Source: Berberis thunbergii (taxonomy: Eukaryota > Streptophyta > Magnoliopsida > Ranunculales > Berberidaceae). Taken from it: 64,000 nt of DNA. This document shows, in pieces, positions 1 through 64,000 of this stretch (position 1 is the first letter of the stretch; every line of letters begins with the position of its first letter). The notes beneath the pieces were generated by a model. That model made no database searches. It was not told where the DNA came from and was given only the letters and a program-made list of their open reading frames with translations. The translations under genes were made by a program, and so were the position numbers. The stretch is taken from assembly GCA_003290165.1 (NCBI GenBank), contig QNQO01000672.1:434001-498000 (forward strand), in the 5' to 3' direction.

Positions 1-240
1 CTAACATCTTTTATATGATTCAGATTTTATGTATTTTAAATTCTGTGGTCATTTTGGTTCTTATTGTAAGATGGGAAAACTTAAAAAAGCGTATCCGCCC
101 AAGTGATATTACAATAAATATCAGGAAATGTGCTCCGGTTCCAGAGTATCTTGTCCTTCAAGTTGTTTGTGTTTGAATTTCTAGATTAGGATTAGCTCAA
201 CACTTTGTCCAGGTTGTGAAATATTTGTGTTGTTGGTACA

Positions 241-1847
241 GGTGGAAAGAAGTAAAGCATGACAACATTGTGACATGGTTAGCCTTTTGGAACGATCCAA
301 TTAATCCAAAAGAGTTCAAATATGTATTCTTGGCTGCTAGCAGTTCATTGAATGGTCAAAGTGACAAGGAGAAATATGAGAAGGCAAGGCTACTGAAGGT
401 ATATATAAAACTGTTTAATTTATCAGCTTTGATTTCTTGACTAGTATCTATGAGCTTAGCTGTTAATTAGTCAAGGTGCTTAATGCCTTCTCCCACTCTT
501 ACTGAAACAGAACTACATACATAATATAAGATCTAATTACACTAAGGATTTCACGACCAAAGATGTTACAAAGCGGCAAATAGCAGTTGCTGCTTCCTTA
601 TTGATAAGCTAGCTCTCACTTCTCAGAGCAGGCAATGAAAAGGTAGTATCTAGTTGAATTTTTTTCTTCTATGTCTATGGTGCATTTTTTTTCCTCATTA
701 AATGCCTAAGCTTTTTAATTAATTTATTTAATGAATTTATATTATTATTTTACATTAGTGTATTTTCTTGTGATCTATACTGGTTCACATATGTGCATTT
801 GATTATAGGATTTTTTCAACATGCTGGTACAAATTCAACAGCTATATTGAATGGAATGCTTTTGCTCTTTTGTTTTCATTTTAATTTGAACTTTTAGTAA
901 AACAATGTTGAGTTTATTATTTCATGAATTTGTGACTGCTTAAAATAGTAGATTGTCTGAAAATGTTATTTGCAGTTGGGTTGTAAAAGTACCTGCAACT
1001 CATTGATTTTTTCAAAGAACTAAGTTGATTCTACAGGTTTCTTGTAAAATTCCTGAAAGTCCATTTGTACACCATACATATTTGCTTTGGAAAAGGCATG
1101 GAACAAGGGGGTACGGAAATGATGTTGTTCCTTGGCTCTCCTTCTCTTTAGGCTACTCTTAATCATTATCTCTTGTATACTATCCTTTCTAATGTAATTC
1201 TGACCTGTTTCAGGTTTTTTACTTTGGAAAAGTGTTAATACAAGCTTACTCTTAAAAAAAAAAAATCTCCACGCGACTAAAGCGTAGTGTCTCTAGACTT
1301 TGGCCTTATCTGGCTGTTCTTATTTTGGTTTGTTGTCTTTGTAAGATGACGATGGGGCAGAGACAGTGGGCTGTTGCACACTTAAAGTGGAAAATGTTGA
1401 ACTGGTTCCTCCGAACAAGTTACAGTTAGATGGCAAATTTACAATCTAAGATTCTTCCAATGTTGTTTTGGTTTTGTATGTTGATGAGTAAATCATTTGT
1501 GAATTTGAGGCTTTTAATGATGGAAGTAATGTTCTGATTTTTCTGCTTACAGTTTGATTTCCTTGATAAGGATTCCATCAGATATTTCAACATCGTTGAA
1601 GTAGAACTTAAACTGTACAAAGCAATAGGGCAGTTAAAAATTGGTGAGTGCATGGATCTTGTTATTACCTTATTATTCTGCATTTCTGATTCAGTTGCAT
1701 TTATTTTTCCCAGAGAAAAAAGGAGGGAGAAGATCTTTTTGATAAGCTTGATACCAGCAAATCGAGTGCCCGTCTAAAAGAACTCATGCCCGGACTAACA
1801 GTAAAGGTGTTTCGTATGCGCAATGCTTCTACGCTTCAGACGATATG
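241..1847 (+). pseudogene. DNA topoisomerase I (TOP1) gene fragment, decayed
   Basis: Pieces of the catalytic core of eukaryotic type IB topoisomerase I, which nicks and reseals one DNA strand in the nucleus. Five exon-like blocks are visible. 241-398 contains [20 protein letters not shown] and [13 protein letters not shown]. 511-642 contains NYIHNIRSNYTKDFTTK. About 1345-1420 contains VGCCTLKVENVE. 1553-1643 contains DSIRYFN and YKAIGQ. 1714-1847 contains KELMPGL. Several edges keep AG acceptors and GT donors. It is broken: about one base is missing near 590 and 7 extra bases occur near 614, the acceptor before the third block reads AA, and the fifth block is out of frame with the fourth. 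The N-terminus and the C-terminal catalytic tyrosine region are absent. Retained introns rule out a processed copy. The fragment ends just before the inner CACTA and may be cargo of the outer one. Confidence 0.88.
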
Positions 1848-1933
1848 GTAAGAGGCTACCTAGAAATCTTATTGTCTGTCTTCAATGTATGTCGCCTGGT
1901 TAGACAGGTTCTCACTACACCAAAAACCCCCAT

Positions 1934-2325
1934 TAGCAACGGTTCTATACCGTGGGCGTAACCCATTGCCACGGCTAAGAGCCGTGGGCTACAGGGGCGT
2001 CGCGAAATTATTTGTAACGGCTCAAAACCGTTGCTAAATGTTTAGCAACGGTTTTATGCTTGTATAGGGGTGGTGATTTTCTGAATTTAGCCACGGTTTT
2101 AAACCGTTGCAAGAAGAATAGAAACGGTTTTTAGCCGTGGCAAAAATAGCCACGGTTTTAAGCCGTGACAAGGTGTAGATATTAGCAACGGTTTTTAACC
2201 GTGTCTAATTAAGTAGCAACGGTTTTAAGCCGTGGATAACCTTAGCCACGGTTATAAGCCGTGGCAAGGTAGCCACGGTTTTTAGCCGTTGCAACAGTTA
2301 GCCACGGTTTAAAACCGTGGCAAAT
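1934..2325. repeat. Left subterminal repeat array of the CACTA element
   Basis: I count about 12 imperfect copies of a roughly 20-bp unit, each close to a small inverted repeat of the form GCCACGGTTTTAAACCGTGGC, with AACGG and ACGG variants. Single units can form short hairpins. They are followed by a T-rich run at 2325-2390 made of poly-T blocks joined by TTAAA. Subterminal arrays of this kind are the cis sites for transposase-associated proteins in En/Spm elements. Confidence 0.9.
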
Positions 2326-2840
2326 TTTTTTTTTTTTTTTAAATTTTTTTTTTTTTTTTTTAAATTTTTTTTTTTTTTTTTTTTTTTTATATTTCCACTC
2401 CTACACTGATAAAACTCTAAAAGCATGAATGTGTGTCGTAGTATATAATATTGAATGAATGTTACTAGATATTGCATACTGTATGTAATCAATACAGATA
2501 TATTTACTGAAATGTGAAATTTGTCTGAAACATGTTATAACAGCGAAGTTGAAACCAGCATAACAAACAGCCCCCTACATACATCAAACACTCAGAGATG
2601 CAATGCCACAAAACTTACATCATCCAACAACCCATTTGCTCATCAATATACGCATTTGTAGTCAACTTGCATTTAGATTCAAATGGTAATTCATAGCACC
2701 TGAGCCAAGTGTCCAGAGAATGTAAACCTGGGTAGCACGGGAATATTTCCACTCACGTCTCCTTCCACATTCAATCAGACTTTGTCAAGAACCAAATGTA
2801 TGGGCCTTGATTAGATATAACTTCGGAAATTTTGAAACAC

Positions 2841-3095
2841 TCATGCTTCCACAGCAGCAATTGCATCCTCATCAGCCGCATCTGGTGAGACAATCACCAC
2901 TTCCTTTGGCTCTTCATCAGGACTTTCTGTTTCAGACTCCTTTGCCTTCTCTGTCTCATTGTGCATTAGCTTTTCTCGAAGCTTCTCAGTCAGTTCTTCC
3001 CGGATACTCTCATTCTCTGCCAAAAACTTTTTGAGAGCATCCTTACCACGGAAATTTTGGCCATTAAAGCTGTAAAAAGCCCCTCCGCCTTTTAT
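2841..3095 (-). pseudogene. C-terminal fragment of an organellar-type RecA recombinase, captured
   Basis: Read on the minus strand, the segment encodes GGGAFYSFNGQNFRGKDAL, then KKFLAENESIREELTEKLRE, then an acidic tail ending at a stop at 2841-2843. The pattern of a gly/ala stretch, FYSFNG, a short basic loop, then a helix of the type FLxENxxIxxELxxKLRE matches the C-terminal domain of bacterial-type RecA. In plants these are nuclear genes for mitochondrial or plastid recombinases. The Walker A/B and DNA-binding loops are absent, so it cannot work as a recombinase. Upstream of 3095 the reading frame no longer fits. It lies in the same orientation as the other CACTA cargo. Confidence 0.6.
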
Positions 3096-3120
3096 TCAGA
3101 TCTACAAGTTCAGACTCACG

Positions 3121-3356
3121 GCTTATAGGCTCAGATGGCTCGCTGATAGGCTTAACAGGGGGGGATGGAGCTCTTATGAGTGACCAAACAGGTGCTGTTC
3201 CAGCAGCAGGAGCAGATGGCTCACTACAAGGCTCAACAGGGGGTTATGAAGCTGTTTCAGCAGCAGGAGCAGATGGCTCAATGCAAGGTTCAACAGGGGG
3301 GTATGGAGCTCTTATCCGAGATCATCGAGGTGCTGTTTTAGCGAAAAAAGTATGGG
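3121..3356 (+). repeat. Tandemly repeated segment encoding an RNase H-like motif
   Basis: A unit containing GCAGGAGCAGATGGCTCA is repeated with a 57-bp (19-codon) period at 3201 and 3258, and a longer, diverged unit precedes it at 3127-3200. In the plus frame it reads AAGADGS(L/M)QGSTGGY, and the last unit continues as GGYGALIRDHRGAVLA. This ending resembles the start of the RNase H-like domain of plant retroelement-derived proteins (DGS...GGxGxxxRDxxG). The ORF is short and the domain incomplete. It lies head-to-head with the RecA fragment and marks a capture seam. Confidence 0.5.
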
Positions 3357-4106
<750 letters not shown>

Positions 4107-5895
4107 TTAAATTAAATTTTGAGACATTAGAAGGTTAGTGGAGTGACCAACTAAATTAGAAGCATCACAATTGTGAGATGGGGTCAAATTTAGAACTAGT
4201 TGATATATTTCTGGTACCTCTTTGTTCCAGTTTGTTCTGTACAATACATACACTAGAATGGTTGCTTGCAGCACACCCCCTGCTAACATTCCTGACCAGA
4301 TACCCTGATCAAATATAGAGAAGCAAGTGAGAAATTTTGATTTAAGAAGTTAACAATATGGGTAGAGAGAGGGGGATCAGGTGCGTTATGTACCTTAACG
4401 CCAAGATTGAACTTGTAACCAAGTAAGGCGCCAAAAGGTAGTCCAAAAATATAGTAGGTCCCGATGTTTATAAAAGCAGCTAGGACTTGCCACCCTGCAC
4501 CAACTGCTACCCCTGCAAATTCAAGAAAGTTATTTCTAAGTCGAATGTTGGCATTTGATGTGTAATAAATTCATTTGGATGGAGAGGTACCTTGAAGAAC
4601 ACGTAGGATGCTGTAGAGGAGAATAGTTCCAGCTAGTAGGTGTGCAAGCTTGGATGTCTCTCCTACAACTTCTAGCTTTGTAGTGAACAATTTGGGGAAG
4701 TGACTCTTGGAGGCTAAAATTACAGCAGTGTAAATGAAACCTAATAGGAAGGATGTTGAAACTGCCACTATGACTGAGAACTTTGCACCTTTTGTTTGTC
4801 CACCTCCAAGTTCATTGGAGACCCTCACACTGTGGTTCAGTAAAAAAGTGTAGCCAAAATTAGCAAAGTGTTTCATGGAAGCAACTGTAAATAAAGTTGG
4901 CTAGTGTTTCCAAAGAGAGAGGTATGATATATCTAACCTCACGGCTACTTGGAAACCGAAGGAAATCAGCATTGCCCATATTTGTAAGTTCAAGCTGCCG
5001 GGAAGTGAAGGAAAAGAAAATTTCAGAAAATGTCATAACATGAAACTAACAAAGAATAAATTTACATGGTTAACGCTGTATCTGTCACTCCACAACTAAC
5101 TTGTATATAACTAATACCCCTCACAACTCTTATTAACAATTTGTGGATAATTTAACCACAGCAAGGAATGAGTACTGACCATATTGAAACAGCGTCTACT
5201 GCAATTTCTGGATGCTGTAAGAGACTCACTAGAAGAATTATTGCTGTGTAATACCATAGCTCCAAGCTATCATTAAAAGATAAGTTCTGTTAGCAAAATG
5301 GATTCATGACACTGAATGTCAACTTGGTTTATAAACCTTACAGACAAGTACTAACCATATCATTATAGCCGAGGCAAGGGAAAGCATCATGAACCCAGCC
5401 AGAGACTTGAAAGCTTGTATGGAAAAGCCAGTCCATGCTTCAGGAAAGTATCCCGAAGTGATGTAGAACATCTGAGATAGTACTAGAAGCCACCATGAAA
5501 TACTCCCAGCTAGTGCAGCCCCAGTCATTCCATGCTGGAACTTAACCACTAGCATCCAATTCATCAAGATATGAAAATGCAGTACAATCACAGAAATCAG
5601 GGTCATCACCCGAACTCTGCTCTGAGATTGCAAGAACTTTTGCATGGGAAAATTCATGGCGTAAGCAAACAACTGAGGGATCACCAATGGTGCATACTTC
5701 CCTGCAAGATCTGATATGTCATTGCTCTGATGAAGAAGCTTTAGTATCGGTGAGGCGAAGATGTAGATAGGTGTTAGAATCAATGCTGTGATACCACAAA
5801 TGATCCATGACCTCTGCATGTAGATTCCAAGCATGTTGACCTGTCCAGCACCAACTGATTGACCACATAGAGTCTCCAGAGCACTCCCCATCCCG
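4107..5895 (-). pseudogene. Captured MATE/DTX transporter gene lacking its 5' exon, introns retained
   Basis: Six exons can be joined on the minus strand in an open frame: 5895-5356, 5266-5180, 4994-4938, 4829-4591, 4512-4394 and 4304 downward. MATE proteins are 12-helix H+- or Na+-coupled exporters of metabolites and xenobiotics, acting at the vacuolar or plasma membrane. Diagnostic motifs are GMGSALETLCGQSVGAG, PEAWTGFSIQAF, LLQHPEIAVDAVSI, VSVRVSNELGGG and GLPFGALLGYKF. Splice sites conform to GT-AG and the phases fit. The first about 90 residues (helices 1-2) are missing; sequence before 5895 looks like intron (an acceptor-like TTTAG). The conserved C-terminus stops near 4243 after TNWNKE and reads through to a stop at 4107. 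The open frame suggests a young capture, but no complete transporter can be made. Confidence 0.9.
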
Positions 5896-5969
5896 AGCTA
5901 AACTACACAAGAATAGTGAAGCTAAGTTGACAATTTCCTAATACTATTTTAAAGCTAAATCTTAAAACC

Positions 5970-6090
5970 AGGCTGAGTGCACCTCGTTCCTGCGCGCATT
6001 GTGATCCTCGCAGCTGAATTGCCTACACCGCCCCTGCAGGCCAAACAGAGCCGCAAAGAAGATAATCACCCCCTGAGTGGAATTCAAATA
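5970..6090 (-). other. Unassigned open segment at a capture seam
   Basis: The minus strand stays open through FAALFGLQG and SCEDHNARRNEVHS, but I recognise no family. The 17-bp string CTGAGTGGAATTCAAAT at 6073-6089 recurs at 6098-6114, inside the adjacent WD40 exon, so the seam contains a short duplication. Confidence 0.3.
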
Positions 6091-6096
6091 ACATAC

Positions 6097-6169
6097 CTGA
6101 GTGGAATTCAAATTGTTGCTTGCACTCCCCTGTCTTCACATCCCACACTATCGCAGTTTTATCAAAGTG
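6097..6169 (-). pseudogene. Single captured exon of a HOS15/TBL1-type WD40 protein
   Basis: A 73-bp exon with an AG acceptor before 6169 and a GTATGT donor after 6097 encodes DKTAIVWDVKTGECKQQF followed by EFHS. This is one WD40 blade (D-K-T-A-I-V-W-D) characteristic of plant HOS15 and animal TBL1, components of histone-deacetylase corepressor complexes in the nucleus. Only this exon is visible. It lies in the same orientation as the MATE and RecA fragments. Confidence 0.75.
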
Positions 6170-8014
6170 CTGCGATATTCAAAGTGAAAACTAGTCGTGA
6201 ATTTCACACAACCCATGAATGAGCCAAGCATCCTAATCAAAACACCATTTTGTAATATATATACAGTGATATAAGTGATGAATTTGTTTTGAATCAGAAT
6301 ATATAATCATAGAAAAGGAGTACATACACTATATTTCTTAATTGAATAAGTCTTCTCTACAAGGTGTTGATGACAATTTTTTTATCAAACATTCATACAT
6401 AACATTTATAATAAAGAGTATCATTAAGGAAGGACAACTAACTCAATTGCTTTTTAATAATGAGATCAAAGGTAATAGATCCACCTATCACCAAGTGCTT
6501 GTAAACATCAGTATGCTAAAGAGTATCTTACGTACCCGATCCTCCTCACTTATCCAACAATCCTTTATAAACAACGTTCGTCAACTTTCTCACCGTGCTA
6601 GAAGTTTCTCCAATATGCATCACTGAAATCTGCAATCCTCGATCTATCAGTAACTACATCACAAGGTTTTACAAGGAAACCTTAGAATCAGCAAAACTGT
6701 GGACAAAGGCATATTTTCATATTTTCATAGACATATTTTCATGATGCTGCTAGATCTTATTAACTTTCAGGGACGAATCAAGATATGAACCCATTAAAAG
6801 TTTATGATACAAATAATAATTAAAAGCGAAAACTAGCATACCTTAGTGCATCTAGCAAACTTCCAATATAACCATCCAAATATTTCACTCTAGATGTGTC
6901 CTTCAAGGACGTGTTATGTAATGTCCTTTTACCTGACAAAGCAAGTCCAGTTATTTCAATCATCCATTGATGCTACAAATAACGAAGGACGTTCTACTGC
7001 AAAAGATTATCACCAGGAACTATAAGCTGATAAGGTGGAATTACCCTCCTTTGTATACAAAACCACTACAAAGCCACAGTCACAATGGAAACATAAATTT
7101 TTCAGGTTTATAATCTTATAAAGGTACTATGCTGATTTGGAAAGTTGTTCAATATTACAGAAATGAGACTAAAATCTGAGTTAATAGGGAGAATTGAATT
7201 ACACCCAAGGCTGATGTTGAAGTTTTCAATGGGGAAGCTAGGGTATAAAATAAGCACTAAACAATTAATCACCAAAATTTAAATACCTTCTATGTTTAGT
7301 GACAACATTAATCACCAAATGGTTCTGAACATTTCATATCAGAGTTTCATAAACAAATGTCTCTAGCATACCAGAACTTTCAGCACTTTGGAATCCCTGC
7401 CTCTAAGTGAATCAAGATATTGGAATCCCTGCCTCTAAGTGAATAAGATAGAACAGAACTTGAAAAGAAAAGTTCAGAAAGGGTATAGATGCTTTACCTT
7501 GTCACACTCGATAAGGCCGTACCCTAACTTCCTTGGTGTAGTCCATCTATTGCAGCAGGAGTAGAGTGGCTTGGAAGTGCTCCCCTATGTGCCAGGCTCC
7601 ATGAATGGTCGAAGCCCACCTAATTGGAAAAGCGTATATTATCCAAATGCATTTCAAGCAAATGTAGTAAAACTTGACCTGCCAAGCATTTGACTTTTCC
7701 ATATATGCTTCACTAAACATTTAAATAAGATTTACGAGGTGGAGAGTTTCAATATATGCTTTACTAAACATTTAAATAAATCTGAAAATGTTTACAAAAA
7801 AATCTACTTCCCACAGAAGGCTACAAATAAATACCCATCAACATAAGAAAAAAATAACTCATTCCATTAGTCTATTGGCAATTATTTTTCTATTCTTACA
7901 CCTCTAACATACCTAACAGATGCATCGGCTATAGTGCGTTCATCCAACCATTGTACGCTTGCGACCCCTCTGCCTCACTGCCAAAACAAAATTATCGAAA
8001 TAGCAAAACAAATG
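6170..8014. other. Non-coding or unrecognised interior of the CACTA element
   Basis: AT-rich sequence without a recognisable domain. A 32-bp tandem duplication containing GGAATCCCTGCCTCTAAGTG lies at about 7388-7451. A short minus-strand stretch near 7500-7620 is open but unidentified. Confidence 0.4.
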
Positions 8015-9025
8015 TTAGATTATTTTAACAAGGAACCTATGTAACAACACAGTGAGGTGTGCATGGTCCGACAATGAGTAGTTCTCAGGCCATATCCCTT
8101 GTTCAACCTCTCGAGGGAAGAGAACTGCAATCTTAACATCAAAACCAATGACAGTCGAAACATGGAACTCGTCTACCCAAGCCTCTGCCTCTTTGATTTT
8201 TCTTTGCTGGAATAAAAGAGAATTCAGTGCTCTATCTGGGGTACCCTGATATGAAATCGAAACAACAAATCCAAGTACAGAAAGAAACCAAACAAGGAAA
8301 AAACATTGAAACTTACATCAAATTGTGAAAAAATGACCACTCCATCTCTGTCAGTGTCCATATAGTCCCACAAATCCTTTATTTCATCAATACTCAGTCC
8401 ATTGGAAGGATGATTAATAAAGCCCAACTAATCAAAGGAAAAAGGCATAACAAAATTAGCAAACTATTTCCAATTTCTATCATGTTATCTCTTGGATTAC
8501 TATATTCAAATGTGGAGGATACCTCAATAAAAGCTTCATAAAATTGAGGATAGGTGATGAAAGTGTTGTGTTTGAAGTGGGTTTTAAGTTGTATCTGATC
8601 TGTACATGTCGCTGATACTTCTCTAAGATGGTTCTAATGTTTGAAGGTAAAACAAGATCCAATTAGTAAGTGATTATATGTGAAGAACAAAATGGAAATT
8701 TTGATCCTACATACCTTGATATTTCCTAGAATAGCTTCAATGAAGCTCTCCTTTAATGGTTTTTGAGGATTATTTGGATTAAAAAGCCATATGAAATCCA
8801 CCCCACATATGTTACCTCTATGGTTTCGATGACTAACCCACTGAGACAGAAAAATAATGAATACATTTTAGCTTTTGTCAAATTTATTACTTTAATATGC
8901 TTGTTTTTGTAGAAAAATATACTAACCTTATGGGCATCACTATTTGTGAACTGATGGTATTCTTTACAATCCAGCCTAATGAGATGGACACCCTTCTGTG
9001 GAACCAACCTTGTTATGCACCCAAC
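8015..9025 (-). pseudogene. Captured 3' half of a calcium-binding endonuclease/exonuclease/phosphatase (EEP) family gene
   Basis: Five exons join in frame on the minus strand: 9025-8927, 8840-8715, 8633-8523, 8427-8317 and 8245-8015, with GT-AG borders and a terminal TAA. Encoded motifs include HQFTNSDAHK, WVSHRNHRGNICGVDFIWL, ITYPQFYEAF, GLSIDEIKDLW with an EF-hand loop DTDRDGVVIFSQ, GFDVKIAVLFPREVE and WPENYSLSDHA. This matches the plant family that joins a CCR4-like EEP fold to EF-hands. The SDH near the end is the conserved EEP catalytic histidine motif. The N-terminal half, which supplies the other catalytic residues, is missing. Position 12 of the EF-hand loop is Gln instead of Glu, which should weaken calcium binding. 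No stop or frameshift is visible in these exons. Confidence 0.85.
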
Positions 9026-11153
9026 CTAGTTCAGCATACATCAAAGAATTCAAGTAAGAAGTATGAACATAGTGAAAATTTAAGAATGATCAACTGCTTA
9101 GAAACCATCTGTAGAGACTGAATGTTTATCGTCATGTAAACAATCCAGCCTCAAAGACAAGATCATAATATCATGATTTATTCTAGTCCATAGTAGAAAC
9201 CATCGAATTTAGGACAAGATTACAATATCATGATTTATTCTAGTACATATTTCATAAGACACGCTTCAGTATATAGTCCTCTCTCTTATCTTCACTTTTA
9301 ACCCATATTCATAAACAGAATGTTAAGAACTGACCTACTTTGTTCTTGTTTCTGCAGAATTTGGGGTTCCAAGCAATGCAAGATCAGCACCAATGTCAGA
9401 TGTGGATAAATCTCTGTATATTGTGGAACCAAATCTTGATATGAGCTGCCTGTTTCAGTTCCAGAATCTGACAAAGACTGAGATTATGTAATACCAAATA
9501 AGTTCAGAAGCAGTAATTCATAACCAAAAGATGTAGACAGAGAAACTATGGAATGTATTAGAATTGTTGTAATATGAACCAGTTGAGAGGAAAGTTACAA
9601 GTAGGCTATTCGAGTGGCCATACACTCCCAAGAGCAAATGCTCTGATGTATACTTCTATTACAATCAATGAATGCCTACTTTCCTTCCTAAACTATTATT
9701 TATAGCAACATACTACACTGACAGTAAGATAACAGAGTACTCATCTAAGGCTATTTGGTCCTATCATTTAACTACCATAGGACATCAGTTGAAGATAACT
9801 AAACACTCAAGAGGGGGATCTTATGCAGTAGAATCAGTTGAAGATAACTAAACCTTTCCAGTTGAAGATATGTATGATTCAAGGTACCAAAAAATCATAC
9901 ACAATATATCATTCTTTTCTTAAGCTGCCATATTGGTGTTTCAAGGTACCAAAAAAATCATACACATAAATACCCCTACAAAACCCAAAAACATAGAAAA
10001 AATACCAACAACAGGGAGAAGCAAAAAGTCCTGACATAGAGGTGTAACACGTTTGCTATCTATGAAGTATTGGAAGCATAGAACAAACTAATGGAATTCA
10101 GTCACTGCATGCCCCCAGAAAAGAAAAGGATAAAAAGTCTAACAACAGGGAGAAGCAATTACTGAAGCAGCTGAAATATTATACAATAAGTTTTCAGAGG
10201 CATGCCCATTTTTAGAATGATTGGTCTAAACCGAAGTGAATCTGCCTTCCTTCTCCTAGTATAGGTGAACCTAATAGGGGGCCTAACAGACACCTTTGAC
10301 AGCAAACCAAACTTGATATGGCTAACATGAAGCAGACTGTCCCTGAAGTTTATCAGGTGTGTATTCATTCTTTCATTCATTAAAAAATGTCAACTTCACG
10401 AGCCTAAAAAAATTGGAAACAAGAAGGTGCAGTCCTGTGAGATGTCTTACAATGAATTATAATCAAACAATGATCACATGAAAAAAACAAATCAACCCAG
10501 AAAATGAAGTGAAGCAAGCTAATCAAAGATCAGTCATATTCAATATGAGCTGATAATTACCGGATCATTATTAAACTATGCTAAACAACACCAAATAAAA
10601 TAAACAAATGTGAAGCATTATTAAACTATGCTTCAAGAGTGAGACATCGAGTAAATTATGAAACATGCATGACACAAGTAGGTCAACATGATCGTTTCTT
10701 TTCTATCCCAAAGTAGAAGACCTAGTATCTATTATGATGTTTGATTAGAAGAATAATAATCGTCTACAATTAGAAAGGGAAAACAAATGATGTCTCAGTT
10801 AAATATTTGAGATAAGTTCTGCAATATGGATTTTCATATACGAATGTATAACTATGGTCTTCAAATGCCATACAAAAATCTTTCTTCTTAACTTGATCTC
10901 TTGATCAACTGAACCAAACCATGAACCAAACCAAGCAACATAGGAACTTCTACAAGACCATGTACAAGAAAACAATAGCTATAACCATGACAAATTAAAA
11001 AAACACACACACAAATCACTTCACTCCCAACATTCTTGAGAAATCCAACATTCTTGAGCAAGATATCAAGTCAAATTGACACTGTAAAGGTGGTTAAGAA
11101 AAGACCTCAGAACCTACTTACGACTTCTAATGACAGAAAATGTGAGAACATAC
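9026..11153. other. Unassigned interior of the CACTA element
   Basis: No domain recognised. A minus-strand open stretch at 9350-9482 (YRDLSTSDIGADLALLGTPN) and another at 10180-10370 (SVRPPIRFTYTRRRKADSL) could be further captured exons of unknown origin. A diverged direct duplication (CAATATCATGATTTATTCTAG) lies at about 9163-9243. Confidence 0.35.
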
Positions 11154-11225
11154 CTGCTTACGGCTTCTCTTTCCCTTCCCCAAAGCAGTAGTCTCTTCAA
11201 TTTGGTGAACTTCTATGACATTTGA
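11154..11225 (-). pseudogene. Possible captured exon of a PICKLE-type CHD3 chromatin remodeller
   Basis: A short minus-strand exon ends at a GTATGT donor and encodes VIEVHQIEETTALGKGKRSR followed by KQ. The basic motif LGKGKRSRKQ is typical of the region after the helicase domain in plant PICKLE/CHD3 proteins. The segment is very short and its 5' edge is unclear, beside a duplicated CATTTGACC. I hold this only as a family suggestion. Confidence 0.4.
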
Positions 11226-12187
11226 CCTATGACATTTGACCAGAATTCATCAGAAAAAGGAAAGAATATAAATTCAAGAATAGAACTTCTACAAACTTCA
11301 ACCAAAATAAAGAAAAGTTACTCATCTGCAACATCACTGATTTGTACACCATAACAGAGTGCTCTCTGCTGCAAAACAGAGTGCTCTCTGTTTCCTGCTG
11401 CTGCTGTTCTGACTGTGCGTGTTCGTAGATGATTTGCAATGTTGCAAATTGACAATGGCGTTATTCTGTATGAGTTACGAGAGTTTTTTCAAAAAAAAAA
11501 AAAAACAGTAACAAAACACTTTATTGCAAGTATAAGGGCAGCCTACATATACAACACAATTCAAGAAATAGATCAATGTGATTTACGACTTCTAGAAAGC
11601 ATGCAATGAGTTTGATATGCAATCTGCCTTGGTGCATTAGAGTGAATCATACAAATACACCCTAACAAATCTCTGAAATTTCTAGACTTAATATGATTGA
11701 AGGACAGCAATTGCGAGGTTTCAATCCTATCTTTTGCGCAACATAAGAATAGGAACAAGGTAAACCAAAAGAAAAACTATTAAAGAATCATTAACATATT
11801 TAAATTTACTAGATCAGTTCAACTTGAACTTGAGACACTAATTTCCAATACATAAGTCTCTGACAATTATATTTCCAAGGATATTTATATCTTCCTTAGA
11901 TGTCCACCTCAAACACAACACTAATTCTTAAACCACATGTCCAACAAAGCATTCAAAGACGGCTGCGAACACTGAAGTATTGGAGACTACATAGAAGCAA
12001 GAGCACACAATAACCTATCCAGCTAACACGGGGAAAATTCATTTTAGACCCAAACGTACTTAACATGAATCCACATTGAGATAGTCATAACTCATGAACC
12101 TGATATTATGTACAAACACAACCTACAGCTTATGATCAGGTCTCACTTTCTGTACCTAAGTGATATTCAAAATTAAACAATATTTAC
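11226..12187. other. No gene recognised
   Basis: AT-rich sequence between the possible PICKLE exon and the CDT1 exons. Further CDT1 exons would be expected here on the minus strand, but I could not identify them. Confidence 0.4.
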
Positions 12188-13077
12188 CTCAGGATGGATT
12201 TTGGTAAAATCCAACAGTCGAGCACGAAACACTTTCCCCACATTTGAATAAGTGATTCCTTCTTTTAAATTCCCGTCATTTTCTATTGCATCAATTTCCA
12301 AAGTAACCTGAAGGTGAGGTCTCATACACAGGGTTTCATCGTCCCGCATAAGCTCTTTCTTCAGCACAATTGCTTCCGGTAAAATGTACTTCATTTGCGC
12401 TAATTGATTGTAATAAAATCTCCTAGACCACAAACAAGATCAATTATAAGAAGCCAAAACAAATACATTTACATTAAAAACTACAATATCCCAAAAATAG
12501 TTAATAGTAAAACTACCTGTCTGTTAAGGACTCCATTGTCTTGCAAATGTTAGGAAAAGTGCACATTGTCCCTTACAATCGAAGCAGCCGAATCGAGCAA
12601 ACCATGTTATCGAACAACTTGGCTAGTGTTTCCAACCTAAACCCCACAAATGAAAAAAAAAAAAAAAACACCCAAATGGGTAAAATCCCAGATCTAGGTA
12701 AAGAGTTTACAAATTAAAAACCAACATAAATCTTTTCTCCAAAAACATTACCTTTCGGGGAGTTGGATCGCATCGAGGGATTTCTTCTTCTTCTTGAGCG
12801 GGGTCGATGGGACTGGATCAGACGATGAATTTGAAGGGATTTTCTTACTGTGTCTGCTGAGTTCTTGTGCGATCTTCCTGATTTGGCTCACCGAAAGAAC
12901 TTTGCTTCTGGTTCGTTGGCGGAACTGCGATGTTGGCGTCGCCTTCAGTGGGGTGTTTGGATCTGATGAGGGGGCTGGTTCGGGGCTCGATCCGAGGATC
13001 TTCTTCGACTTGAAGGGGCTGAAGGATGACGATGAGGGCTTCATTGGGGTTGATTGAGTGGGCTTGTTAGGTTCCAT
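12188..13077 (-). pseudogene. Captured 5' part of a CDT1-type DNA replication licensing factor gene, with a nonsense codon
   Basis: Three exons fit on the minus strand: 13077-12752 (ATG at 13077-13075), 12636-12517 and 12422-12188, with GT-AG borders and matching phases. CDT1 loads MCM helicase at origins in the nucleus. Exon 1 encodes a Ser/Pro-rich N-terminus ending LDAIQLPER. Exon 2 encodes LAKLFDNM, SIRLLRL and MESLTDR. Exon 3 encodes RFYYNQLAQMKYILPEAIVL and GKVFRARLLDF, the CDT1 fold that binds geminin in animals. In exon 2 the conserved lysine of LRLKG is replaced by TAA (12573-12575), so a full product cannot be made. The native ATG and GA-rich leader are kept, so a promoter fragment may have been captured too. 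The 3' exons are missing. Confidence 0.9.
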
Positions 13078-13156
13078 GGAGAGAGAGAGATCATATGAGT
13101 TGCAGAAAAAGAGAGAGAGAAGCGAACTGTCACTTTGACACATGAAGCGAACAACT

Positions 13157-13353
13157 CACACCCTTCTCAAACTTTCTTCTTTTTCTTCTTCTTCTTCTAT
13201 CGTCCTCTCCTTCATTCGTCCTTCTTCTTCCCTGCTTCGAGAGTTTCGTCCCTGCTTCTTCTTCTATCGTCATCTCCTTCTTTCATCCTTCTTCTTCCCT
13301 GTTTCGTCCGTCTTCTTCTTCTTTTCTGCTTCTCCTTCTTTCGTCCTTCTTCT
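13157..13353. repeat. CTT/TTC-rich low-complexity tract
   Basis: Degenerate CTT and TTC triplet repeats lie between the CDT1 leader and the right subterminal array. The long open frames across it are compositional. On the minus strand it is a GAA-rich leader-like sequence directly upstream of the CDT1 ATG. Confidence 0.7.
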
Positions 13354-13456
13354 TTTTCGAGAATCTGTGTTTTCATCAAGTTTTTTCGCCAAACCGCAAA
13401 AATTTCCCCCCAAAGCGCGAAACCATTTTGGCCAAAACGTGAAGTTAAAAAAAATA

Positions 13457-13853
13457 TTGCTACGGTTTCAAACCGTTGGCAGTTTTAGATACGGTTATAA
13501 ACCGTTGCTAAATTGTTTTTTGCAACGGTTTTCAGCCGTTGCTAAGCATAGCCACGGTCTAAAACCGTTGCTAAATTTGTTTTTTGCAACGGTTTTGAGC
13601 CGTTGCTAGGTCTAGCCACGGTTCATAACCGTTGCTACATTTTTTGTTGCAACGGTTTTGAGCCGTTGCTAATAATTCTCACGGTCTGTAGCCGTTGCTA
13701 ATATTAGCCACGGTCTTTAGCCGTGCCAAATATACCAACGGTTTTAAACCGTGGCCAGGGTGTTTATTACCCACGGTTTTAAGCCGTTGGTACTTATAGC
13801 TACGGTTTTTAGCCGTGGGTAATGCACCAACGGTTTAGAACCGTGGGCAGCTT
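13457..13853. repeat. Right subterminal repeat array of the CACTA element
   Basis: About 13 hairpin-like units of the same family as at the left end (for example GCAACGGTTTTGAGCCGTTGC), followed by the inverted terminal repeat at 13872-13884. Confidence 0.9.
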
Positions 13854-13887
13854 GGCGTAGCTAAATGACCCTTTTGGTGTAGTGTCT

Positions 13888-14611
13888 CTTAATTGTCATT
13901 GTTGAGATCTCACTTTGGTAGATACGACCTTGTCTGAGTTCCGCTTTGTAGTCTTACCAATCCTTTATTTCTTGTTTCCCGTGATGATATATCAATGCCA
14001 GCCTTAGCATTGGTTGTAGAATTCTCTTTATTTTTGTAGAAGCAAAAATTATAATATATTTTCTCCAAGTAATGTAAGATATATTTGATAAACAGAATGG
14101 TCTTATTTACTTTTGAGACAGGACGCCCCCACAGTTGAGATGCACTATTAAACATAGAAACTGGCAGTCTGAGATTTCTGTGGAAAATCAAGTTTTTTGC
14201 CTATCATTTTGAGTTTGCTATATATTGGTTTGGGTTTTGGGTTTTGAATTCCACAAATTCATTAAGGAAAAAGTTCATTTGTCTTTCTCCCTCTTGCCCC
14301 CTCCATCTCTATCCTCATTTCTTCCACGCTCCCACTCTCTTATTTCAGTCGCCTTCGCGCTATCTGTCTTGATCCCTTTCTCTCAGCACCTTGAATCAAA
14401 GCCTTGTAAGCTCTCAAGTCTCAACCGACCCTTTTTTCTGAAATGATGGCTTTTCAAACAGATACTGTTTCTTGCTCCTAAAGTGTGACTGTTATTCTGA
14501 ATTGAGTTGTTGTATAATGGATTTTGGATCAGATGAGTATTCATGCAACTGAATCATTTCCCTAGTTGCCTTCCATCTTTCTTTAATGATTCATTTTTAT
14601 GGTTGTTGCAG
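13888..14611. other. No gene recognised; interior of the outer CACTA
   Basis: Sequence resuming after the TCT duplication. I could not match it to the next topoisomerase I exon. It includes a pyrimidine-rich stretch at about 14280-14400. Confidence 0.4.
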
Positions 14612-14719
14612 GTTCACATTGTACAGAGAGGAGTTGTTCGCCCTTTAATTGAGATGCTCCAGTCTCCAGACATGCAACTCAGAGAAATGTCAGCCTTTGC
14701 ATTGGGGCGGTTGGCACAA
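14612..14719 (+). pseudogene. Single captured exon of an ARM-repeat/BTB protein (ARIA/ABAP1 type)
   Basis: The 108-bp exon has a GTTGCAG acceptor and a GTTAGT donor and encodes VHIVQRGVVRPLIEMLQSPD then REMSAFALGRLAQ. This is an armadillo repeat as found in plant ARM-repeat BTB proteins that interact with ABF2 or act in replication control. Downstream sequence reads on without a second ARM exon. It has the same plus orientation as the topoisomerase I fragment on the other side of the inner CACTA. Confidence 0.8.
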
Positions 14720-15465
14720 GTTAGTTATTTCCATGACATTTTGTACAATTCCATTGCACAGGTGAACAAAAGGAGCTTACTCCTACAACTGTTTCTGTCC
14801 AGACTATCTGCAGCAATTCAGGCTGCCAGGGTGCTATGGTGCACTCTGTTTATGGAGATGCAGGGCACTCTATTTAGTGCGGTTTGGCCGGGTGTTGGGG
14901 GCAAGCTTGGAGCAGTTGATTGCTTAGAACTGAATGGCCCTAGTCAAGGCTGGAACTTGGCGGGGATTGCAAGCAATGGACGTGATATGCGCGGGCTGGA
15001 AAGTGGCTGGATGTAGTGTGGTTTAGAACAAAACATGGCATCGCTTTTGCACAGGCAAGTGTGTTGCTGCTGGGTGCAAGGCGAGGGCGCAGTGTTAGGC
15101 AGTGTTGCTTCTCTTTCATGATATACAAACTGCTGTGAGTACTCTGTTAGGAAGAGTTACTGTTAGAATAGCTGTCAATATTGTTAGTGCTATAAATAAG
15201 TAGTCTATCTGACTTCTAACATTCACTGTCTTATTTGTAATTCTACTTCATACTTATTTTGTCCATTTTTGTTTGGTTTTTATATGAGTAAAATCGTAAT
15301 GTACCCCCGTTTTGATTGTAAATCAATTTTTTTGATAAGTAATAAAGGTCCGGCATCCCATAGCTGCCCCTCCCCATTGGAGGTTTAACTTTTAAAAAAA
15401 AAAGGTGTGGGGCTGTGATTTTGCTGCAGCAGCAACAAAAATTTAAATTTTTTTCGATTATATTA
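14720..15465. other. Unassigned sequence with a possible LTR-like segment
   Basis: No domain recognised. The stretch from about 15145 (TGTTAGGAAGAGTTACTG... then TATAAATAAGTAG) looks like part of a copia-type LTR, but I see no partner LTR or target duplication. Confidence 0.3.
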
Positions 15466-15963
15466 TTTTGCAACGGTTTCAAACCCTCGCAACAAATCAG
15501 ATTTCTTTTTTTTTGAATTTTGTTTTTACTGGCCCGGCTTAAAACCGTGGTAATTCATGCTTGTCACGGCTTAAAATCGTGGTAATTGATTTTTGCCACG
15601 GCTTAAAGTCGTGGCCATCATTTGCCACGGCTTAAAACCATGGCTAACATTATTACAACGGCTTAGAACCGTGGATTAGCTTGCCACAGCTTATAATCGT
15701 GGCTAGTACTTGCCACGGCTTAAAACTGTGGCTAAAACTTTTGCAACGGCTTAGAACCGTGGCTAACATTTTTGCAACGGCTTAGAATCGTGGCTAAATC
15801 ATCAACCGTCCTCGAGCATAAAACCGTTGCTAATATGTTTTGCCACTGTTTGTAGCCGTTAATAGTGATTTAGCGACGCCTCTACGGCCCACGACTCTAA
15901 GCCGTGACAACTAGTTACCCCCACAGTTCCAAACCATTGCTGATGGGTATTTTTGGTGTAGTG
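15466..15963 (-). mobile_element. Inverted left end of a second CACTA element of the same family
   Basis: About 12 subterminal units of the form GCCACGGCTTAAAACCGTGGC run up to a terminal TTTTTGGTGTAGTG ending at 15963. Read on the minus strand, the outermost about 100 bp (CACTACACCAAAAATACCCA..., ...GCCGTAGAGGCGTCGCTAAA) line up with the left terminus of the inner element (...CTACAGGGGCGTCGCGAAAT). This is therefore a left terminus in reverse orientation. No matching CACTAC end lies between 13888 and 15466, so the partner end is probably left of position 1 and the inner element sits inside it. Confidence 0.75.
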
Positions 15964-16344
15964 AAGCAGTGTTTCTGCCAGAACTTTAAGTCATCTGACA
16001 GTTTCCTGAAGTAAACCAACAACTTCATCTTGCACACAACGTGCTTGTTTAGTCGTGGAAAAGTTAATAACTGGATCACCCTCGAAGTCACTCGGACACC
16101 AGCATCCTTTACCATGATCAATATGGCGAAGACAGTCTTTTACCCATTCGGTACCAACGGGGCAAAAATGAAGATCTAAATAGGGATTGATTTTCCACCT
16201 TTTTTTTTACTCAATCATGCATGCTTAATTAATGAAGTGCGACGCTCAAGTAACGGCTTAGAATCAATCATCATAAGCAGCATATATTTTTCAGAAGTGA
16301 CTTAGTGGACGGACTTGGTGGCCCACTAACTCAGGGGAAGCAGC
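15964..16344 (-). pseudogene. Remnant of gypsy interior with antisense-ORF fragment and polypurine tract
   Basis: The minus strand at 15915-16121 contains GVRVTSRVIQLLTFPRLNKH, clearly related to GVSVTPRVIQLSTSPRLKRN on the plus strand near 55770. CTCAGGGGAAGCAGC at about 16330-16344 is the polypurine tract expected just before a 3' LTR. Interior sequence therefore lies on the outer side of the LTR at 16345, which indicates a truncated neighbouring element sharing that LTR. Confidence 0.65.
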
Positions 16345-17008
16345 TGATGATACACCAAAACGCCCTTTCATCTACACCGTACACGTGTCATGATGATCTC
16401 AAGTTGTAACAGGCCTAAGCATCAGTCTAGCATTGATCCGACCCAAGCAACATCTAGTTGGCAAAGTACAGTCTGCCAGCCAAACCCAAATTACTATAGC
16501 TTGCTAAGTCCGCACATCTCACAACCATTCCTAATACCTATAAGGCCTATTGAGGCAAGTACTCGGGGATTGGCTTCGGGCGGGCGAGCCGGTAGTACTT
16601 TGTCTCCAACTAGGAAATCAATACCATAGTATACATCGTACATGGAAACTTCCATGTATGGACAACACTCCGATAGGAAAATATCTCCCACGCATTTAGG
16701 AGCACAAGTCTAACAAGGAAACTTCCCTCCACTAGATGACTCCTAATTAGAGAAAGATCCATTTCCCTAAACTACACCACCGATGGCCTGCCCAAACCAA
16801 AACTCCAATGTTATAAATAAAACACGAGGTTGGTGAATAAAGGTACGCTACAAATTCCCTGTTACACCTTTAAGCCTTCCTTAGAGCCATGTCAAACTTA
16901 AGCATCGGAGTGCCATCGGCCACCACAACAGAGGTCCATGGCTCACGTGCGTTCCTTGTGCAGGTCAGCAGATCAAGGTCTAACAGGAAGAAGAAATAAA
17001 CTATATCA
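16345..17008 (+). repeat. Gypsy LTR (about 664 bp), left
   Basis: It starts TGATGATACACC and ends CTATATCA. A TATA-like TTATAAATAAAAC lies at about 16811 and a U5 motif AAGCATCGGAGTGCCATCGG at 16899. The same motifs in reverse mark the LTR at 53912-55202, which is about 670 bp without its TRIM insertion. No tRNA primer site follows at 17009, so the adjoining interior is deleted or rearranged. Confidence 0.75.
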
Positions 17009-19271
17009 GCGACCATAAACAATTCTCTTCCAATCTGTTGTCTCTGCGGCCTTTAACCTATCGGTGGCCGATGAAAGCTCAGCCTGAGTCAAAACTAGTT
17101 CGCTATCGATGGCAGCAAGCTTGGCAGAACCTGCCAACTTGGCAGTTAAAAACTCGGAGTTCAGCTGGGCAACCCATGCCACAGAAGCCCTTAGATCAGC
17201 AGAATACTTTGCAACAGAACGGTTAGCCTCGTTATGCTCAGCTGCAAATCATACAACTCTTTCTCAACGAAACTCAGCTGAGAACGCAATTTTTTTTCCA
17301 ATTCCATTTTAGATGTCTAGAGGTCAGAAGCAAACTTGTCTCGAATGGCCTCGACTTCCTTCAGCGAGGTCCGCGCTGCCTCAGCAGCCTTTGCATACTC
17401 CGCGCACTTCGATTTCAGCGGATCAAACTCACGAAGATCATGAGAAAGAACCAAACCTTGCCCTGCCAACTTTTGTCCAACAAGCACCACCTGGTCACGG
17501 GCAACCGATAATCCAACCCAATCACAACCGCATAAGTGAGATGACTCATTCCTTCCATGTGATGCTTAAGGCCTTCATCGAGATGGTTGTGTGGCGGGCG
17601 CACAGACATGGGAGTCCTATTAGCCAACGGCCCATGACTACAAACAATGAGATTATGGGGCACTATCTTGCACGTCTATCTTAGAAGGCTAGAAAACTTC
17701 TCGGGAACAACCGCAGAAGAACATGAAAAAGAAGGAATAGCGGGCAATATGGAGACAACCGCAACAATAGAAGACATAAGGGGCTTAGATAACTGATCAC
17801 GATTACTAAGATGATCATCCAACAGAGGATTAATTTCGAAGTCGTCCAGAGTCTTTGTGCTTTTAGGATTCTTGGACATTTCAACACAAAACAGAACATC
17901 TTGTTGTCAATGAAGCGGGAATCATCAACTGACAAATTAATAGAACTAGACAAGCCATATGAAAGAAAAAAACTCTTTTCACGAGCGACCAAAGACGATA
18001 AACCTCCTTTTTTGCTCATGTCGAGAACCTAATCCATCTCCTCAGCTTCCCAAGCGGCAAGATCACCAATATCATGACCAATCGTCCTGAAAGATATCGA
18101 AAGAGGGGTAGCCGTAGTAGAACCATTAACCAAGGTAGTAAGTCTTTCCTCTTCCAGACACTACCAGAACTAACCACCAACAACTTTTAAGGACTAGGAG
18201 GCCTTGGTACCTTCCTCTTCCTAATGCCAAAACCAGCATTACCAGAGTCTCTGCAACAATAGGAGCAACACAGCTCACAGACTCCCTAGCAGAGCTTGCC
18301 TCCTAGCTTACATCTGCATCACCAACACTGATTGAAAGAGGATGCCTCAACCCCTAGCCGGATACAACTTTACTAGCACGCACATCGATAGTTCCCGAAG
18401 CCCAACTTTACCCTTGTGTGGGCGGACCTGAGGGGAAGGGTGAGGTTGGAGCCCAATAGGCCCAGGCCCAAGAGGGTTGGCAAACTACAAAGGGGCGAGA
18501 TAGTCCCACATCGCCTGGGTGTGGAAGGGGGATGTGCTATATATGTGCGAGGTTCGATCCCCATAGTACGAGGCCTTTTAAAGCAGTGTGGGCCGGTTGG
18601 GCCCAAAGCGGACAATATCGTACTGTGCGGATCATGTCGTTACAACAACGCAAGAATGTCAAAAGGGAAATGTTGTTCATTTATAAAGTTATTTTGTTAT
18701 ATCCAGATAAAAAGATAGAATAGTTGGAGAAGAAACAATATAGGTGATCAAAGCATTACCAATAGAAGCATTTTATGGAAGAGGGTTAACAACATCAGTA
18801 GCAGTTTAAGATCTCTCTTCGAAAACAAGAATGGATGATGAAGCAAGATTAGAAAGAGGAGGAAAGGATGGTTCTTCATCCACCGGATCACCTAGTGGAT
18901 ATGAAATACCTTCATTGCCATAATCATCCTCGAAAACTTGACTAAACCACGATACTTGGACAAATCAAGGCCATCATCCTCAATGTAGTTGAGAAGTTCG
19001 ACTCATCCGGCAACAACTCCCCTCCAATCCTCCGCTTTCGCAATCTTCAGCTTGTTTTTTGTTGCAACAAACTCATTCTTGGTCGAAATAAGTTGCCCTT
19101 TAATGGTGGTCAACATTGCAAAAACATCCGACTTTTAACACCATCAAACGCAATGGTTAACTGCCCCACCCGCTCCTCAGAAACCTCACGGATGATGGAT
19201 TGCTCAATGACAGAACGCATGGCCTCATCATGACCAGTATTTTCAACAGACAACTCCCATTTCTCCACTTC
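17009..19271 (-). pseudogene. Gypsy interior: decayed antisense ORF (coiled-coil and C-terminal parts)
   Basis: The minus strand carries remnants of a long protein encoded opposite to the element. 17009-17200 contains a coiled-coil-like TAKLAGSAKLAAIDSELVLT. 17415-17663 contains HNHLDEGLKHHMEGMSHLTY. 17680-17880 contains STKTLDDFEINPLL. 18700-19270 contains an acidic C-terminal part (YIEDDGLDLSKYRGLVKF) and EKWELSVENTGHDEAMRSVI. Stops and frameshifts break it throughout. The middle motifs recur at 38663-39483, so the element carries two partial copies. Such opposite-strand ORFs are known in Tat-lineage gypsy elements; their function is unknown. Confidence 0.6.
18403..18644 (+). repeat. Solo LTR of a TRIM family
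   Basis: It matches the LTRs of the complete TRIM at 54427-55042 in opposite orientation: CTTGTGTGGGCGGACCTGAG near the start, TCCCACATCGCCTGG, a GCTATATATGTGCGAGG promoter-like region, GGCCCAAAGCGGACAATATC, and an end at GTCGTTACA. The first about 10 bp have diverged and I cannot define the target duplication. It interrupts the antisense ORF. Confidence 0.7.
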
Positions 19272-19671
19272 GTCCATGTAACACCACTACTTTTTAATGA
19301 CAAAAAAAAATTATGCAACTAAAATTCAATTGAAAATTTTTATTTTAAAATCTTCTATCGTTTGACAAGTTGCATTTTTTGAAGTTCGCATAACTTTCTT
19401 TCTTCTACCGAATCTCGGGACGAGATTCTTTTGAGTTGTATATATTGTAGCACCCCGTAATTTTTGTACTTACTGAAAATATTTATATTTTGTGTAATCG
19501 TCTTCATTAAGTTATGGGCATACGTATAAGCTATTGGTTTGTCCATGTGATGTGTAGTTGTTTATTTAAGAATTAATTTCCTACTTACCTTCCTCTACCG
19601 AATCTCGGGACGAGATTCTTTTGAGTTGTATATATTGTAATACCCGCCTAATTAAAAAAAATTTCTTTTGT

Positions 19672-19900
19672 AAACCCTAATATTGATGGGTTGCTACTAA
19701 ATTGTATTTGGGCTCTATTTTTGGGCTTTTATTTAACTAATGATTAGGGTTTTATTTTGTGAGAGAGGGCGGGTGTTCTCAGAATTTTAGTGGGGGCGAA
19801 TAGCCACCCACTATATATAAAAAAAGAGAAACAAACAAAACCCTTTGTTTTATTCTCTTCTCTTGTTCTTCACATAGAGTTAGGGTTTCAGATCCTTGCT
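19672..19900 (+). promoter_or_regulatory. Promoter-like segment inside the concatemer LTR
   Basis: The LTR contains a telobox-like TAAACCCTAA (19671), AATGATTAGGGTTTT, and a TATA element CTATATATAA (19811-19820), followed by a pyrimidine-rich leader (TTTTATTCTCTTCTCTTG). It recurs in all five LTRs. Its position fits a U3/R boundary, or a promoter captured from a host gene together with the coding-like segment downstream. Confidence 0.55.
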
Positions 19901-20139
19901 CAACTCAACCCAATAGAAGAATAAGAAGAGAACAGAGAGCTGAGAGAATGGAGAAAGCAAAACAAGAATAGCCCTCTTCTTCTATTCCTATTTTTCTTGT
20001 TATAACTCTGCTGCAAGCCGATGTTGTTGTTAGTGGCTGAGATTTGATGCATCGGAGAGAAGAAAAAGAGTCTGTTTTTGGGTTCTGAAGCAGATTTATT
20101 GTTACCGATTGGTTCTTCTTCTTCTTTTTCGTTTCGTTG

Positions 20140-20840
20140 TCAGCAGAGTGGGGATGTGATTGTGATTGATAAGGCCAGTGGGAAGGTTTCAAAAATCGGG
20201 AGAGTGGTATTGGGTTAAAAAGTCAAGATTTGAGGGTGCGTATGTGAGATGTGAGGGGGAAGAGGGGATTTCTGGTGAAACCCCTGTGGTGGTTGATGCG
20301 GTGGTACGGATTGCTTCACCTGATAGGTATTTGAGACAATTCAGTAGGAAACATAAGGCAGGGAAGATTAATTCTGCTTCAGAGATTAAAATATAAAATG
20401 AAGATGATTTGGTGAAATCTACTAATGCCAATGCAGATAGGGTTAAAGCTGTTGTTAAAGAAGGGGGATTGATAATGAAATCACAGTTGTGGTTGATGGG
20501 TTAAAATCTGTTAAAGAGGGGGGTAGTTGGTTCTCAAACTCCGATTGTGATTAACGGTAATTGTGAGGAACAAAATGGTATACCAGAGATGTCTGCAAGG
20601 TGATTTACTCGTTCTGCTTTGAAACCCAAGGGAGAGCCAACAGAGGTTTCTGCTAAGTCTACATCTAGTGGGAGTTCAGTGGTATGAGATGACGCATGCA
20701 AAATGCAAGCAACCGCTAAGATGACAGTAAACTTTCAGACACAGTGAGTCCATTGAAAACTTCTTCAAAAAGGAAGAACACGTTTAAAGATTAGAAACAT
20801 GGTCAGCAGTCTATTAGTGTACATACTAAAGGTGAGTTTT
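20140..20840 (+). pseudogene. Captured coding-like segment in the LTR, family unknown
   Basis: Reading across minor frameshifts, all five LTRs preserve a protein-like sequence: GDVIVIDKASGKVSK, TPVVVDAVVRIASPDRYLRQ, FSRKHKAGKINSASE, NADRVKAVVKEGG, RFTRSALKPKGEPTEVSAKS, ending at a donor-like AAAGGTGAG. Composition (lysine/serine-rich, basic) suggests a nuclear protein, but I cannot assign a family. The clearest uninterrupted piece is in LTR5 at 35840-36118 (92 codons, starting MRCEGEEGIS). It follows the promoter-like segment, so a 5' gene portion may have been captured as a unit. Frameshifts at homopolymers mean the copies are unlikely to encode a full product. Confidence 0.5.
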
Positions 20841-22020
20841 CTTCATACTCCTTTTATATATATATATTTTTTTTATGAAATTGAGAATGTTGGGAGTGTT
20901 AATTATATATGAAATTGTAAGTTCTTTCTTCTGTCTCATCTCGCCCCTTTTGTTCTTTGATCGCAAAGCTTGCCCTGTTGTTGTTCCACATGGCGGGTTA
21001 GTTTGGGTTTTGTGTAGGTTTGGGTTTTTGAAAGTTGAGCTAATAGGCAGTCTATTGTTTTGTGCTTTTGGATGTTGCTTGTAGAGTTGGAGGATTGGTT
21101 CTTCATATATAGTCAAAATAGGATGTTTTTTTTTAGTTTATCTAAAATGTTACAGAAATCTTGAGGTGATAGTGACTTAATATTTATGATCATATCATGC
21201 CACTTTTGTTTGCAAAAGTGACTTCCTGTTGGGCATATGTTTATGCAACAAAAGTATGTTACCTATATTATTGTTTATGTGTCCCATAAGCTTAGCTACA
21301 CAATGTAATTAGTAATTGAATTGGTGCTCCAATTTGGCGTGGACTAATGTACCTCATGGTAGAAACAGTTAAACATTTATAAAAAAAAAAGGTTGAGGGG
21401 GTAGTGTACATGCACATTTATAATCTTAACATTGTTGAAGATTATGGCTTGTGGCGTTAGATAAACTGATTTAACAAAGATTTTCATAATGAATTAGAAA
21501 GCAAGTTGTTGTAAGACAACTTTGTTGTCACGCCCTGTCATTCTCTGCAACTTGTTAGAAGTGGTAGCTTAAGGGATAGTGTCTTGTCTGTATTAGTTTT
21601 ATGTATGGTTAAACCCTTATTTAGTTTAGGGTTAGAAGAAAATTTCCTAGTAATAGATATTGACTGGAATTTAACTGAGCACTTGTTTTAGTTTGAGTAT
21701 TTGTATTGTTAGGCGAATTGGTGTGCATATTGTTTTTCGTATGATGCAAAGAGATGAGATGTGTGAATTGACAATGTGTCAAACATTACTTTTCCCCAAA
21801 AGACTGGTGGATACTGTGACTGATTTATTTATGGTTGACAAAGCGTCACCATAAAAGAGTTTTGAGGATTAATTTATTTTTATGCTCGTTTCCACAACTC
21901 CGAAAAAAAAATGTGAAAAGAAAAGAAATTTTAGTATACAGACTTGCTTGTATACTTGTGATATTATTGGGTATGCAGACTTGCTTGCATATCAGTGTAC
22001 TTGCCAGTGATCGACCTTCG

Positions 22021-22310
22021 GATGAGATGACATGTTTCCTCGAGGTGGCACCCCACTTGGAACATGTACGCACCGAATGGTTTCGATGGCAAGGGCGGCA
22101 CACTTGGGTGAGGTGTGTTCGGTGCACCGTTCCATGTGTGTTCGGTTGTACATGTAGATTTAGGAAGAATGCTTGCCATGGATCGAACTACGGGTGAGAT
22201 GACATGTTCCTCGAGGTGGCACCCCACTTGGAACATGTACGCTCCGAGTGGTTTCGAAGGCAAGGGAGGCACACTTGGGTGAGGTGTGTTCGGCACAGGA
22301 GGAAAGTGCG
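22021..22310. repeat. 172-bp direct duplication within each LTR
   Basis: GATGAGATGACATGTT... starts at 22021 and again, diverged, at 22193, each copy containing CCTCGAGGTGGCACCCCACT. The minus strand therefore encodes a repeated GAYMFQVGCHLEEHVISP peptide in copies 1, 2, 3 and 5. LTR4 has lost both copies. Confidence 0.75.
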
Positions 22311-22958
22311 ATTGTGGAAAAGTTGCAAGATTTCTTGTGGTTTTGTATGTGCATGATTACCTTAAAGGAAGAACTAAATGTTCATTCAACCATTGAATGA
22401 GAACTAGATGTCTTCCTAAAGGGTAGAAAAATGTGTTTTGTTTAATACTTCAATAATAGGGAGTATGAATTGTATAGTTGTTGCATTTATGAGGATTGAC
22501 AACTCATAATTTTATTTATTAGTAATAAAGAATGCATATTTATTTATTAGGATGATAACACCATTGCCTCATTGAGGAACTACCTGATGGTGTGGTTATT
22601 AATTGTTTCGTTTATTTTAATGTTGTCATGTGTGGATATATTGATTTTGGGATGAAGATTTCTCACACCAGCTTATTGCTGACCCGAGTGAGCTTTTGCT
22701 TCTTGGGTACATTGCTTTTGGAATGTAGCCGAGTAGTCTTTCAGGTTTAGAGATTTTGAGCTGCAGTACTGGAGTTTCGCTAGTGAGCTAGCCATGCTAG
22801 TCTTCTCCGGGTTAGATTTTTATTTGTTTCAGATGTTTAGTTCATGCTGCTATTTGTTTCTGTTATTATTGAATTCTCACGTCCGAGTTTTGGGGGAAAC
22901 GGATAATCCTACGTGGATTTTTAGGATTTTCGTTTCCTTCGAAAATCGGGGCGTGACA

Positions 22959-23262
22959 GTTTGGTATCAGAGCATTTGGTTAGCCAAGGCTGGGGTAGAG
23001 TCTAGGTGATCCTCGGAATGTGGATATGGGAGAGTAGTAGTGTGACTATCTACAGATAAAGTGACAAGGGTGAACCTTGAACTTTTATTATTGTTTCTTT
23101 TCTTCGTGAATCTCGATATTAGATTTCTATGACTAACTTATTTTAATGTCAATCGTGGATGACATTATTTCGTGTCATTTTTTTTTAGTAGTTTGTTATC
23201 TTGAATCTTTAGTTAACCCTTTTCGCGAATCTCGGGACGAGATTCTTTTGAGTTGTATATAT
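22959..23262 (+). other. Concatemer interior 1 with tRNA-iMet primer-binding site
   Basis: 304 bp. TGGTATCAGAGC starts at 22962, three bases after the LTR end, and is followed by about 250 bp of non-coding sequence. The 3' end has the 8-bp-stem palindrome GAATCTCGGGACGAGATTC. Where a polypurine tract is expected there is only TTTTGAGTTGTATATAT. No coding potential for gag or pol. Confidence 0.85.
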
Positions 23263-26200
23263 TGTAACACCACTAGTTTTAATGACAAAAAAAAAATTTA
23301 TGCAACTAAAATTCAATTGAAAATTTTTATTTTAAAATCTTCTTTCGTTTGACAAGTTGCATTTTTTTGAAGTTCGCATAACTTTCTTTCTTCTACCGAA
23401 TCTCGGGACGAGATTCTTTTGAGTTGTATATATTGTAGCACCCCGTAATTTTTGTACTTACTGAAAAATATTTATAATTTTGTGTGATCGTCTTCATTAA
23501 GTTATGGGCATACGTATAAGCTATTGGTATGTCAATGTGATGTGTAGTTGTTTATTTAAGAATTAATTTCCTACTTACCTTCCTCTACCGAATCTCGGGA
23601 CGAGATTCTTTTGAGTTGTATATATTGTAATACCCGCCTAATTAAATAAAATAAAAAAATTCTTTTGTAAACCCTAATATTGATGGGTTGCTACTAAATT
23701 GTATTTGGGCTCGATTTTTGGGCTTTTATTTAACTAATGATTAGGGTTTTATTTTGTGAGAGAGGGCGGGTGTTCTCAGAATTTTAGTGGGGGCGAATAG
23801 CCACCCACTATATATAAAAAAAGAGAAACAAACAAAACCCTTTGTTTTATTTTCTTCTCTTGTTCTTCACATAGAGTTAGGGTTTCAGATCCTTGCTCAA
23901 CTCAACCCAATAGAAGAAGAAGAAGAGAACTGAGAACTGAGAGAATGGAGAAAGCAAAGCAAGAATAGCCCTCTTCTTCTATTCCTATTTTTCTTGTTAT
24001 AACTCTACTGCAGGCCGATGTTGTTGTTAGTGGCTGAGATCTGATGCATCAGAGAGAAGAAGAAGAGTCTGTTTTTGGGTTCTGAAGCAGATTTATTGTT
24101 ACCCCGATTGGTTCTTCTTCTTCTTTTTCGTTTCGTTGTCAGCAGAGTGGGGATGTGATTGTGATTGATAAGGCCAGTGGGAAGGTTTCGAAAATGGGGA
24201 GAGTGGTATTGGGTTGAAAAGTGAAGATCTGAGGGTGCGTATGTGAGATGTGAGGGGGAAGAGGGGATTTCTTGTCAAACCCCTGTGGTGGTTGATGCGG
24301 TGGTTCGGATTGCTTCACCTGATAAGTATTTGAGACAATTCAGTAGGAAACATAAGGCAGGGAAGATTAATTCTGCTTCAGAGATTAAAAAAAAAATGAA
24401 GATGATTTGGTGAAATCTACTAATGCCTATGCAGATAGGGTTAAAGCTGTTGTTAAAGAAGGGGGGGGGATTGATAATGAAATCACAGTTGTGGTTGATG
24501 GGTTAAAATTTGTTAAAGAGGGGGGTAGTTGGTTCTCAAACTCCGATTGTGATTAACGGTAATTGTGAGGAACAAAATGGTATACCAGAGATGTCTGCAA
24601 GGTGATTTACTCGTTCTGATTTGAAACCCAAGGGAGAGCCAACAGAGGTTTCTGCTAAGTCTACATCTAGTGGGAGTTCAGTGGTATGAGATGACGCATG
24701 CAAAATGCAAGCAACCGCTAAAGATGACAGTAAACTTTCAGACACAGTGAGTCCATTGAAAACTTCTTCAAAAAGGAAGAACACGTTTAAAGATTAGAAA
24801 CATGGTCAGCAGTCTATTAGTGTACATACTAAAGGTGAGTTTTCTTCATACTCCTTTTATATATATTTTTTTATTTTATGAAATTGAGAATGTTGGGAGT
24901 GTTAATTATATATGAAATTGTAAGTTCTTTCTTCTGTCTCATCTCGCCCCTTTTGTTCTTTGATCGCAAAGCTTGCCCTGTTGTTGTTCCACATGGAGGG
25001 TTAGTTTGGGTTTTGTGTAGGTTTGGGTTTTTGAAAGTTGAGCTAATAGGCAGTCTATTGTTTTGTGCTTTTGGATGTTGCTTGTAGAGTTGGAGGATTG
25101 GTTCTTCATATATAGTCAAAATAGGATGTTTTTTTTTAGTTTATCTAAAATGTTACAGAAATCTTGAGGTGATAGTGACTTAATATTTATGATCATATCA
25201 TGCCACTTTTGTTTGCATAACAGACTTCCTGTTGGGCATATGTCTATGCAACAAAAGTATGCAGCCTATATTATTGTTTATGTGTCCCATAAGCTTAGCT
25301 ACACAATGTAATTAGTAATTGAATTGGAGCTCCAATTTGGTGTGGACTAATGTACCTCATGGTAGAAACAGTTAAACATTTAAAAAAAAAAAAAGGTTGA
25401 GGGGGTAGTGTACATGCACATTTATAATCTTAACATTGTTGAAGATTATGGCTTGTGGCGTTAGATAAACTGATTTAACAAAGATTTTCATAATGAATTA
25501 GAAAGCAAGTTGCTGTAAGACAACTTTGTTGTCACGCCCTGTCATTCTCTGCAACTTGTTAGAAGTGGTAGCTTAAGGGATAGTGTCTTGTCTGTATTAG
25601 TTTTATGTATGGTTAAACCCTTATTTAGTTTAGGGTTAGAAGAAAATTTCCTAGTAATAGATATTGACTGGAATTTAACGAAGCACTTGTTTTAGTTTGA
25701 GTATTTGTATTGTTAGGCGAATTGGTGTGCATATTATTTTTCGTATGATGCAAAGAGATGAGATGTGTGAATTGACAATGTGTCAAACATTACTTTTCCC
25801 CAAAAGACTGGTGGATACTGTGACTGATTTATTTATGGTTGACAAAGCGTCACCATAAAAGAGTTTTGAGGATTTATTTATTTTTATGCTCTTTTCCACA
25901 ACTCCGAAAAAAAAATGTGAAAAGAAAAGAAATTTTAGTATACAGACTTGCTTGTATACTTGTGATATTATTGGGTATGCAGACTTGCTTGCATATCAGT
26001 GTACTTGCCAGTGATCGACCTTCGGGTGAGATGACATGTTCCTCGAGGTGGCACCCCACTTGGAACATGTACGCTCCGAATGGTTTCGATGGCAAGGGCG
26101 GCACATTTGGGTGAGGTGTGTTCGGTGCACCGTTCCATGTGTGTTCGGTTGTACGTGTAGATTTAGGAAGAATGCTTGCCATGGATCGAACTACGGGTGA

Positions 26201-26963
26201 GATGACATGTTCCTCGAGGTGGCACCCCACTTGGAACATGTACGCTCCGAGTGGTTTCGAAGGCAAGGGAGGCACACTTGGGTGAGGTGTGTTCGGCACA
26301 GGAGGAAAGTGCGATTGTGGAAAAGTTGCAAGATTTCTTGTTGTTTTGTATGTGCATGATTACCTTAAAGGAAGAAACTAAATGTTCATTCAACCATTGA
26401 ATGAGAACTAGATGTCTTCCTAAAGGGTAGAAAAATGTGTTTTGTTTAATACTTCAATAATAGGGAGTATGAATTGTATAGTTGTTGCATTTATGAGGAT
26501 TGACAACTCATAAATTTTATTTATTAGTAATAAAGATTGCATATTTATTTATTAGGATGATAACACCATTGCCTCATTGAGGAACTACCTGATGGTGTGG
26601 TTATTAATTGTTTCGTTTATTTTAATGTTGTCATGTGTGGATATATTGATTTTGGGATGAAGATTTCTCACACCAGCTTTATTGCTGACCCGAGTGAGCT
26701 TTTGCTTCTTGGGTACATTGCTTTTGGAATGTAGCCGAGTAGTCTTTCAGGTTTAGAGATTTTGAGCTGCAGTACTGGAGTTTCGCTAGTGAGCTAGCCA
26801 TGCTAGTCTTCTCCGGGTTAGATTTTATTTGTTTCAGATGTTTAGTTCATGCTGCTATTTGTTTCTGTTATTATTGAATTCTCACGTCCGAGTTTTGGGG
26901 GAAACGGATAATCCTACGTGGATTTTTAGGATTTTCGTTTCCTTCGAAAATCGGGGCGTGACA
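23263..26963 (+). repeat. Concatemer LTR 2
   Basis: 3701 bp and almost identical to LTR3: the 141-codon minus-strand frame at 25874-26299 has the same translation as at 29875-30300. They share TTGTCAAACCCC, GGAGCTCCAATTTGG and ATATGTCTATGC variants absent from LTR1, LTR4 and LTR5. Confidence 0.88.
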
Positions 26964-27266
26964 GTTTGGTATCAGAGCATTTGGTTAGCCAAGGCTGGGG
27001 TAGAGTCTAGGTGATCCTCGGAATGTGGATATGGGAGAGTAGTAGTGTGACTATCTACAGATAAAGTGACAAGGGTGAACCTTGAACTTTTATTATTGTT
27101 TCTTTTCTTCGTGAATCTCGATATTAGATTTCTATGACTAACTTATTTTAATGTCAATCGTGGATGACATTATTTCGTGTCATTTTTTTTAGTAGTTTGT
27201 TATCTTGAATCTTTAGTTAACCCTTTTCGCGAATCTCGGGACGAGATTCTTTTGAGTTGTATATAT
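26964..27266 (+). other. Concatemer interior 2 with primer-binding site
   Basis: 303 bp, with the same layout as interior 1; TGGTATCAGAGC starts at about 26967. Confidence 0.85.
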
Positions 27267-30200
27267 TGTAACACCACTAGTTTTTAATGACAAAAAAAAA
27301 ATTTATGCAACTAAAATTCAATTGAAAATTTTTATTTTAAAATCTTCTTTCGTTTGACAAGTTGCATTTTTTTGAAGTTCGCATAACTTTCTTTCTTCTA
27401 CCGAATCTCGGGACGAGATTCTTTGAGTTGTATATATTGTAGCACCCCCGTAATTTTTGTACTTACTGAAAATATTTATAATTTTGTGTGATCGTCTTCA
27501 TTAAGTTATGGGCATACGTATAAGCTATTGGTATGTCAATGTGATGTGTAGTTGTTTATTTAAGAATTAATTTCCTACTTACCTTCCTCTACCGAATCTC
27601 GGGACGAGATTCTTTTGAGTTGTATATATTGTAATACCCGCCTAATTAAATAAAATAAAAAAAAATTCTTTTGTAAACCCTAATATTGATGGGTTGCTAC
27701 TAAATTGTATTTGGGCTCGATTTTTGGGCTTTTATTTAACTAATGATTAGGGTTTTATTTTGTGAGAGAGGGCGGGTGTTCTCAGAATTTTAGTGGGGGC
27801 GAATAGCCACCCACTATATATAAAAAAAGAGAAACAAACAAAACCCTTTGTTTTATTTTCTTCTCTTGTTCTTCACATAGAGTTAGGGTTTCAGATCCTT
27901 GCTCAACTCAACCAATAGAAGAAGAAGAAGAGAACTGAGAACTGAGAGAATGGAGAAAGCAAAGCAAGAATAGCCCTCTTCTTCTATTCCTATTTTTCTT
28001 GTTATAACTCTACTGCAGGCCGATGTTGTTGTTAGTGGCTGAGATCTGATGCATCAGAGAGAAGAAGAAGAGTCTGTTTTTGGGTTCTGAAGCAGATTTA
28101 TTGTTACCGATTGGTTCTTCTTCTTCTTTTTCGTTTCGTTGTCAGCAGAGTGGGGATGTGATTGTGATTGATAAGGCCAGTGGGAAGGTTTCGAAAATGG
28201 GGAGAGTGGTATTGGGTTGAAAAGTGAAGATCTGAGGGTGCGTATGTGAGATGTGAGGGGGAAGAGGGGATTTCTTGTCAAACCCCTGTGGTGGTTGATG
28301 CGGTGGTACGGATTGCTTCACCTGATAAGTATTTGAGACAATTCAGTAGGAAACATAAGGCAGGGAAGATTAATTCTGCTTCAGAGATTAAAAAAAAATG
28401 AAGATGATTTGGTGAAATCTACTAATGCCTATGCAGATAGGGTTAAAGCTGTTGTTAAAGAAGGGGGGGGGATTGATAATGAAATCACAGTTGTGGTTGA
28501 TGGGTTAAAATTTGTTAAAGAGGGGGGTAGTTGGTTCTCAAACTCCGATTGTGATTAACGGTAATTGTGAGGAACAAAATGGTATACCAGAGATGTCTGC
28601 AAGGTGATTTACTCGTTCTGATTTGAAACCCAAGGGAGAGCCAACAGAGGTTTCTGCTAAGTCTACATCTAGTGGGAGTTCAGTGGTATGAGATGACGCA
28701 TGCAAAATGCAAGCAACCGCTAAAGATGACAGTAAACTTTCAGACACAGTGAGTCCATTGAAAACTTCTTCAAAAAGGAAGAACACGTTTAAAGATTAGA
28801 AACATGGTCAGCAGTCTATTAGTGTACATACTAAAGGTGAGTTTTCTTCATACTCCTTTTATATATATTTTTTTATTTTATGAAATTGAGAATGTTGGGA
28901 GTGTTAATTATATATGAAATTGTAAGTTCTTTCTTCTGTCTCATCTCGCCCCTTTTGTTCTTTGATCGCAAAGCTTGCCCTGTTGTTGTTCCACATGGAG
29001 GGTTAGTTTGGGTTTTGTGTAGGTTTGGGTTTTGAAAGTTGAGCTAATAGGCAGTCTATTGTTTTGTGCTTTTGGATGTTGCTTGTAGAGTTGGAGGATT
29101 GGTTCTTCATATATAGTCAAAATAGGATGTTTTTTTTTAGTTTATCTAAAATGTTACAGAAATCTTGAGGTGATAGTGACTTAATATTTATGATCATATC
29201 ATGCCACTTTTGTTTGCATAACAGACTTCCTGTTGGGCATATGTCTATGCAACAAAAGTATGCAGCCTATATTATTGTTTATGTGTCCCATAAGCTTAGC
29301 TACACAATGTAATTAGTAATTGAATTGGAGCTCCAATTTGGTGTGGACTAATGTACCTCATGGTAGAAACAGTTAAACATTTAAAAAAAAAAAAAGGTTG
29401 AGGGGGTAGTGTACATGCACATTTATAATCTTAACATTGTTGAAGATTATGGCTTGTGGCGTTAGATAAACTGATTTAACAAAGATTTTCATAATGAATT
29501 AGAAAGCAAGTTGCTGTAAGACAACTTTGTTGTCACGCCCTGTCATTCTCTGCAACTTGTTAGAAGTGGTAGCTTAAGGGATAGTGTCTTGTCTGTATTA
29601 GTTTTATGTATGGTTAAACCCTTATTTAGTTTAGGGTTAGAAGAAAATTTCCTAGTAATAGATATTGACTGGAATTTAACGAAGCACTTGTTTTAGTTTG
29701 AGTATTTGTATTGTTAGGCGAATTGGTGTGCATATTATTTTTCGTATGATGCAAAGAGATGAGATGTGTGAATTGACAATGTGTCAAACATTACTTTTCC
29801 CCAAAAGACTGGTGGATACTGTGACTGATTTATTTATGGTTGACAAAGCGTCACCATAAAAGAGTTTTGAGGATTTATTTATTTTTATGCTCTTTTCCAC
29901 AACTCCGAAAAAAAAATGTGAAAAGAAAAGAAATTTTAGTATACAGACTTGCTTGTATACTTGTGATATTATTGGGTATGCAGACTTGCTTGCATATCAG
30001 TGTACTTGCCAGTGATCGACCTTCGGGTGAGATGACATGTTCCTCGAGGTGGCACCCCACTTGGAACATGTACGCTCCGAATGGTTTCGATGGCAAGGGC
30101 GGCACATTTGGGTGAGGTGTGTTCGGTGCACCGTTCCATGTGTGTTCGGTTGTACGTGTAGATTTAGGAAGAATGCTTGCCATGGATCGAACTACGGGTG

Positions 30201-30965
30201 AGATGACATGTTCCTCGAGGTGGCACCCCACTTGGAACATGTACGCTCCGAGTGGTTTCGAAGGCAAGGGAGGCACACTTGGGTGAGGTGTGTTCGGCAC
30301 AGGAGGAAAGTGCGATTGTGGAAAAGTTGCAAGATTTCTTGTTGTTTTGTATGTGCATGATTACCTTAAAGGAAGAAACTAAATGTTCATTCAACCATTG
30401 AATGAGAACTAGATGTCTTCCTAAAGGGTAGAAAAATGTGTTTTGTTTAATACTTCAATAATAGGGAGTATGAATTGTATAGTTGTTGCATTTATGAGGA
30501 TTGACAACTCATAAATTTTATTTATTAGTAATAAAGATTGCATATTTATTTATTAGGATGATAACACCATTGCCTCATTGAGGAACTACCTGATGGTGTG
30601 GTTATTAATTGTTTCGTTTATTTTAATGTTGTCATGTGTGGATATATTGATTTTGGGATGAAGATTTCTCACACCAGCTTTATTGCTGACCCGAGTGAGC
30701 TTTTGCTTCTTGGGTACATTGCTTTTGGAATGTAGCCGAGTAGTCTTTCAGGTTTAGAGATTTTGAGCTGCAGTACTGGAGTTTCGCTAGTGAGCTAGCC
30801 ATGCTAGTCTTCTCCGGGTTAGATTTTTATTTGTTTCAGATGTTTAGTTCATGCTGCTATTTGTTTCTGTTATTATTGAATTCTCACGTCCGAGTTTTGG
30901 GGGAAACGGATAATCCTACGTGGATTTTTAGGATTTTCGTTTCCTTCGAAAATCGGGGCGTGACA
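27267..30965 (+). repeat. Concatemer LTR 3
   Basis: 3699 bp. The closest relative is LTR2, from which it differs mainly by short homopolymer indels, indicating a recent unit duplication. Confidence 0.88.
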
Positions 30966-31268
30966 GTTTGGTATCAGAGCATTTGGTTAGCCAAGGCTGG
31001 GGTAGAGTCTAGGTGATCCTCGGAATGTGGATATGGGAGAGTAGTAGTGTGACTATCTACAGATAAAGTGACAAGGGTGAACCTTGAACTTTTATTATTG
31101 TTTCTTTTCTTCGTGAATCTCGATATTAGATTTCTATGACTAACTTATTTTAATGTCAATCGTGGATGACATTATTTCGTGTCATTTTTTTTAGTAGTTT
31201 GTTATCTTGAATCTTTAGTTAACCCTTTTCGCGAATCTCGGGACGAGATTCTTTTGAGTTGTATATAT
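30966..31268 (+). other. Concatemer interior 3 with primer-binding site
   Basis: 303 bp, with TGGTATCAGAGC at about 30969 and the terminal palindrome before 31268. Confidence 0.85.
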
Positions 31269-34200
31269 TGTAACACCACTAGTTTTTAATGACAAAAAAA
31301 AATTTATGCAACTAAAATTCAATTGAAAATTTTTATTTTAAAATCTTCTTTCGTTTGACAAGTTGCATTTTTTTGAAGTTCGCATAACTTTCTTTCTTCT
31401 ACCGAATCTCGGGACGAGATTCTTTTGAGTTGTATATATTGTAGCACCCCGTAATTTTTGTACTTACTGAAAATATTTATAATTTTGTGTGATCGTCTTC
31501 ATTAAGTTATGGGCATACGTATAAGCTATTGGTATGTCCATGTGATGTGTAGTTGTTTATTTAAGAATTAATTTCCTACTTACCTTCCTCTACCGAATCT
31601 CGGGACGAGATTCTTTTGAGTTGTATATATTGTAATACCCGCCTAATTAAATAAAATAAAAAAAAATTCTTTTGTAAACCCTAATATTGATGGGTTGCTA
31701 CTAAATTGTATTTGGGCTCGATTTTTGGGCTTTTATTTAACTAATGATTAGGGTTTTATTTTCTGAGAGAGGGCGGGTGTTCTCAGAATTTTAGTGGGGG
31801 CGAATAGCCACCCACTATATATAAAAAATAGAGAAACAAACAAAACCCTTTGTTTTATTTTCTTCTCTTGTTCTTCACATAGAGTTAGGGTTTCAGATCC
31901 TTGCTCAACTCAACCCAATAGAAGAAGAAGAAGAGAACTGAGAACTGAGAGAATGGAGAAAGCAAAGCAAGAATAGCCCTCTTCTTCTATTCCTATTTTT
32001 CTTGTTATAACTCTACTGCAGGCCGATGTTGTTGTTAGTGGCTGAGATCTGATGCATCAGAGAGAAGAAGAAGAAGAGTCTGTTTTTGGGTTCTAAAGCA
32101 GATTTATTGTTACCGATTGGTTCTTCTTCTTCTTTTTCGTTTCGTTGTCAGCAAAGTGGGGATGTGATTGTGATTGATAAGGCCAGTGGGAAGGTTTCGA
32201 AAATGGGGAGAGTGGTATTGGGTTGAAAAGTGAAGATCTGAGGGTGCGTATGTGAGATGTGAGGGGGAAGAGGGGATTTCTAGTGAAATCCCTGTGGTGG
32301 TTGATGCGGTGGTACGGATTGCTTCACCTGATAAGTATTTGAGACAATTCAGTAGGAAACATAAGGCAGGGAAGATTAATTCTGCTTCAGAGATTAAAAA
32401 AAAAATGAAGATGATTTTGTGAAATCTACTAATGCCAATGCAGATAGGGTTAAAGCTGTTGTTAAAGAAGGGGGGGGGATTGATAATGAAATCGCAGTTG
32501 TGGTTGATGGGTTAAAATCTGTTAAAGAGGGGGGTAGTTGGTTCTCAAACTCCGATTGTGATTAACGGTAATTGTGAGGAACAAAATGGTATACCTGAGA
32601 TGTCTGCAAGGTGATTACTCGTTCTGCTTTGAAACCCAAGGGAGAGCCAACAGAGGTTTCTGCTAAGTCTACATCTAGTGGGAGTTCAGTGGTATGAGAT
32701 GACGCATGCAAAATGCAAGCAACCGCTAAAGATGACAGTAAACTTTCAGACACAGTGAGTCCATTGAAAACTTCTTCAAAAAGGAAGAACACGTTTAAAG
32801 ATTAGAAACATGGTCAGCAGTCTATTAGTGTACATACTAAAGGTGAGTTTTCTTCATACTCCTTTTATATATATATATTTTTTTTATGAAATTGAGAATG
32901 TTGGGAGTGTTAATTATATATGAAATTGTAAGTTCTTTCTTCTGTCTCATCTCGCCCCTTTTGTTCTTTGATCGCAAAGCTTGCCCTGTTGTTGTTCCAC
33001 ATGGAGGGTTAGTTTGGGTTTTGTGTAGGTTTGGGTTTTGCGTAGGTTTGGGTTTTTGAAAGTTGAGCTAATAGGCAGTCTATTGTTTTGTGTTTTTGGA
33101 TGTTGCTTGTAGAGTTGGAGGATTGGTTCTTCATATATAGTAAAAATAGGATGTTTTTTTTAGTTTATCTAAAATGTTACAGAAATCTTGAGGTGATAGT
33201 GACTTAATATTTATGATCATATCATGCCACTTTTGTTTGCAAAACTGACTTCCTGTTGGGCATATGTTTATGCAACAAAAGTATGTAGCCTATATTATTG
33301 TTTATGTGTCCCAAAAGCTTAGCTACACAATGTAATTAGTAATTGAATTGGTGCTCCAATTTGGCGTGGACTAATGTACCTCATGGTTGAAACAGTTAAA
33401 CATTTAAATAAAAAAAAGTTGAGGGGGTAGTGTACATGCACATTTATAATCTTAACATTGTTGAAGATTATGGCTTGTGGCGTTAGATAAACTGATTTAA
33501 CAAAGATTTTCATAATGAATTAGAAAGCAAGTTGCTGTAAGACAACTTTGTTGTCACGCCCTGTCATTCTCTGCAACTTGTTAGAAGTGGTAGCTTAAGG
33601 ATAGTGTCTTGTCTGTATTAGTTTTATGTATGGTTAAACCCTTATTTAGTTTAGGGTTAGAAGAAAATTTCCTAGTAATAGATATTGACTGGAATTTAAC
33701 TGAGCACTTGTTTAGTTTGAGTATTTGTATTGTTAGGCGAATTGGTGTGCATATTGTTTTTCGTATGATTCAAAGAGATGAGATGTGTGAATTGACAATG
33801 TGTCAAACATTACTTTTCCCCAAAAGACTGGTGGATACTGTGACTGATTTATTTATAGTAGACAAAGCGTCACCATAAAAGAGTTTTGAGGATTTATTTG
33901 TATGTGCATGATACTGTGACTGATTTATTTCTTGTTGTTTTGTATGTGCATGATTACCTTAAAGGAAGAAAGTAAATGTTCATTCAACCATTGAATGAGA
34001 ACTACATGTCTTCCTAAAAGGTAGAAAAATGTGTTTTGTTTAATACTTCAATAATAGTGAGTATGAATTGTATAGTTGTTGCATTTATGAGGATTGACAA
34101 CTCATAAATTTTATTTATTAGTAATAAAGAATGCATATTTATTTATTAGGATGATAACACCATTGCCTCATTGAGGAACTACCTGATGGTGTGGTTATTA

Positions 34201-34558
34201 ATTGTTTGTTTATTTTAATGTTGTCATGTGCGGATATATTGATTTTGGGATGAAGATTTCTCACACCAGCTTTATTGCTGACCCGAGTGAGCTTTTGCTT
34301 CTTAGGTACATTCCTTTTGGAATGTAGCCGAGTAGTCTTTCAGGTTTAGAGATTTTGAGCTGCAGTACTGGAGTTTCGCTAGTGAGCTAGCCATGCTAGT
34401 CTTCTCCGGGTTAGATTTTTATTTGTTTCAGATGTTTAGTTCATGCTGCTATTTGTTTCTGTTATTATTGAATTCTCACGTCCCGAGTTTTGGGGGAAAC
34501 GGATAATCCTACGTGGATTTTTAGGATTTTCGTTTCCTTCGAAAATCGAGGCGTGACA
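31269..34558 (+). repeat. Concatemer LTR 4 with internal deletion
   Basis: 3290 bp. Relative to the other copies it has lost about 410 bp net around 33895-33935, including both 172-bp repeats. The junction holds filler resembling adjacent sequence (TATGTGCATGA plus TACTGTGACTGATTTATT). Confidence 0.87.
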
Positions 34559-34860
34559 GTTTGGTATCAAAGCATTTTGTTAGCCTAGGCTGGGGTAGAG
34601 TCTAGGTGATCCTCGGAATGTGGATATGGGAGAGTATTAGTGTGACTGTCTACAGATAAAGTGACAAGGGTGAACCTTGAACTTTTATTATTGTTTCTTT
34701 TCTTCGTGAATCTCGATATGAGATTTCTATGACTAACTTATTTTAATGTCAATCGTGGATGACATTATTTCGTGTCGTTTTTTTTAGTAGTTTGTTATCT
34801 TGAATCTTTAGTTAACCCTTTTCGCGAATCTCGGACGAGATTCTTTTGAGTTGTATATAT
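34559..34860 (+). other. Concatemer interior 4 with altered primer-binding site
   Basis: 302 bp. The primer site reads TGGTATCAAAGC (one mismatch to tRNA-iMet), and the terminal palindrome has lost one G (CTCGGACGAG). Confidence 0.82.
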
Positions 34861-37800
34861 TGTAACACACTACTTTTTAATGACAAAAAAAAAATTTATG
34901 CAACTAAAATTCAATTGAAAATTTTTATTTTAAAATCTTCTTTTTTTTTTGACAAGTTGCATTTTTTTGAAGTTCGCATACTTTCTTTCTTCTACCGAAT
35001 CTCGGGACGAGATTCTTTTGAGTTGTATATATTGTAGCACCCCGTAATTTTTGTACTTACTGAAAATATTTATAATTTTGTGTGATCGTCTTCATTAAGT
35101 TATGGGCATACGTATAAGCTATTGGTTTGTCCATGTGATGTGTAGTTGTTTATTTAAGAATTAATTTCCTACTTACCTTCCTCTACCGAATCTCGGGACG
35201 AGATTCTTTTGAGTTGTATATATTGTAATACCCGCCTAATTAAATAAAATAAAATAAAATTCTTTTGTAAACCCTAATATTGATGGGTTGCTACTAAATT
35301 GTATTTGGGCTCGATTTTTGGGCTTTTATTTAACTAATGATTAGGGTTTTATTTTGTGAGAGAGGGGGGGTGTTCTCAGAATTTTAGTGGGGGCGAATAG
35401 CCACCCACTATATATAAAAAAAAAGAAACTAACAAAACCCTTTGTTTTATTTTCTTCTCTTGTTCTTCACATAGAGTTAAGGTTTCAGATCCTTGCTCAA
35501 CTCAACCCAATAGAAGAAGAAGAAGAGAACTGAGAACTGAGAGAATGGAGAAAGCAAAGCAAGAATAGCCCACTTCTTCTATTCCTATTTTTCTTATTAT
35601 AACTCTGCTGCAGGCCGATGTTGTTGTTAGTGGCTGAGATCTGATGCATCGGAGAGAATAAGAATAGTCTGTTTTTGGGTTCTGAAGCAGATTATTGTTA
35701 CCGATTGGTTCTTCTTCTTCTTTTTCGTTTCGTTGTCAGCAGAGTGGGGATGTGATTGTGATTGATAAGGCCAGTGGGAAGGTTTCGAAAATGGGGAGAG
35801 TGGTATTGGGTTGAAAAGTGAAGATCTGAGGGTGCGTATGTGAGATGTGAGGGGGAAGAGGGGATTTCTAGTGAAACCCCTGTGGTGGTTGATGCGATGG
35901 TACGGATTGCTTCACCTGATAGGTATTTGAGACAATTCAGTAGGAAACATAAGGCAGGGAAGATTAATTCTGCTTCAGAGTTTAAAAAAAATGAAGATGA
36001 TTTGGTGAAATCTACTAATGCCAATGCAGATAGGGTTAAAGTTGTTGTTAAAGAAGGGGGGATTGATAATGAAATCAAAGTTGTGGTTGATGGGTTAAAT
36101 CTGTTAAAGAGGGGGTAGTTGGTTCTGAAACTCCGATTGTGATTAACGGTAATTGTGAGGAACAAAACGGTATACCAGAGATATCTGCAAGGTGATTTAC
36201 TCGTTCTGCTTTGAAACCAAAGGGAGAGCCAACAGAGGTTTCTGCTAAGTCTACATCTAGTGGAGTTCAGTGGTATGAGATGACGCATGCAAAATGCAAG
36301 CAACCACTAAAGATGACAGTAAACTTTCGGACACAGTGAGTCCATTGAAAACTTCTTCAAAAAGGAAGAACACGTTTAAAGATTAGAAACATGGTCAGCA
36401 GTCTATCAGTGTACATACTAAAGGTGAGTTTCTTCATACTCCTTTTATATATATATATATATTTGTATGAAATTGAGAATGTTGGGAGTGTTAATTATAT
36501 ATGAAATTGTAAGTTCTTTCTTCTGTCTCATCTCGCCCCTTTTGTTCTTTGATCGCAAAGCTTGCCCTGTTGTTTTTCCACATGGAGGGTTAGTTTGGGT
36601 TTTGTGTAGGTTTGGGTTTTGTGTAGGTTTGGGTTTTGAAAGTTGAGCTAATAGGCAGTCTATTGTTTTGTGCTTTTGGATGTTGCTTGTAGAGTTGGAG
36701 GATTGGTTCTTCATATATAGTCAAAATAGGATGTTTTTTTTAGTTTATCTAAAATGTTACAGAAATCTTGAGGTGATAGTGACTTAATATTTATGATCAT
36801 ATCATGCCACTTTTGTTTGCAAAACTGACTTCCTGTTGGGCATATGTTTATGCAACAAAAGTATGTAGCCTATATTATTGTTTATGTGTCCCAAAAGCTT
36901 AGCTACACAATGTAATTAGTAATTGAATTGGTGCTCCAATTTGGCGTGGACTAATGTACCTCATGGTTGAAACAGTTAAACATTTAAAATAAAAAAAAGG
37001 TTGAGGGGGTAGTGTACATGCACATTTATAATCTTAACATTGTTGAAGATTATGGCTTGTGGCGTTAGATAAACTGATTTAACAAAGATTTTCATAATGA
37101 ATTAGAAAGCAAGTTGCTGTAAGACAACTTTGTTGTCACGCCCTGTCATTCTCTGCAACTTGTTAGAAGTGGTAGCTTAAGGGATAGTGTCTTGTCTGTT
37201 TTAGTTTTATGTATGATTAAACCCTTATTTAGTTTAGGGTTTGAAGAAAATTTCCTAGTAATAGATATTGACTGGAATTTAACGAAGCACTTGTTTTAGT
37301 TTGAGTATTTGTATTGTTATGCGAATTGGTGTGCATATTGTTTTTCGTATGATGCAAAGAGATGAGATGTGTGAATTGACAATGTGTCAAACATTACTTT
37401 TCCCCAAAAGACTGGTGGATACTGTGACTGATTTATTTATGGTTGACAAAGCGTCACCATAAAAGAGTTTTGAGGATTTATTTATTTTTATGCTCTTTTC
37501 CACAACTCCGAAAAAAAATGTGAAAAGAAAAGAAATTTTAGTATACAGACTTGCTTGTATACTTGTGATATTATTGGGTATGCAGACTTGCTTGCATATC
37601 AGTGTACTTGCCAGTGATCGACCTTCGAGTGAGATGACATGTTCCTCGAGGTGGCACCCCCTTGGAACATGTATGCTTCGAATGGTTTCGATGGCAAGGG
37701 CGGCACACTTGGGTGAGGTGTGTTCGGTGCACCATTCCATGTGTGTTCGGTTGTACGTGTAGATTTCGGAAGAATATTTGCCATGGATCGAACTTCGGGT

Positions 37801-38531
37801 GAGATGACATGTTCCTCGAGGTGGCACCCCACTTGGAACATGTACGCTCCGAGTGGTTTCGAAGGCAAGGGAGGCACACTTGGGTGAGGTATGTTCGGCA
37901 CAGGAGGAGAGTGCGATTGTGGAAAAGTAGCAAGATTTCTTGTTGTTTTGTATGTGCATGATTACCTTAAAGGAAGAAACTAAATGTTCATTCAACCATT
38001 GAATGAGAACTACATGTCTTCCTAAAGGGTAGAAAAATGTGTTTTGTTTAATAATTCAATAATAGTGATTATGAATTGTATAGTTGTTGCATTTATGAGG
38101 ATTGACAACTCATAAATTTTATTTATTAGTAATAAAGAATGCATATTTATTTATTAGGATGATAACACCATTGCCTCATTGAGGAACTACCTGATGGTGT
38201 GGTTATTAATTGTTTTGTTTATTTTAATGTTGTCATGTGCGGATATATTGCTGACCCGAGTGAGCTTTTGCTTCTTGGGTACATTCCTTTTGGAATGTAG
38301 CCGAGTAGTCTTTCAGGTTTAGAGATTTTGGGCTGCAGTACTAGAGTTTCGCTAGTGAGCTAGCCATGCCAGTCTTCTCCGGGTTAGATTTTTATTTGTT
38401 TCAGATGTTTAGTTCATGCTGCTATTTGTTTCTGTTATTATTAAATCCTCACGTCCCGAGTTTTGGGGGAAACAAATAATCCTACGTGGATTTTTAGGAT
38501 TTTCGTTTCCTTTGAAAATCGGGGCGTGACA
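34861..38531 (+). repeat. Concatemer LTR 5 (outer 3' LTR)
   Basis: 3671 bp, ending GGGGCGTGACA directly before the GTCCA duplication, with no primer site after it. It shares start variants with LTR1 and some variants (CCCAAAAGCTTAG, GGTTGAAACAG) with LTR4. The longest version of the internal coding-like segment is here (35840-36118). Confidence 0.88.
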
Positions 38532-40845
38532 GTCCAGCCGAGCACGGATTCCGTTCATCTCAGCCATCGAATACTCAAGCTAAGCAAAAGATCTATCTCG
38601 CGCTACCTCCACCTCCATAGTAGTGCATGAGCAGCCCTAGTTGCCTTATCCTGCTCTGCGCCCTACACTTTCAACACGTCCAACTGACGAAGAACATGAG
38701 AAAATACCAATAATTGCACTGCCATCTTCCTCTCAAGAGCAGCCACCTGTCCACGAGTGACCTGATAGTCTGACCCCATCACACAAACATAAGTAAGGTG
38801 ATTCATCCCATCCATTATCTGCTTGAGGCCATGGTCGAGATGACTGTTAGACTCTTGTACAGGCATCAAAGCCTTCTCCACCGTCTACATATGCCACTCA
38901 CTAATCAACTTGTGTGCACTATACTGCACATCAATCTCAGTAAACCAACTAAACTTCCCATTCGACTAAATACGGATGTCTTCTAGGTTGGGCTCTTTCC
39001 AACTAACCCGTGGATGAAGAACTCGAGGATCAGGAAGTATGGAGTACCCACCCCCAACAGTCAAAAAAATGGTTGAAGTAGCGGTAATGACAGAAAAACC
39101 ACTCTTGCATTTTCTCTGTGAAGCGGTCGTGGCAGGAGTGGAACAAGCAGCAGTAACATCAAAAGTTAGACAGACAGGAAGAGAAACATGGAACTCCATG
39201 GGGTCATCAACATGAACGGGAGAATGAGGAGGAAGATCCTCAGAACTTTGACCATGATTGGTGACCTCTTGTTCGTACATGGATTAAATTCGAAGTCGGC
39301 CAGGGTCTTTGTTGTATTTGGATCCTTAGACTGCTCCACAACAAGTTGAAACATCATTTTGTCAATAACTTGAGGGTCATCGTCAGACCACTCGACAATG
39401 TCGAGCTCACCATAAGCTGAAAGAAGCATATTTTCATTATCGTCCAACGGACGAGTTACCTCCTTTTTTCTTCTCTCCATCACCAGATTCTTTTCCTCGA
39501 CTTTCTAAAAAAGGCGATCTTCTTTCCTACCCTCCTTATCAGAAGTGCTTAGACAAGGAACCGACCAAGTAGTACCACGAGTGAAACTGGATAGTCATTT
39601 TCTCTTGGAAACATGGCCAAGGCTTATCACCAATTGGTTTGACGGACTAGCAGGCCTCGGAAGCTTCCTCTTCTAGGTGGTCAGGCCAGCAACACCAATG
39701 CTAACAGAAGCATCGAGATCTATAACATCTTTGTTGAACGTCACTTTCCCATCAAAGCTAGATCACCAACACTATTAGGAAGAACACGAGCAGCATCTCA
39801 ACAGCTCGAGATTCAGTAAGCAACGCCCATTCCGCCTCGTCCATAGTGTACAAGCCACTACACGCAACAACGTCCTTAGCAAGGAACGATTCCACAACAA
39901 CCACAGGAAGCTTCAACAAATTTTCACTGATCACCTGTTCTTCCACAAACATTTGCAAATCCTTTCGTCTGTTAGATACTCAAAACAACTGCATAATCTG
40001 ACGACCTCGCAAGTTGAAATGACCGGAGTTGACAACAGAATAAAACCAAAATCTCGACCAGTCCTTGATGTCATCGTTAAGTTTCCCAAAATAGACAAGA
40101 GAGCAAAGGAAGCAAATATTCTTGGTCACCACAAGACCAACCACCGAATGCAAAACCCTAACAGTCAAGGGAATGACAGTAAGAATGGCTCTCGCATAAG
40201 TAGAAACCATCACTCTCCAGCTGTTATGATGCATTTGAGTAGAGGAATGCCCAAAAAATATAAATAGTCCAAACATATCTCTAGGACAAGAAATTGAAGG
40301 TCAGACTGGAACATACACTGGTAAAGTCCAATATAACTTGTCCTTGGACGAGAAGGACTGTCATTTTGCCTAGGCAGAACTATCTCAAGGTCGGCTGGCA
40401 GAGAATAGTCGGAACAAACACAATCTAACGTCGTTTGCGAAGCCTTATTGGGTGAAAAGAACGCCTCACAAATGCTAAGCGCCTCTCCATCTAGTATATT
40501 TTCGGTAGACACTGAAAAGAAATGAAAAAACAAGGAGAACAAAGAAGAAGGAAGAAGAATAAACCCTAATTTAAAAGATAGCTTAAACATATAAACAAAG
40601 CTATCGCGTCCCCTTTTATAGAGCCAAGCAACAAAGAGACTGCTCATAGGACGTCGTTCGAGATATGATGGCTACACGAAATCCTAAAATGCATGCAAAA
40701 ATGAACGGATGAATGAGAGGAAATGCTACCAACCTCTCCAAAAGCTGTTAACAACATTAAATACAATGCAATGAAGAAATCAAAAGTTCAGCCGACGTCG
40801 AGTTAGTGACCACGTCAGCATACCCACTAACTAAAGGGGAGTAGC
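38532..40845 (-). pseudogene. Gypsy interior, continued: antisense ORF N-terminal part with putative gypsy-type transposon (PF04195-like) domain
   Basis: On the minus strand, 40647-40210 encodes SLPADLEIVLPRQNDSPSRP, YIGLYQCMFQSDLQFLVLEI and YFLGIPLLKCI. This resembles the plant 'putative gypsy type transposon' domain, found in ORFs opposite to gag-pol in some gypsy elements. It continues through 40276-39980 (RAILTVIPLTVRVLHSVVGL), an acidic segment at 39483-39166 (TTKTLADFEFNP), and a helical segment at 38881-38663 (HLDHGLKQIMDGMNHLTYV). Many stops and frameshifts show it is dead. The concatemer inserted near its coiled-coil region. CTAAAGGGGAGTAGC just before 40846 is the polypurine tract of the element. 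Confidence 0.6.
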
Positions 40846-41390
40846 TGATGATACATCAAATCAGACTGTCATCACAACCATACACATGGCAAAGATCGTC
40901 CATCACGATGACCAAATATTTCAAGACCAAGTCAATTCACAGAGCCCAAAAATGGTGAATCCAGACATAAATGCCCAAATAGGGCCTATCAGAATAAATC
41001 ATGGTCAGAGGCCTAAATCCAAGCCCATTAGAGTTATCATTTAAAGAGAAGGAACATTAAAGAGAAAAAGAGTTGTGGAGGGAGTTACGCTCCCAAGGAT
41101 GTATCGTCATAAAGGAGGAGACTGTTACAGAAAACGTTTCATTTCGGTGCGCCTCACATGCTTAAGTCATGCGGAGAATTAATATCAACCACTATATAAG
41201 GTAAATGGAACATTTGACAAAGGTATGCAATTTTAACTAAGTTCTGTCCAGATATATCTCCAAGTCCAACATAGTTACTGACTCAAGCATCGGAGTGCTT
41301 TTGACCGCTAAAAGGTGGTATTTGGCAATCTAACATTTGTTTCACATGTTAGACTTATAGGAGACCGGATATTGGATGCATAACCCTTCA
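40846..41390 (+). repeat. Gypsy LTR, right (3' end approximate)
   Basis: It begins TGATGATACATCAAATCAG after a polypurine tract and contains CTATATAAGG (about 41192) and the U5 motif AAGCATCGGAGTGC (41285). Similarity to the left LTR fades after about 41310, so the end is uncertain and I could not find a target duplication. Confidence 0.6.
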
Positions 41391-41395
41391 CCACC

Positions 41396-41590
41396 ACATC
41401 CCCCTACCTCTCCTCCTCCCCTCTTCTTCTTCTTCTCCATAAATCACCACCGCCCCTTATCCTCCTCCTCTTCCCATCTTCTTCTTCTTATTCTCCTTCT
41501 CCCCCCTCGCCCTCACCTCTTCTTCTTCTTTTTCTTCTTTTTCTTCTTTTCCACCTCTCTTTTATCTTATTCTCTCTCTTCTCCTAAGCA
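41396..41590. repeat. CTT/CCT-rich low-complexity tract
   Basis: Pyrimidine-rich triplet runs. The long plus-strand frame of Pro, Ser and Phe residues reflects composition only. Confidence 0.75.
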
Positions 41591-41884
41591 CTACCACCAC
41601 CACCACGATCGGTCGGTGGCGGGGGGAGGTGGTTGTGCGGCTGGTCGGGTGGTATTGCTCCATTGAAGAGAAAAGAGAAGGTAAGGGTGGGTGGTGGTGT
41701 CCTTTTGCAAATCTAAAACAATGTGATAGTGGTGTCCTTAAGTGGAAATGGCAGTGTTATTTAGCAACAGTCTTGCTAAAAATGCTCAAAAAATCATGAA
41801 TTTTCAAGGTTTGGAGAAGGGGGAAAACTTCGTGAAAGCCTCTAGAAAACGTAGCTAACTGATAACCAAATTTAACTATATAGC

Positions 41885-42055
41885 CGCGTAAAAAAAAACC
41901 TAGCCCAAACTCTTCCAGATCACATTGATTAGAATGGCTAGAACGTGAGCATGTGTTGTAGACCCTAGATGTCGCCGGCTGGGTTCGACCCTGTGACCTA
42001 ATGATATCATTCGCCAGTGTTCAACCACTGAGTCATCACACCTTTGATAATATTG
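41885..42055 (-). mobile_element. tRNA-derived SINE candidate
   Basis: On the minus strand, GATGACTCAGTGGTTGAACA (A-box-like, TGACTCAGTGG) is followed about 45 bp later by CACAGGGTCGAACCCAGC (B-box-like). This is the spacing of an internal RNA polymerase III promoter. It is not a functional tRNA, because no cloverleaf acceptor pairing is visible. The 3' end is undefined; a T-run near 41890 on the minus strand may mark it. Confidence 0.5.
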
Positions 42056-42935
42056 TTCAGTCCAAGCCTAATATTTGAACCAAATACACGACCCACTAGA
42101 GGCGAAAATATCCATTTCCTTAAGTCATTTACGTGGACCCCTTTGTCCTACAAAATTGGGTTTTCTAATATGGGCTTGAGCTAATCTTATAAGGGACTCT
42201 CATAAAGGATATGCAAAACCTATTACTGCATGGCCCAACTCATATTTCTAGAACCTATGTATTCATACCAACTTCACTTAAGCAAATGGTTGTGAACATG
42301 TGATGTAACACCCACACAAATGTCGCAAAAATCTCTTTCTATTTGAAGTGAACCACCTCACCAAAGGAGAATGCGGATGAAGCAGCATAATGATTAGTAC
42401 AACTGAGGAAGAAGCTTACGGTGAATTTATTGAATGATTGAATAGAGAAGATTTAGTTCTCTAGCTAATAACAGAGAAGAGTGCAATTTTAGACCTTTAG
42501 GCTTGATCTTTGAAAAAAAGTAAAACACAGGTAGGAGGTGCTGATCACGTTGACTTTATATTTAACTAGTGTACTCGCCATGTCGTTGGCACGAGTACAG
42601 TGTCATGTCTGATCTTTGGGTTGTGCTTTCAGCACTTTTCAAATAGGTCACTAAATTACTAAATATGAATAGAAATTATTGTTTACCAAAACATTGATTA
42701 ATTATATTTTTGTCATTCTCATCAATGTACTATTATTATTAATTTATACGTATCTTCATTGTAATATACTACTTTCACCTTAATTTTGTTGGGGCTTAGC
42801 TCCCTGTCAATTTGACTGTCATAACTACCCCAACCCAATAAAACATGTTATTTCTAGAGGATAAAAAATGTTTACTTTGATTTAATATGATAATAAAACT
42901 CAAAATTTTGATTTAATTTATAGGCTTGTAGGCCC
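42056..42935. other. No gene recognised
   Basis: AT-rich intergenic sequence. No ORF with recognisable content and no repeat structure that I could define. Confidence 0.5.
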
Positions 42936-43530
42936 AGAATTTTTCCCATACATATGTAAGATTAGGTTGAACTGGCAGTATAAGAGAAAAATTGAGCATT
43001 CTTAAAAAACCAAAGTCTTGAAGAGGAACATTTTGCAATTTGGCGAATGGAGATGGGAGGGGCATTTTTGGGATTTGGTGATTGGGGAAGGGGCAATTTC
43101 AAAATTTTGTGAAATGGGTAGAGGTAGTATCGTAATTTTCTGAATGATGGGCATTTTCCTAATTTGGCAAATGGGATGAGAGGGTGTTTTCAAGATTTGG
43201 TGAATGGGAAGGGGTAAGTTCAGAATTTTTCCCATACATATATAAGATTAGGTTGAACTGGCAGTATAAGAGAAAAATTGAGCATTCTTAAAAAACCAAA
43301 GTCTTGAAGAGGAAATTTTTCCATTTTGGCGAATGGAGATGGGAGGGGCACTTTTGGGATTTGGTGATTGGGGAAGGGGCAATTTCAAAATTTTGTGAAA
43401 TGGGTAGAGGTAGTATCATAATTTCTGAATGATGGGCATTTTCCTAATTTGGCAAATGGGATGAGAGGGTGTTTTCAAGATTTGGTGAATGGGAAGGGGT
43501 AAGTTCAGAATTTTTGCAAATGGGTTGGGG
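42936..43530. repeat. 286-bp tandem duplication of G-rich minisatellite-like sequence
   Basis: AGAATTTTTCCCATACATAT begins units at 42936 and 43222 (286-bp period), and the two copies are nearly identical. A third partial unit follows from about 43508 (AGAATTTTTGCAAATGGG). Each unit is itself built of shorter degenerate repeats (TTTGGYGAATGGGAAGGGG) about 40-50 bp apart. Confidence 0.8.
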
Positions 43531-44326
43531 CATTGTCGTAGGGGAATTGTCAGGATTTGGTTAATATGGAGGGGCAGTTTTAGAAATTTGTGTACACCAC
43601 GCTCATAGAAACTTACCTTTTGAATTGTAATTATAGATAGAGAATATTATTTTTAGTGATCATCCATGCGTTCATATAATCCAAATTAAAAAATAAAATT
43701 AATAAATTAAAAGTAAATTTTGGTATGTGTTGTCGTATCAAACATTTCATTAATAATTCCTTATGTTTTCGTATTTTCAACGTGTATAATATCCAATAAT
43801 CTTTATTTAATAAACTAAAAATAATGCACAAAGTTTCTTCATTCAGATAGATTTATTTAACTTCATTTTTGCATATGATACACATAACTTACATCCTATG
43901 ATATAAATGTGGGTTTCCAGTTTTGATTCAAATGGTAGTGGACAACATTGGCATTTCGAATTTTGGTTGGGGTACTCTCGTAATTTTATGTGTGACACGC
44001 TTACACTACCGACGTGAATTCGCGTTAGAGAATAGAGAGTGAGAAATAAACAAAGAGAGAAGAAGAACATAAAAACTTTGTTTAATCTGAAGTGCTGCTT
44101 GGTGAGCTTGTAGGGGCAGTTTGAAGTGTAACACAATTAAAGAAATAAACGAGTCTCTGGAGAAATCAAGATGAATTGTGAGAACAAACCAAATGCTCCT
44201 TTATCTTCCATTGTTTTTTTTTTTTTTTTTTTTTTTGAATAAAGACAAAGGAAGGAAATAAAGAGATTTTGTTAGTGATTTTTTTTTTTTTTTTTTTTGT
44301 TAATTGAATCATTGCTTGAATTCTAA
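43531..44326. other. No gene recognised; two poly-T runs
   Basis: AT-rich sequence with T-runs at about 44214-44236 and 44280-44298. No coding signal. Confidence 0.5.
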
Positions 44327-44712
44327 GAGCATCTCCAATGATTAAAGTTATAATGGGGGATCAACCATCCCCCATTTTAACCGAAAGCTAAATTTATGGG
44401 TCCCTCATCACTCTAATCACATCCCCTTTTATAACGTTTTCATCATTAATTTAATATATCTTACATTTTTCATCCCCCTATTCCTTTTGTTTTGAATTTT
44501 TTATTTGGTTTTTAATTTATAAATTAAATATTTAGAATACTTTAATGATATTTCAGATTTTAGGGGATGGATAGTTGCCCCTAAATTTATGGGGAAGTTG
44601 AATGTGAAGTTAAAATGGGAAATGATTTAGGGGATCCATTGGAGCATGCAATTTCTCACATGAGGCCCCTAAATAATTTTTTGCTATTTTAGGGGATCCA
44701 CTGTAGATGCTC
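44327..44712. mobile_element. Tourist-like (PIF/Harbinger) MITE
   Basis: 386 bp bounded by inverted ends GAGCATCTCCAATG (44327) and CACTGTAGATGCTC (ending 44712), flanked by TAA on both sides (44324-44326 and 44713-44715). The size, TAA target and GAGCATCT-type ends fit this class. Internal inverted similarity (GGGGATC/GATCCCC-like blocks) is visible and there is no coding. Confidence 0.85.
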
Positions 44713-44736
44713 TAAGCTTTGCGTACTTATCAAATC

Positions 44737-44992
44737 CTAAAACATTATCGTGGAGCAGTTAGTGCACTGTTTGTATACGACGTAACTCATCATGTTACTT
44801 TGAGAATGTAGAGAGGTGGTTGAAAGTGCTCCGAGATCACACAAATTCCAATATTGTGATCACGCTGGTTGGGAACAAGGCAAATTTGCACCACTTGCAA
44901 GCAGTTTCCATCGATGATGCTGAGGCTTTTGCTGAAAGAGATAGCAATTTTTTCATGGAAACATCTGCTCTTGAATCTATGGTTGTTTTGGG
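44737..44992 (+). pseudogene. RABA (Rab11-type) small GTPase pseudogene fragment
   Basis: The fragment starts within switch II ([19 protein letters not shown]) and continues with [42 protein letters not shown] and METSALES. Rab11/RABA GTPases direct trans-Golgi and endosomal traffic. One base is missing near 44804 after HHVT. The G4 motif NKxD reads NKAN, losing the aspartate that recognises guanine. G1-G3 and the C-terminal prenylation region are absent. It begins just after the MITE. This region is a single exon in RABA genes, so retroposition and DNA-level capture cannot be told apart. Confidence 0.87.
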
Positions 44993-45681
44993 ATACAAAT
45001 GAATTCTTCATTCCTCTTATATATCTAAGAACTTAGGTTTGATGAGAAAAAAAATGTTCTTGCTAGCTCGTGTTATGTGGTTTAATTTTTTCTTTATCTG
45101 AAAACTGAATTGAAGTATGAAGTTATCAACAATCAATTTCAAGTTCTGAAATTAGAACTCTTAGTACCATTTAGTGGCCGTTTGTTAGGAAGAGAAAAAA
45201 AAAAGATGGGAGAGGGTTTCAGTTAAATTCATTATCTAGGTGAGTCGCATGGAAGCTTGTGAGAATAAAATAGTCATGTCAATAAATAAAACAACAAATA
45301 AAAGTCATGTCAATAAATAGTTTCATAATTTCATAATACATATTTCATATTAAATATTAAAAAAAATCGGTTCCAAACGGGACGGGCGGGATTGAAAATC
45401 TCCATCTCGATCCCATCTCACTCTAGATCAAGATGGGACGGGATCATGATGGAATTGATCAATCCTAATAGAACCCAAACAAATCGGGACGGGAAGGGAT
45501 CGGGGTCGCCGGATGGGATGCCCACCCCTAATTCATTGTTCCTTCATCCCTTTTTGAATTTGATTCTAATCTAGTTTAATTTCAAAAATATATTGCCATT
45601 TTAGTATATCTATTTTCATATTTGAGCTAAAACTTCAAGAAGAGGTTCTGATGATGTGTCCAATCACGACAATAAAGGGAT
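44993..45681. other. No gene recognised
   Basis: AT-rich sequence, including a GGGACGGG/GATCGGG-rich patch at 45378-45520. No coding signal. Confidence 0.45.
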
Positions 45682-45918
45682 GGGTTTTTTCGAGTTTGAC
45701 ACTCATTAGTTTATACATATTAGAGTTTAGCCTTCGTTTTGCAAACTATTTGAGTCTAACTCTCATTTTCTAATGGCACCATTAAGTCCACGTCATTGAC
45801 CGATTAAGATAAATTTTCAGACCATTTCACCCTTACCTTAGGTTAAACCATAGTTAAGCCTAAATCACAAAACAATTTTTCATTGAACCTCCTCTTCCCT
45901 GCGGTGCACCTCTTTTCC

Positions 45919-46261
45919 TAGAGTTGAAAACCAAATCGACGGTTCTATTTTTCACCTAAACCGTGAACCGAACCGACTTTGGTAAGTTTCAAATTTTCAA
46001 ACCGAACCGAATCTAAATTATGTAAACCGTAACCGAACCGACTAAAATCGAACCAAAACCGAAATAAAATCGAACCAACCGATTGTTTTAAAAATATTAT
46101 ATTATTTTTATTATAAATTATGTATTATTTATTATATATATTCGAACGGTTTGGTTTGGTCGGTTAAAATCACATAGAAACCGAAACCGAACCGAACCGA
46201 ATTTAAACCGAACTAATCAATTCGATTTTGATCGGTTTGGTCGGTTTTTTGTTCAGCCCTA
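45919..46261. mobile_element. hAT-like MITE rich in CCGAAC repeats, inside the MULE left arm
   Basis: 343 bp with imperfect inverted ends TAGAGTTGAA (45919) and TTCAGCCCTA (ending 46261). They are flanked by 8-bp near-repeats TCTTTTCC and TCTTCCCC (7 of 8 match), the hAT target size. The interior is dominated by ACCGAACCGA and GGTTTGGTCGG repeats around an AT core (about 46090-46140), so most of it can fold on itself. Confidence 0.7.
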
Positions 46262-46695
46262 TCTTCCCCCTCCTCTTGGCGATTTCCCTCCTTGCGACGA
46301 AGACGAAGACACTCAATTCCTGCCTGCTCCGTGCGACAAAGACAGACAAATACAAAGATTCTCTTTGCTGCAATGAAAATTGTGATGCACAAAGATAAAG
46401 ATTGCTCCCTGCTGCAACGCAGAGTGCTCCCTGTGATGATGAAGTTTGTTCCCTGCTCCGTACTCCCCCCCTCTCGAGTTTTCCTTTGTAAAAGCGATCT
46501 GCTTTTTGAGTTTTTCTTTTAAGAAAAGATCTCTGCAAAAAGTGAAGTGCTGAAAATGTGGGTTCATTCTAGTATCAAGATGTAGTTGTGTAGCCCCAAA
46601 GGAAGAAACAATGAAACATCTTTTGGTTGAGGGAGATAACAACAGAAGTGTGGCAACACTTCTAAACAATTTTTGACATTCATTTGTGATGGTCA

Positions 46696-47186
46696 TGTTG
46701 TGTCCTTCAACATCCTTCCACCTTACAATGAATATGTTTTGGTACATGCATGATGAACTTGGAATTTAAAGATGACATCTTGAAATTCCAAATGAATAGC
46801 TACATGGGAACTTGAGATTCATTGTTTTTGGATCTTGAATGAAATTAATGTTAATGTATTGGGTGGCCTATATAAAGAAGTGTCATTCTTCATTCCACTC
46901 CATTCCATCTCACTAGAGTGTGAGTGAGAAACTAATTGAGAGAGATATTGTAATCCACTTTTGGGGTGAGAGTTGTAATCCTATTATTCATACATAGTGG
47001 AAGTGGTCCGTAGTAACCCATGGACGTAGGCTTTGCTGAACCACGTAAATATCTGTGTGTTCTGTACTTTAGTTTTTCCTGCATACTTTATTTCATAAAG
47101 AGTTTGGAAGAAATTAGATCGGCGTACACAGATCAGGAAAGGAGAGATTGTTATTTCGCTGCGATCTTAATTACCTTAACCCAACA
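46696..47186 (+). repeat. Copia 5' LTR
   Basis: Begins TGTTGTGTCC, ends ACCCAACA, with a TATA element CCTATATAAAG (about 46868). It is 491 bp, about 10 bp longer than its partner because of a short insertion near 47010 (AGTAACCCAT). Confidence 0.93.
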
Positions 47187-47188
47187 AC

Positions 47189-47201
47189 TGGAAACAAAGC
47201 C
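47189..47201 (+). promoter_or_regulatory. Degenerate tRNA-iMet primer-binding site
   Basis: TGGAAACAAAGCC, two bases after the LTR, matches TGGTATCAGAGCC at 10 of 13 positions. Confidence 0.6.
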
Positions 47202-47245
47202 AAGTTCAAGGCGAGGTGTTCTTCTTGTCTCTTTTCTGATTCGAG

Positions 47246-48045
47246 ATGGAAGAGTCGGTGGGTTCGATAGTCAAGCTGAATTCGTCAAACTACTCCATTT
47301 AGAAACCACAAATGGAAGACATCCTTTATTGCAAGGATTTGCATGATCCTATCCTTGGGAGTAACAAGCATGAAGGAATGACCGATAAAGAATGGGAGAT
47401 TCTACACCATAAGACCGTGACTTATATTCGACAATGGATTGATCAGAGTATATTCCACCATGTGTCTAAAGAGGCTAATGCCCACACTCTTTGGACGAAA
47501 CTTGAAACCATGTATGAACGGAAGACGGCGCAGAACAAAGCCACTTTGATCCGATGCCTTGTAAATCTCAAGTACAAGGATGGTCGAAGCGTCACTGAGC
47601 ACTTGAGTGATTTTCAAGGCTTGGTGAATCAACTGAACATTATGAAGATGGTTCTCGATGACGAGTTGTAAGCTTTGTTACTTCTAAGTTCTTTGCCAGA
47701 GACTTAGGATACCTTGGTGGTGACGTTGAGCAACTATGCACCTGAAGGGAAGATTACCTTGGACTTGGTTAAGGACCGCGTGTTGAATGAAGAGAGTCGT
47801 AGAAAAGATGCAGGAGTATCTATCGACTCTGAGGCCCTTGTTTCAAAAACGAAAGGAAATGCGGGGGAGAAGCCAATACCGATCTTTCCAAAATGGAGAC
47901 CAATCAAGGAGCAAGTCTCGTGGGAAGTCGAAGTCAAGAAGTGAAGTTGTATACTTTTATTGTGGCAAGAAGGGCCACATGGAGCGAGAGTGCAGAAAAT
48001 GGAAAAAAGGCCAAAAGCAAGAAAATGGCAATGGAAAACCATAAC
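47246..48045 (+). pseudogene. Copia gag
   Basis: It starts at ATG 47246 (MEESVGSIVKLNSSNYSI), with TAG at 47300-47302 where copia gags have Trp (YSIWKPQM). It continues through WEILHHKTVTYIRQWI, AHTLWTKLETMYERKTAQNK and LLIRCLVNLK-like helices to a stop at 47669-47671 and another near 47706 (ETWDT reads ET*DT). The zinc knuckle at about 47945 reads YFYCGKKGHMEREC: the first Cys of CX2CX4HX4C has become Tyr. Gag forms the virus-like particle. This copy has at least three stops and one frameshift. Confidence 0.88.
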
Positions 48046-48134
48046 AGAAAGGCAGTGTTGCTCTAGCTTCTGAAGGTATTGATATTGTTTTTGCTTTTGA
48101 TGATTTTGTTAGTTACACTAGGTATGACTCAAAA

Positions 48135-48838
48135 TGGGTGATTGATTCTGGAGCTTTATTCCATGTCACCTCGAGACGAGAACTCTTCTCATCATACACA
48201 GATGATGAGTTCGGTAATGTCCGGATGGGAAATGATAATAGTTGCAAAATTGTTGGAATGGGAGAAATCCATATCGAGACCAACACCGGCTTTACCTTGG
48301 TTCTCAAAGATGTTATACATGTTCCCGACATCCGTCTAAATTTGATATCCACTGGATAGCTAGATGATGATGGCTATCATATTCAGCTTTCTAATGGCAA
48401 GTGGAAACTCACTAAAGGCAATTTGATAGTAGAAAGAGTATCAAAGCAATCTATTTTTTATACATTGAAAGCAAAAATGAGTAAAGGAAAAGTCAATGTT
48501 GCTACTGATGAAGAGAAAACCGAGCTATGGCACAAGCGGCTTGGTCACATAAGCGAAAAAGGAATGCAGATTCTATCCCGGAAACAACTCTTGCCGAAAG
48601 TAAAAGGTACTGACCTTAAACCCTGTGAACATTGCTTGGCTGGTAAGCAACATAGGGTAACATTTAAAAGATCCACTCCTCATAAAACTAATAACGCTCT
48701 AGACTTGGTTTATTCTGACGTGTGCGGACTAATGAAAGTTAGTTCCATTAGTGGAAAACGATACTTTGATACTTTCATTGATAACTACTCTCGAAAAGTC
48801 ATGGTATATGCTTTAAGGACAAAAGACTGTGTTTTTTA
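48135..48838 (+). pseudogene. Copia protease and GAG-pre-integrase region
   Basis: The protease shows WVIDSGALFHVTSRRE with the catalytic DSGA, then VPDIRLNLISTG ended by TAG at 48357-48359 (Gln in relatives). The GAG-pre-integrase part has LWHKRLGHISEKGM and CEHCLAGKQHR, the HHCC zinc ligands. The integrase opens with DLVYSDVCG. A TAA follows at 48837 (VF*AFKLF). Confidence 0.9.
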
Positions 48839-49640
48839 AGCATTCAAGTTGTTTCAGGCAAATGTTGAAAGAGAAACCGGGAGAACTTTGAAGTGTATTC
48901 GAACAGACAATGGAGGCGAATACATGGGGGTTTTTCATGACTATTGCAACAGTCGTGGAATTAAACATCAAATAACTATACCCAAGACTCCAAAACACAA
49001 TGGAGTTGCCGAGATAATGAACATAACGATTGTTGAAAGAATCAGGTGTATGCTCTCTCATGCCAGGCTTCTAAAATTACTCTGGGGGAAGCATTGATGA
49101 CCGTTGTTCATCTTATTAACCGCTCTCCAGCCTATCCATTAGATGGTGATGTTCCAGATCGAATATGGAAAGGAAAAGATGTTTCCTATGATCACTTGAG
49201 GGTGTTCGGTTGCAAAGCTTTTGTGCACATCACAAAAGATGAAAGGTCCAAACTCGACTCCTAGGCAAAACAATGCATATTCTTGGGTAATGGTCATGAA
49301 GCGTTTGGATATAAACTGTGGGATCCTGTTGATAAGAAGGTTATCAGAAGCAGAGATGTTGTATTCTTTGAAGATCAAACTATTAAAGATTTTGATAAAG
49401 ATGATAAAAAAATCAAAGAATATCCAGTCAAACTTGATCTAGAATCCTCTCCAAAAGTTCATGACAATCATGGGAGAGAAGTACCAGTGGGTAATCATGA
49501 TACCGAGAAAATGATGAACAAGTTCAACAAGATGAGCAAGTTGATGAAGAATAACAATAACAAGCCCCTTCTAAACCACAACCCAGAAGGACTACCAGGG
49601 AGAAGCAGCCGTAAAAAAAATATCCTCTAAATGAATATGT
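48839..49640 (+). pseudogene. Copia integrase core and C-terminal part
   Basis: RTDNGGEYMG supplies the second catalytic Asp and HNGVAE the Glu of the DDE core. A frameshift occurs near 49085 (after LLWGKH), then INRSPAYPLDGDVPDRIWKG and HLRVFGCKAFVHI. A TAG lies at 49261 and the linker to reverse transcriptase is Lys/Asn-rich. Confidence 0.88.
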
Positions 49641-50600
49641 TATGCTCACTGATGGAAGAGAGTTCGAGCACTACCAAGAAGCCATTAGTGGTGAACACAA
49701 TAAAGAGTGGTTAACGACCATGAAGGAAGAGATAAAATCCCTACATGATAACCACACCTTTAACTTGATGAAATTGCCAAAGGGTAAGAAGGCTCTAAAG
49801 AACAAGAGGGTTTATAAAATAAAGACTGAAGACAAGAGCTCACATCCAAGGTACAAAGTAAGGTTGGTTGTGAAAGGTTTCGGACAAAAAAATGGGTTGA
49901 TTTTGGAGAGATATTCTCACCTGTTGTGAAGATGTCATCGATAAGGGTTGTGTTTGGTCTGGCTACAAGCATGAATCTCGAAGTCAATTAACTCGATGTC
50001 AAGACTGCATTTCTCCATGGTGATTTAAAAGAGGAAATCTACATGGAAGAACTCGAGGGTTTTCAAGAGGAAGGCAAAAAAGATTTGTTGTTCAAACTGA
50101 ACAAGAGTTTGTATGGACTCAAACAAGCTCCGAGGCAATGGTACAAGAAGTTTGATTACTTTATGAAACAACAGGGTTACAAAAGGACCAACTCTGATCA
50201 CTGCATGATCACAAAAAGGTTCTCAAATGCTGAGTTCATCATCTTACTACTCTACGTGGATGATATGTTAATTGTGGGACAAGATGCTCAGAAGATTGCT
50301 CTATTGAAAAAGGAGCTCAAAAAATATTTTGCTATGAAAGATTTGGGCCAAGCTAAACAAATACTTGGTATGCAAATTACCCGAGATAGGAAGAACGGGA
50401 AGGTATGGTTATCACAACAGAAGTACATTGAAAAGGTTTTGAAGAGATTCAATGTGGTCAAGTCCAAGCCAGTTGGAACTCCACTAGCAAATCATTTTAA
50501 GCTCAGCTCAAAGCAATGTCCAGTAAATGAGAAAGAAAAAGTAGAGATGGAAAAGTCCCTTATACATCTGTTGTTGGTTCCTTGATGTATGCATTGGTAT
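49641..50600 (+). pseudogene. Copia reverse transcriptase
   Basis: WLTTMKEEIKSLHDNHTFNL and YKVRLVVKGF begin the domain. A frameshift near 49890 is followed by LDVKTAFLHGDLKEEIYM, LNKSLYGLKQAPRQWYKKFD, and LLLYVDDMLIVG with the catalytic YVDD. It ends with KKYFAMKDLGQAKQILGMQI and SKPVGTPL. TAA replaces a Gln codon before LDVKTAF (about 49988). Confidence 0.93.
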
Positions 50601-51200
50601 GTACAAGGCCAGATATCGGTCATGTTGTTGGTGTTGTGAGCAGATTCATGTCTAAACTAGGTAAACAACATTGGGAAGCTGGGAAATGGATGCTCAGGTA
50701 TAGGAACTACTAATGTGTGTTTATGTTTTGGTTCTGAAAAACCTATTTTAGAAGGCTTTGTGGATGCAGACCTGGCTGGCGACATTGATAATCGAAAGTC
50801 CACTTCAGGATATTTAATGACTTTTTCAGGGAGAGCTATATCTTGGCAATCAAGGCTGCAAAAGTGTGTTGCTCTATCAACTACTAAGGCCGAGTTCATC
50901 GTCGTGACAGAGGGGTGCAAGGAATTCCTATGGCTCAAGAATTTCCTTCGAGACTTGGGGTTTAAATAAGAAAAACATGCTCTCTATTGAGACAATCAGA
51001 GTGCCTCTCATTTGCCTAAAAATTTGACATTTCATTCTAAGTCAAAGCATATTTATATCTGGTATCATTGGATCCAAGACGTATTGGAAAATAATCTGCT
51101 TCAACTTGAGAAACTCCATAACAACGATAATGGTTCGGATATGATGACGAAGTCATTGAACAAAGAAAAGTTTGAATTTTGCAGAAATCAGGATGGTATG
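50601..51200 (+). pseudogene. Copia RNase H
   Basis: Contains VCTRPDIGHVVGVVSRFMS, GFVDADLAGDIDNRKSTSGY with the catalytic Asp, SWQSRLQKCVALSTTKAEF, and the terminal part TKSLNKEKFEFCR. Stops near 50967 and in the DNQSA motif (Y*DNQSA) interrupt it. The domain ends just before the polypurine tract. Confidence 0.9.
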
Positions 51201-51233
51201 GTTATACCGGAGGATGTGTCTGGAGAGGGAGTT

Positions 51234-51714
51234 TGTTGTGTCCTTCCACATCCTTCCACTTTACAATGAATGTGTTTTGGTACATGCATGATGAACTTGG
51301 AATTTAAAGATGACATCTAGAAATTCCAAATGACTAGCTACATGGGAACTTGAGATTCATTGTTTTTGGATCTTGAATGAATTTAATGTTAATGTATTGG
51401 GTGGCCTATATAAAGAAGTGTCATTCTTCATTCCTCTCCATTCCATCTCACTAGAGTGTGAGTGAGAAACCAATTGAGAAAGATATTGTAGTCCACCTTT
51501 GGCATGAGAGTTGTAATCCTATTATTCATACATAGTGGAAGTGGTCCGTGGACGTAGGCTTTGCCGAACCACGTAAATATTTGTGTGTTTAGTACTTTAG
51601 TTTTTCCTACATACTTTATTTAATAAAGAGTTTGGAAGCAATCAGATCAGCGTACACAGATCGGGAAAGGAGAGATCGTTATTCCGTTGCGATGTTAATT
51701 GCCCTGACCCAACA
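51234..51714 (+). repeat. Copia 3' LTR
   Basis: 481 bp, preceded by the polypurine tract TGGAGAGGGAGTT (51221-51233) and followed by GGTCA. Confidence 0.93.
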
Positions 51715-51719
51715 GGTCA

Positions 51720-52955
51720 AATGAGGTGTATACACTGCTCAATCATGAGCCCATGTTGGACTATTGTACAACCTTGCACCGATATTTGCTCTTTGGGTGA
51801 TTTTGTTGCAATGTAACAACAAACTTTAGGAAAGGAGGAGATGGAATGCCAACTATGTCACTATCAAAGTTTCGTATTGGTTGTAACTTGTTTCCTCTTT
51901 GACTGCCTCCAAGAAGGCCACTACAAATGTATGGTACTAGAGTATGTCCCATGCCGTTCGCACTTCACATAATTTTATTTTTGCTAAATATTTTGTACTG
52001 AACACCATCACTATCCCATTTTCGCTCTGAGTAAGTTTTGAGTATAAGCCTATTCTAAGGTAAAAATATATATTATAAATTTTAGGGTTAGACTCGATCA
52101 AAATTGAGTCAGTTGGGGCAAAAATTTAAACGTCGAGAATAAGTTCTCCCTCCATCTTTGAATGCGCAAATGCGTTAAGATGTCCGACTCATTTTTTCTA
52201 GTATGATCGACCCATCTCACTGCTTTGAAAATATTAAAAACGTGAAGTACGTTATATGTTTTTTTTCATTATAAGATATATATTTTGAAATTTTTAGCAC
52301 TTGTATTGAATAATGATTTTGTTGGAAAGATCTTCAAAAATGCATTTCAATAATACTAAGTTTACCAAAATCTGACAACGATATAGATAGTTATGATAAA
52401 TTTTCCTTTTGCTAAAAGGAAAACACAATATTTTCTCTCTCCGCCACATGTACATTCCACCAACTTTTTTCAAAAAAAATTCATTATCTTTGCCCTTCTA
52501 CATATTTTAAATTTACAAATATGTCATCATAGGAAATAAATCTCAACCTTCAAAATTCAATATATTTCCCAACTTTCAATCCTAACCATCTTTTATCTCT
52601 AATCCTTTTGATTTGACTTTGTCCCAGTCAGCAATGAATAGTAAAACACAACTCTGAATTGTAATATAGATTGAATGACATGGGTTTGGAGGAGAAACAA
52701 AGGCAATCATTAGAGATGAGCAAGGGTGTTGTGTGGCTTCCAAGCGGTTTTTTTTAGGGAAGGTTCCAATGATAAAATAGAAACATGGGCTTTGATGGAG
52801 GGATCAAGAATGTCCATTTCGATGAGAATCAAGAATGCATTATTCAAAAGAATTTTCTATTGTTGAAAGGTTGGTTTTGCGAAGAACACAAATTCCATGG
52901 TTTCTTGAAAACTAATGGGGAGAAATTCAAGAATGCATTATTCCTGTGCATTTTC
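51720..52955. other. MULE interior, no gene recognised
   Basis: AT-rich sequence between the copia element and the MULE right arm. A minus-strand frame at 51761-51952 and a plus-strand frame at 52785-53060 have no motif that I recognise. Confidence 0.45.
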
Positions 52956-53260
52956 ATCTTGGCGCGTCTTCATCTTCGTCTTCGTCACAGGGAAAAGGGA
53001 GATCACTGCGAGGAGGGGAAGGAGGTCCATTATTGTAGGGAGGAGGAGGAGGTTCAATAAAAAAATTGTTTTGTGATTGAGGACTTAACTATAGTTTAAC
53101 CTAACGCAAGGGTAAAATAGTTCGAAAGTTAATCTTGATTGTTCAATGATGTAGTCGTAACGGTTCCGTTAAAAGACGAAGGTTAGACTCAAATAGTTTT
53201 CAAAACGATGGTCAAACCCTAATAGGTATAAACTAATGAGTGTCAAACTCAAAAAAACCC

Positions 53261-53911
53261 TAGAGGAATTTATTCCAAGTAATCTTAATAACTTATCCTT
53301 AGGCTTGTTAACATATGTTTAGTTCAAGATATTTATACTTGCCAAAAACAAAGTTGATGGACATTTGTAAAGAAGATGTATAATATACACATACATACAT
53401 ATATCCATTTGGAAACTGTGATTGTGAAAATTTAGAGAGTGATATCCTCCTAATGCTAATACTTGTATTATTAAAAGATAAGACCTAATCAGTCAGATGG
53501 TGCCAAGCTCCAAGCATGAGACTGCAACCTTTGAGCACTCAGCCTAAGCTCGCCAGAAACTAGATTGATTCCCAAGCGTCAAAACTAAACCTTCTGACCT
53601 CTTGGTCCTCACCTAGGTAGTATATGCACGCATGCACAAACGCTTCTAACCACCAAAAGTAAAGCAAGGAGTGGAACTGGAACTTAGAACATGGCTTTTC
53701 AATACATAAATGAGTGAGGCTACGGAATCAGGTTTTGCAATCAGGTTCTAGAATCAGTATGATATAGCATCATTAGAGGAGGTATTTTACAACCTTGAGA
53801 TACACAAACACTTTAGAGATTTGATCATTCTTTCAAGATCGCATGGTTGCAACAACCTAGTTTCTTAGTATTTTCGATACATCAATGGGTTCCAAAGCCA
53901 CAAATGGGTAG
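53261..53911. other. No gene recognised
   Basis: Intergenic sequence between the MULE and the gypsy LTR, with no coding signal. Confidence 0.5.
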
Positions 53912-55202
53912 TGATGCAATCATTTTTCGCTCCCTACTTTGACCATGTTTATGCTACCCTACACAAGTAACGCACGTGAGCCACAGACTACCGTGGGGTG
54001 GCCGATGGCACTCTGATGCTAAACTCAGACAGGGATCTGAGGAAGGTGTAATGTTGTAACAGGGATTTTGTAGCTTACCAACTTCTTGTCTTATTTATAG
54101 TGCAAAGAGTCCTGGTTTAACTAGGCCATCGTAGGCGTAGTTTAGGGAGGAAATCTTCTTGGAGATCCCTCTCTAATTAAGAGTCGTGTTGTCGGAGGGA
54201 AGTTATCTGATAGCTCTGTACTTCTAGATACGCGGGAGATAGTTCCCAATCCAAGAACAATCCGTATAAGGGAGTTTCCCTGTGTGAAAGATACTCTGGT
54301 GTTTGCTTCCAAGTTGGAAACAGAGAGCAATTGTAGTTGCTCATCCGAAACTGATCCTCAAAATACTGGGCCGATGAGGACTTATGGGTATCGTGGATAG
54401 ATGTGAGACGTGTGGGCCTAGCATGTTGTAGCGACCCGATCCGCACAGTAAGATATTGTCCGCTTTAGGCCCAACCACCCGCACGACTTTAAAATGCCTC
54501 TAGCTATGGGGATCTAACCTCGCACATATATAACACATTACCATCCCGCACCCAGGCAATGTGGGACTATGATCTCCTCTTGGTATCTAGTTCAACACCT
54601 CTTGGGATCCATAGGCCTGTTGGGCCTATTGGGCTCCAACCCTCACCCTCACCCTCACCCTCCCCCTCAGGTCCGCCCACACAAGAGTCTCACAGTCCAC
54701 CCCCTTAGGGCCCAACGTCCACGTTGGCCACACAGGCCCAACGTCCACGTCGGCACACTTTCGGCTGAGTCAGGCTCTGATACCATTCTGTAACGACCCG
54801 ATCCGCACAGTAAGATATTGTCCATTTTTGGCCCAACCGGCCCGCATGGCTTTAAAAGGCCTCTAATTATGGGGATCCAACCTCGCACATATATAGCACA
54901 TCACCATCCTGCGCCTAGGCGATGTGGGACTATGATCTCCCCTTGGTAGCTAGTCCAACCCCTCTTGAGATCCACAGGCCTATTGCGCTCCAACCCTCAT
55001 CCTCACCCTCCCCCTCAGGTCCGCCCACACAAGAGTCTCACACATGTTGTGAGAGTTCGAGTCCGCTTAACTAACTAAAGTTGAGCAGGCTTAGATACGC
55101 TTGGGATGGATCTGTGTTGGGCCAATGTGTGAACCCGTAATTCCTCGAAATCATCATGACATGTCTTCAACTCAGGAGTGTGACCATTTTTATGTATCAT
55201 CA
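53912..55202 (-). repeat. Gypsy 3' LTR (about 670 bp) interrupted by a TRIM
   Basis: On the minus strand it starts TGATGATACATAAAAATG (55202) and ends TGATTGCATCA (53912), with the U5 motif AGCATCAGAGTGCCATCGGC near 54000. Removing the TRIM and one CATGT leaves about 670 bp, close to the 664-bp LTR at 16345. CTCGGGGGGAATAGC directly upstream in element sense is the polypurine tract. Confidence 0.82.
54427..55042 (-). mobile_element. Complete TRIM retrotransposon (616 bp)
   Basis: Two direct LTRs, 54427-54694 and 54789-55042 (TGTGAGACTC... to ...GTCGTTACA on the minus strand), flank a 94-bp interior. The interior has a tRNA-iMet primer site TGGTATCAGAGCC (54785-54773 on minus) and a purine-rich TAAGGGGGTGGAC next to the left LTR. 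The 5-bp duplication CATGT lies on both sides (54422-54426 and 55043-55047). There is no coding capacity, as usual for TRIMs. The LTRs share the promoter-like CTATATATGTGCGAGG type and a GGGCCCAAA-type block with the solo LTR at 18403. Confidence 0.9.
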
Positions 55203-55438
55203 GCTATTCCCCCCGAGTTATGGGTCGCTAAGTCAGCTCTTGAAGGGATGCGACGCTCATGATGGTTGAGACTAAATCGTTTCTTGAGCCACGAGCTACA
55301 CTAATTGGGCATGCATTGGATTGGCGAAAAACAGGTGGGAACCTGTCCTCTATATAGGTCATTTGTAGTGTTAAGGCTGACCTTTCTAGTTCACTTGCTT
55401 TTGAAGATATTGTTCTGAAAGGTTCGTTCATCTTCTTC

Positions 55439-58400
55439 ATGACTCGAGAAAACCTTCTTGATGACGTTGTTCTGGACAATGACCTAGAGTTCTTTGAGGA
55501 CAGGCTATTGTTCGAGCCTGGTCTTGCTGAAATTCGTGCAAGGTTTGGAGTTCTTGAAGACTTGCCATTGTGCTTTCTGACGGGTGACCAAACGCCAATG
55601 TCGCATCCGGCTGGTTTCATCTGTTTGCTTCGAATGATGTTTCAAACTGGACTGCATTTCTCGGTTCTAGATGTGATTTGAGATTTCTTGGATTTCTTGT
55701 GGATTCCTACGACTCAGTTGGGACCCAATGGATACATAATCATTCTCATGATTCTGCTCAGTCTAAGGAAACTGGTGTTAGTGTGACTCCGCGGGTGATC
55801 CAGTTGTCGACCTCTCCTCGGCTGAAGAGAAATGTTGTTTGTAAGATGATGTCGCTTCAAGTTCTGACAAAAGTATTATTTTTTGGCTCATGCATATTCG
55901 AAGTATTTTTGGTGCAAGGGCTGTTCGGTTGAGCGACAGTTCAAGCTGCTTCGTAAGCTCAACTCCTTTCTTGTGACTTTGATGTGTTTGATAGCAGTCT
56001 GAATGATCATTGCCCGTGTGTTTCTACGAAAGGTTTTTCACTAATCTTCTTACCTTAGAGGAGTAAACCACCATGGAGGCATTCTGCGTCATGGCAAAAA
56101 GGGAGGCGGTTGATATCATAAGAGTTTCCAATTTCTTTTGTAGTGGCCTGTGGGACAACTGGCACATCGCCCCACTCTATATCGATAGTCGCGCATTAAG
56201 CTGGAAGAAGGGGCCCCTTTCAGAAAGAGGAAGGGTGCTAGAGCCAAGTCTCTCATTATGTCTGATGTGGAGGATCCATCTGGGACGTCTGCTTCCTTTG
56301 TAAGAAAGAAGCCTCGCGTTAGGGTTGGGCCGTCTTCCACACAACCTGCTCCGTTGAGAGATGAACAAGGGTCTGTTAAGCCTGTTGAGACAGAGACTAG
56401 TGTTCCTGGCTTGAAGATAAATTATCTGCGGTTGACGTGAGTTGCTGATGGGTCGTACCTTAGTGACGCGCAGGTTGAGGCTCTGAATTATTGATTGGAA
56501 CGGGTTGCAATGGCGGCTTCTCCTCACGCTGATTCGCGTGGGGCCACTTCGGTAAAGTGATTTGTTGAAGATTCCCCTGAGGTGATGGAGTATGATCACT
56601 CCACCGTTGACTAGCCTGAAAGTGGTCGTGGTACCAACCGTGTCTCTTGTAGTCTGCATTGCTCACCGTCTCACTCTAGGCCATAGCTAGAACTATTGGT
56701 AGGTCCGTTGGATACTTTGGTCCCTTAGAATCCTTTTTGGTCGTCTCATAATAAAGGGTCGATCGTTTTTGACAAAGGAAAAAGCCGCGAATGACAGTTT
56801 GAGGACGGTGGCGACCGTAATGGCGGTGCTAGAATAGTTCCTTATCAAGGGAAACTTTATCCTGATTAAGCTGGAAGAAGGGCCCCTTTTAGGAAGAAGA
56901 AGGGTGCTAGGACCAAGTCTCCCATTCTGTCTGATGCAGAGGATCCATCTAAGACGTTTGTTTCCTTTGTGAGGAATTAGCCTCGCGTTAGGGCTGGGCC
57001 GTCTTCGACACGACCCGCTCCGTTGAAAGAGGAGCGCAAGTTTGTTAGGCCAGTTGAGGCGGAGACTAATGTTCCTAGCTTTGAGATAGATTATATGTGG
57101 TTGGCGGGAGTTGCTGATGGGTCGAACCTTAGTGACGCGCAAGTTGAGGCTCTAAATTACCATTTGGAGCAGGCTGCAATGGCGCTTCTCCTCGCGTTGT
57201 TTTACATGGTACCGCTCTAGTAGAGGGTTCTGTTAAAGAGTCGCCTGAGGTGGTGGAATATGATCACCCCACCGTTGACTCGCCTGAAAGTAGTCGTGGT
57301 ACCGGCCGTGTCTCCTATAGTTTGCATTGTTCAGCACCTCGTTCTAGGCCACAGCTAGAACTATTGGTAGGTCCTTTGGATACTTTGGTCCCTTCTCCTC
57401 TTAATAAAGGGTTGATCGTTCTTGTCAAGGGAAAAGCTGCGGAGAAGAGTCTGAGGACGGTGGCGACTGTAAAGGGCGGTGCTGGAATAGTTCCATATGT
57501 GGGGAAGCTTAATCTTGATGCACGGATAAATCCATTTGCACCGGACTTAGTGAAAATGAGCTCACATGTCTGGCACCAAGAGGCGAATGTTGAGTATTCT
57601 TCGAGAAAGCATATAAGCAGCGTCACAGCTGGCTGATGGACCACGCTCCGAAACCCGAGGAGGATACGCTGGAAGAGCGTGTGGACAAGGCTTTGAAGTA
57701 TCTTATGCTTGGTATGTATCATATGAGCCACACGATTGTTGCTAGGACGAAAGTAGAGGCATCTCGCGAGAGAGTATATACCTTGGAGTGTGTCTTCTCA
57801 TACGTGCAAACGTTGTATTCTGATGTGCTTAATGAAATTGAGCGGCTTAAGAAGCAGGCCGAAGAGATGCAGTCAGATCAATCAACTGCGGCCGCTAAGG
57901 CTTAGAGAGCTCGGCCGGAGAACCTTGAGCATTGTCTAATCGAAACGATGTCTGAGAGGAACGGACTTAAGCAGGAGTTGAGCCAGCTCCGCCTAAAGGT
58001 TGAGGTTGCGCAGGAAGTTGCGGCTAAGACGCATTCTAAGATGCAGTCCTTTGCTGATGAAAGTGCTTCGAAGGGAGCTGACTGGGTTGTTGAGAAGCAA
58101 CAGTGAAAATCTTATGTGGAGTTGTATGCTCGAGAAGTGAGGAAAGTCGAGGACCAACTCGAACTGGGATGGCAAGAACTCAGTGCTGTGAAGAGCAGTC
58201 TGGCCACAGAGTAGTCTCAGGTCGATGTGCTAACTGGCAAGTTGGAGCTACTGGAGCTTGACCTTATAGTTGCAAAGGTTCGAGAAAAAGAGTTTATCCA
58301 GGAACATGGTAAATGTGAGTTTCGCTAGGTTGTTCATGGATGGCTGGAGCTATTGGCACTGATGAAGGATGAACATCCATAGTGGGATCTTAGCTGTTAC

Positions 58401-58560
58401 AAGAAGATGTCATATGTGGACTTGTCTGTTACCTTTAAGTCGTTAGGTGAGGAGGATAGTTTGATCTCTGACGTCCAGGTCGAAGGGCGTACAAATGCAA
58501 CTTTCGCCCCTGTTCCTCCTAGGCTTAGCTCTTTTGTTTCTGTACCTTCTCTTGATTAGG
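55439..58560 (+). pseudogene. Large ORF antisense to gag, gypsy-associated, degenerate
   Basis: It begins MTRENLLDDVVLDNDLEFFE (55439) and encodes an N-terminal region related to 40647-40210 minus (HPAGFICLLRMMFQTGLHFS resembles SYIGLYQCMFQSDLQFLVLE). Next is GVSVTPRVIQLSTSPRLKRN (about 55770). A proline/serine-rich middle part is duplicated (56197-56866 and 56867-57520). Then comes an alpha-helical, probably coiled-coil stretch (57636-58330, SERNGLKQELSQLRLKVEVA) and a conserved end VPPRLSSFVSVPSLD at about 58520-58557. Several in-frame TAGs and frameshifts break it. Opposite-strand extra ORFs are known in Tat elements; their role is unknown. Confidence 0.65.
56197..57520 (+). repeat. 670-bp tandem duplication within the antisense ORF
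   Basis: ATTAAGCTGGAAGAAGGG occurs at about 56195 and 56865. Both copies encode the series FVRKKPRVRVGPSST, LSDAQVEALNY, PESSRGTGRVS and LELLVGPLDTLVP. They have diverged by many substitutions, so the duplication is not recent. Confidence 0.8.
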
Positions 58561-59100
58561 AGCAAAATTTGTGTGTTTGTACACTTTTTGCATTGCCCAT
58601 TAATGAAATAAATATTTTTCGTTTCATACTTGGCATCTCTATTGTATATTTTTCGTTTTGTCTTGTCGTCTTACTTTGGCATATGCTGGTTGAATCAATA
58701 GGACATTCTCTAGTCTGTCTGCGACAGAAAGTTTGACCGCTTTGTGTTGTGAATGACTCGGGGTTATTGTTATGTTCGATAGCGAGCATGTTGCGAACAG
58801 TTTAACTGGTGATTGAGTCACCCGAGTTGTGTCATGACCCAAAGGTAGCTGCTGGAGTTTTTTCTTGTCAGTCTGACTGGTCGGCTGTAGCTGTTGTCGC
58901 GGACAAGCTGTGGTGGGCGACAATACGTGTCAGAGTGCTCACACAGAGTCAGGCAATGTAAGCTCGGGTTGGTGTCCTAATTAGCTTTTATCTTAACACC
59001 GGTTGTACTATCCTTGTATTAGCACGAGTGGCATTTTTCTAATGTTAGAGTGTCAATCCATTTGAGCGTGAAGGCACTGACTCAGCTAAGCTCATATTTG
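58561..59100. other. Gypsy interior, no gene recognised
   Basis: Sequence downstream of the antisense ORF end, including AATGAAATAAATA, a possible poly(A) signal for that ORF near 58602. Confidence 0.4.
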
Positions 59101-59129
59101 CATACGCATTCCTAAGGGAGACAGAGGTC

Positions 59130-59870
59130 GTGTGGAGAGCTGTTTGAGATTCCCACCTTCCGAATTGTTTATGACTGAGTAGAGCGACCGATAGATTTAG
59201 GGAGTAAAGGTTTCGCAACCAGGCTGAAGAGCAGTGGTCCCATGGCAAGCCATCGAAATCAGTTCGGGACTGACTAGGCTTCCACCTTCCGAATTATTTA
59301 TGACTGAGCAAAGCGGACGACAATATCGAGAATTAAATGTTTGGCAACTAGGCTGAAGAGCAGTGGTCCCGTGGCAAGTTGTCGGAATCAGATCGGGACT
59401 AACTAAGGTTCTACCTTTTGAAATGTCGATACCCTCCCCGCGCGGTGGGGGACTACATGTTCGAGAGGGCTTTGGCGGCCATGCTGAAGAGCAATGGTCT
59501 CGTGGTGAACCATCGAAATAAGTTCAGGGCTTACTAGGATCTCACCATCAAGATTATCTACACTTGAGTGGACCAAGCTACAAATTTGGGACGGTTCGGC
59601 GGCCATGCTGAAAAGCAGTGGTCCCGTGGCAAACTATGGGAATCAGGTCATGGCTGACTGAGTTCTCCACCTTCTAGACTATCTACACCCTCACAGTGTG
59701 GGCTGCAAATCTAGGTTTGGTGATTTGATTACCATGCTGAAAAAGTGGCGGTCCCGTGGTCGTGGCTAACTAGGCTTCCACCTTCTGAACTATCTACACC
59801 CTCGCAGTGGGGGCTACGAGTCCAGGTTTTTATCAGAAGTTTTCATTGTTGATCATCACCAGATAGGCTT
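59130..59870. repeat. About 130-bp tandem repeats, five degenerate copies
   Basis: The core GGCTGAAGAGCAGTGGTCCC and its variants recur near 59231, 59360, 59491, 59615 and 59745 (spacings 124-131 bp). Each is followed by GGGACTGACTAGGCTTCCAC-like sequence and a CTTCYGAATTATCTAC block. Tandem arrays between coding region and 3' LTR are a known feature of Tat-lineage elements. Confidence 0.82.
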
Positions 59871-61020
59871 ACCTGATTAGGTTCAGCAAACGCTGACCGT
59901 GAATGGGGCAATGATCCTTGGCGAGTCGACGTCACCAAGCGTGGCAGCGTTGATTAGACTCCCACTTCCTAAACCGTCAATGTCTGCACTAAATAGAATA
60001 AGTGTTAGGGTGAACCAGAAGCTATCATCATCAGTGTTAACTGACTAAGCTTACCCAGTTTGACCAGAGGTTCTGCCTGGTGAGGGGCGTGCGAATATAG
60101 TGGTCTAGGGTGTGGACGAAGTTACCTTAACTCGGCGAGTGGTAAAGTCCGGACGTTAAATTTACTAGGATCCTCGAGTGCTTGTGCCAAGCATGCGACA
60201 ATTCGTATAACAGGCTGAGCCCATGGGCTCGCAGAGGAAGGCCTAGGGTTTCCTGGATGGTGCGTTATGTGTATGGCGTAGATCGCGGGGTGACACGTGT
60301 ATGGTGTAGGATATGTGATGTTTGAATATATCGGTTATTCCCCCTTCAATTGATGGGGTTGCGTGCAACGCCAATAATTGATTGACGTGAGCGACGCAGT
60401 TTCCTTGGGAACCGTCATCTTCCATTCTCCCATACGACATTCAATGTTTGGCAGTTAATGCTTGAGTGCCCTCAATTGGTGAGCACATAGTTAATCTGCT
60501 GAGGTCTTGTAATCTCTTCTCATATCACGGAAAAGTAGTACGGGTACTTTTTCAAGGGAAGGGTTTGTTTTTTATGTGCAGGTGCCTTATTGTTGTCCTT
60601 GGATGTTTGATCTTAGAGATAGAATTTGCGTCCCACTTCGTGGCGGCTGCCTCCACCACTTCTAGATTAACATCGTCGCCTCCCTTGTGCTAGAAGTCGG
60701 CATCCGGGTTGAAGGTGGAGTCAAGTATGGCTTGTTGGAGTGGGCCTTTGATTCCCAAGTATTTCATTTCCCTTTGCGTGGGAAGGTGTATGCATTCCGA
60801 GTTTACCTGATACTTGTCCCAATTTCGCAAAGTGTGAGAATTGGGTTTGAGTCTTCGCATGTACTCCTGGTTGTTGATTTTTTACCCCCACATACCATAG
60901 TTGAAGACGGCGTTTTGTGGAGTGTTCCTTTGCTTGCAGGTAGCTCGCCCTGACTGTTTGTGTCGCTTACAAGACCAAACAGTCTGAGCAAGTCCACACT
61001 CCATGTTGATCAGATGCCTG
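59871..61020. other. Gypsy interior, no gene recognised
   Basis: Unique sequence. The plus-strand frames at 60466-60953 have no recognised domain. This is where a reverse transcriptase would be expected on the minus strand, and I see none. Confidence 0.45.
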
Positions 61021-61027
61021 CAGTATA

Positions 61028-61134
61028 TAGTCTTTAGTACCCGCCTCAAAGCATTCGTAATATGTAGGCATTTGTATTCGCCTCAAAACATTCATAGCAT
61101 GTAGTCTTTTGTATCCGCCTCAAGGTGTTTGTTG
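61028..61134. repeat. 37-bp tandem repeat, three copies
   Basis: Units start at 61028, 61065 and 61102 with the pattern TAGTCTTTTGTATCCGCCTC followed by AAAGCATTCATAGCATG. Confidence 0.85.
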
Positions 61135-61639
61135 TTACATCTTTATAATAATCAATAGAGTTTGTTTCTGAAATTCTTATTTTTTTTTCTTAAATAATTG
61201 CGAATCACATAAGTCACTTAAGAACTCTAAAATCAATATTGACAACGGAAAGGGAAACAAACAACTTAAACCAAACTAATTGTTGATAGAGATAAATTGA
61301 TATTGGTCTCGAAGCGAATTCGGATAGCTTTTGCGGATCATTTAGCGGACTGTCGAGGCGTCACGTAGGTCACTGAAAAGCAAATCTTGTAGAGGGCGTG
61401 GATCTTTGCGCAAACGGAATGTCGGGGGGATGTGTTCTCGCTTGCCATTGCCATTACGACTCGCTGAATGGGAGAGTTGACGACCCCTGTCCCTTCAGCC
61501 TTTTGGCCTTGCATTGGGTCAAGCTATTCTGAATGATGTAGCTGAATCTGGGAGCACTCTATCTGTTTCAGTGCGGTGTAGTGACAGCCTCGTGTTATAG
61601 GTTGGTTTCCATGTATTGTCCCTTCTGAGTTGTTAGCAG

Positions 61640-62040
61640 TATACTTAACACACTGGTGAAGGGTAGAGCCACTACTTCCATTTGGTGTAGTCACAGTATT
61701 CCTAGGATGAGGTTGTATGATGATGGAGCGTCTACAACCATGAAGTCCAGAAATATGACATTCAGTCGCGGTTCTCCAGCTACCGTGGCTAATCTTATCT
61801 TTCTGATAGGAAAACATTTCTCTCCGCTAAATCTGATCAGCGCACTAGGTTTTTCTCCTTGAGGTCCATGTTGAGGAAAGCATTGTAAAACAGAACGTTG
61901 AACGAGATTCCTATGTCAACGGGAGCTCTCTTCCTGTGGAAACAGAGATGACCAAGGCGTCGTTGTGCGGTGCTCGGAGTCTATCGATGTACTTGTCTGT
62001 GAAAGTCAAAGTGGGAATGGGGTTCTAAATTTTCAAATAG
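61640..62040 (-). pseudogene. Gypsy aspartic protease remnant
   Basis: The minus strand encodes RAPHNDALVISVS, then after a frameshift VDIGISFNVLFYNAFLNMDL, where the catalytic D-T/S-G reads D-I-G. It then has IRLATVAGEPRLNVIFLDF and VVDAPSSYNLILG, the conserved end of gypsy proteases. The altered active site and frameshift make it inactive. The frame continues as a Gln/Thr-rich linker, with no reverse transcriptase after it. Confidence 0.75.
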
Positions 62041-62239
62041 CAAACGTGTCTGTCTTCATCCGCGGGTTGTTTTCGCATATCCAGCATAGCCCGCTTGCGG
62101 GACCTGTGTGACTGGTCTTCATTCGGTCCGACTCCATGAAGGACGTATACTATCCCATGAGTTTCATTATCTATCTCTTTGACTGACTTCCCCTTTGTCC
62201 CTAGCTGCTTCTCAGACATCATGAAGTCTTTTAATTTGC

Positions 62240-63113
62240 CCTTGCGGATCCAGTGTTCTATTTCATACCTCAGCCTTTTGCAGTCATTGGTGTTGTAGCT
62301 GGCTTCCTTGAGGTATGCACAGTAATTGTCGTTGTCCCTTTTGGTAGGGCCTTCGCGTGTCTTTGTGGGACCACTTCAATTTCTCCCATTTTTTTCATGA
62401 AGTTGTATACATCCGACAGACTAGCATTTAGGGGTATTACGACTTTGGATCCGACGTAGTGGGATGACTTCTCTAACCTGGGACGATCAGAATCCAACCT
62501 GTTGTAAGTGTGTTTCTTTTTGCTCCGTTCCTCATTGTCGTTTCTTTTTCCCTCTTTTTTGTCCTTTGAAGTTGAGGGCTTCCTGTTTCCTTCAATCTCC
62601 CTCTTAGTGGTCATTGACTCCTCCAGGGTGATGTGTCTTTGGACGCTCTTGAGGAGCTCTGTCATGTGCAGAGAGGGCTCCAATGTGAGGTCCTCGAGAA
62701 CTTTCCCTCTTTGAAGCAGTGAACGTTGACACAACTGTATCGTTGCTACACCTGTCGATGAGGGTCGGCTCATTGTTGAAGCGTGTAACATACTCTCGAA
62801 GTGTCTCGCTGGATCTTTGCTTGAGAAAAATTATGTAGTGCGAGCCTTTCTGAAACGCTGGCTTCCGACGAAACATGTCAAGAATTCTTTCGCCAATGTT
62901 TTGAAGGAGTTGATTTACTTCAATGGAAGGTTGTGGAACAATGTCAATGCATGGCCTTTACGACTGGTGGAAAATGTTCTGCACATGACGGATTCAGATA
63001 TTTCCTTGAGTGCCATTTTGTGCTGGTAATGGCATAGATGATCAAAATGATCGATGGTTCCGTCATAGGAATCGAGTTCTGGGGGAGTGAACTTTCTCGG
63101 AAGTGCTTCACTC
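62240..63113 (-). pseudogene. Gypsy gag (Retrotrans_gag type), frameshifted
   Basis: On the minus strand: SEALPRKFTPPELDSYDGTI, DHFDHLCHYQHKMALKEISE, SVMCRTFSTS and ALTLFHNLPLK (63113-62915). After a frameshift: FRRKPAFQKGSHYIIFLKQR and RSSETLREYVTRFNNE (62876-62700). After another: RGKVLEDLTLEPSLHMTELL and a Lys/Arg-rich stretch. It ends with YCAYLKEASYNTNDCKRLRY and EIEHWIRKGKLKDF. This is the capsid-like gag of plant gypsy elements with a Tat-type Cys motif; the usual zinc-knuckle His is not evident. Confidence 0.85.
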
Positions 63114-63600
63114 ATGATCTAGTCCACAAAGGGTGAGACGGAGAGGCGATATAATACGTCTGGGTCATGCGCTTCTCTACAAAGAGGGTTTCCGGGACCG
63201 AGCCTCTATGTTGGGGCAGGATTAGCGTAAGCCACATAGCCTCCCTTAGTCCAATGGGAACTAGCGAGGGCCTAGATATCATGCGTTTGCTCTCTATTCA
63301 TCTACTAGAGGTGGAGGTCTATGTTGTTCCTGGTCTCCATTAGCAGTGAGTGGATTTTGTCATGTGAGTGTCTCCACCACCTTGATAATCGACTGTATTT
63401 GAGATGCCAGCACCTCGATTCTGGTGTCTGTCGTTGGTGTAGGAGCGTGAGTAGGCTACTCGTGCATGGCAGGAACTAGTATAGGGACGGCCGAAGTGTT
63501 GAACGCGTCCCCTGGTTCGTTGTTGTGTGACATAGTGGTCACCATCTCTCTGCGATTTGGTAGGAGACTACGCTTAGTGTAAAATTAAAATCTATTTCGT

Positions 63601-63618
63601 CCTCACGAATGGCGCCAA
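63601..63618 (-). promoter_or_regulatory. Gypsy primer-binding site
   Basis: The minus strand reads TTGGCGCCATTCGTGAGG two bases after the LTR end GTATCA (63621). The TTGGCGCC core is the common primer-site form in Tat and related plant gypsy elements. Confidence 0.72.
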
Positions 63619-63620
63619 AC

Positions 63621-64000
63621 TGATACACTATATTTTCGTTCCCTACTTTGACCATGTTCCTGCTAACCTGCACAAGTAACGCATGTGAGCCGCATACCAC
63701 CGTGGGGTGACCGATGGTTCTCCGATACTAAAGTCAGACAGGAAATTGAGGAAAGTGTAATGTGGTAACAGGAATTTTGTAGCGTACCTTAGCTTACCAA
63801 CCTCATGTCTTATTTATAGTGTAAGGAGCCCTGGTTTAGTCAGGCCATCGTAGGCATAGTTTAGGGAGGAGATCTTCGTGGTCTAATTAAAAGTCGTGCT
63901 GTAGGAAGAAATTTTCATGTTAGCTCTGCAATTCTAGATACGCGGGAGATAGTTCCCAAATCAAGAATAATCCGTAGAAGGGAGTTTTCCTGTGGTATAT
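63621..64000 (-). repeat. Gypsy 5' LTR, partial at window end
   Basis: On the minus strand it ends AGTGTATCA at 63621. It aligns collinearly with the 3' LTR from 53912 (CGTGGGGTGRCCGATGG, TTGTAGCKTACC, CCATCGTAGGCRTAGTTTAG, AGATACGCGGGAGATAGTTC). The rest lies beyond the window. Confidence 0.85.

What the first reader, a model, noticed from the sequence alone, without database searches (positions are those of the whole stretch)
19277..38531. Five-LTR, four-interior concatemer in one target duplication
A 19.3-kb block of LTR-interior-LTR-interior-LTR-interior-LTR-interior-LTR is flanked by a single GTCCA duplication. Tandem pairs sharing an LTR are known from unequal recombination, but a five-LTR array is unusual. 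Here each interior is only about 303 bp against LTRs of about 3.7 kb, so the array behaves like a 4-kb macrosatellite seeded by a retrotransposon. The minimal interior retains only the primer site and the 3' terminal segment.
Basis: partly seen in the sequence, partly recalled or inferred. Interest (0 to 1): 0.9.

Follow-up and report, generated by a model that had tools for sequence, protein, structure and literature searches.

The report
Stepwise-grown tandem array of plant retrotransposon
A jumping element that inserted once in a plant chromosome appears to have been copied head to tail into a 19-kb row of five long terminal repeats; such rows are known in plants, but small differences between these copies show part of the order in which this one grew.

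Summary
Window 19277-38531 holds five direct LTRs (four of about 3.7 kb; L4 is 3.29 kb after a deletion) alternating with four 302-304 bp interiors. One GTCCA duplication flanks the block and none flanks an inner LTR. The interior begins with a tRNA-iMet-type primer site; no purine tract precedes the downstream LTR.

The form (five LTRs, four interiors, one duplication) is published for small maize TRIMs (PMC4717578), and tandems of long elements are called common in plants (PMC11899658), so this is a new member of a known kind.

Its added value is a partial growth record. L2 and L3 differ by 1 substitution in 3694 sites, L1 and L5 by 91 in 3633. L2/L3 resemble L4 on the 5' side and L1 on the 3' side (permutation p = 0.00035), the polarity that unequal crossing-over predicts. 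This disfavours insertion as a ready-made five-LTR concatemer. Whether a three-LTR founder inserted as such is unresolved, the L2/L3 pair could include an assembly duplicate, and no genome search answered. 'Macrosatellite' is not supported by four units.

The parts
19272..19276 (.). target-site duplication GTCCA, left copy
19277..22958 (+). LTR 1 (3682 bp, TGTAACACC...GGGGCGTGACA)
22959..23262 (+). interior 1 (304 bp); same as I2 and I3 apart from one T more in a T run
22961..22973 (+). primer-binding site TTGGTATCAGAGC (tRNA-iMet type: assignment recalled; TGGTATCAGAGC is given as the Cassandra PBS in PMC7215508)
23263..26963 (+). LTR 2 (3701 bp)
26964..27266 (+). interior 2 (303 bp)
27267..30965 (+). 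LTR 3 (3699 bp); 1 substitution and 10 homopolymer indels from LTR 2
30966..31268 (+). interior 3 (303 bp)
31269..34558 (+). LTR 4 (3290 bp) with internal deletion, junction near 33899-33927
34559..34860 (+). interior 4 (302 bp); 7 substitutions from I1-I3; primer site has 1 mismatch
34861..38531 (+). LTR 5 (3671 bp)
38532..38536 (.). target-site duplication GTCCA, right copy
23227..23266 (+). 40-bp junction motif (3' end of interior plus first LTR bases); 14 copies in the array: one at each of the 4 interior/LTR junctions and two inside the head of each of the 5 LTRs
19809..19822 (+). TATA-like site CACTATATATAAAA in LTR 1; copies at 23806, 27812, 31813 and 35406
   Evidence: promoter function is inference

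Best explanation
One non-coding LTR retrotransposon (LTR about 3.7 kb, interior about 0.3 kb) integrated once in a flowering-plant chromosome and left one GTCCA duplication. The row then grew in place by unequal recombination between misaligned LTRs of sister chromatids or homologues. Shown: four clearly different LTR lineages (L1, L2/L3, L4, L5), an L2/L3 lineage whose 5' part is nearest L4 and whose 3' part is nearest L1, and an L2/L3 pair that is almost identical (a very recent doubling, if the assembly is right). Inferred: crossing-over as the exchange (gene conversion could give part of the pattern), and the first step from two to three LTRs, whose timing relative to insertion is not resolved. 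No function of the array is proposed; it is taken as a product of recombination.
For: Single flanking duplication and none at inner LTRs. Flanks joined over one GTCCA give a 69-residue stop-free stretch on the minus strand across the junction, weak support for a simple empty site. Unequal divergence: L2-L3 1/3694, I1-I3 without substitutions, I4 7/302 from them, L1-L2 56/3678, L2-L4 54/3264, L1-L5 91/3633. Mosaic polarity: of the 53 sites where L3 agrees with just one of L1 and L4, 23 of 27 left of LTR columns 1140-1157 join L4 (downstream) and 20 of 26 to the right join L1 (upstream); permutation p = 0.00035 with free cut point. An insertion-type unequal crossover predicts this order. The 5 substitutions uniting L2-L4 against L1/L5 all lie at or below column 1072, the 6 uniting L1-L3 against L4/L5 all at or above 2056.
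Against: Step 1 is not resolved: L1, L4 and L5 fit a star (chi-square p = 0.077) and the change point for L4 is weak (p = 0.05, at columns 3487-3532). By counts alone L3 with L1 and L4 also fits a star (29, 24 and 18 sites, p = 0.28); it is the position of the sites that speaks for the mosaic. Placed between L1 and L5, L3 changes at columns 2447-2482 (p = 0.0016), not at 1150. L2/L3-specific substitutions cluster (13 of 16 in columns 1020-2110, permutation p = 0.0012, window width chosen after seeing the data), which plain crossing-over does not predict. Conflicting sites: substitutions at 2446-2447 (L1=L4) and indels at 394-395 (L1=L2), 2151 (L1=L4) and 3445 (L1=L5). No outgroup copy could be obtained, so states are not polarised. 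The L2/L3 doubling could be an assembly error.
Confidence: 0.75

Rival explanations
1. The tandem was made during reverse transcription (template switching, or transcription through a one-LTR circle) and inserted ready-made.
For: One duplication around the block fits equally. The mechanism is proposed for Triticeae elements in PMC1950507 (passages) and left open for rice tandems in PMC11899658 (discussion). L1, L4 and L5 do not reject a star.
Against: A ready-made five-LTR insert predicts about equal divergence of all LTRs; L2-L3 has 1 difference and L1-L5 91, and L3 with L1 and L5 rejects a star (26, 47 and 21 sites, p = 0.0023). It remains open for a three-LTR founder.
Confidence: 0.17
2. 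Two or more neighbouring insertions recombined, deleting the DNA between them.
For: PMC1950507 gives this as the origin of the vast majority of complex elements identified earlier (passages).
Against: Such products lack matching outer duplications (same paper); here GTCCA flanks both ends, and the joined flanks share a stop-free stretch across the junction (weak).
Confidence: 0.03
3. Assembly artefact: one unit is a false duplication.
For: L2 and L3 differ by 1 substitution but 10 indels, all in homopolymers, a ratio unlike the other pairs (for example L1-L2 49 substitutions and 15 indels), which looks like consensus noise.
Against: The lineages L1, L2/L3, L4 and L5 differ by 43-74 substitutions, so at most the L2/L3 pair is affected; separate noise in L2 and L3 also fits two truly separate copies.
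Confidence: 0.15
4. Equalisation by gene conversion, not duplication, made L2 and L3 alike within an older five-LTR row.
For: The clustered L2/L3-specific sites suggest that conversion acts on this row.
Against: It would have to cover about 3.7 kb of LTR and the neighbouring interiors with 1 substitution left.
Confidence: 0.1

Closest known systems
Tandemly arrayed TRIMs (TA-TRIM), maize Zma-SMART L5I4 (PMC4717578, one section and passages read)
   Same: Five LTRs and four interiors inside one 5-bp duplication; no coding capacity.
   Different: That array spans 862 bp by the coordinates given; this one is 19.3 kb with 3.3-3.7-kb LTRs, outside the TRIM size range.
Cassandra long tandem arrays (PMC7215508, results part 1 and discussion read) and maize Wukong (PMC4528315, opening text and one section read)
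   Same: Alternating LTR and short interior; 3, 4, 6 or 7 LTRs in Wukong, up to 13 in Cassandra; Cassandra has the same primer-site string.
   Different: Short elements; Cassandra carries 5S rRNA sequence (no Rfam match at gathering cut-off here) and its array units were described as almost identical, while here the units differ and can be partly ordered.
Tandem LTR-retrotransposons of rice and other plants (PMC11899658: background, results and discussion read)
   Same: Long elements sharing inner LTRs; 10 of 28 selected rice cases have perfect 5-bp duplications.
   Different: All 28 selected rice cases contain coding domains; here the interior is 0.3 kb and non-coding. The mechanism was left open there.
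LARD-type non-autonomous elements, e.g. Medicago Mtr77 (PMC2533021, passages read)
   Same: Non-autonomous; Mtr77 is filed as a LARD with a degenerate interior of about 200 bp, so a long element with a tiny interior has a precedent.
   Different: The passages seen give no LTR length for Mtr77, and the word 'tandem' has no occurrence in that text.

Membership tests
Tandem LTR-retrotransposon array (PMC11899658 sense) | alternating LTRs and interiors, starting and ending with an LTR, same orientation | tested here: met
Tandem LTR-retrotransposon array (PMC11899658 sense) | one 5-bp target duplication around the whole block | tested here: met
   GTCCA at both ends, none at inner LTRs
LTR retrotransposon | LTRs ending TG...CA | tested here: met
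LTR retrotransposon | tRNA primer-binding site after the 5' LTR | tested here: met
   TTGGTATCAGAGC 2 bases after the LTR in I1-I3, 1 mismatch in I4
LTR retrotransposon | polypurine tract before the 3' LTR | tested here: not met
   ...TTTTGAGTTGTATATAT before each of L2-L5; the tract may have decayed or be atypical, the other features stand
TRIM | no coding domain and 100-300 bp interior | tested here: met
   302-304 bp, at the upper edge; no Pfam family above its cut-off in 10 frames searched (8 of the 16 frames of 60+ residues over L1 and I1 listed, and 2 from L5); one weak match, DUF7808 at E 0.46
TRIM | whole element under 540 bp with 100-250 bp LTRs (as given in PMC4528315) | tested here: not met
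   LTRs of 3.3-3.7 kb
Cassandra | 5S rRNA sequence in the LTR | tested here: not met
   Rfam search of the window at gathering cut-off: 0 matches
Tekay lineage of Ty3 elements | pol and chromodomain phylogeny | not testable with these tools
   no pol is left in the interior; long LTRs and the primer site are only compatible
Macrosatellite | many kb-sized tandem units (definition recalled) | tested here: inconclusive
   four units at one locus; genome search unanswered

The most novel reading that the evidence does not exclude
The row is a still-growing satellite seed: each added unit makes the next misalignment easier, so steps come ever faster (divergences of about 2.5%, 1.6%, 0.3% and 0.03% for insertion and steps 1-3 if the stepwise model holds), unit number is variable in the living species, and exchanges concentrate in LTR columns 1000-2100, where a conversion tract from a copy outside the row was also laid down.
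Probability: 0.2. Interest if true: 0.5.

Novelty: new member of a known kind. Interest (0 to 1): 0.33.

Why it matters
How tandem LTR-retrotransposons arise is stated as open in a 2025 survey (PMC11899658, discussion), where the flanking variants of the haplotypes could not decide. Here the copies differ enough to read at least one exchange with its polarity, and a later near-identical pair, from a single sequence, so the recombination model makes a checkable prediction (two-, three- and four-LTR alleles at this site). The kind of structure itself is known.

Tried and rejected
Genome-wide search for other copies, arrays or an outgroup: the genome search was busy nine times and never answered, so family size, other arrays and polarised states are unknown.

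A captured host-gene fragment in the LTR (a frame of about 98 residues at 35822-36115 in L5, broken by frameshifts or stops in other copies): 196 candidates shared words with it, none at E <= 0.01, and no Pfam match above cut-off in the frames searched. The protein search only admits proteins of 0.55-1.75 times the query length, so capture is neither shown nor excluded. The database does hold plant proteins.

A change-point test on L1- versus L5-private sites (p = 0.027, best cut at columns 3109-3219) was dropped as a test of step 1 because step 2 confounds it; the three-taxon version gave p = 0.05, so step 1 is reported as unresolved. An earlier fixed-cut Fisher test (p = 0.002 at column 1000, 0.076 at column 1400) used cuts chosen after seeing the data and is not relied on. 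Around the L4 deletion, columns 2640-3069 were left out of the site lists and columns 2640-3109 out; the L4 pairs still hold about 10 misaligned sites there.

Ages in years were not adopted: no rate for this species is known.
Full report
What is there. The window block 19277-38531 is LTR-interior repeated four times plus a final LTR, all in + orientation. Refined borders: L1 19277-22958, I1 22959-23262, L2 23263-26963, I2 26964-27266, L3 27267-30965, I3 30966-31268, L4 31269-34558, I4 34559-34860, L5 34861-38531. The LTRs start TGTAACAC and end GTGACA. GTCCA flanks both ends, and no 5-bp repeat flanks an inner LTR. The interior has, two bases after the LTR, TTGGTATCAGAGC, exact in three of four copies and with one mismatch in I4; TGGTATCAGAGC is given as the PBS of Cassandra in PMC7215508. 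No coding domain was recognised in the frames searched (8 of the 16 frames of 60 or more residues over L1 and I1, and 2 from L5). The bases before the downstream LTR (TTTTGAGTTGTATATAT) are not a purine tract.

Host. An exon at 5319-5897 matches plant MATE transporters; of 728 matches the best 120 were listed, and the two best named ones are Sarracenia purpurea (73% identity) and Davidia involucrata (71%). So the window is from a flowering plant, perhaps an asterid; this rests on one exon, an orchid match follows at 69%, and the species is not identified. No tRNA and no Rfam family at gathering cut-off was found in the window.

Divergence is not star-like. In a global alignment of the five LTRs, substitutions are: L2-L3 1 of 3694 compared sites, L1-L3 55/3676, L1-L2 56/3678, L2-L4 54/3264, L3-L4 53/3264, L1-L4 66/3247, L4-L5 75/3237, L3-L5 81/3647, L2-L5 82/3647, L1-L5 91/3633 (the L4 pairs include about 10 misaligned sites at the deletion edge). 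Interiors 1-3 have no substitutions among them; interior 4 has 7 in 302. A row inserted ready-made should have about equal distances. L3 with L1 and L5 rejects equality (26, 47 and 21 sites, p = 0.0023); L3 with L1 and L4 (29, 24 and 18 sites, p = 0.28) and L4 with L1 and L5 (31, 41 and 23 sites, p = 0.077) do not.

Mosaic of L2/L3. An insertion-type unequal crossover between a downstream and an upstream LTR makes a new LTR whose 5' part is from the downstream one and whose 3' part is from the upstream one. L2/L3 show this order. Of the 53 sites where L3 agrees with just one of L4 and L1, 23 of 27 left of columns 1140-1157 join L4, and 20 of 26 to the right join L1; with the cut point free, 20,000 label shuffles give p = 0.00035. 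Placed between L1 and L5, L3 also changes sides, but at columns 2447-2482 (p = 0.0016). Substitutions shared by L2, L3 and L4 against L1 and L5 (5 sites) end at column 1072; those shared by L1, L2 and L3 against L4 and L5 (6 sites) begin at column 2056. Against the simple picture stand substitutions at 2446-2447 uniting L1 with L4 and indels at 394-395 (L1 with L2), 2151 (L1 with L4) and 3445 (L1 with L5).

What the simple picture misses. Sixteen substitutions are specific to L2 and L3 against the other three, and 13 of them lie in columns 1020-2110 (scan permutation p = 0.0012, window width chosen after seeing the data), across the inferred exchange point. A conversion tract from a copy outside the row, an exchange with a divergent allele, or a unit since lost could each explain this; no donor could be sought.

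The three steps. Step 3 (L2/L3 doubling) is the youngest: 1 substitution, 95% interval about 0.0007-0.15%. If it was a crossover, it must lie between LTR column 3304 and column 275 of the next LTR, since L2 and L3 share the states that set them off from L1 and L4 outside that stretch (inference). Step 2 is dated by L2-L4 left of column 1000 (4/986), L1-L2 right of column 3070 (2/658) and I1-I3 (0/303): 6/1947, 0.31% (sum mine). Step 1 is not resolved: the star is not rejected and the change point for L4 (p = 0.05, columns 3487-3532) is not where a clean crossover would be read. If step 1 was a crossover near column 1000, the matching segments give 56/3526, 1.6% (sum mine). A three-LTR founder made in reverse transcription, as proposed in PMC1950507 (passages read), stays open.

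Artefact check. L2 and L3 differ by 10 indels, all in homopolymers, against 1 substitution, while L1-L2 has 49 substitutions and 15 indels outside the L4 deletion columns. This looks like consensus noise of the assembly and leaves open that one unit is a false duplicate. It cannot apply to the other lineages (43-74 substitutions).

Empty site. Joining 450 bases of each flank over one GTCCA gives a 69-residue stretch between stops on the minus strand that spans the junction. This is weak support, as such a stretch can occur by chance.

Literature. Six searches and reading show that the kind is known: TA-TRIMs in 35 of 43 plant genomes, including an L5I4 maize array with one duplication (PMC4717578, section 8 and passages read); Wukong with 3, 4, 6 and 7 LTRs (PMC4528315, opening text and one section read); Cassandra up to 13 LTRs (PMC7215508, abstract, results part 1 and discussion read); 10 three-LTR and 4 larger elements in A. 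thaliana (PMC5379124, passages); 266 potential tandems in a rice pangenome, 66% Tekay, with the origin left open (PMC11899658, abstract, background, results and discussion read). A long-type element with a degenerate interior of about 200 bp is mentioned for Medicago (Mtr77, PMC2533021, passages). I did not see a tandem array of this LTR-to-interior ratio in these texts, but I saw only parts of most of them and no supplementary tables.

Verdict. An ordinary kind of structure, in an unusual size class, whose copies keep a partial record of growth, best explained by unequal recombination.

Noticed in passing
19410-19449, 19600-19639, 23227-23266 and 11 further copies: A 40-bp motif (GAATCTCG...TATATATTGTA) marks the interior/LTR junction and recurs twice inside the head of every LTR, followed by three different TGTARYACC-like LTR starts; 14 copies, 12 identical and 2 with a one-base deletion. 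It looks as if new LTR heads were added upstream of older ones.
   Followed up: partly
33899-33927: The L4 deletion junction carries a short filler that repeats sequence from both sides (GTATGTGCATGAT and ACTGTGACTGATTTATTT), as in templated end joining (mechanism recalled).
   Followed up: partly
20166-20830 in L1 and matching parts of L2-L5: Protein-like frames broken by frameshifts, followed by a GTGAGT-like site in the LTR; possible captured host-gene fragment, no relative found with one L5 frame.
   Followed up: partly
21998-22293 in L1 and equivalents in L2, L3, L5: A direct repeat of about 122 bp in two copies inside the LTR; absent from L4, where the deletion lies.
   Followed up: no
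46696-51714: An element with 481-491 bp direct repeats (92% identical) and Copia-type gag-pre-integrase and RVT_2 frames between them.
   Followed up: no
42935-43515: A direct tandem duplication with an offset of about 286 bp, 97% identical.
   Followed up: no
56195-57519: A direct tandem repeat of about 670 bp, 81% identical, with open frames on both strands.
   Followed up: no
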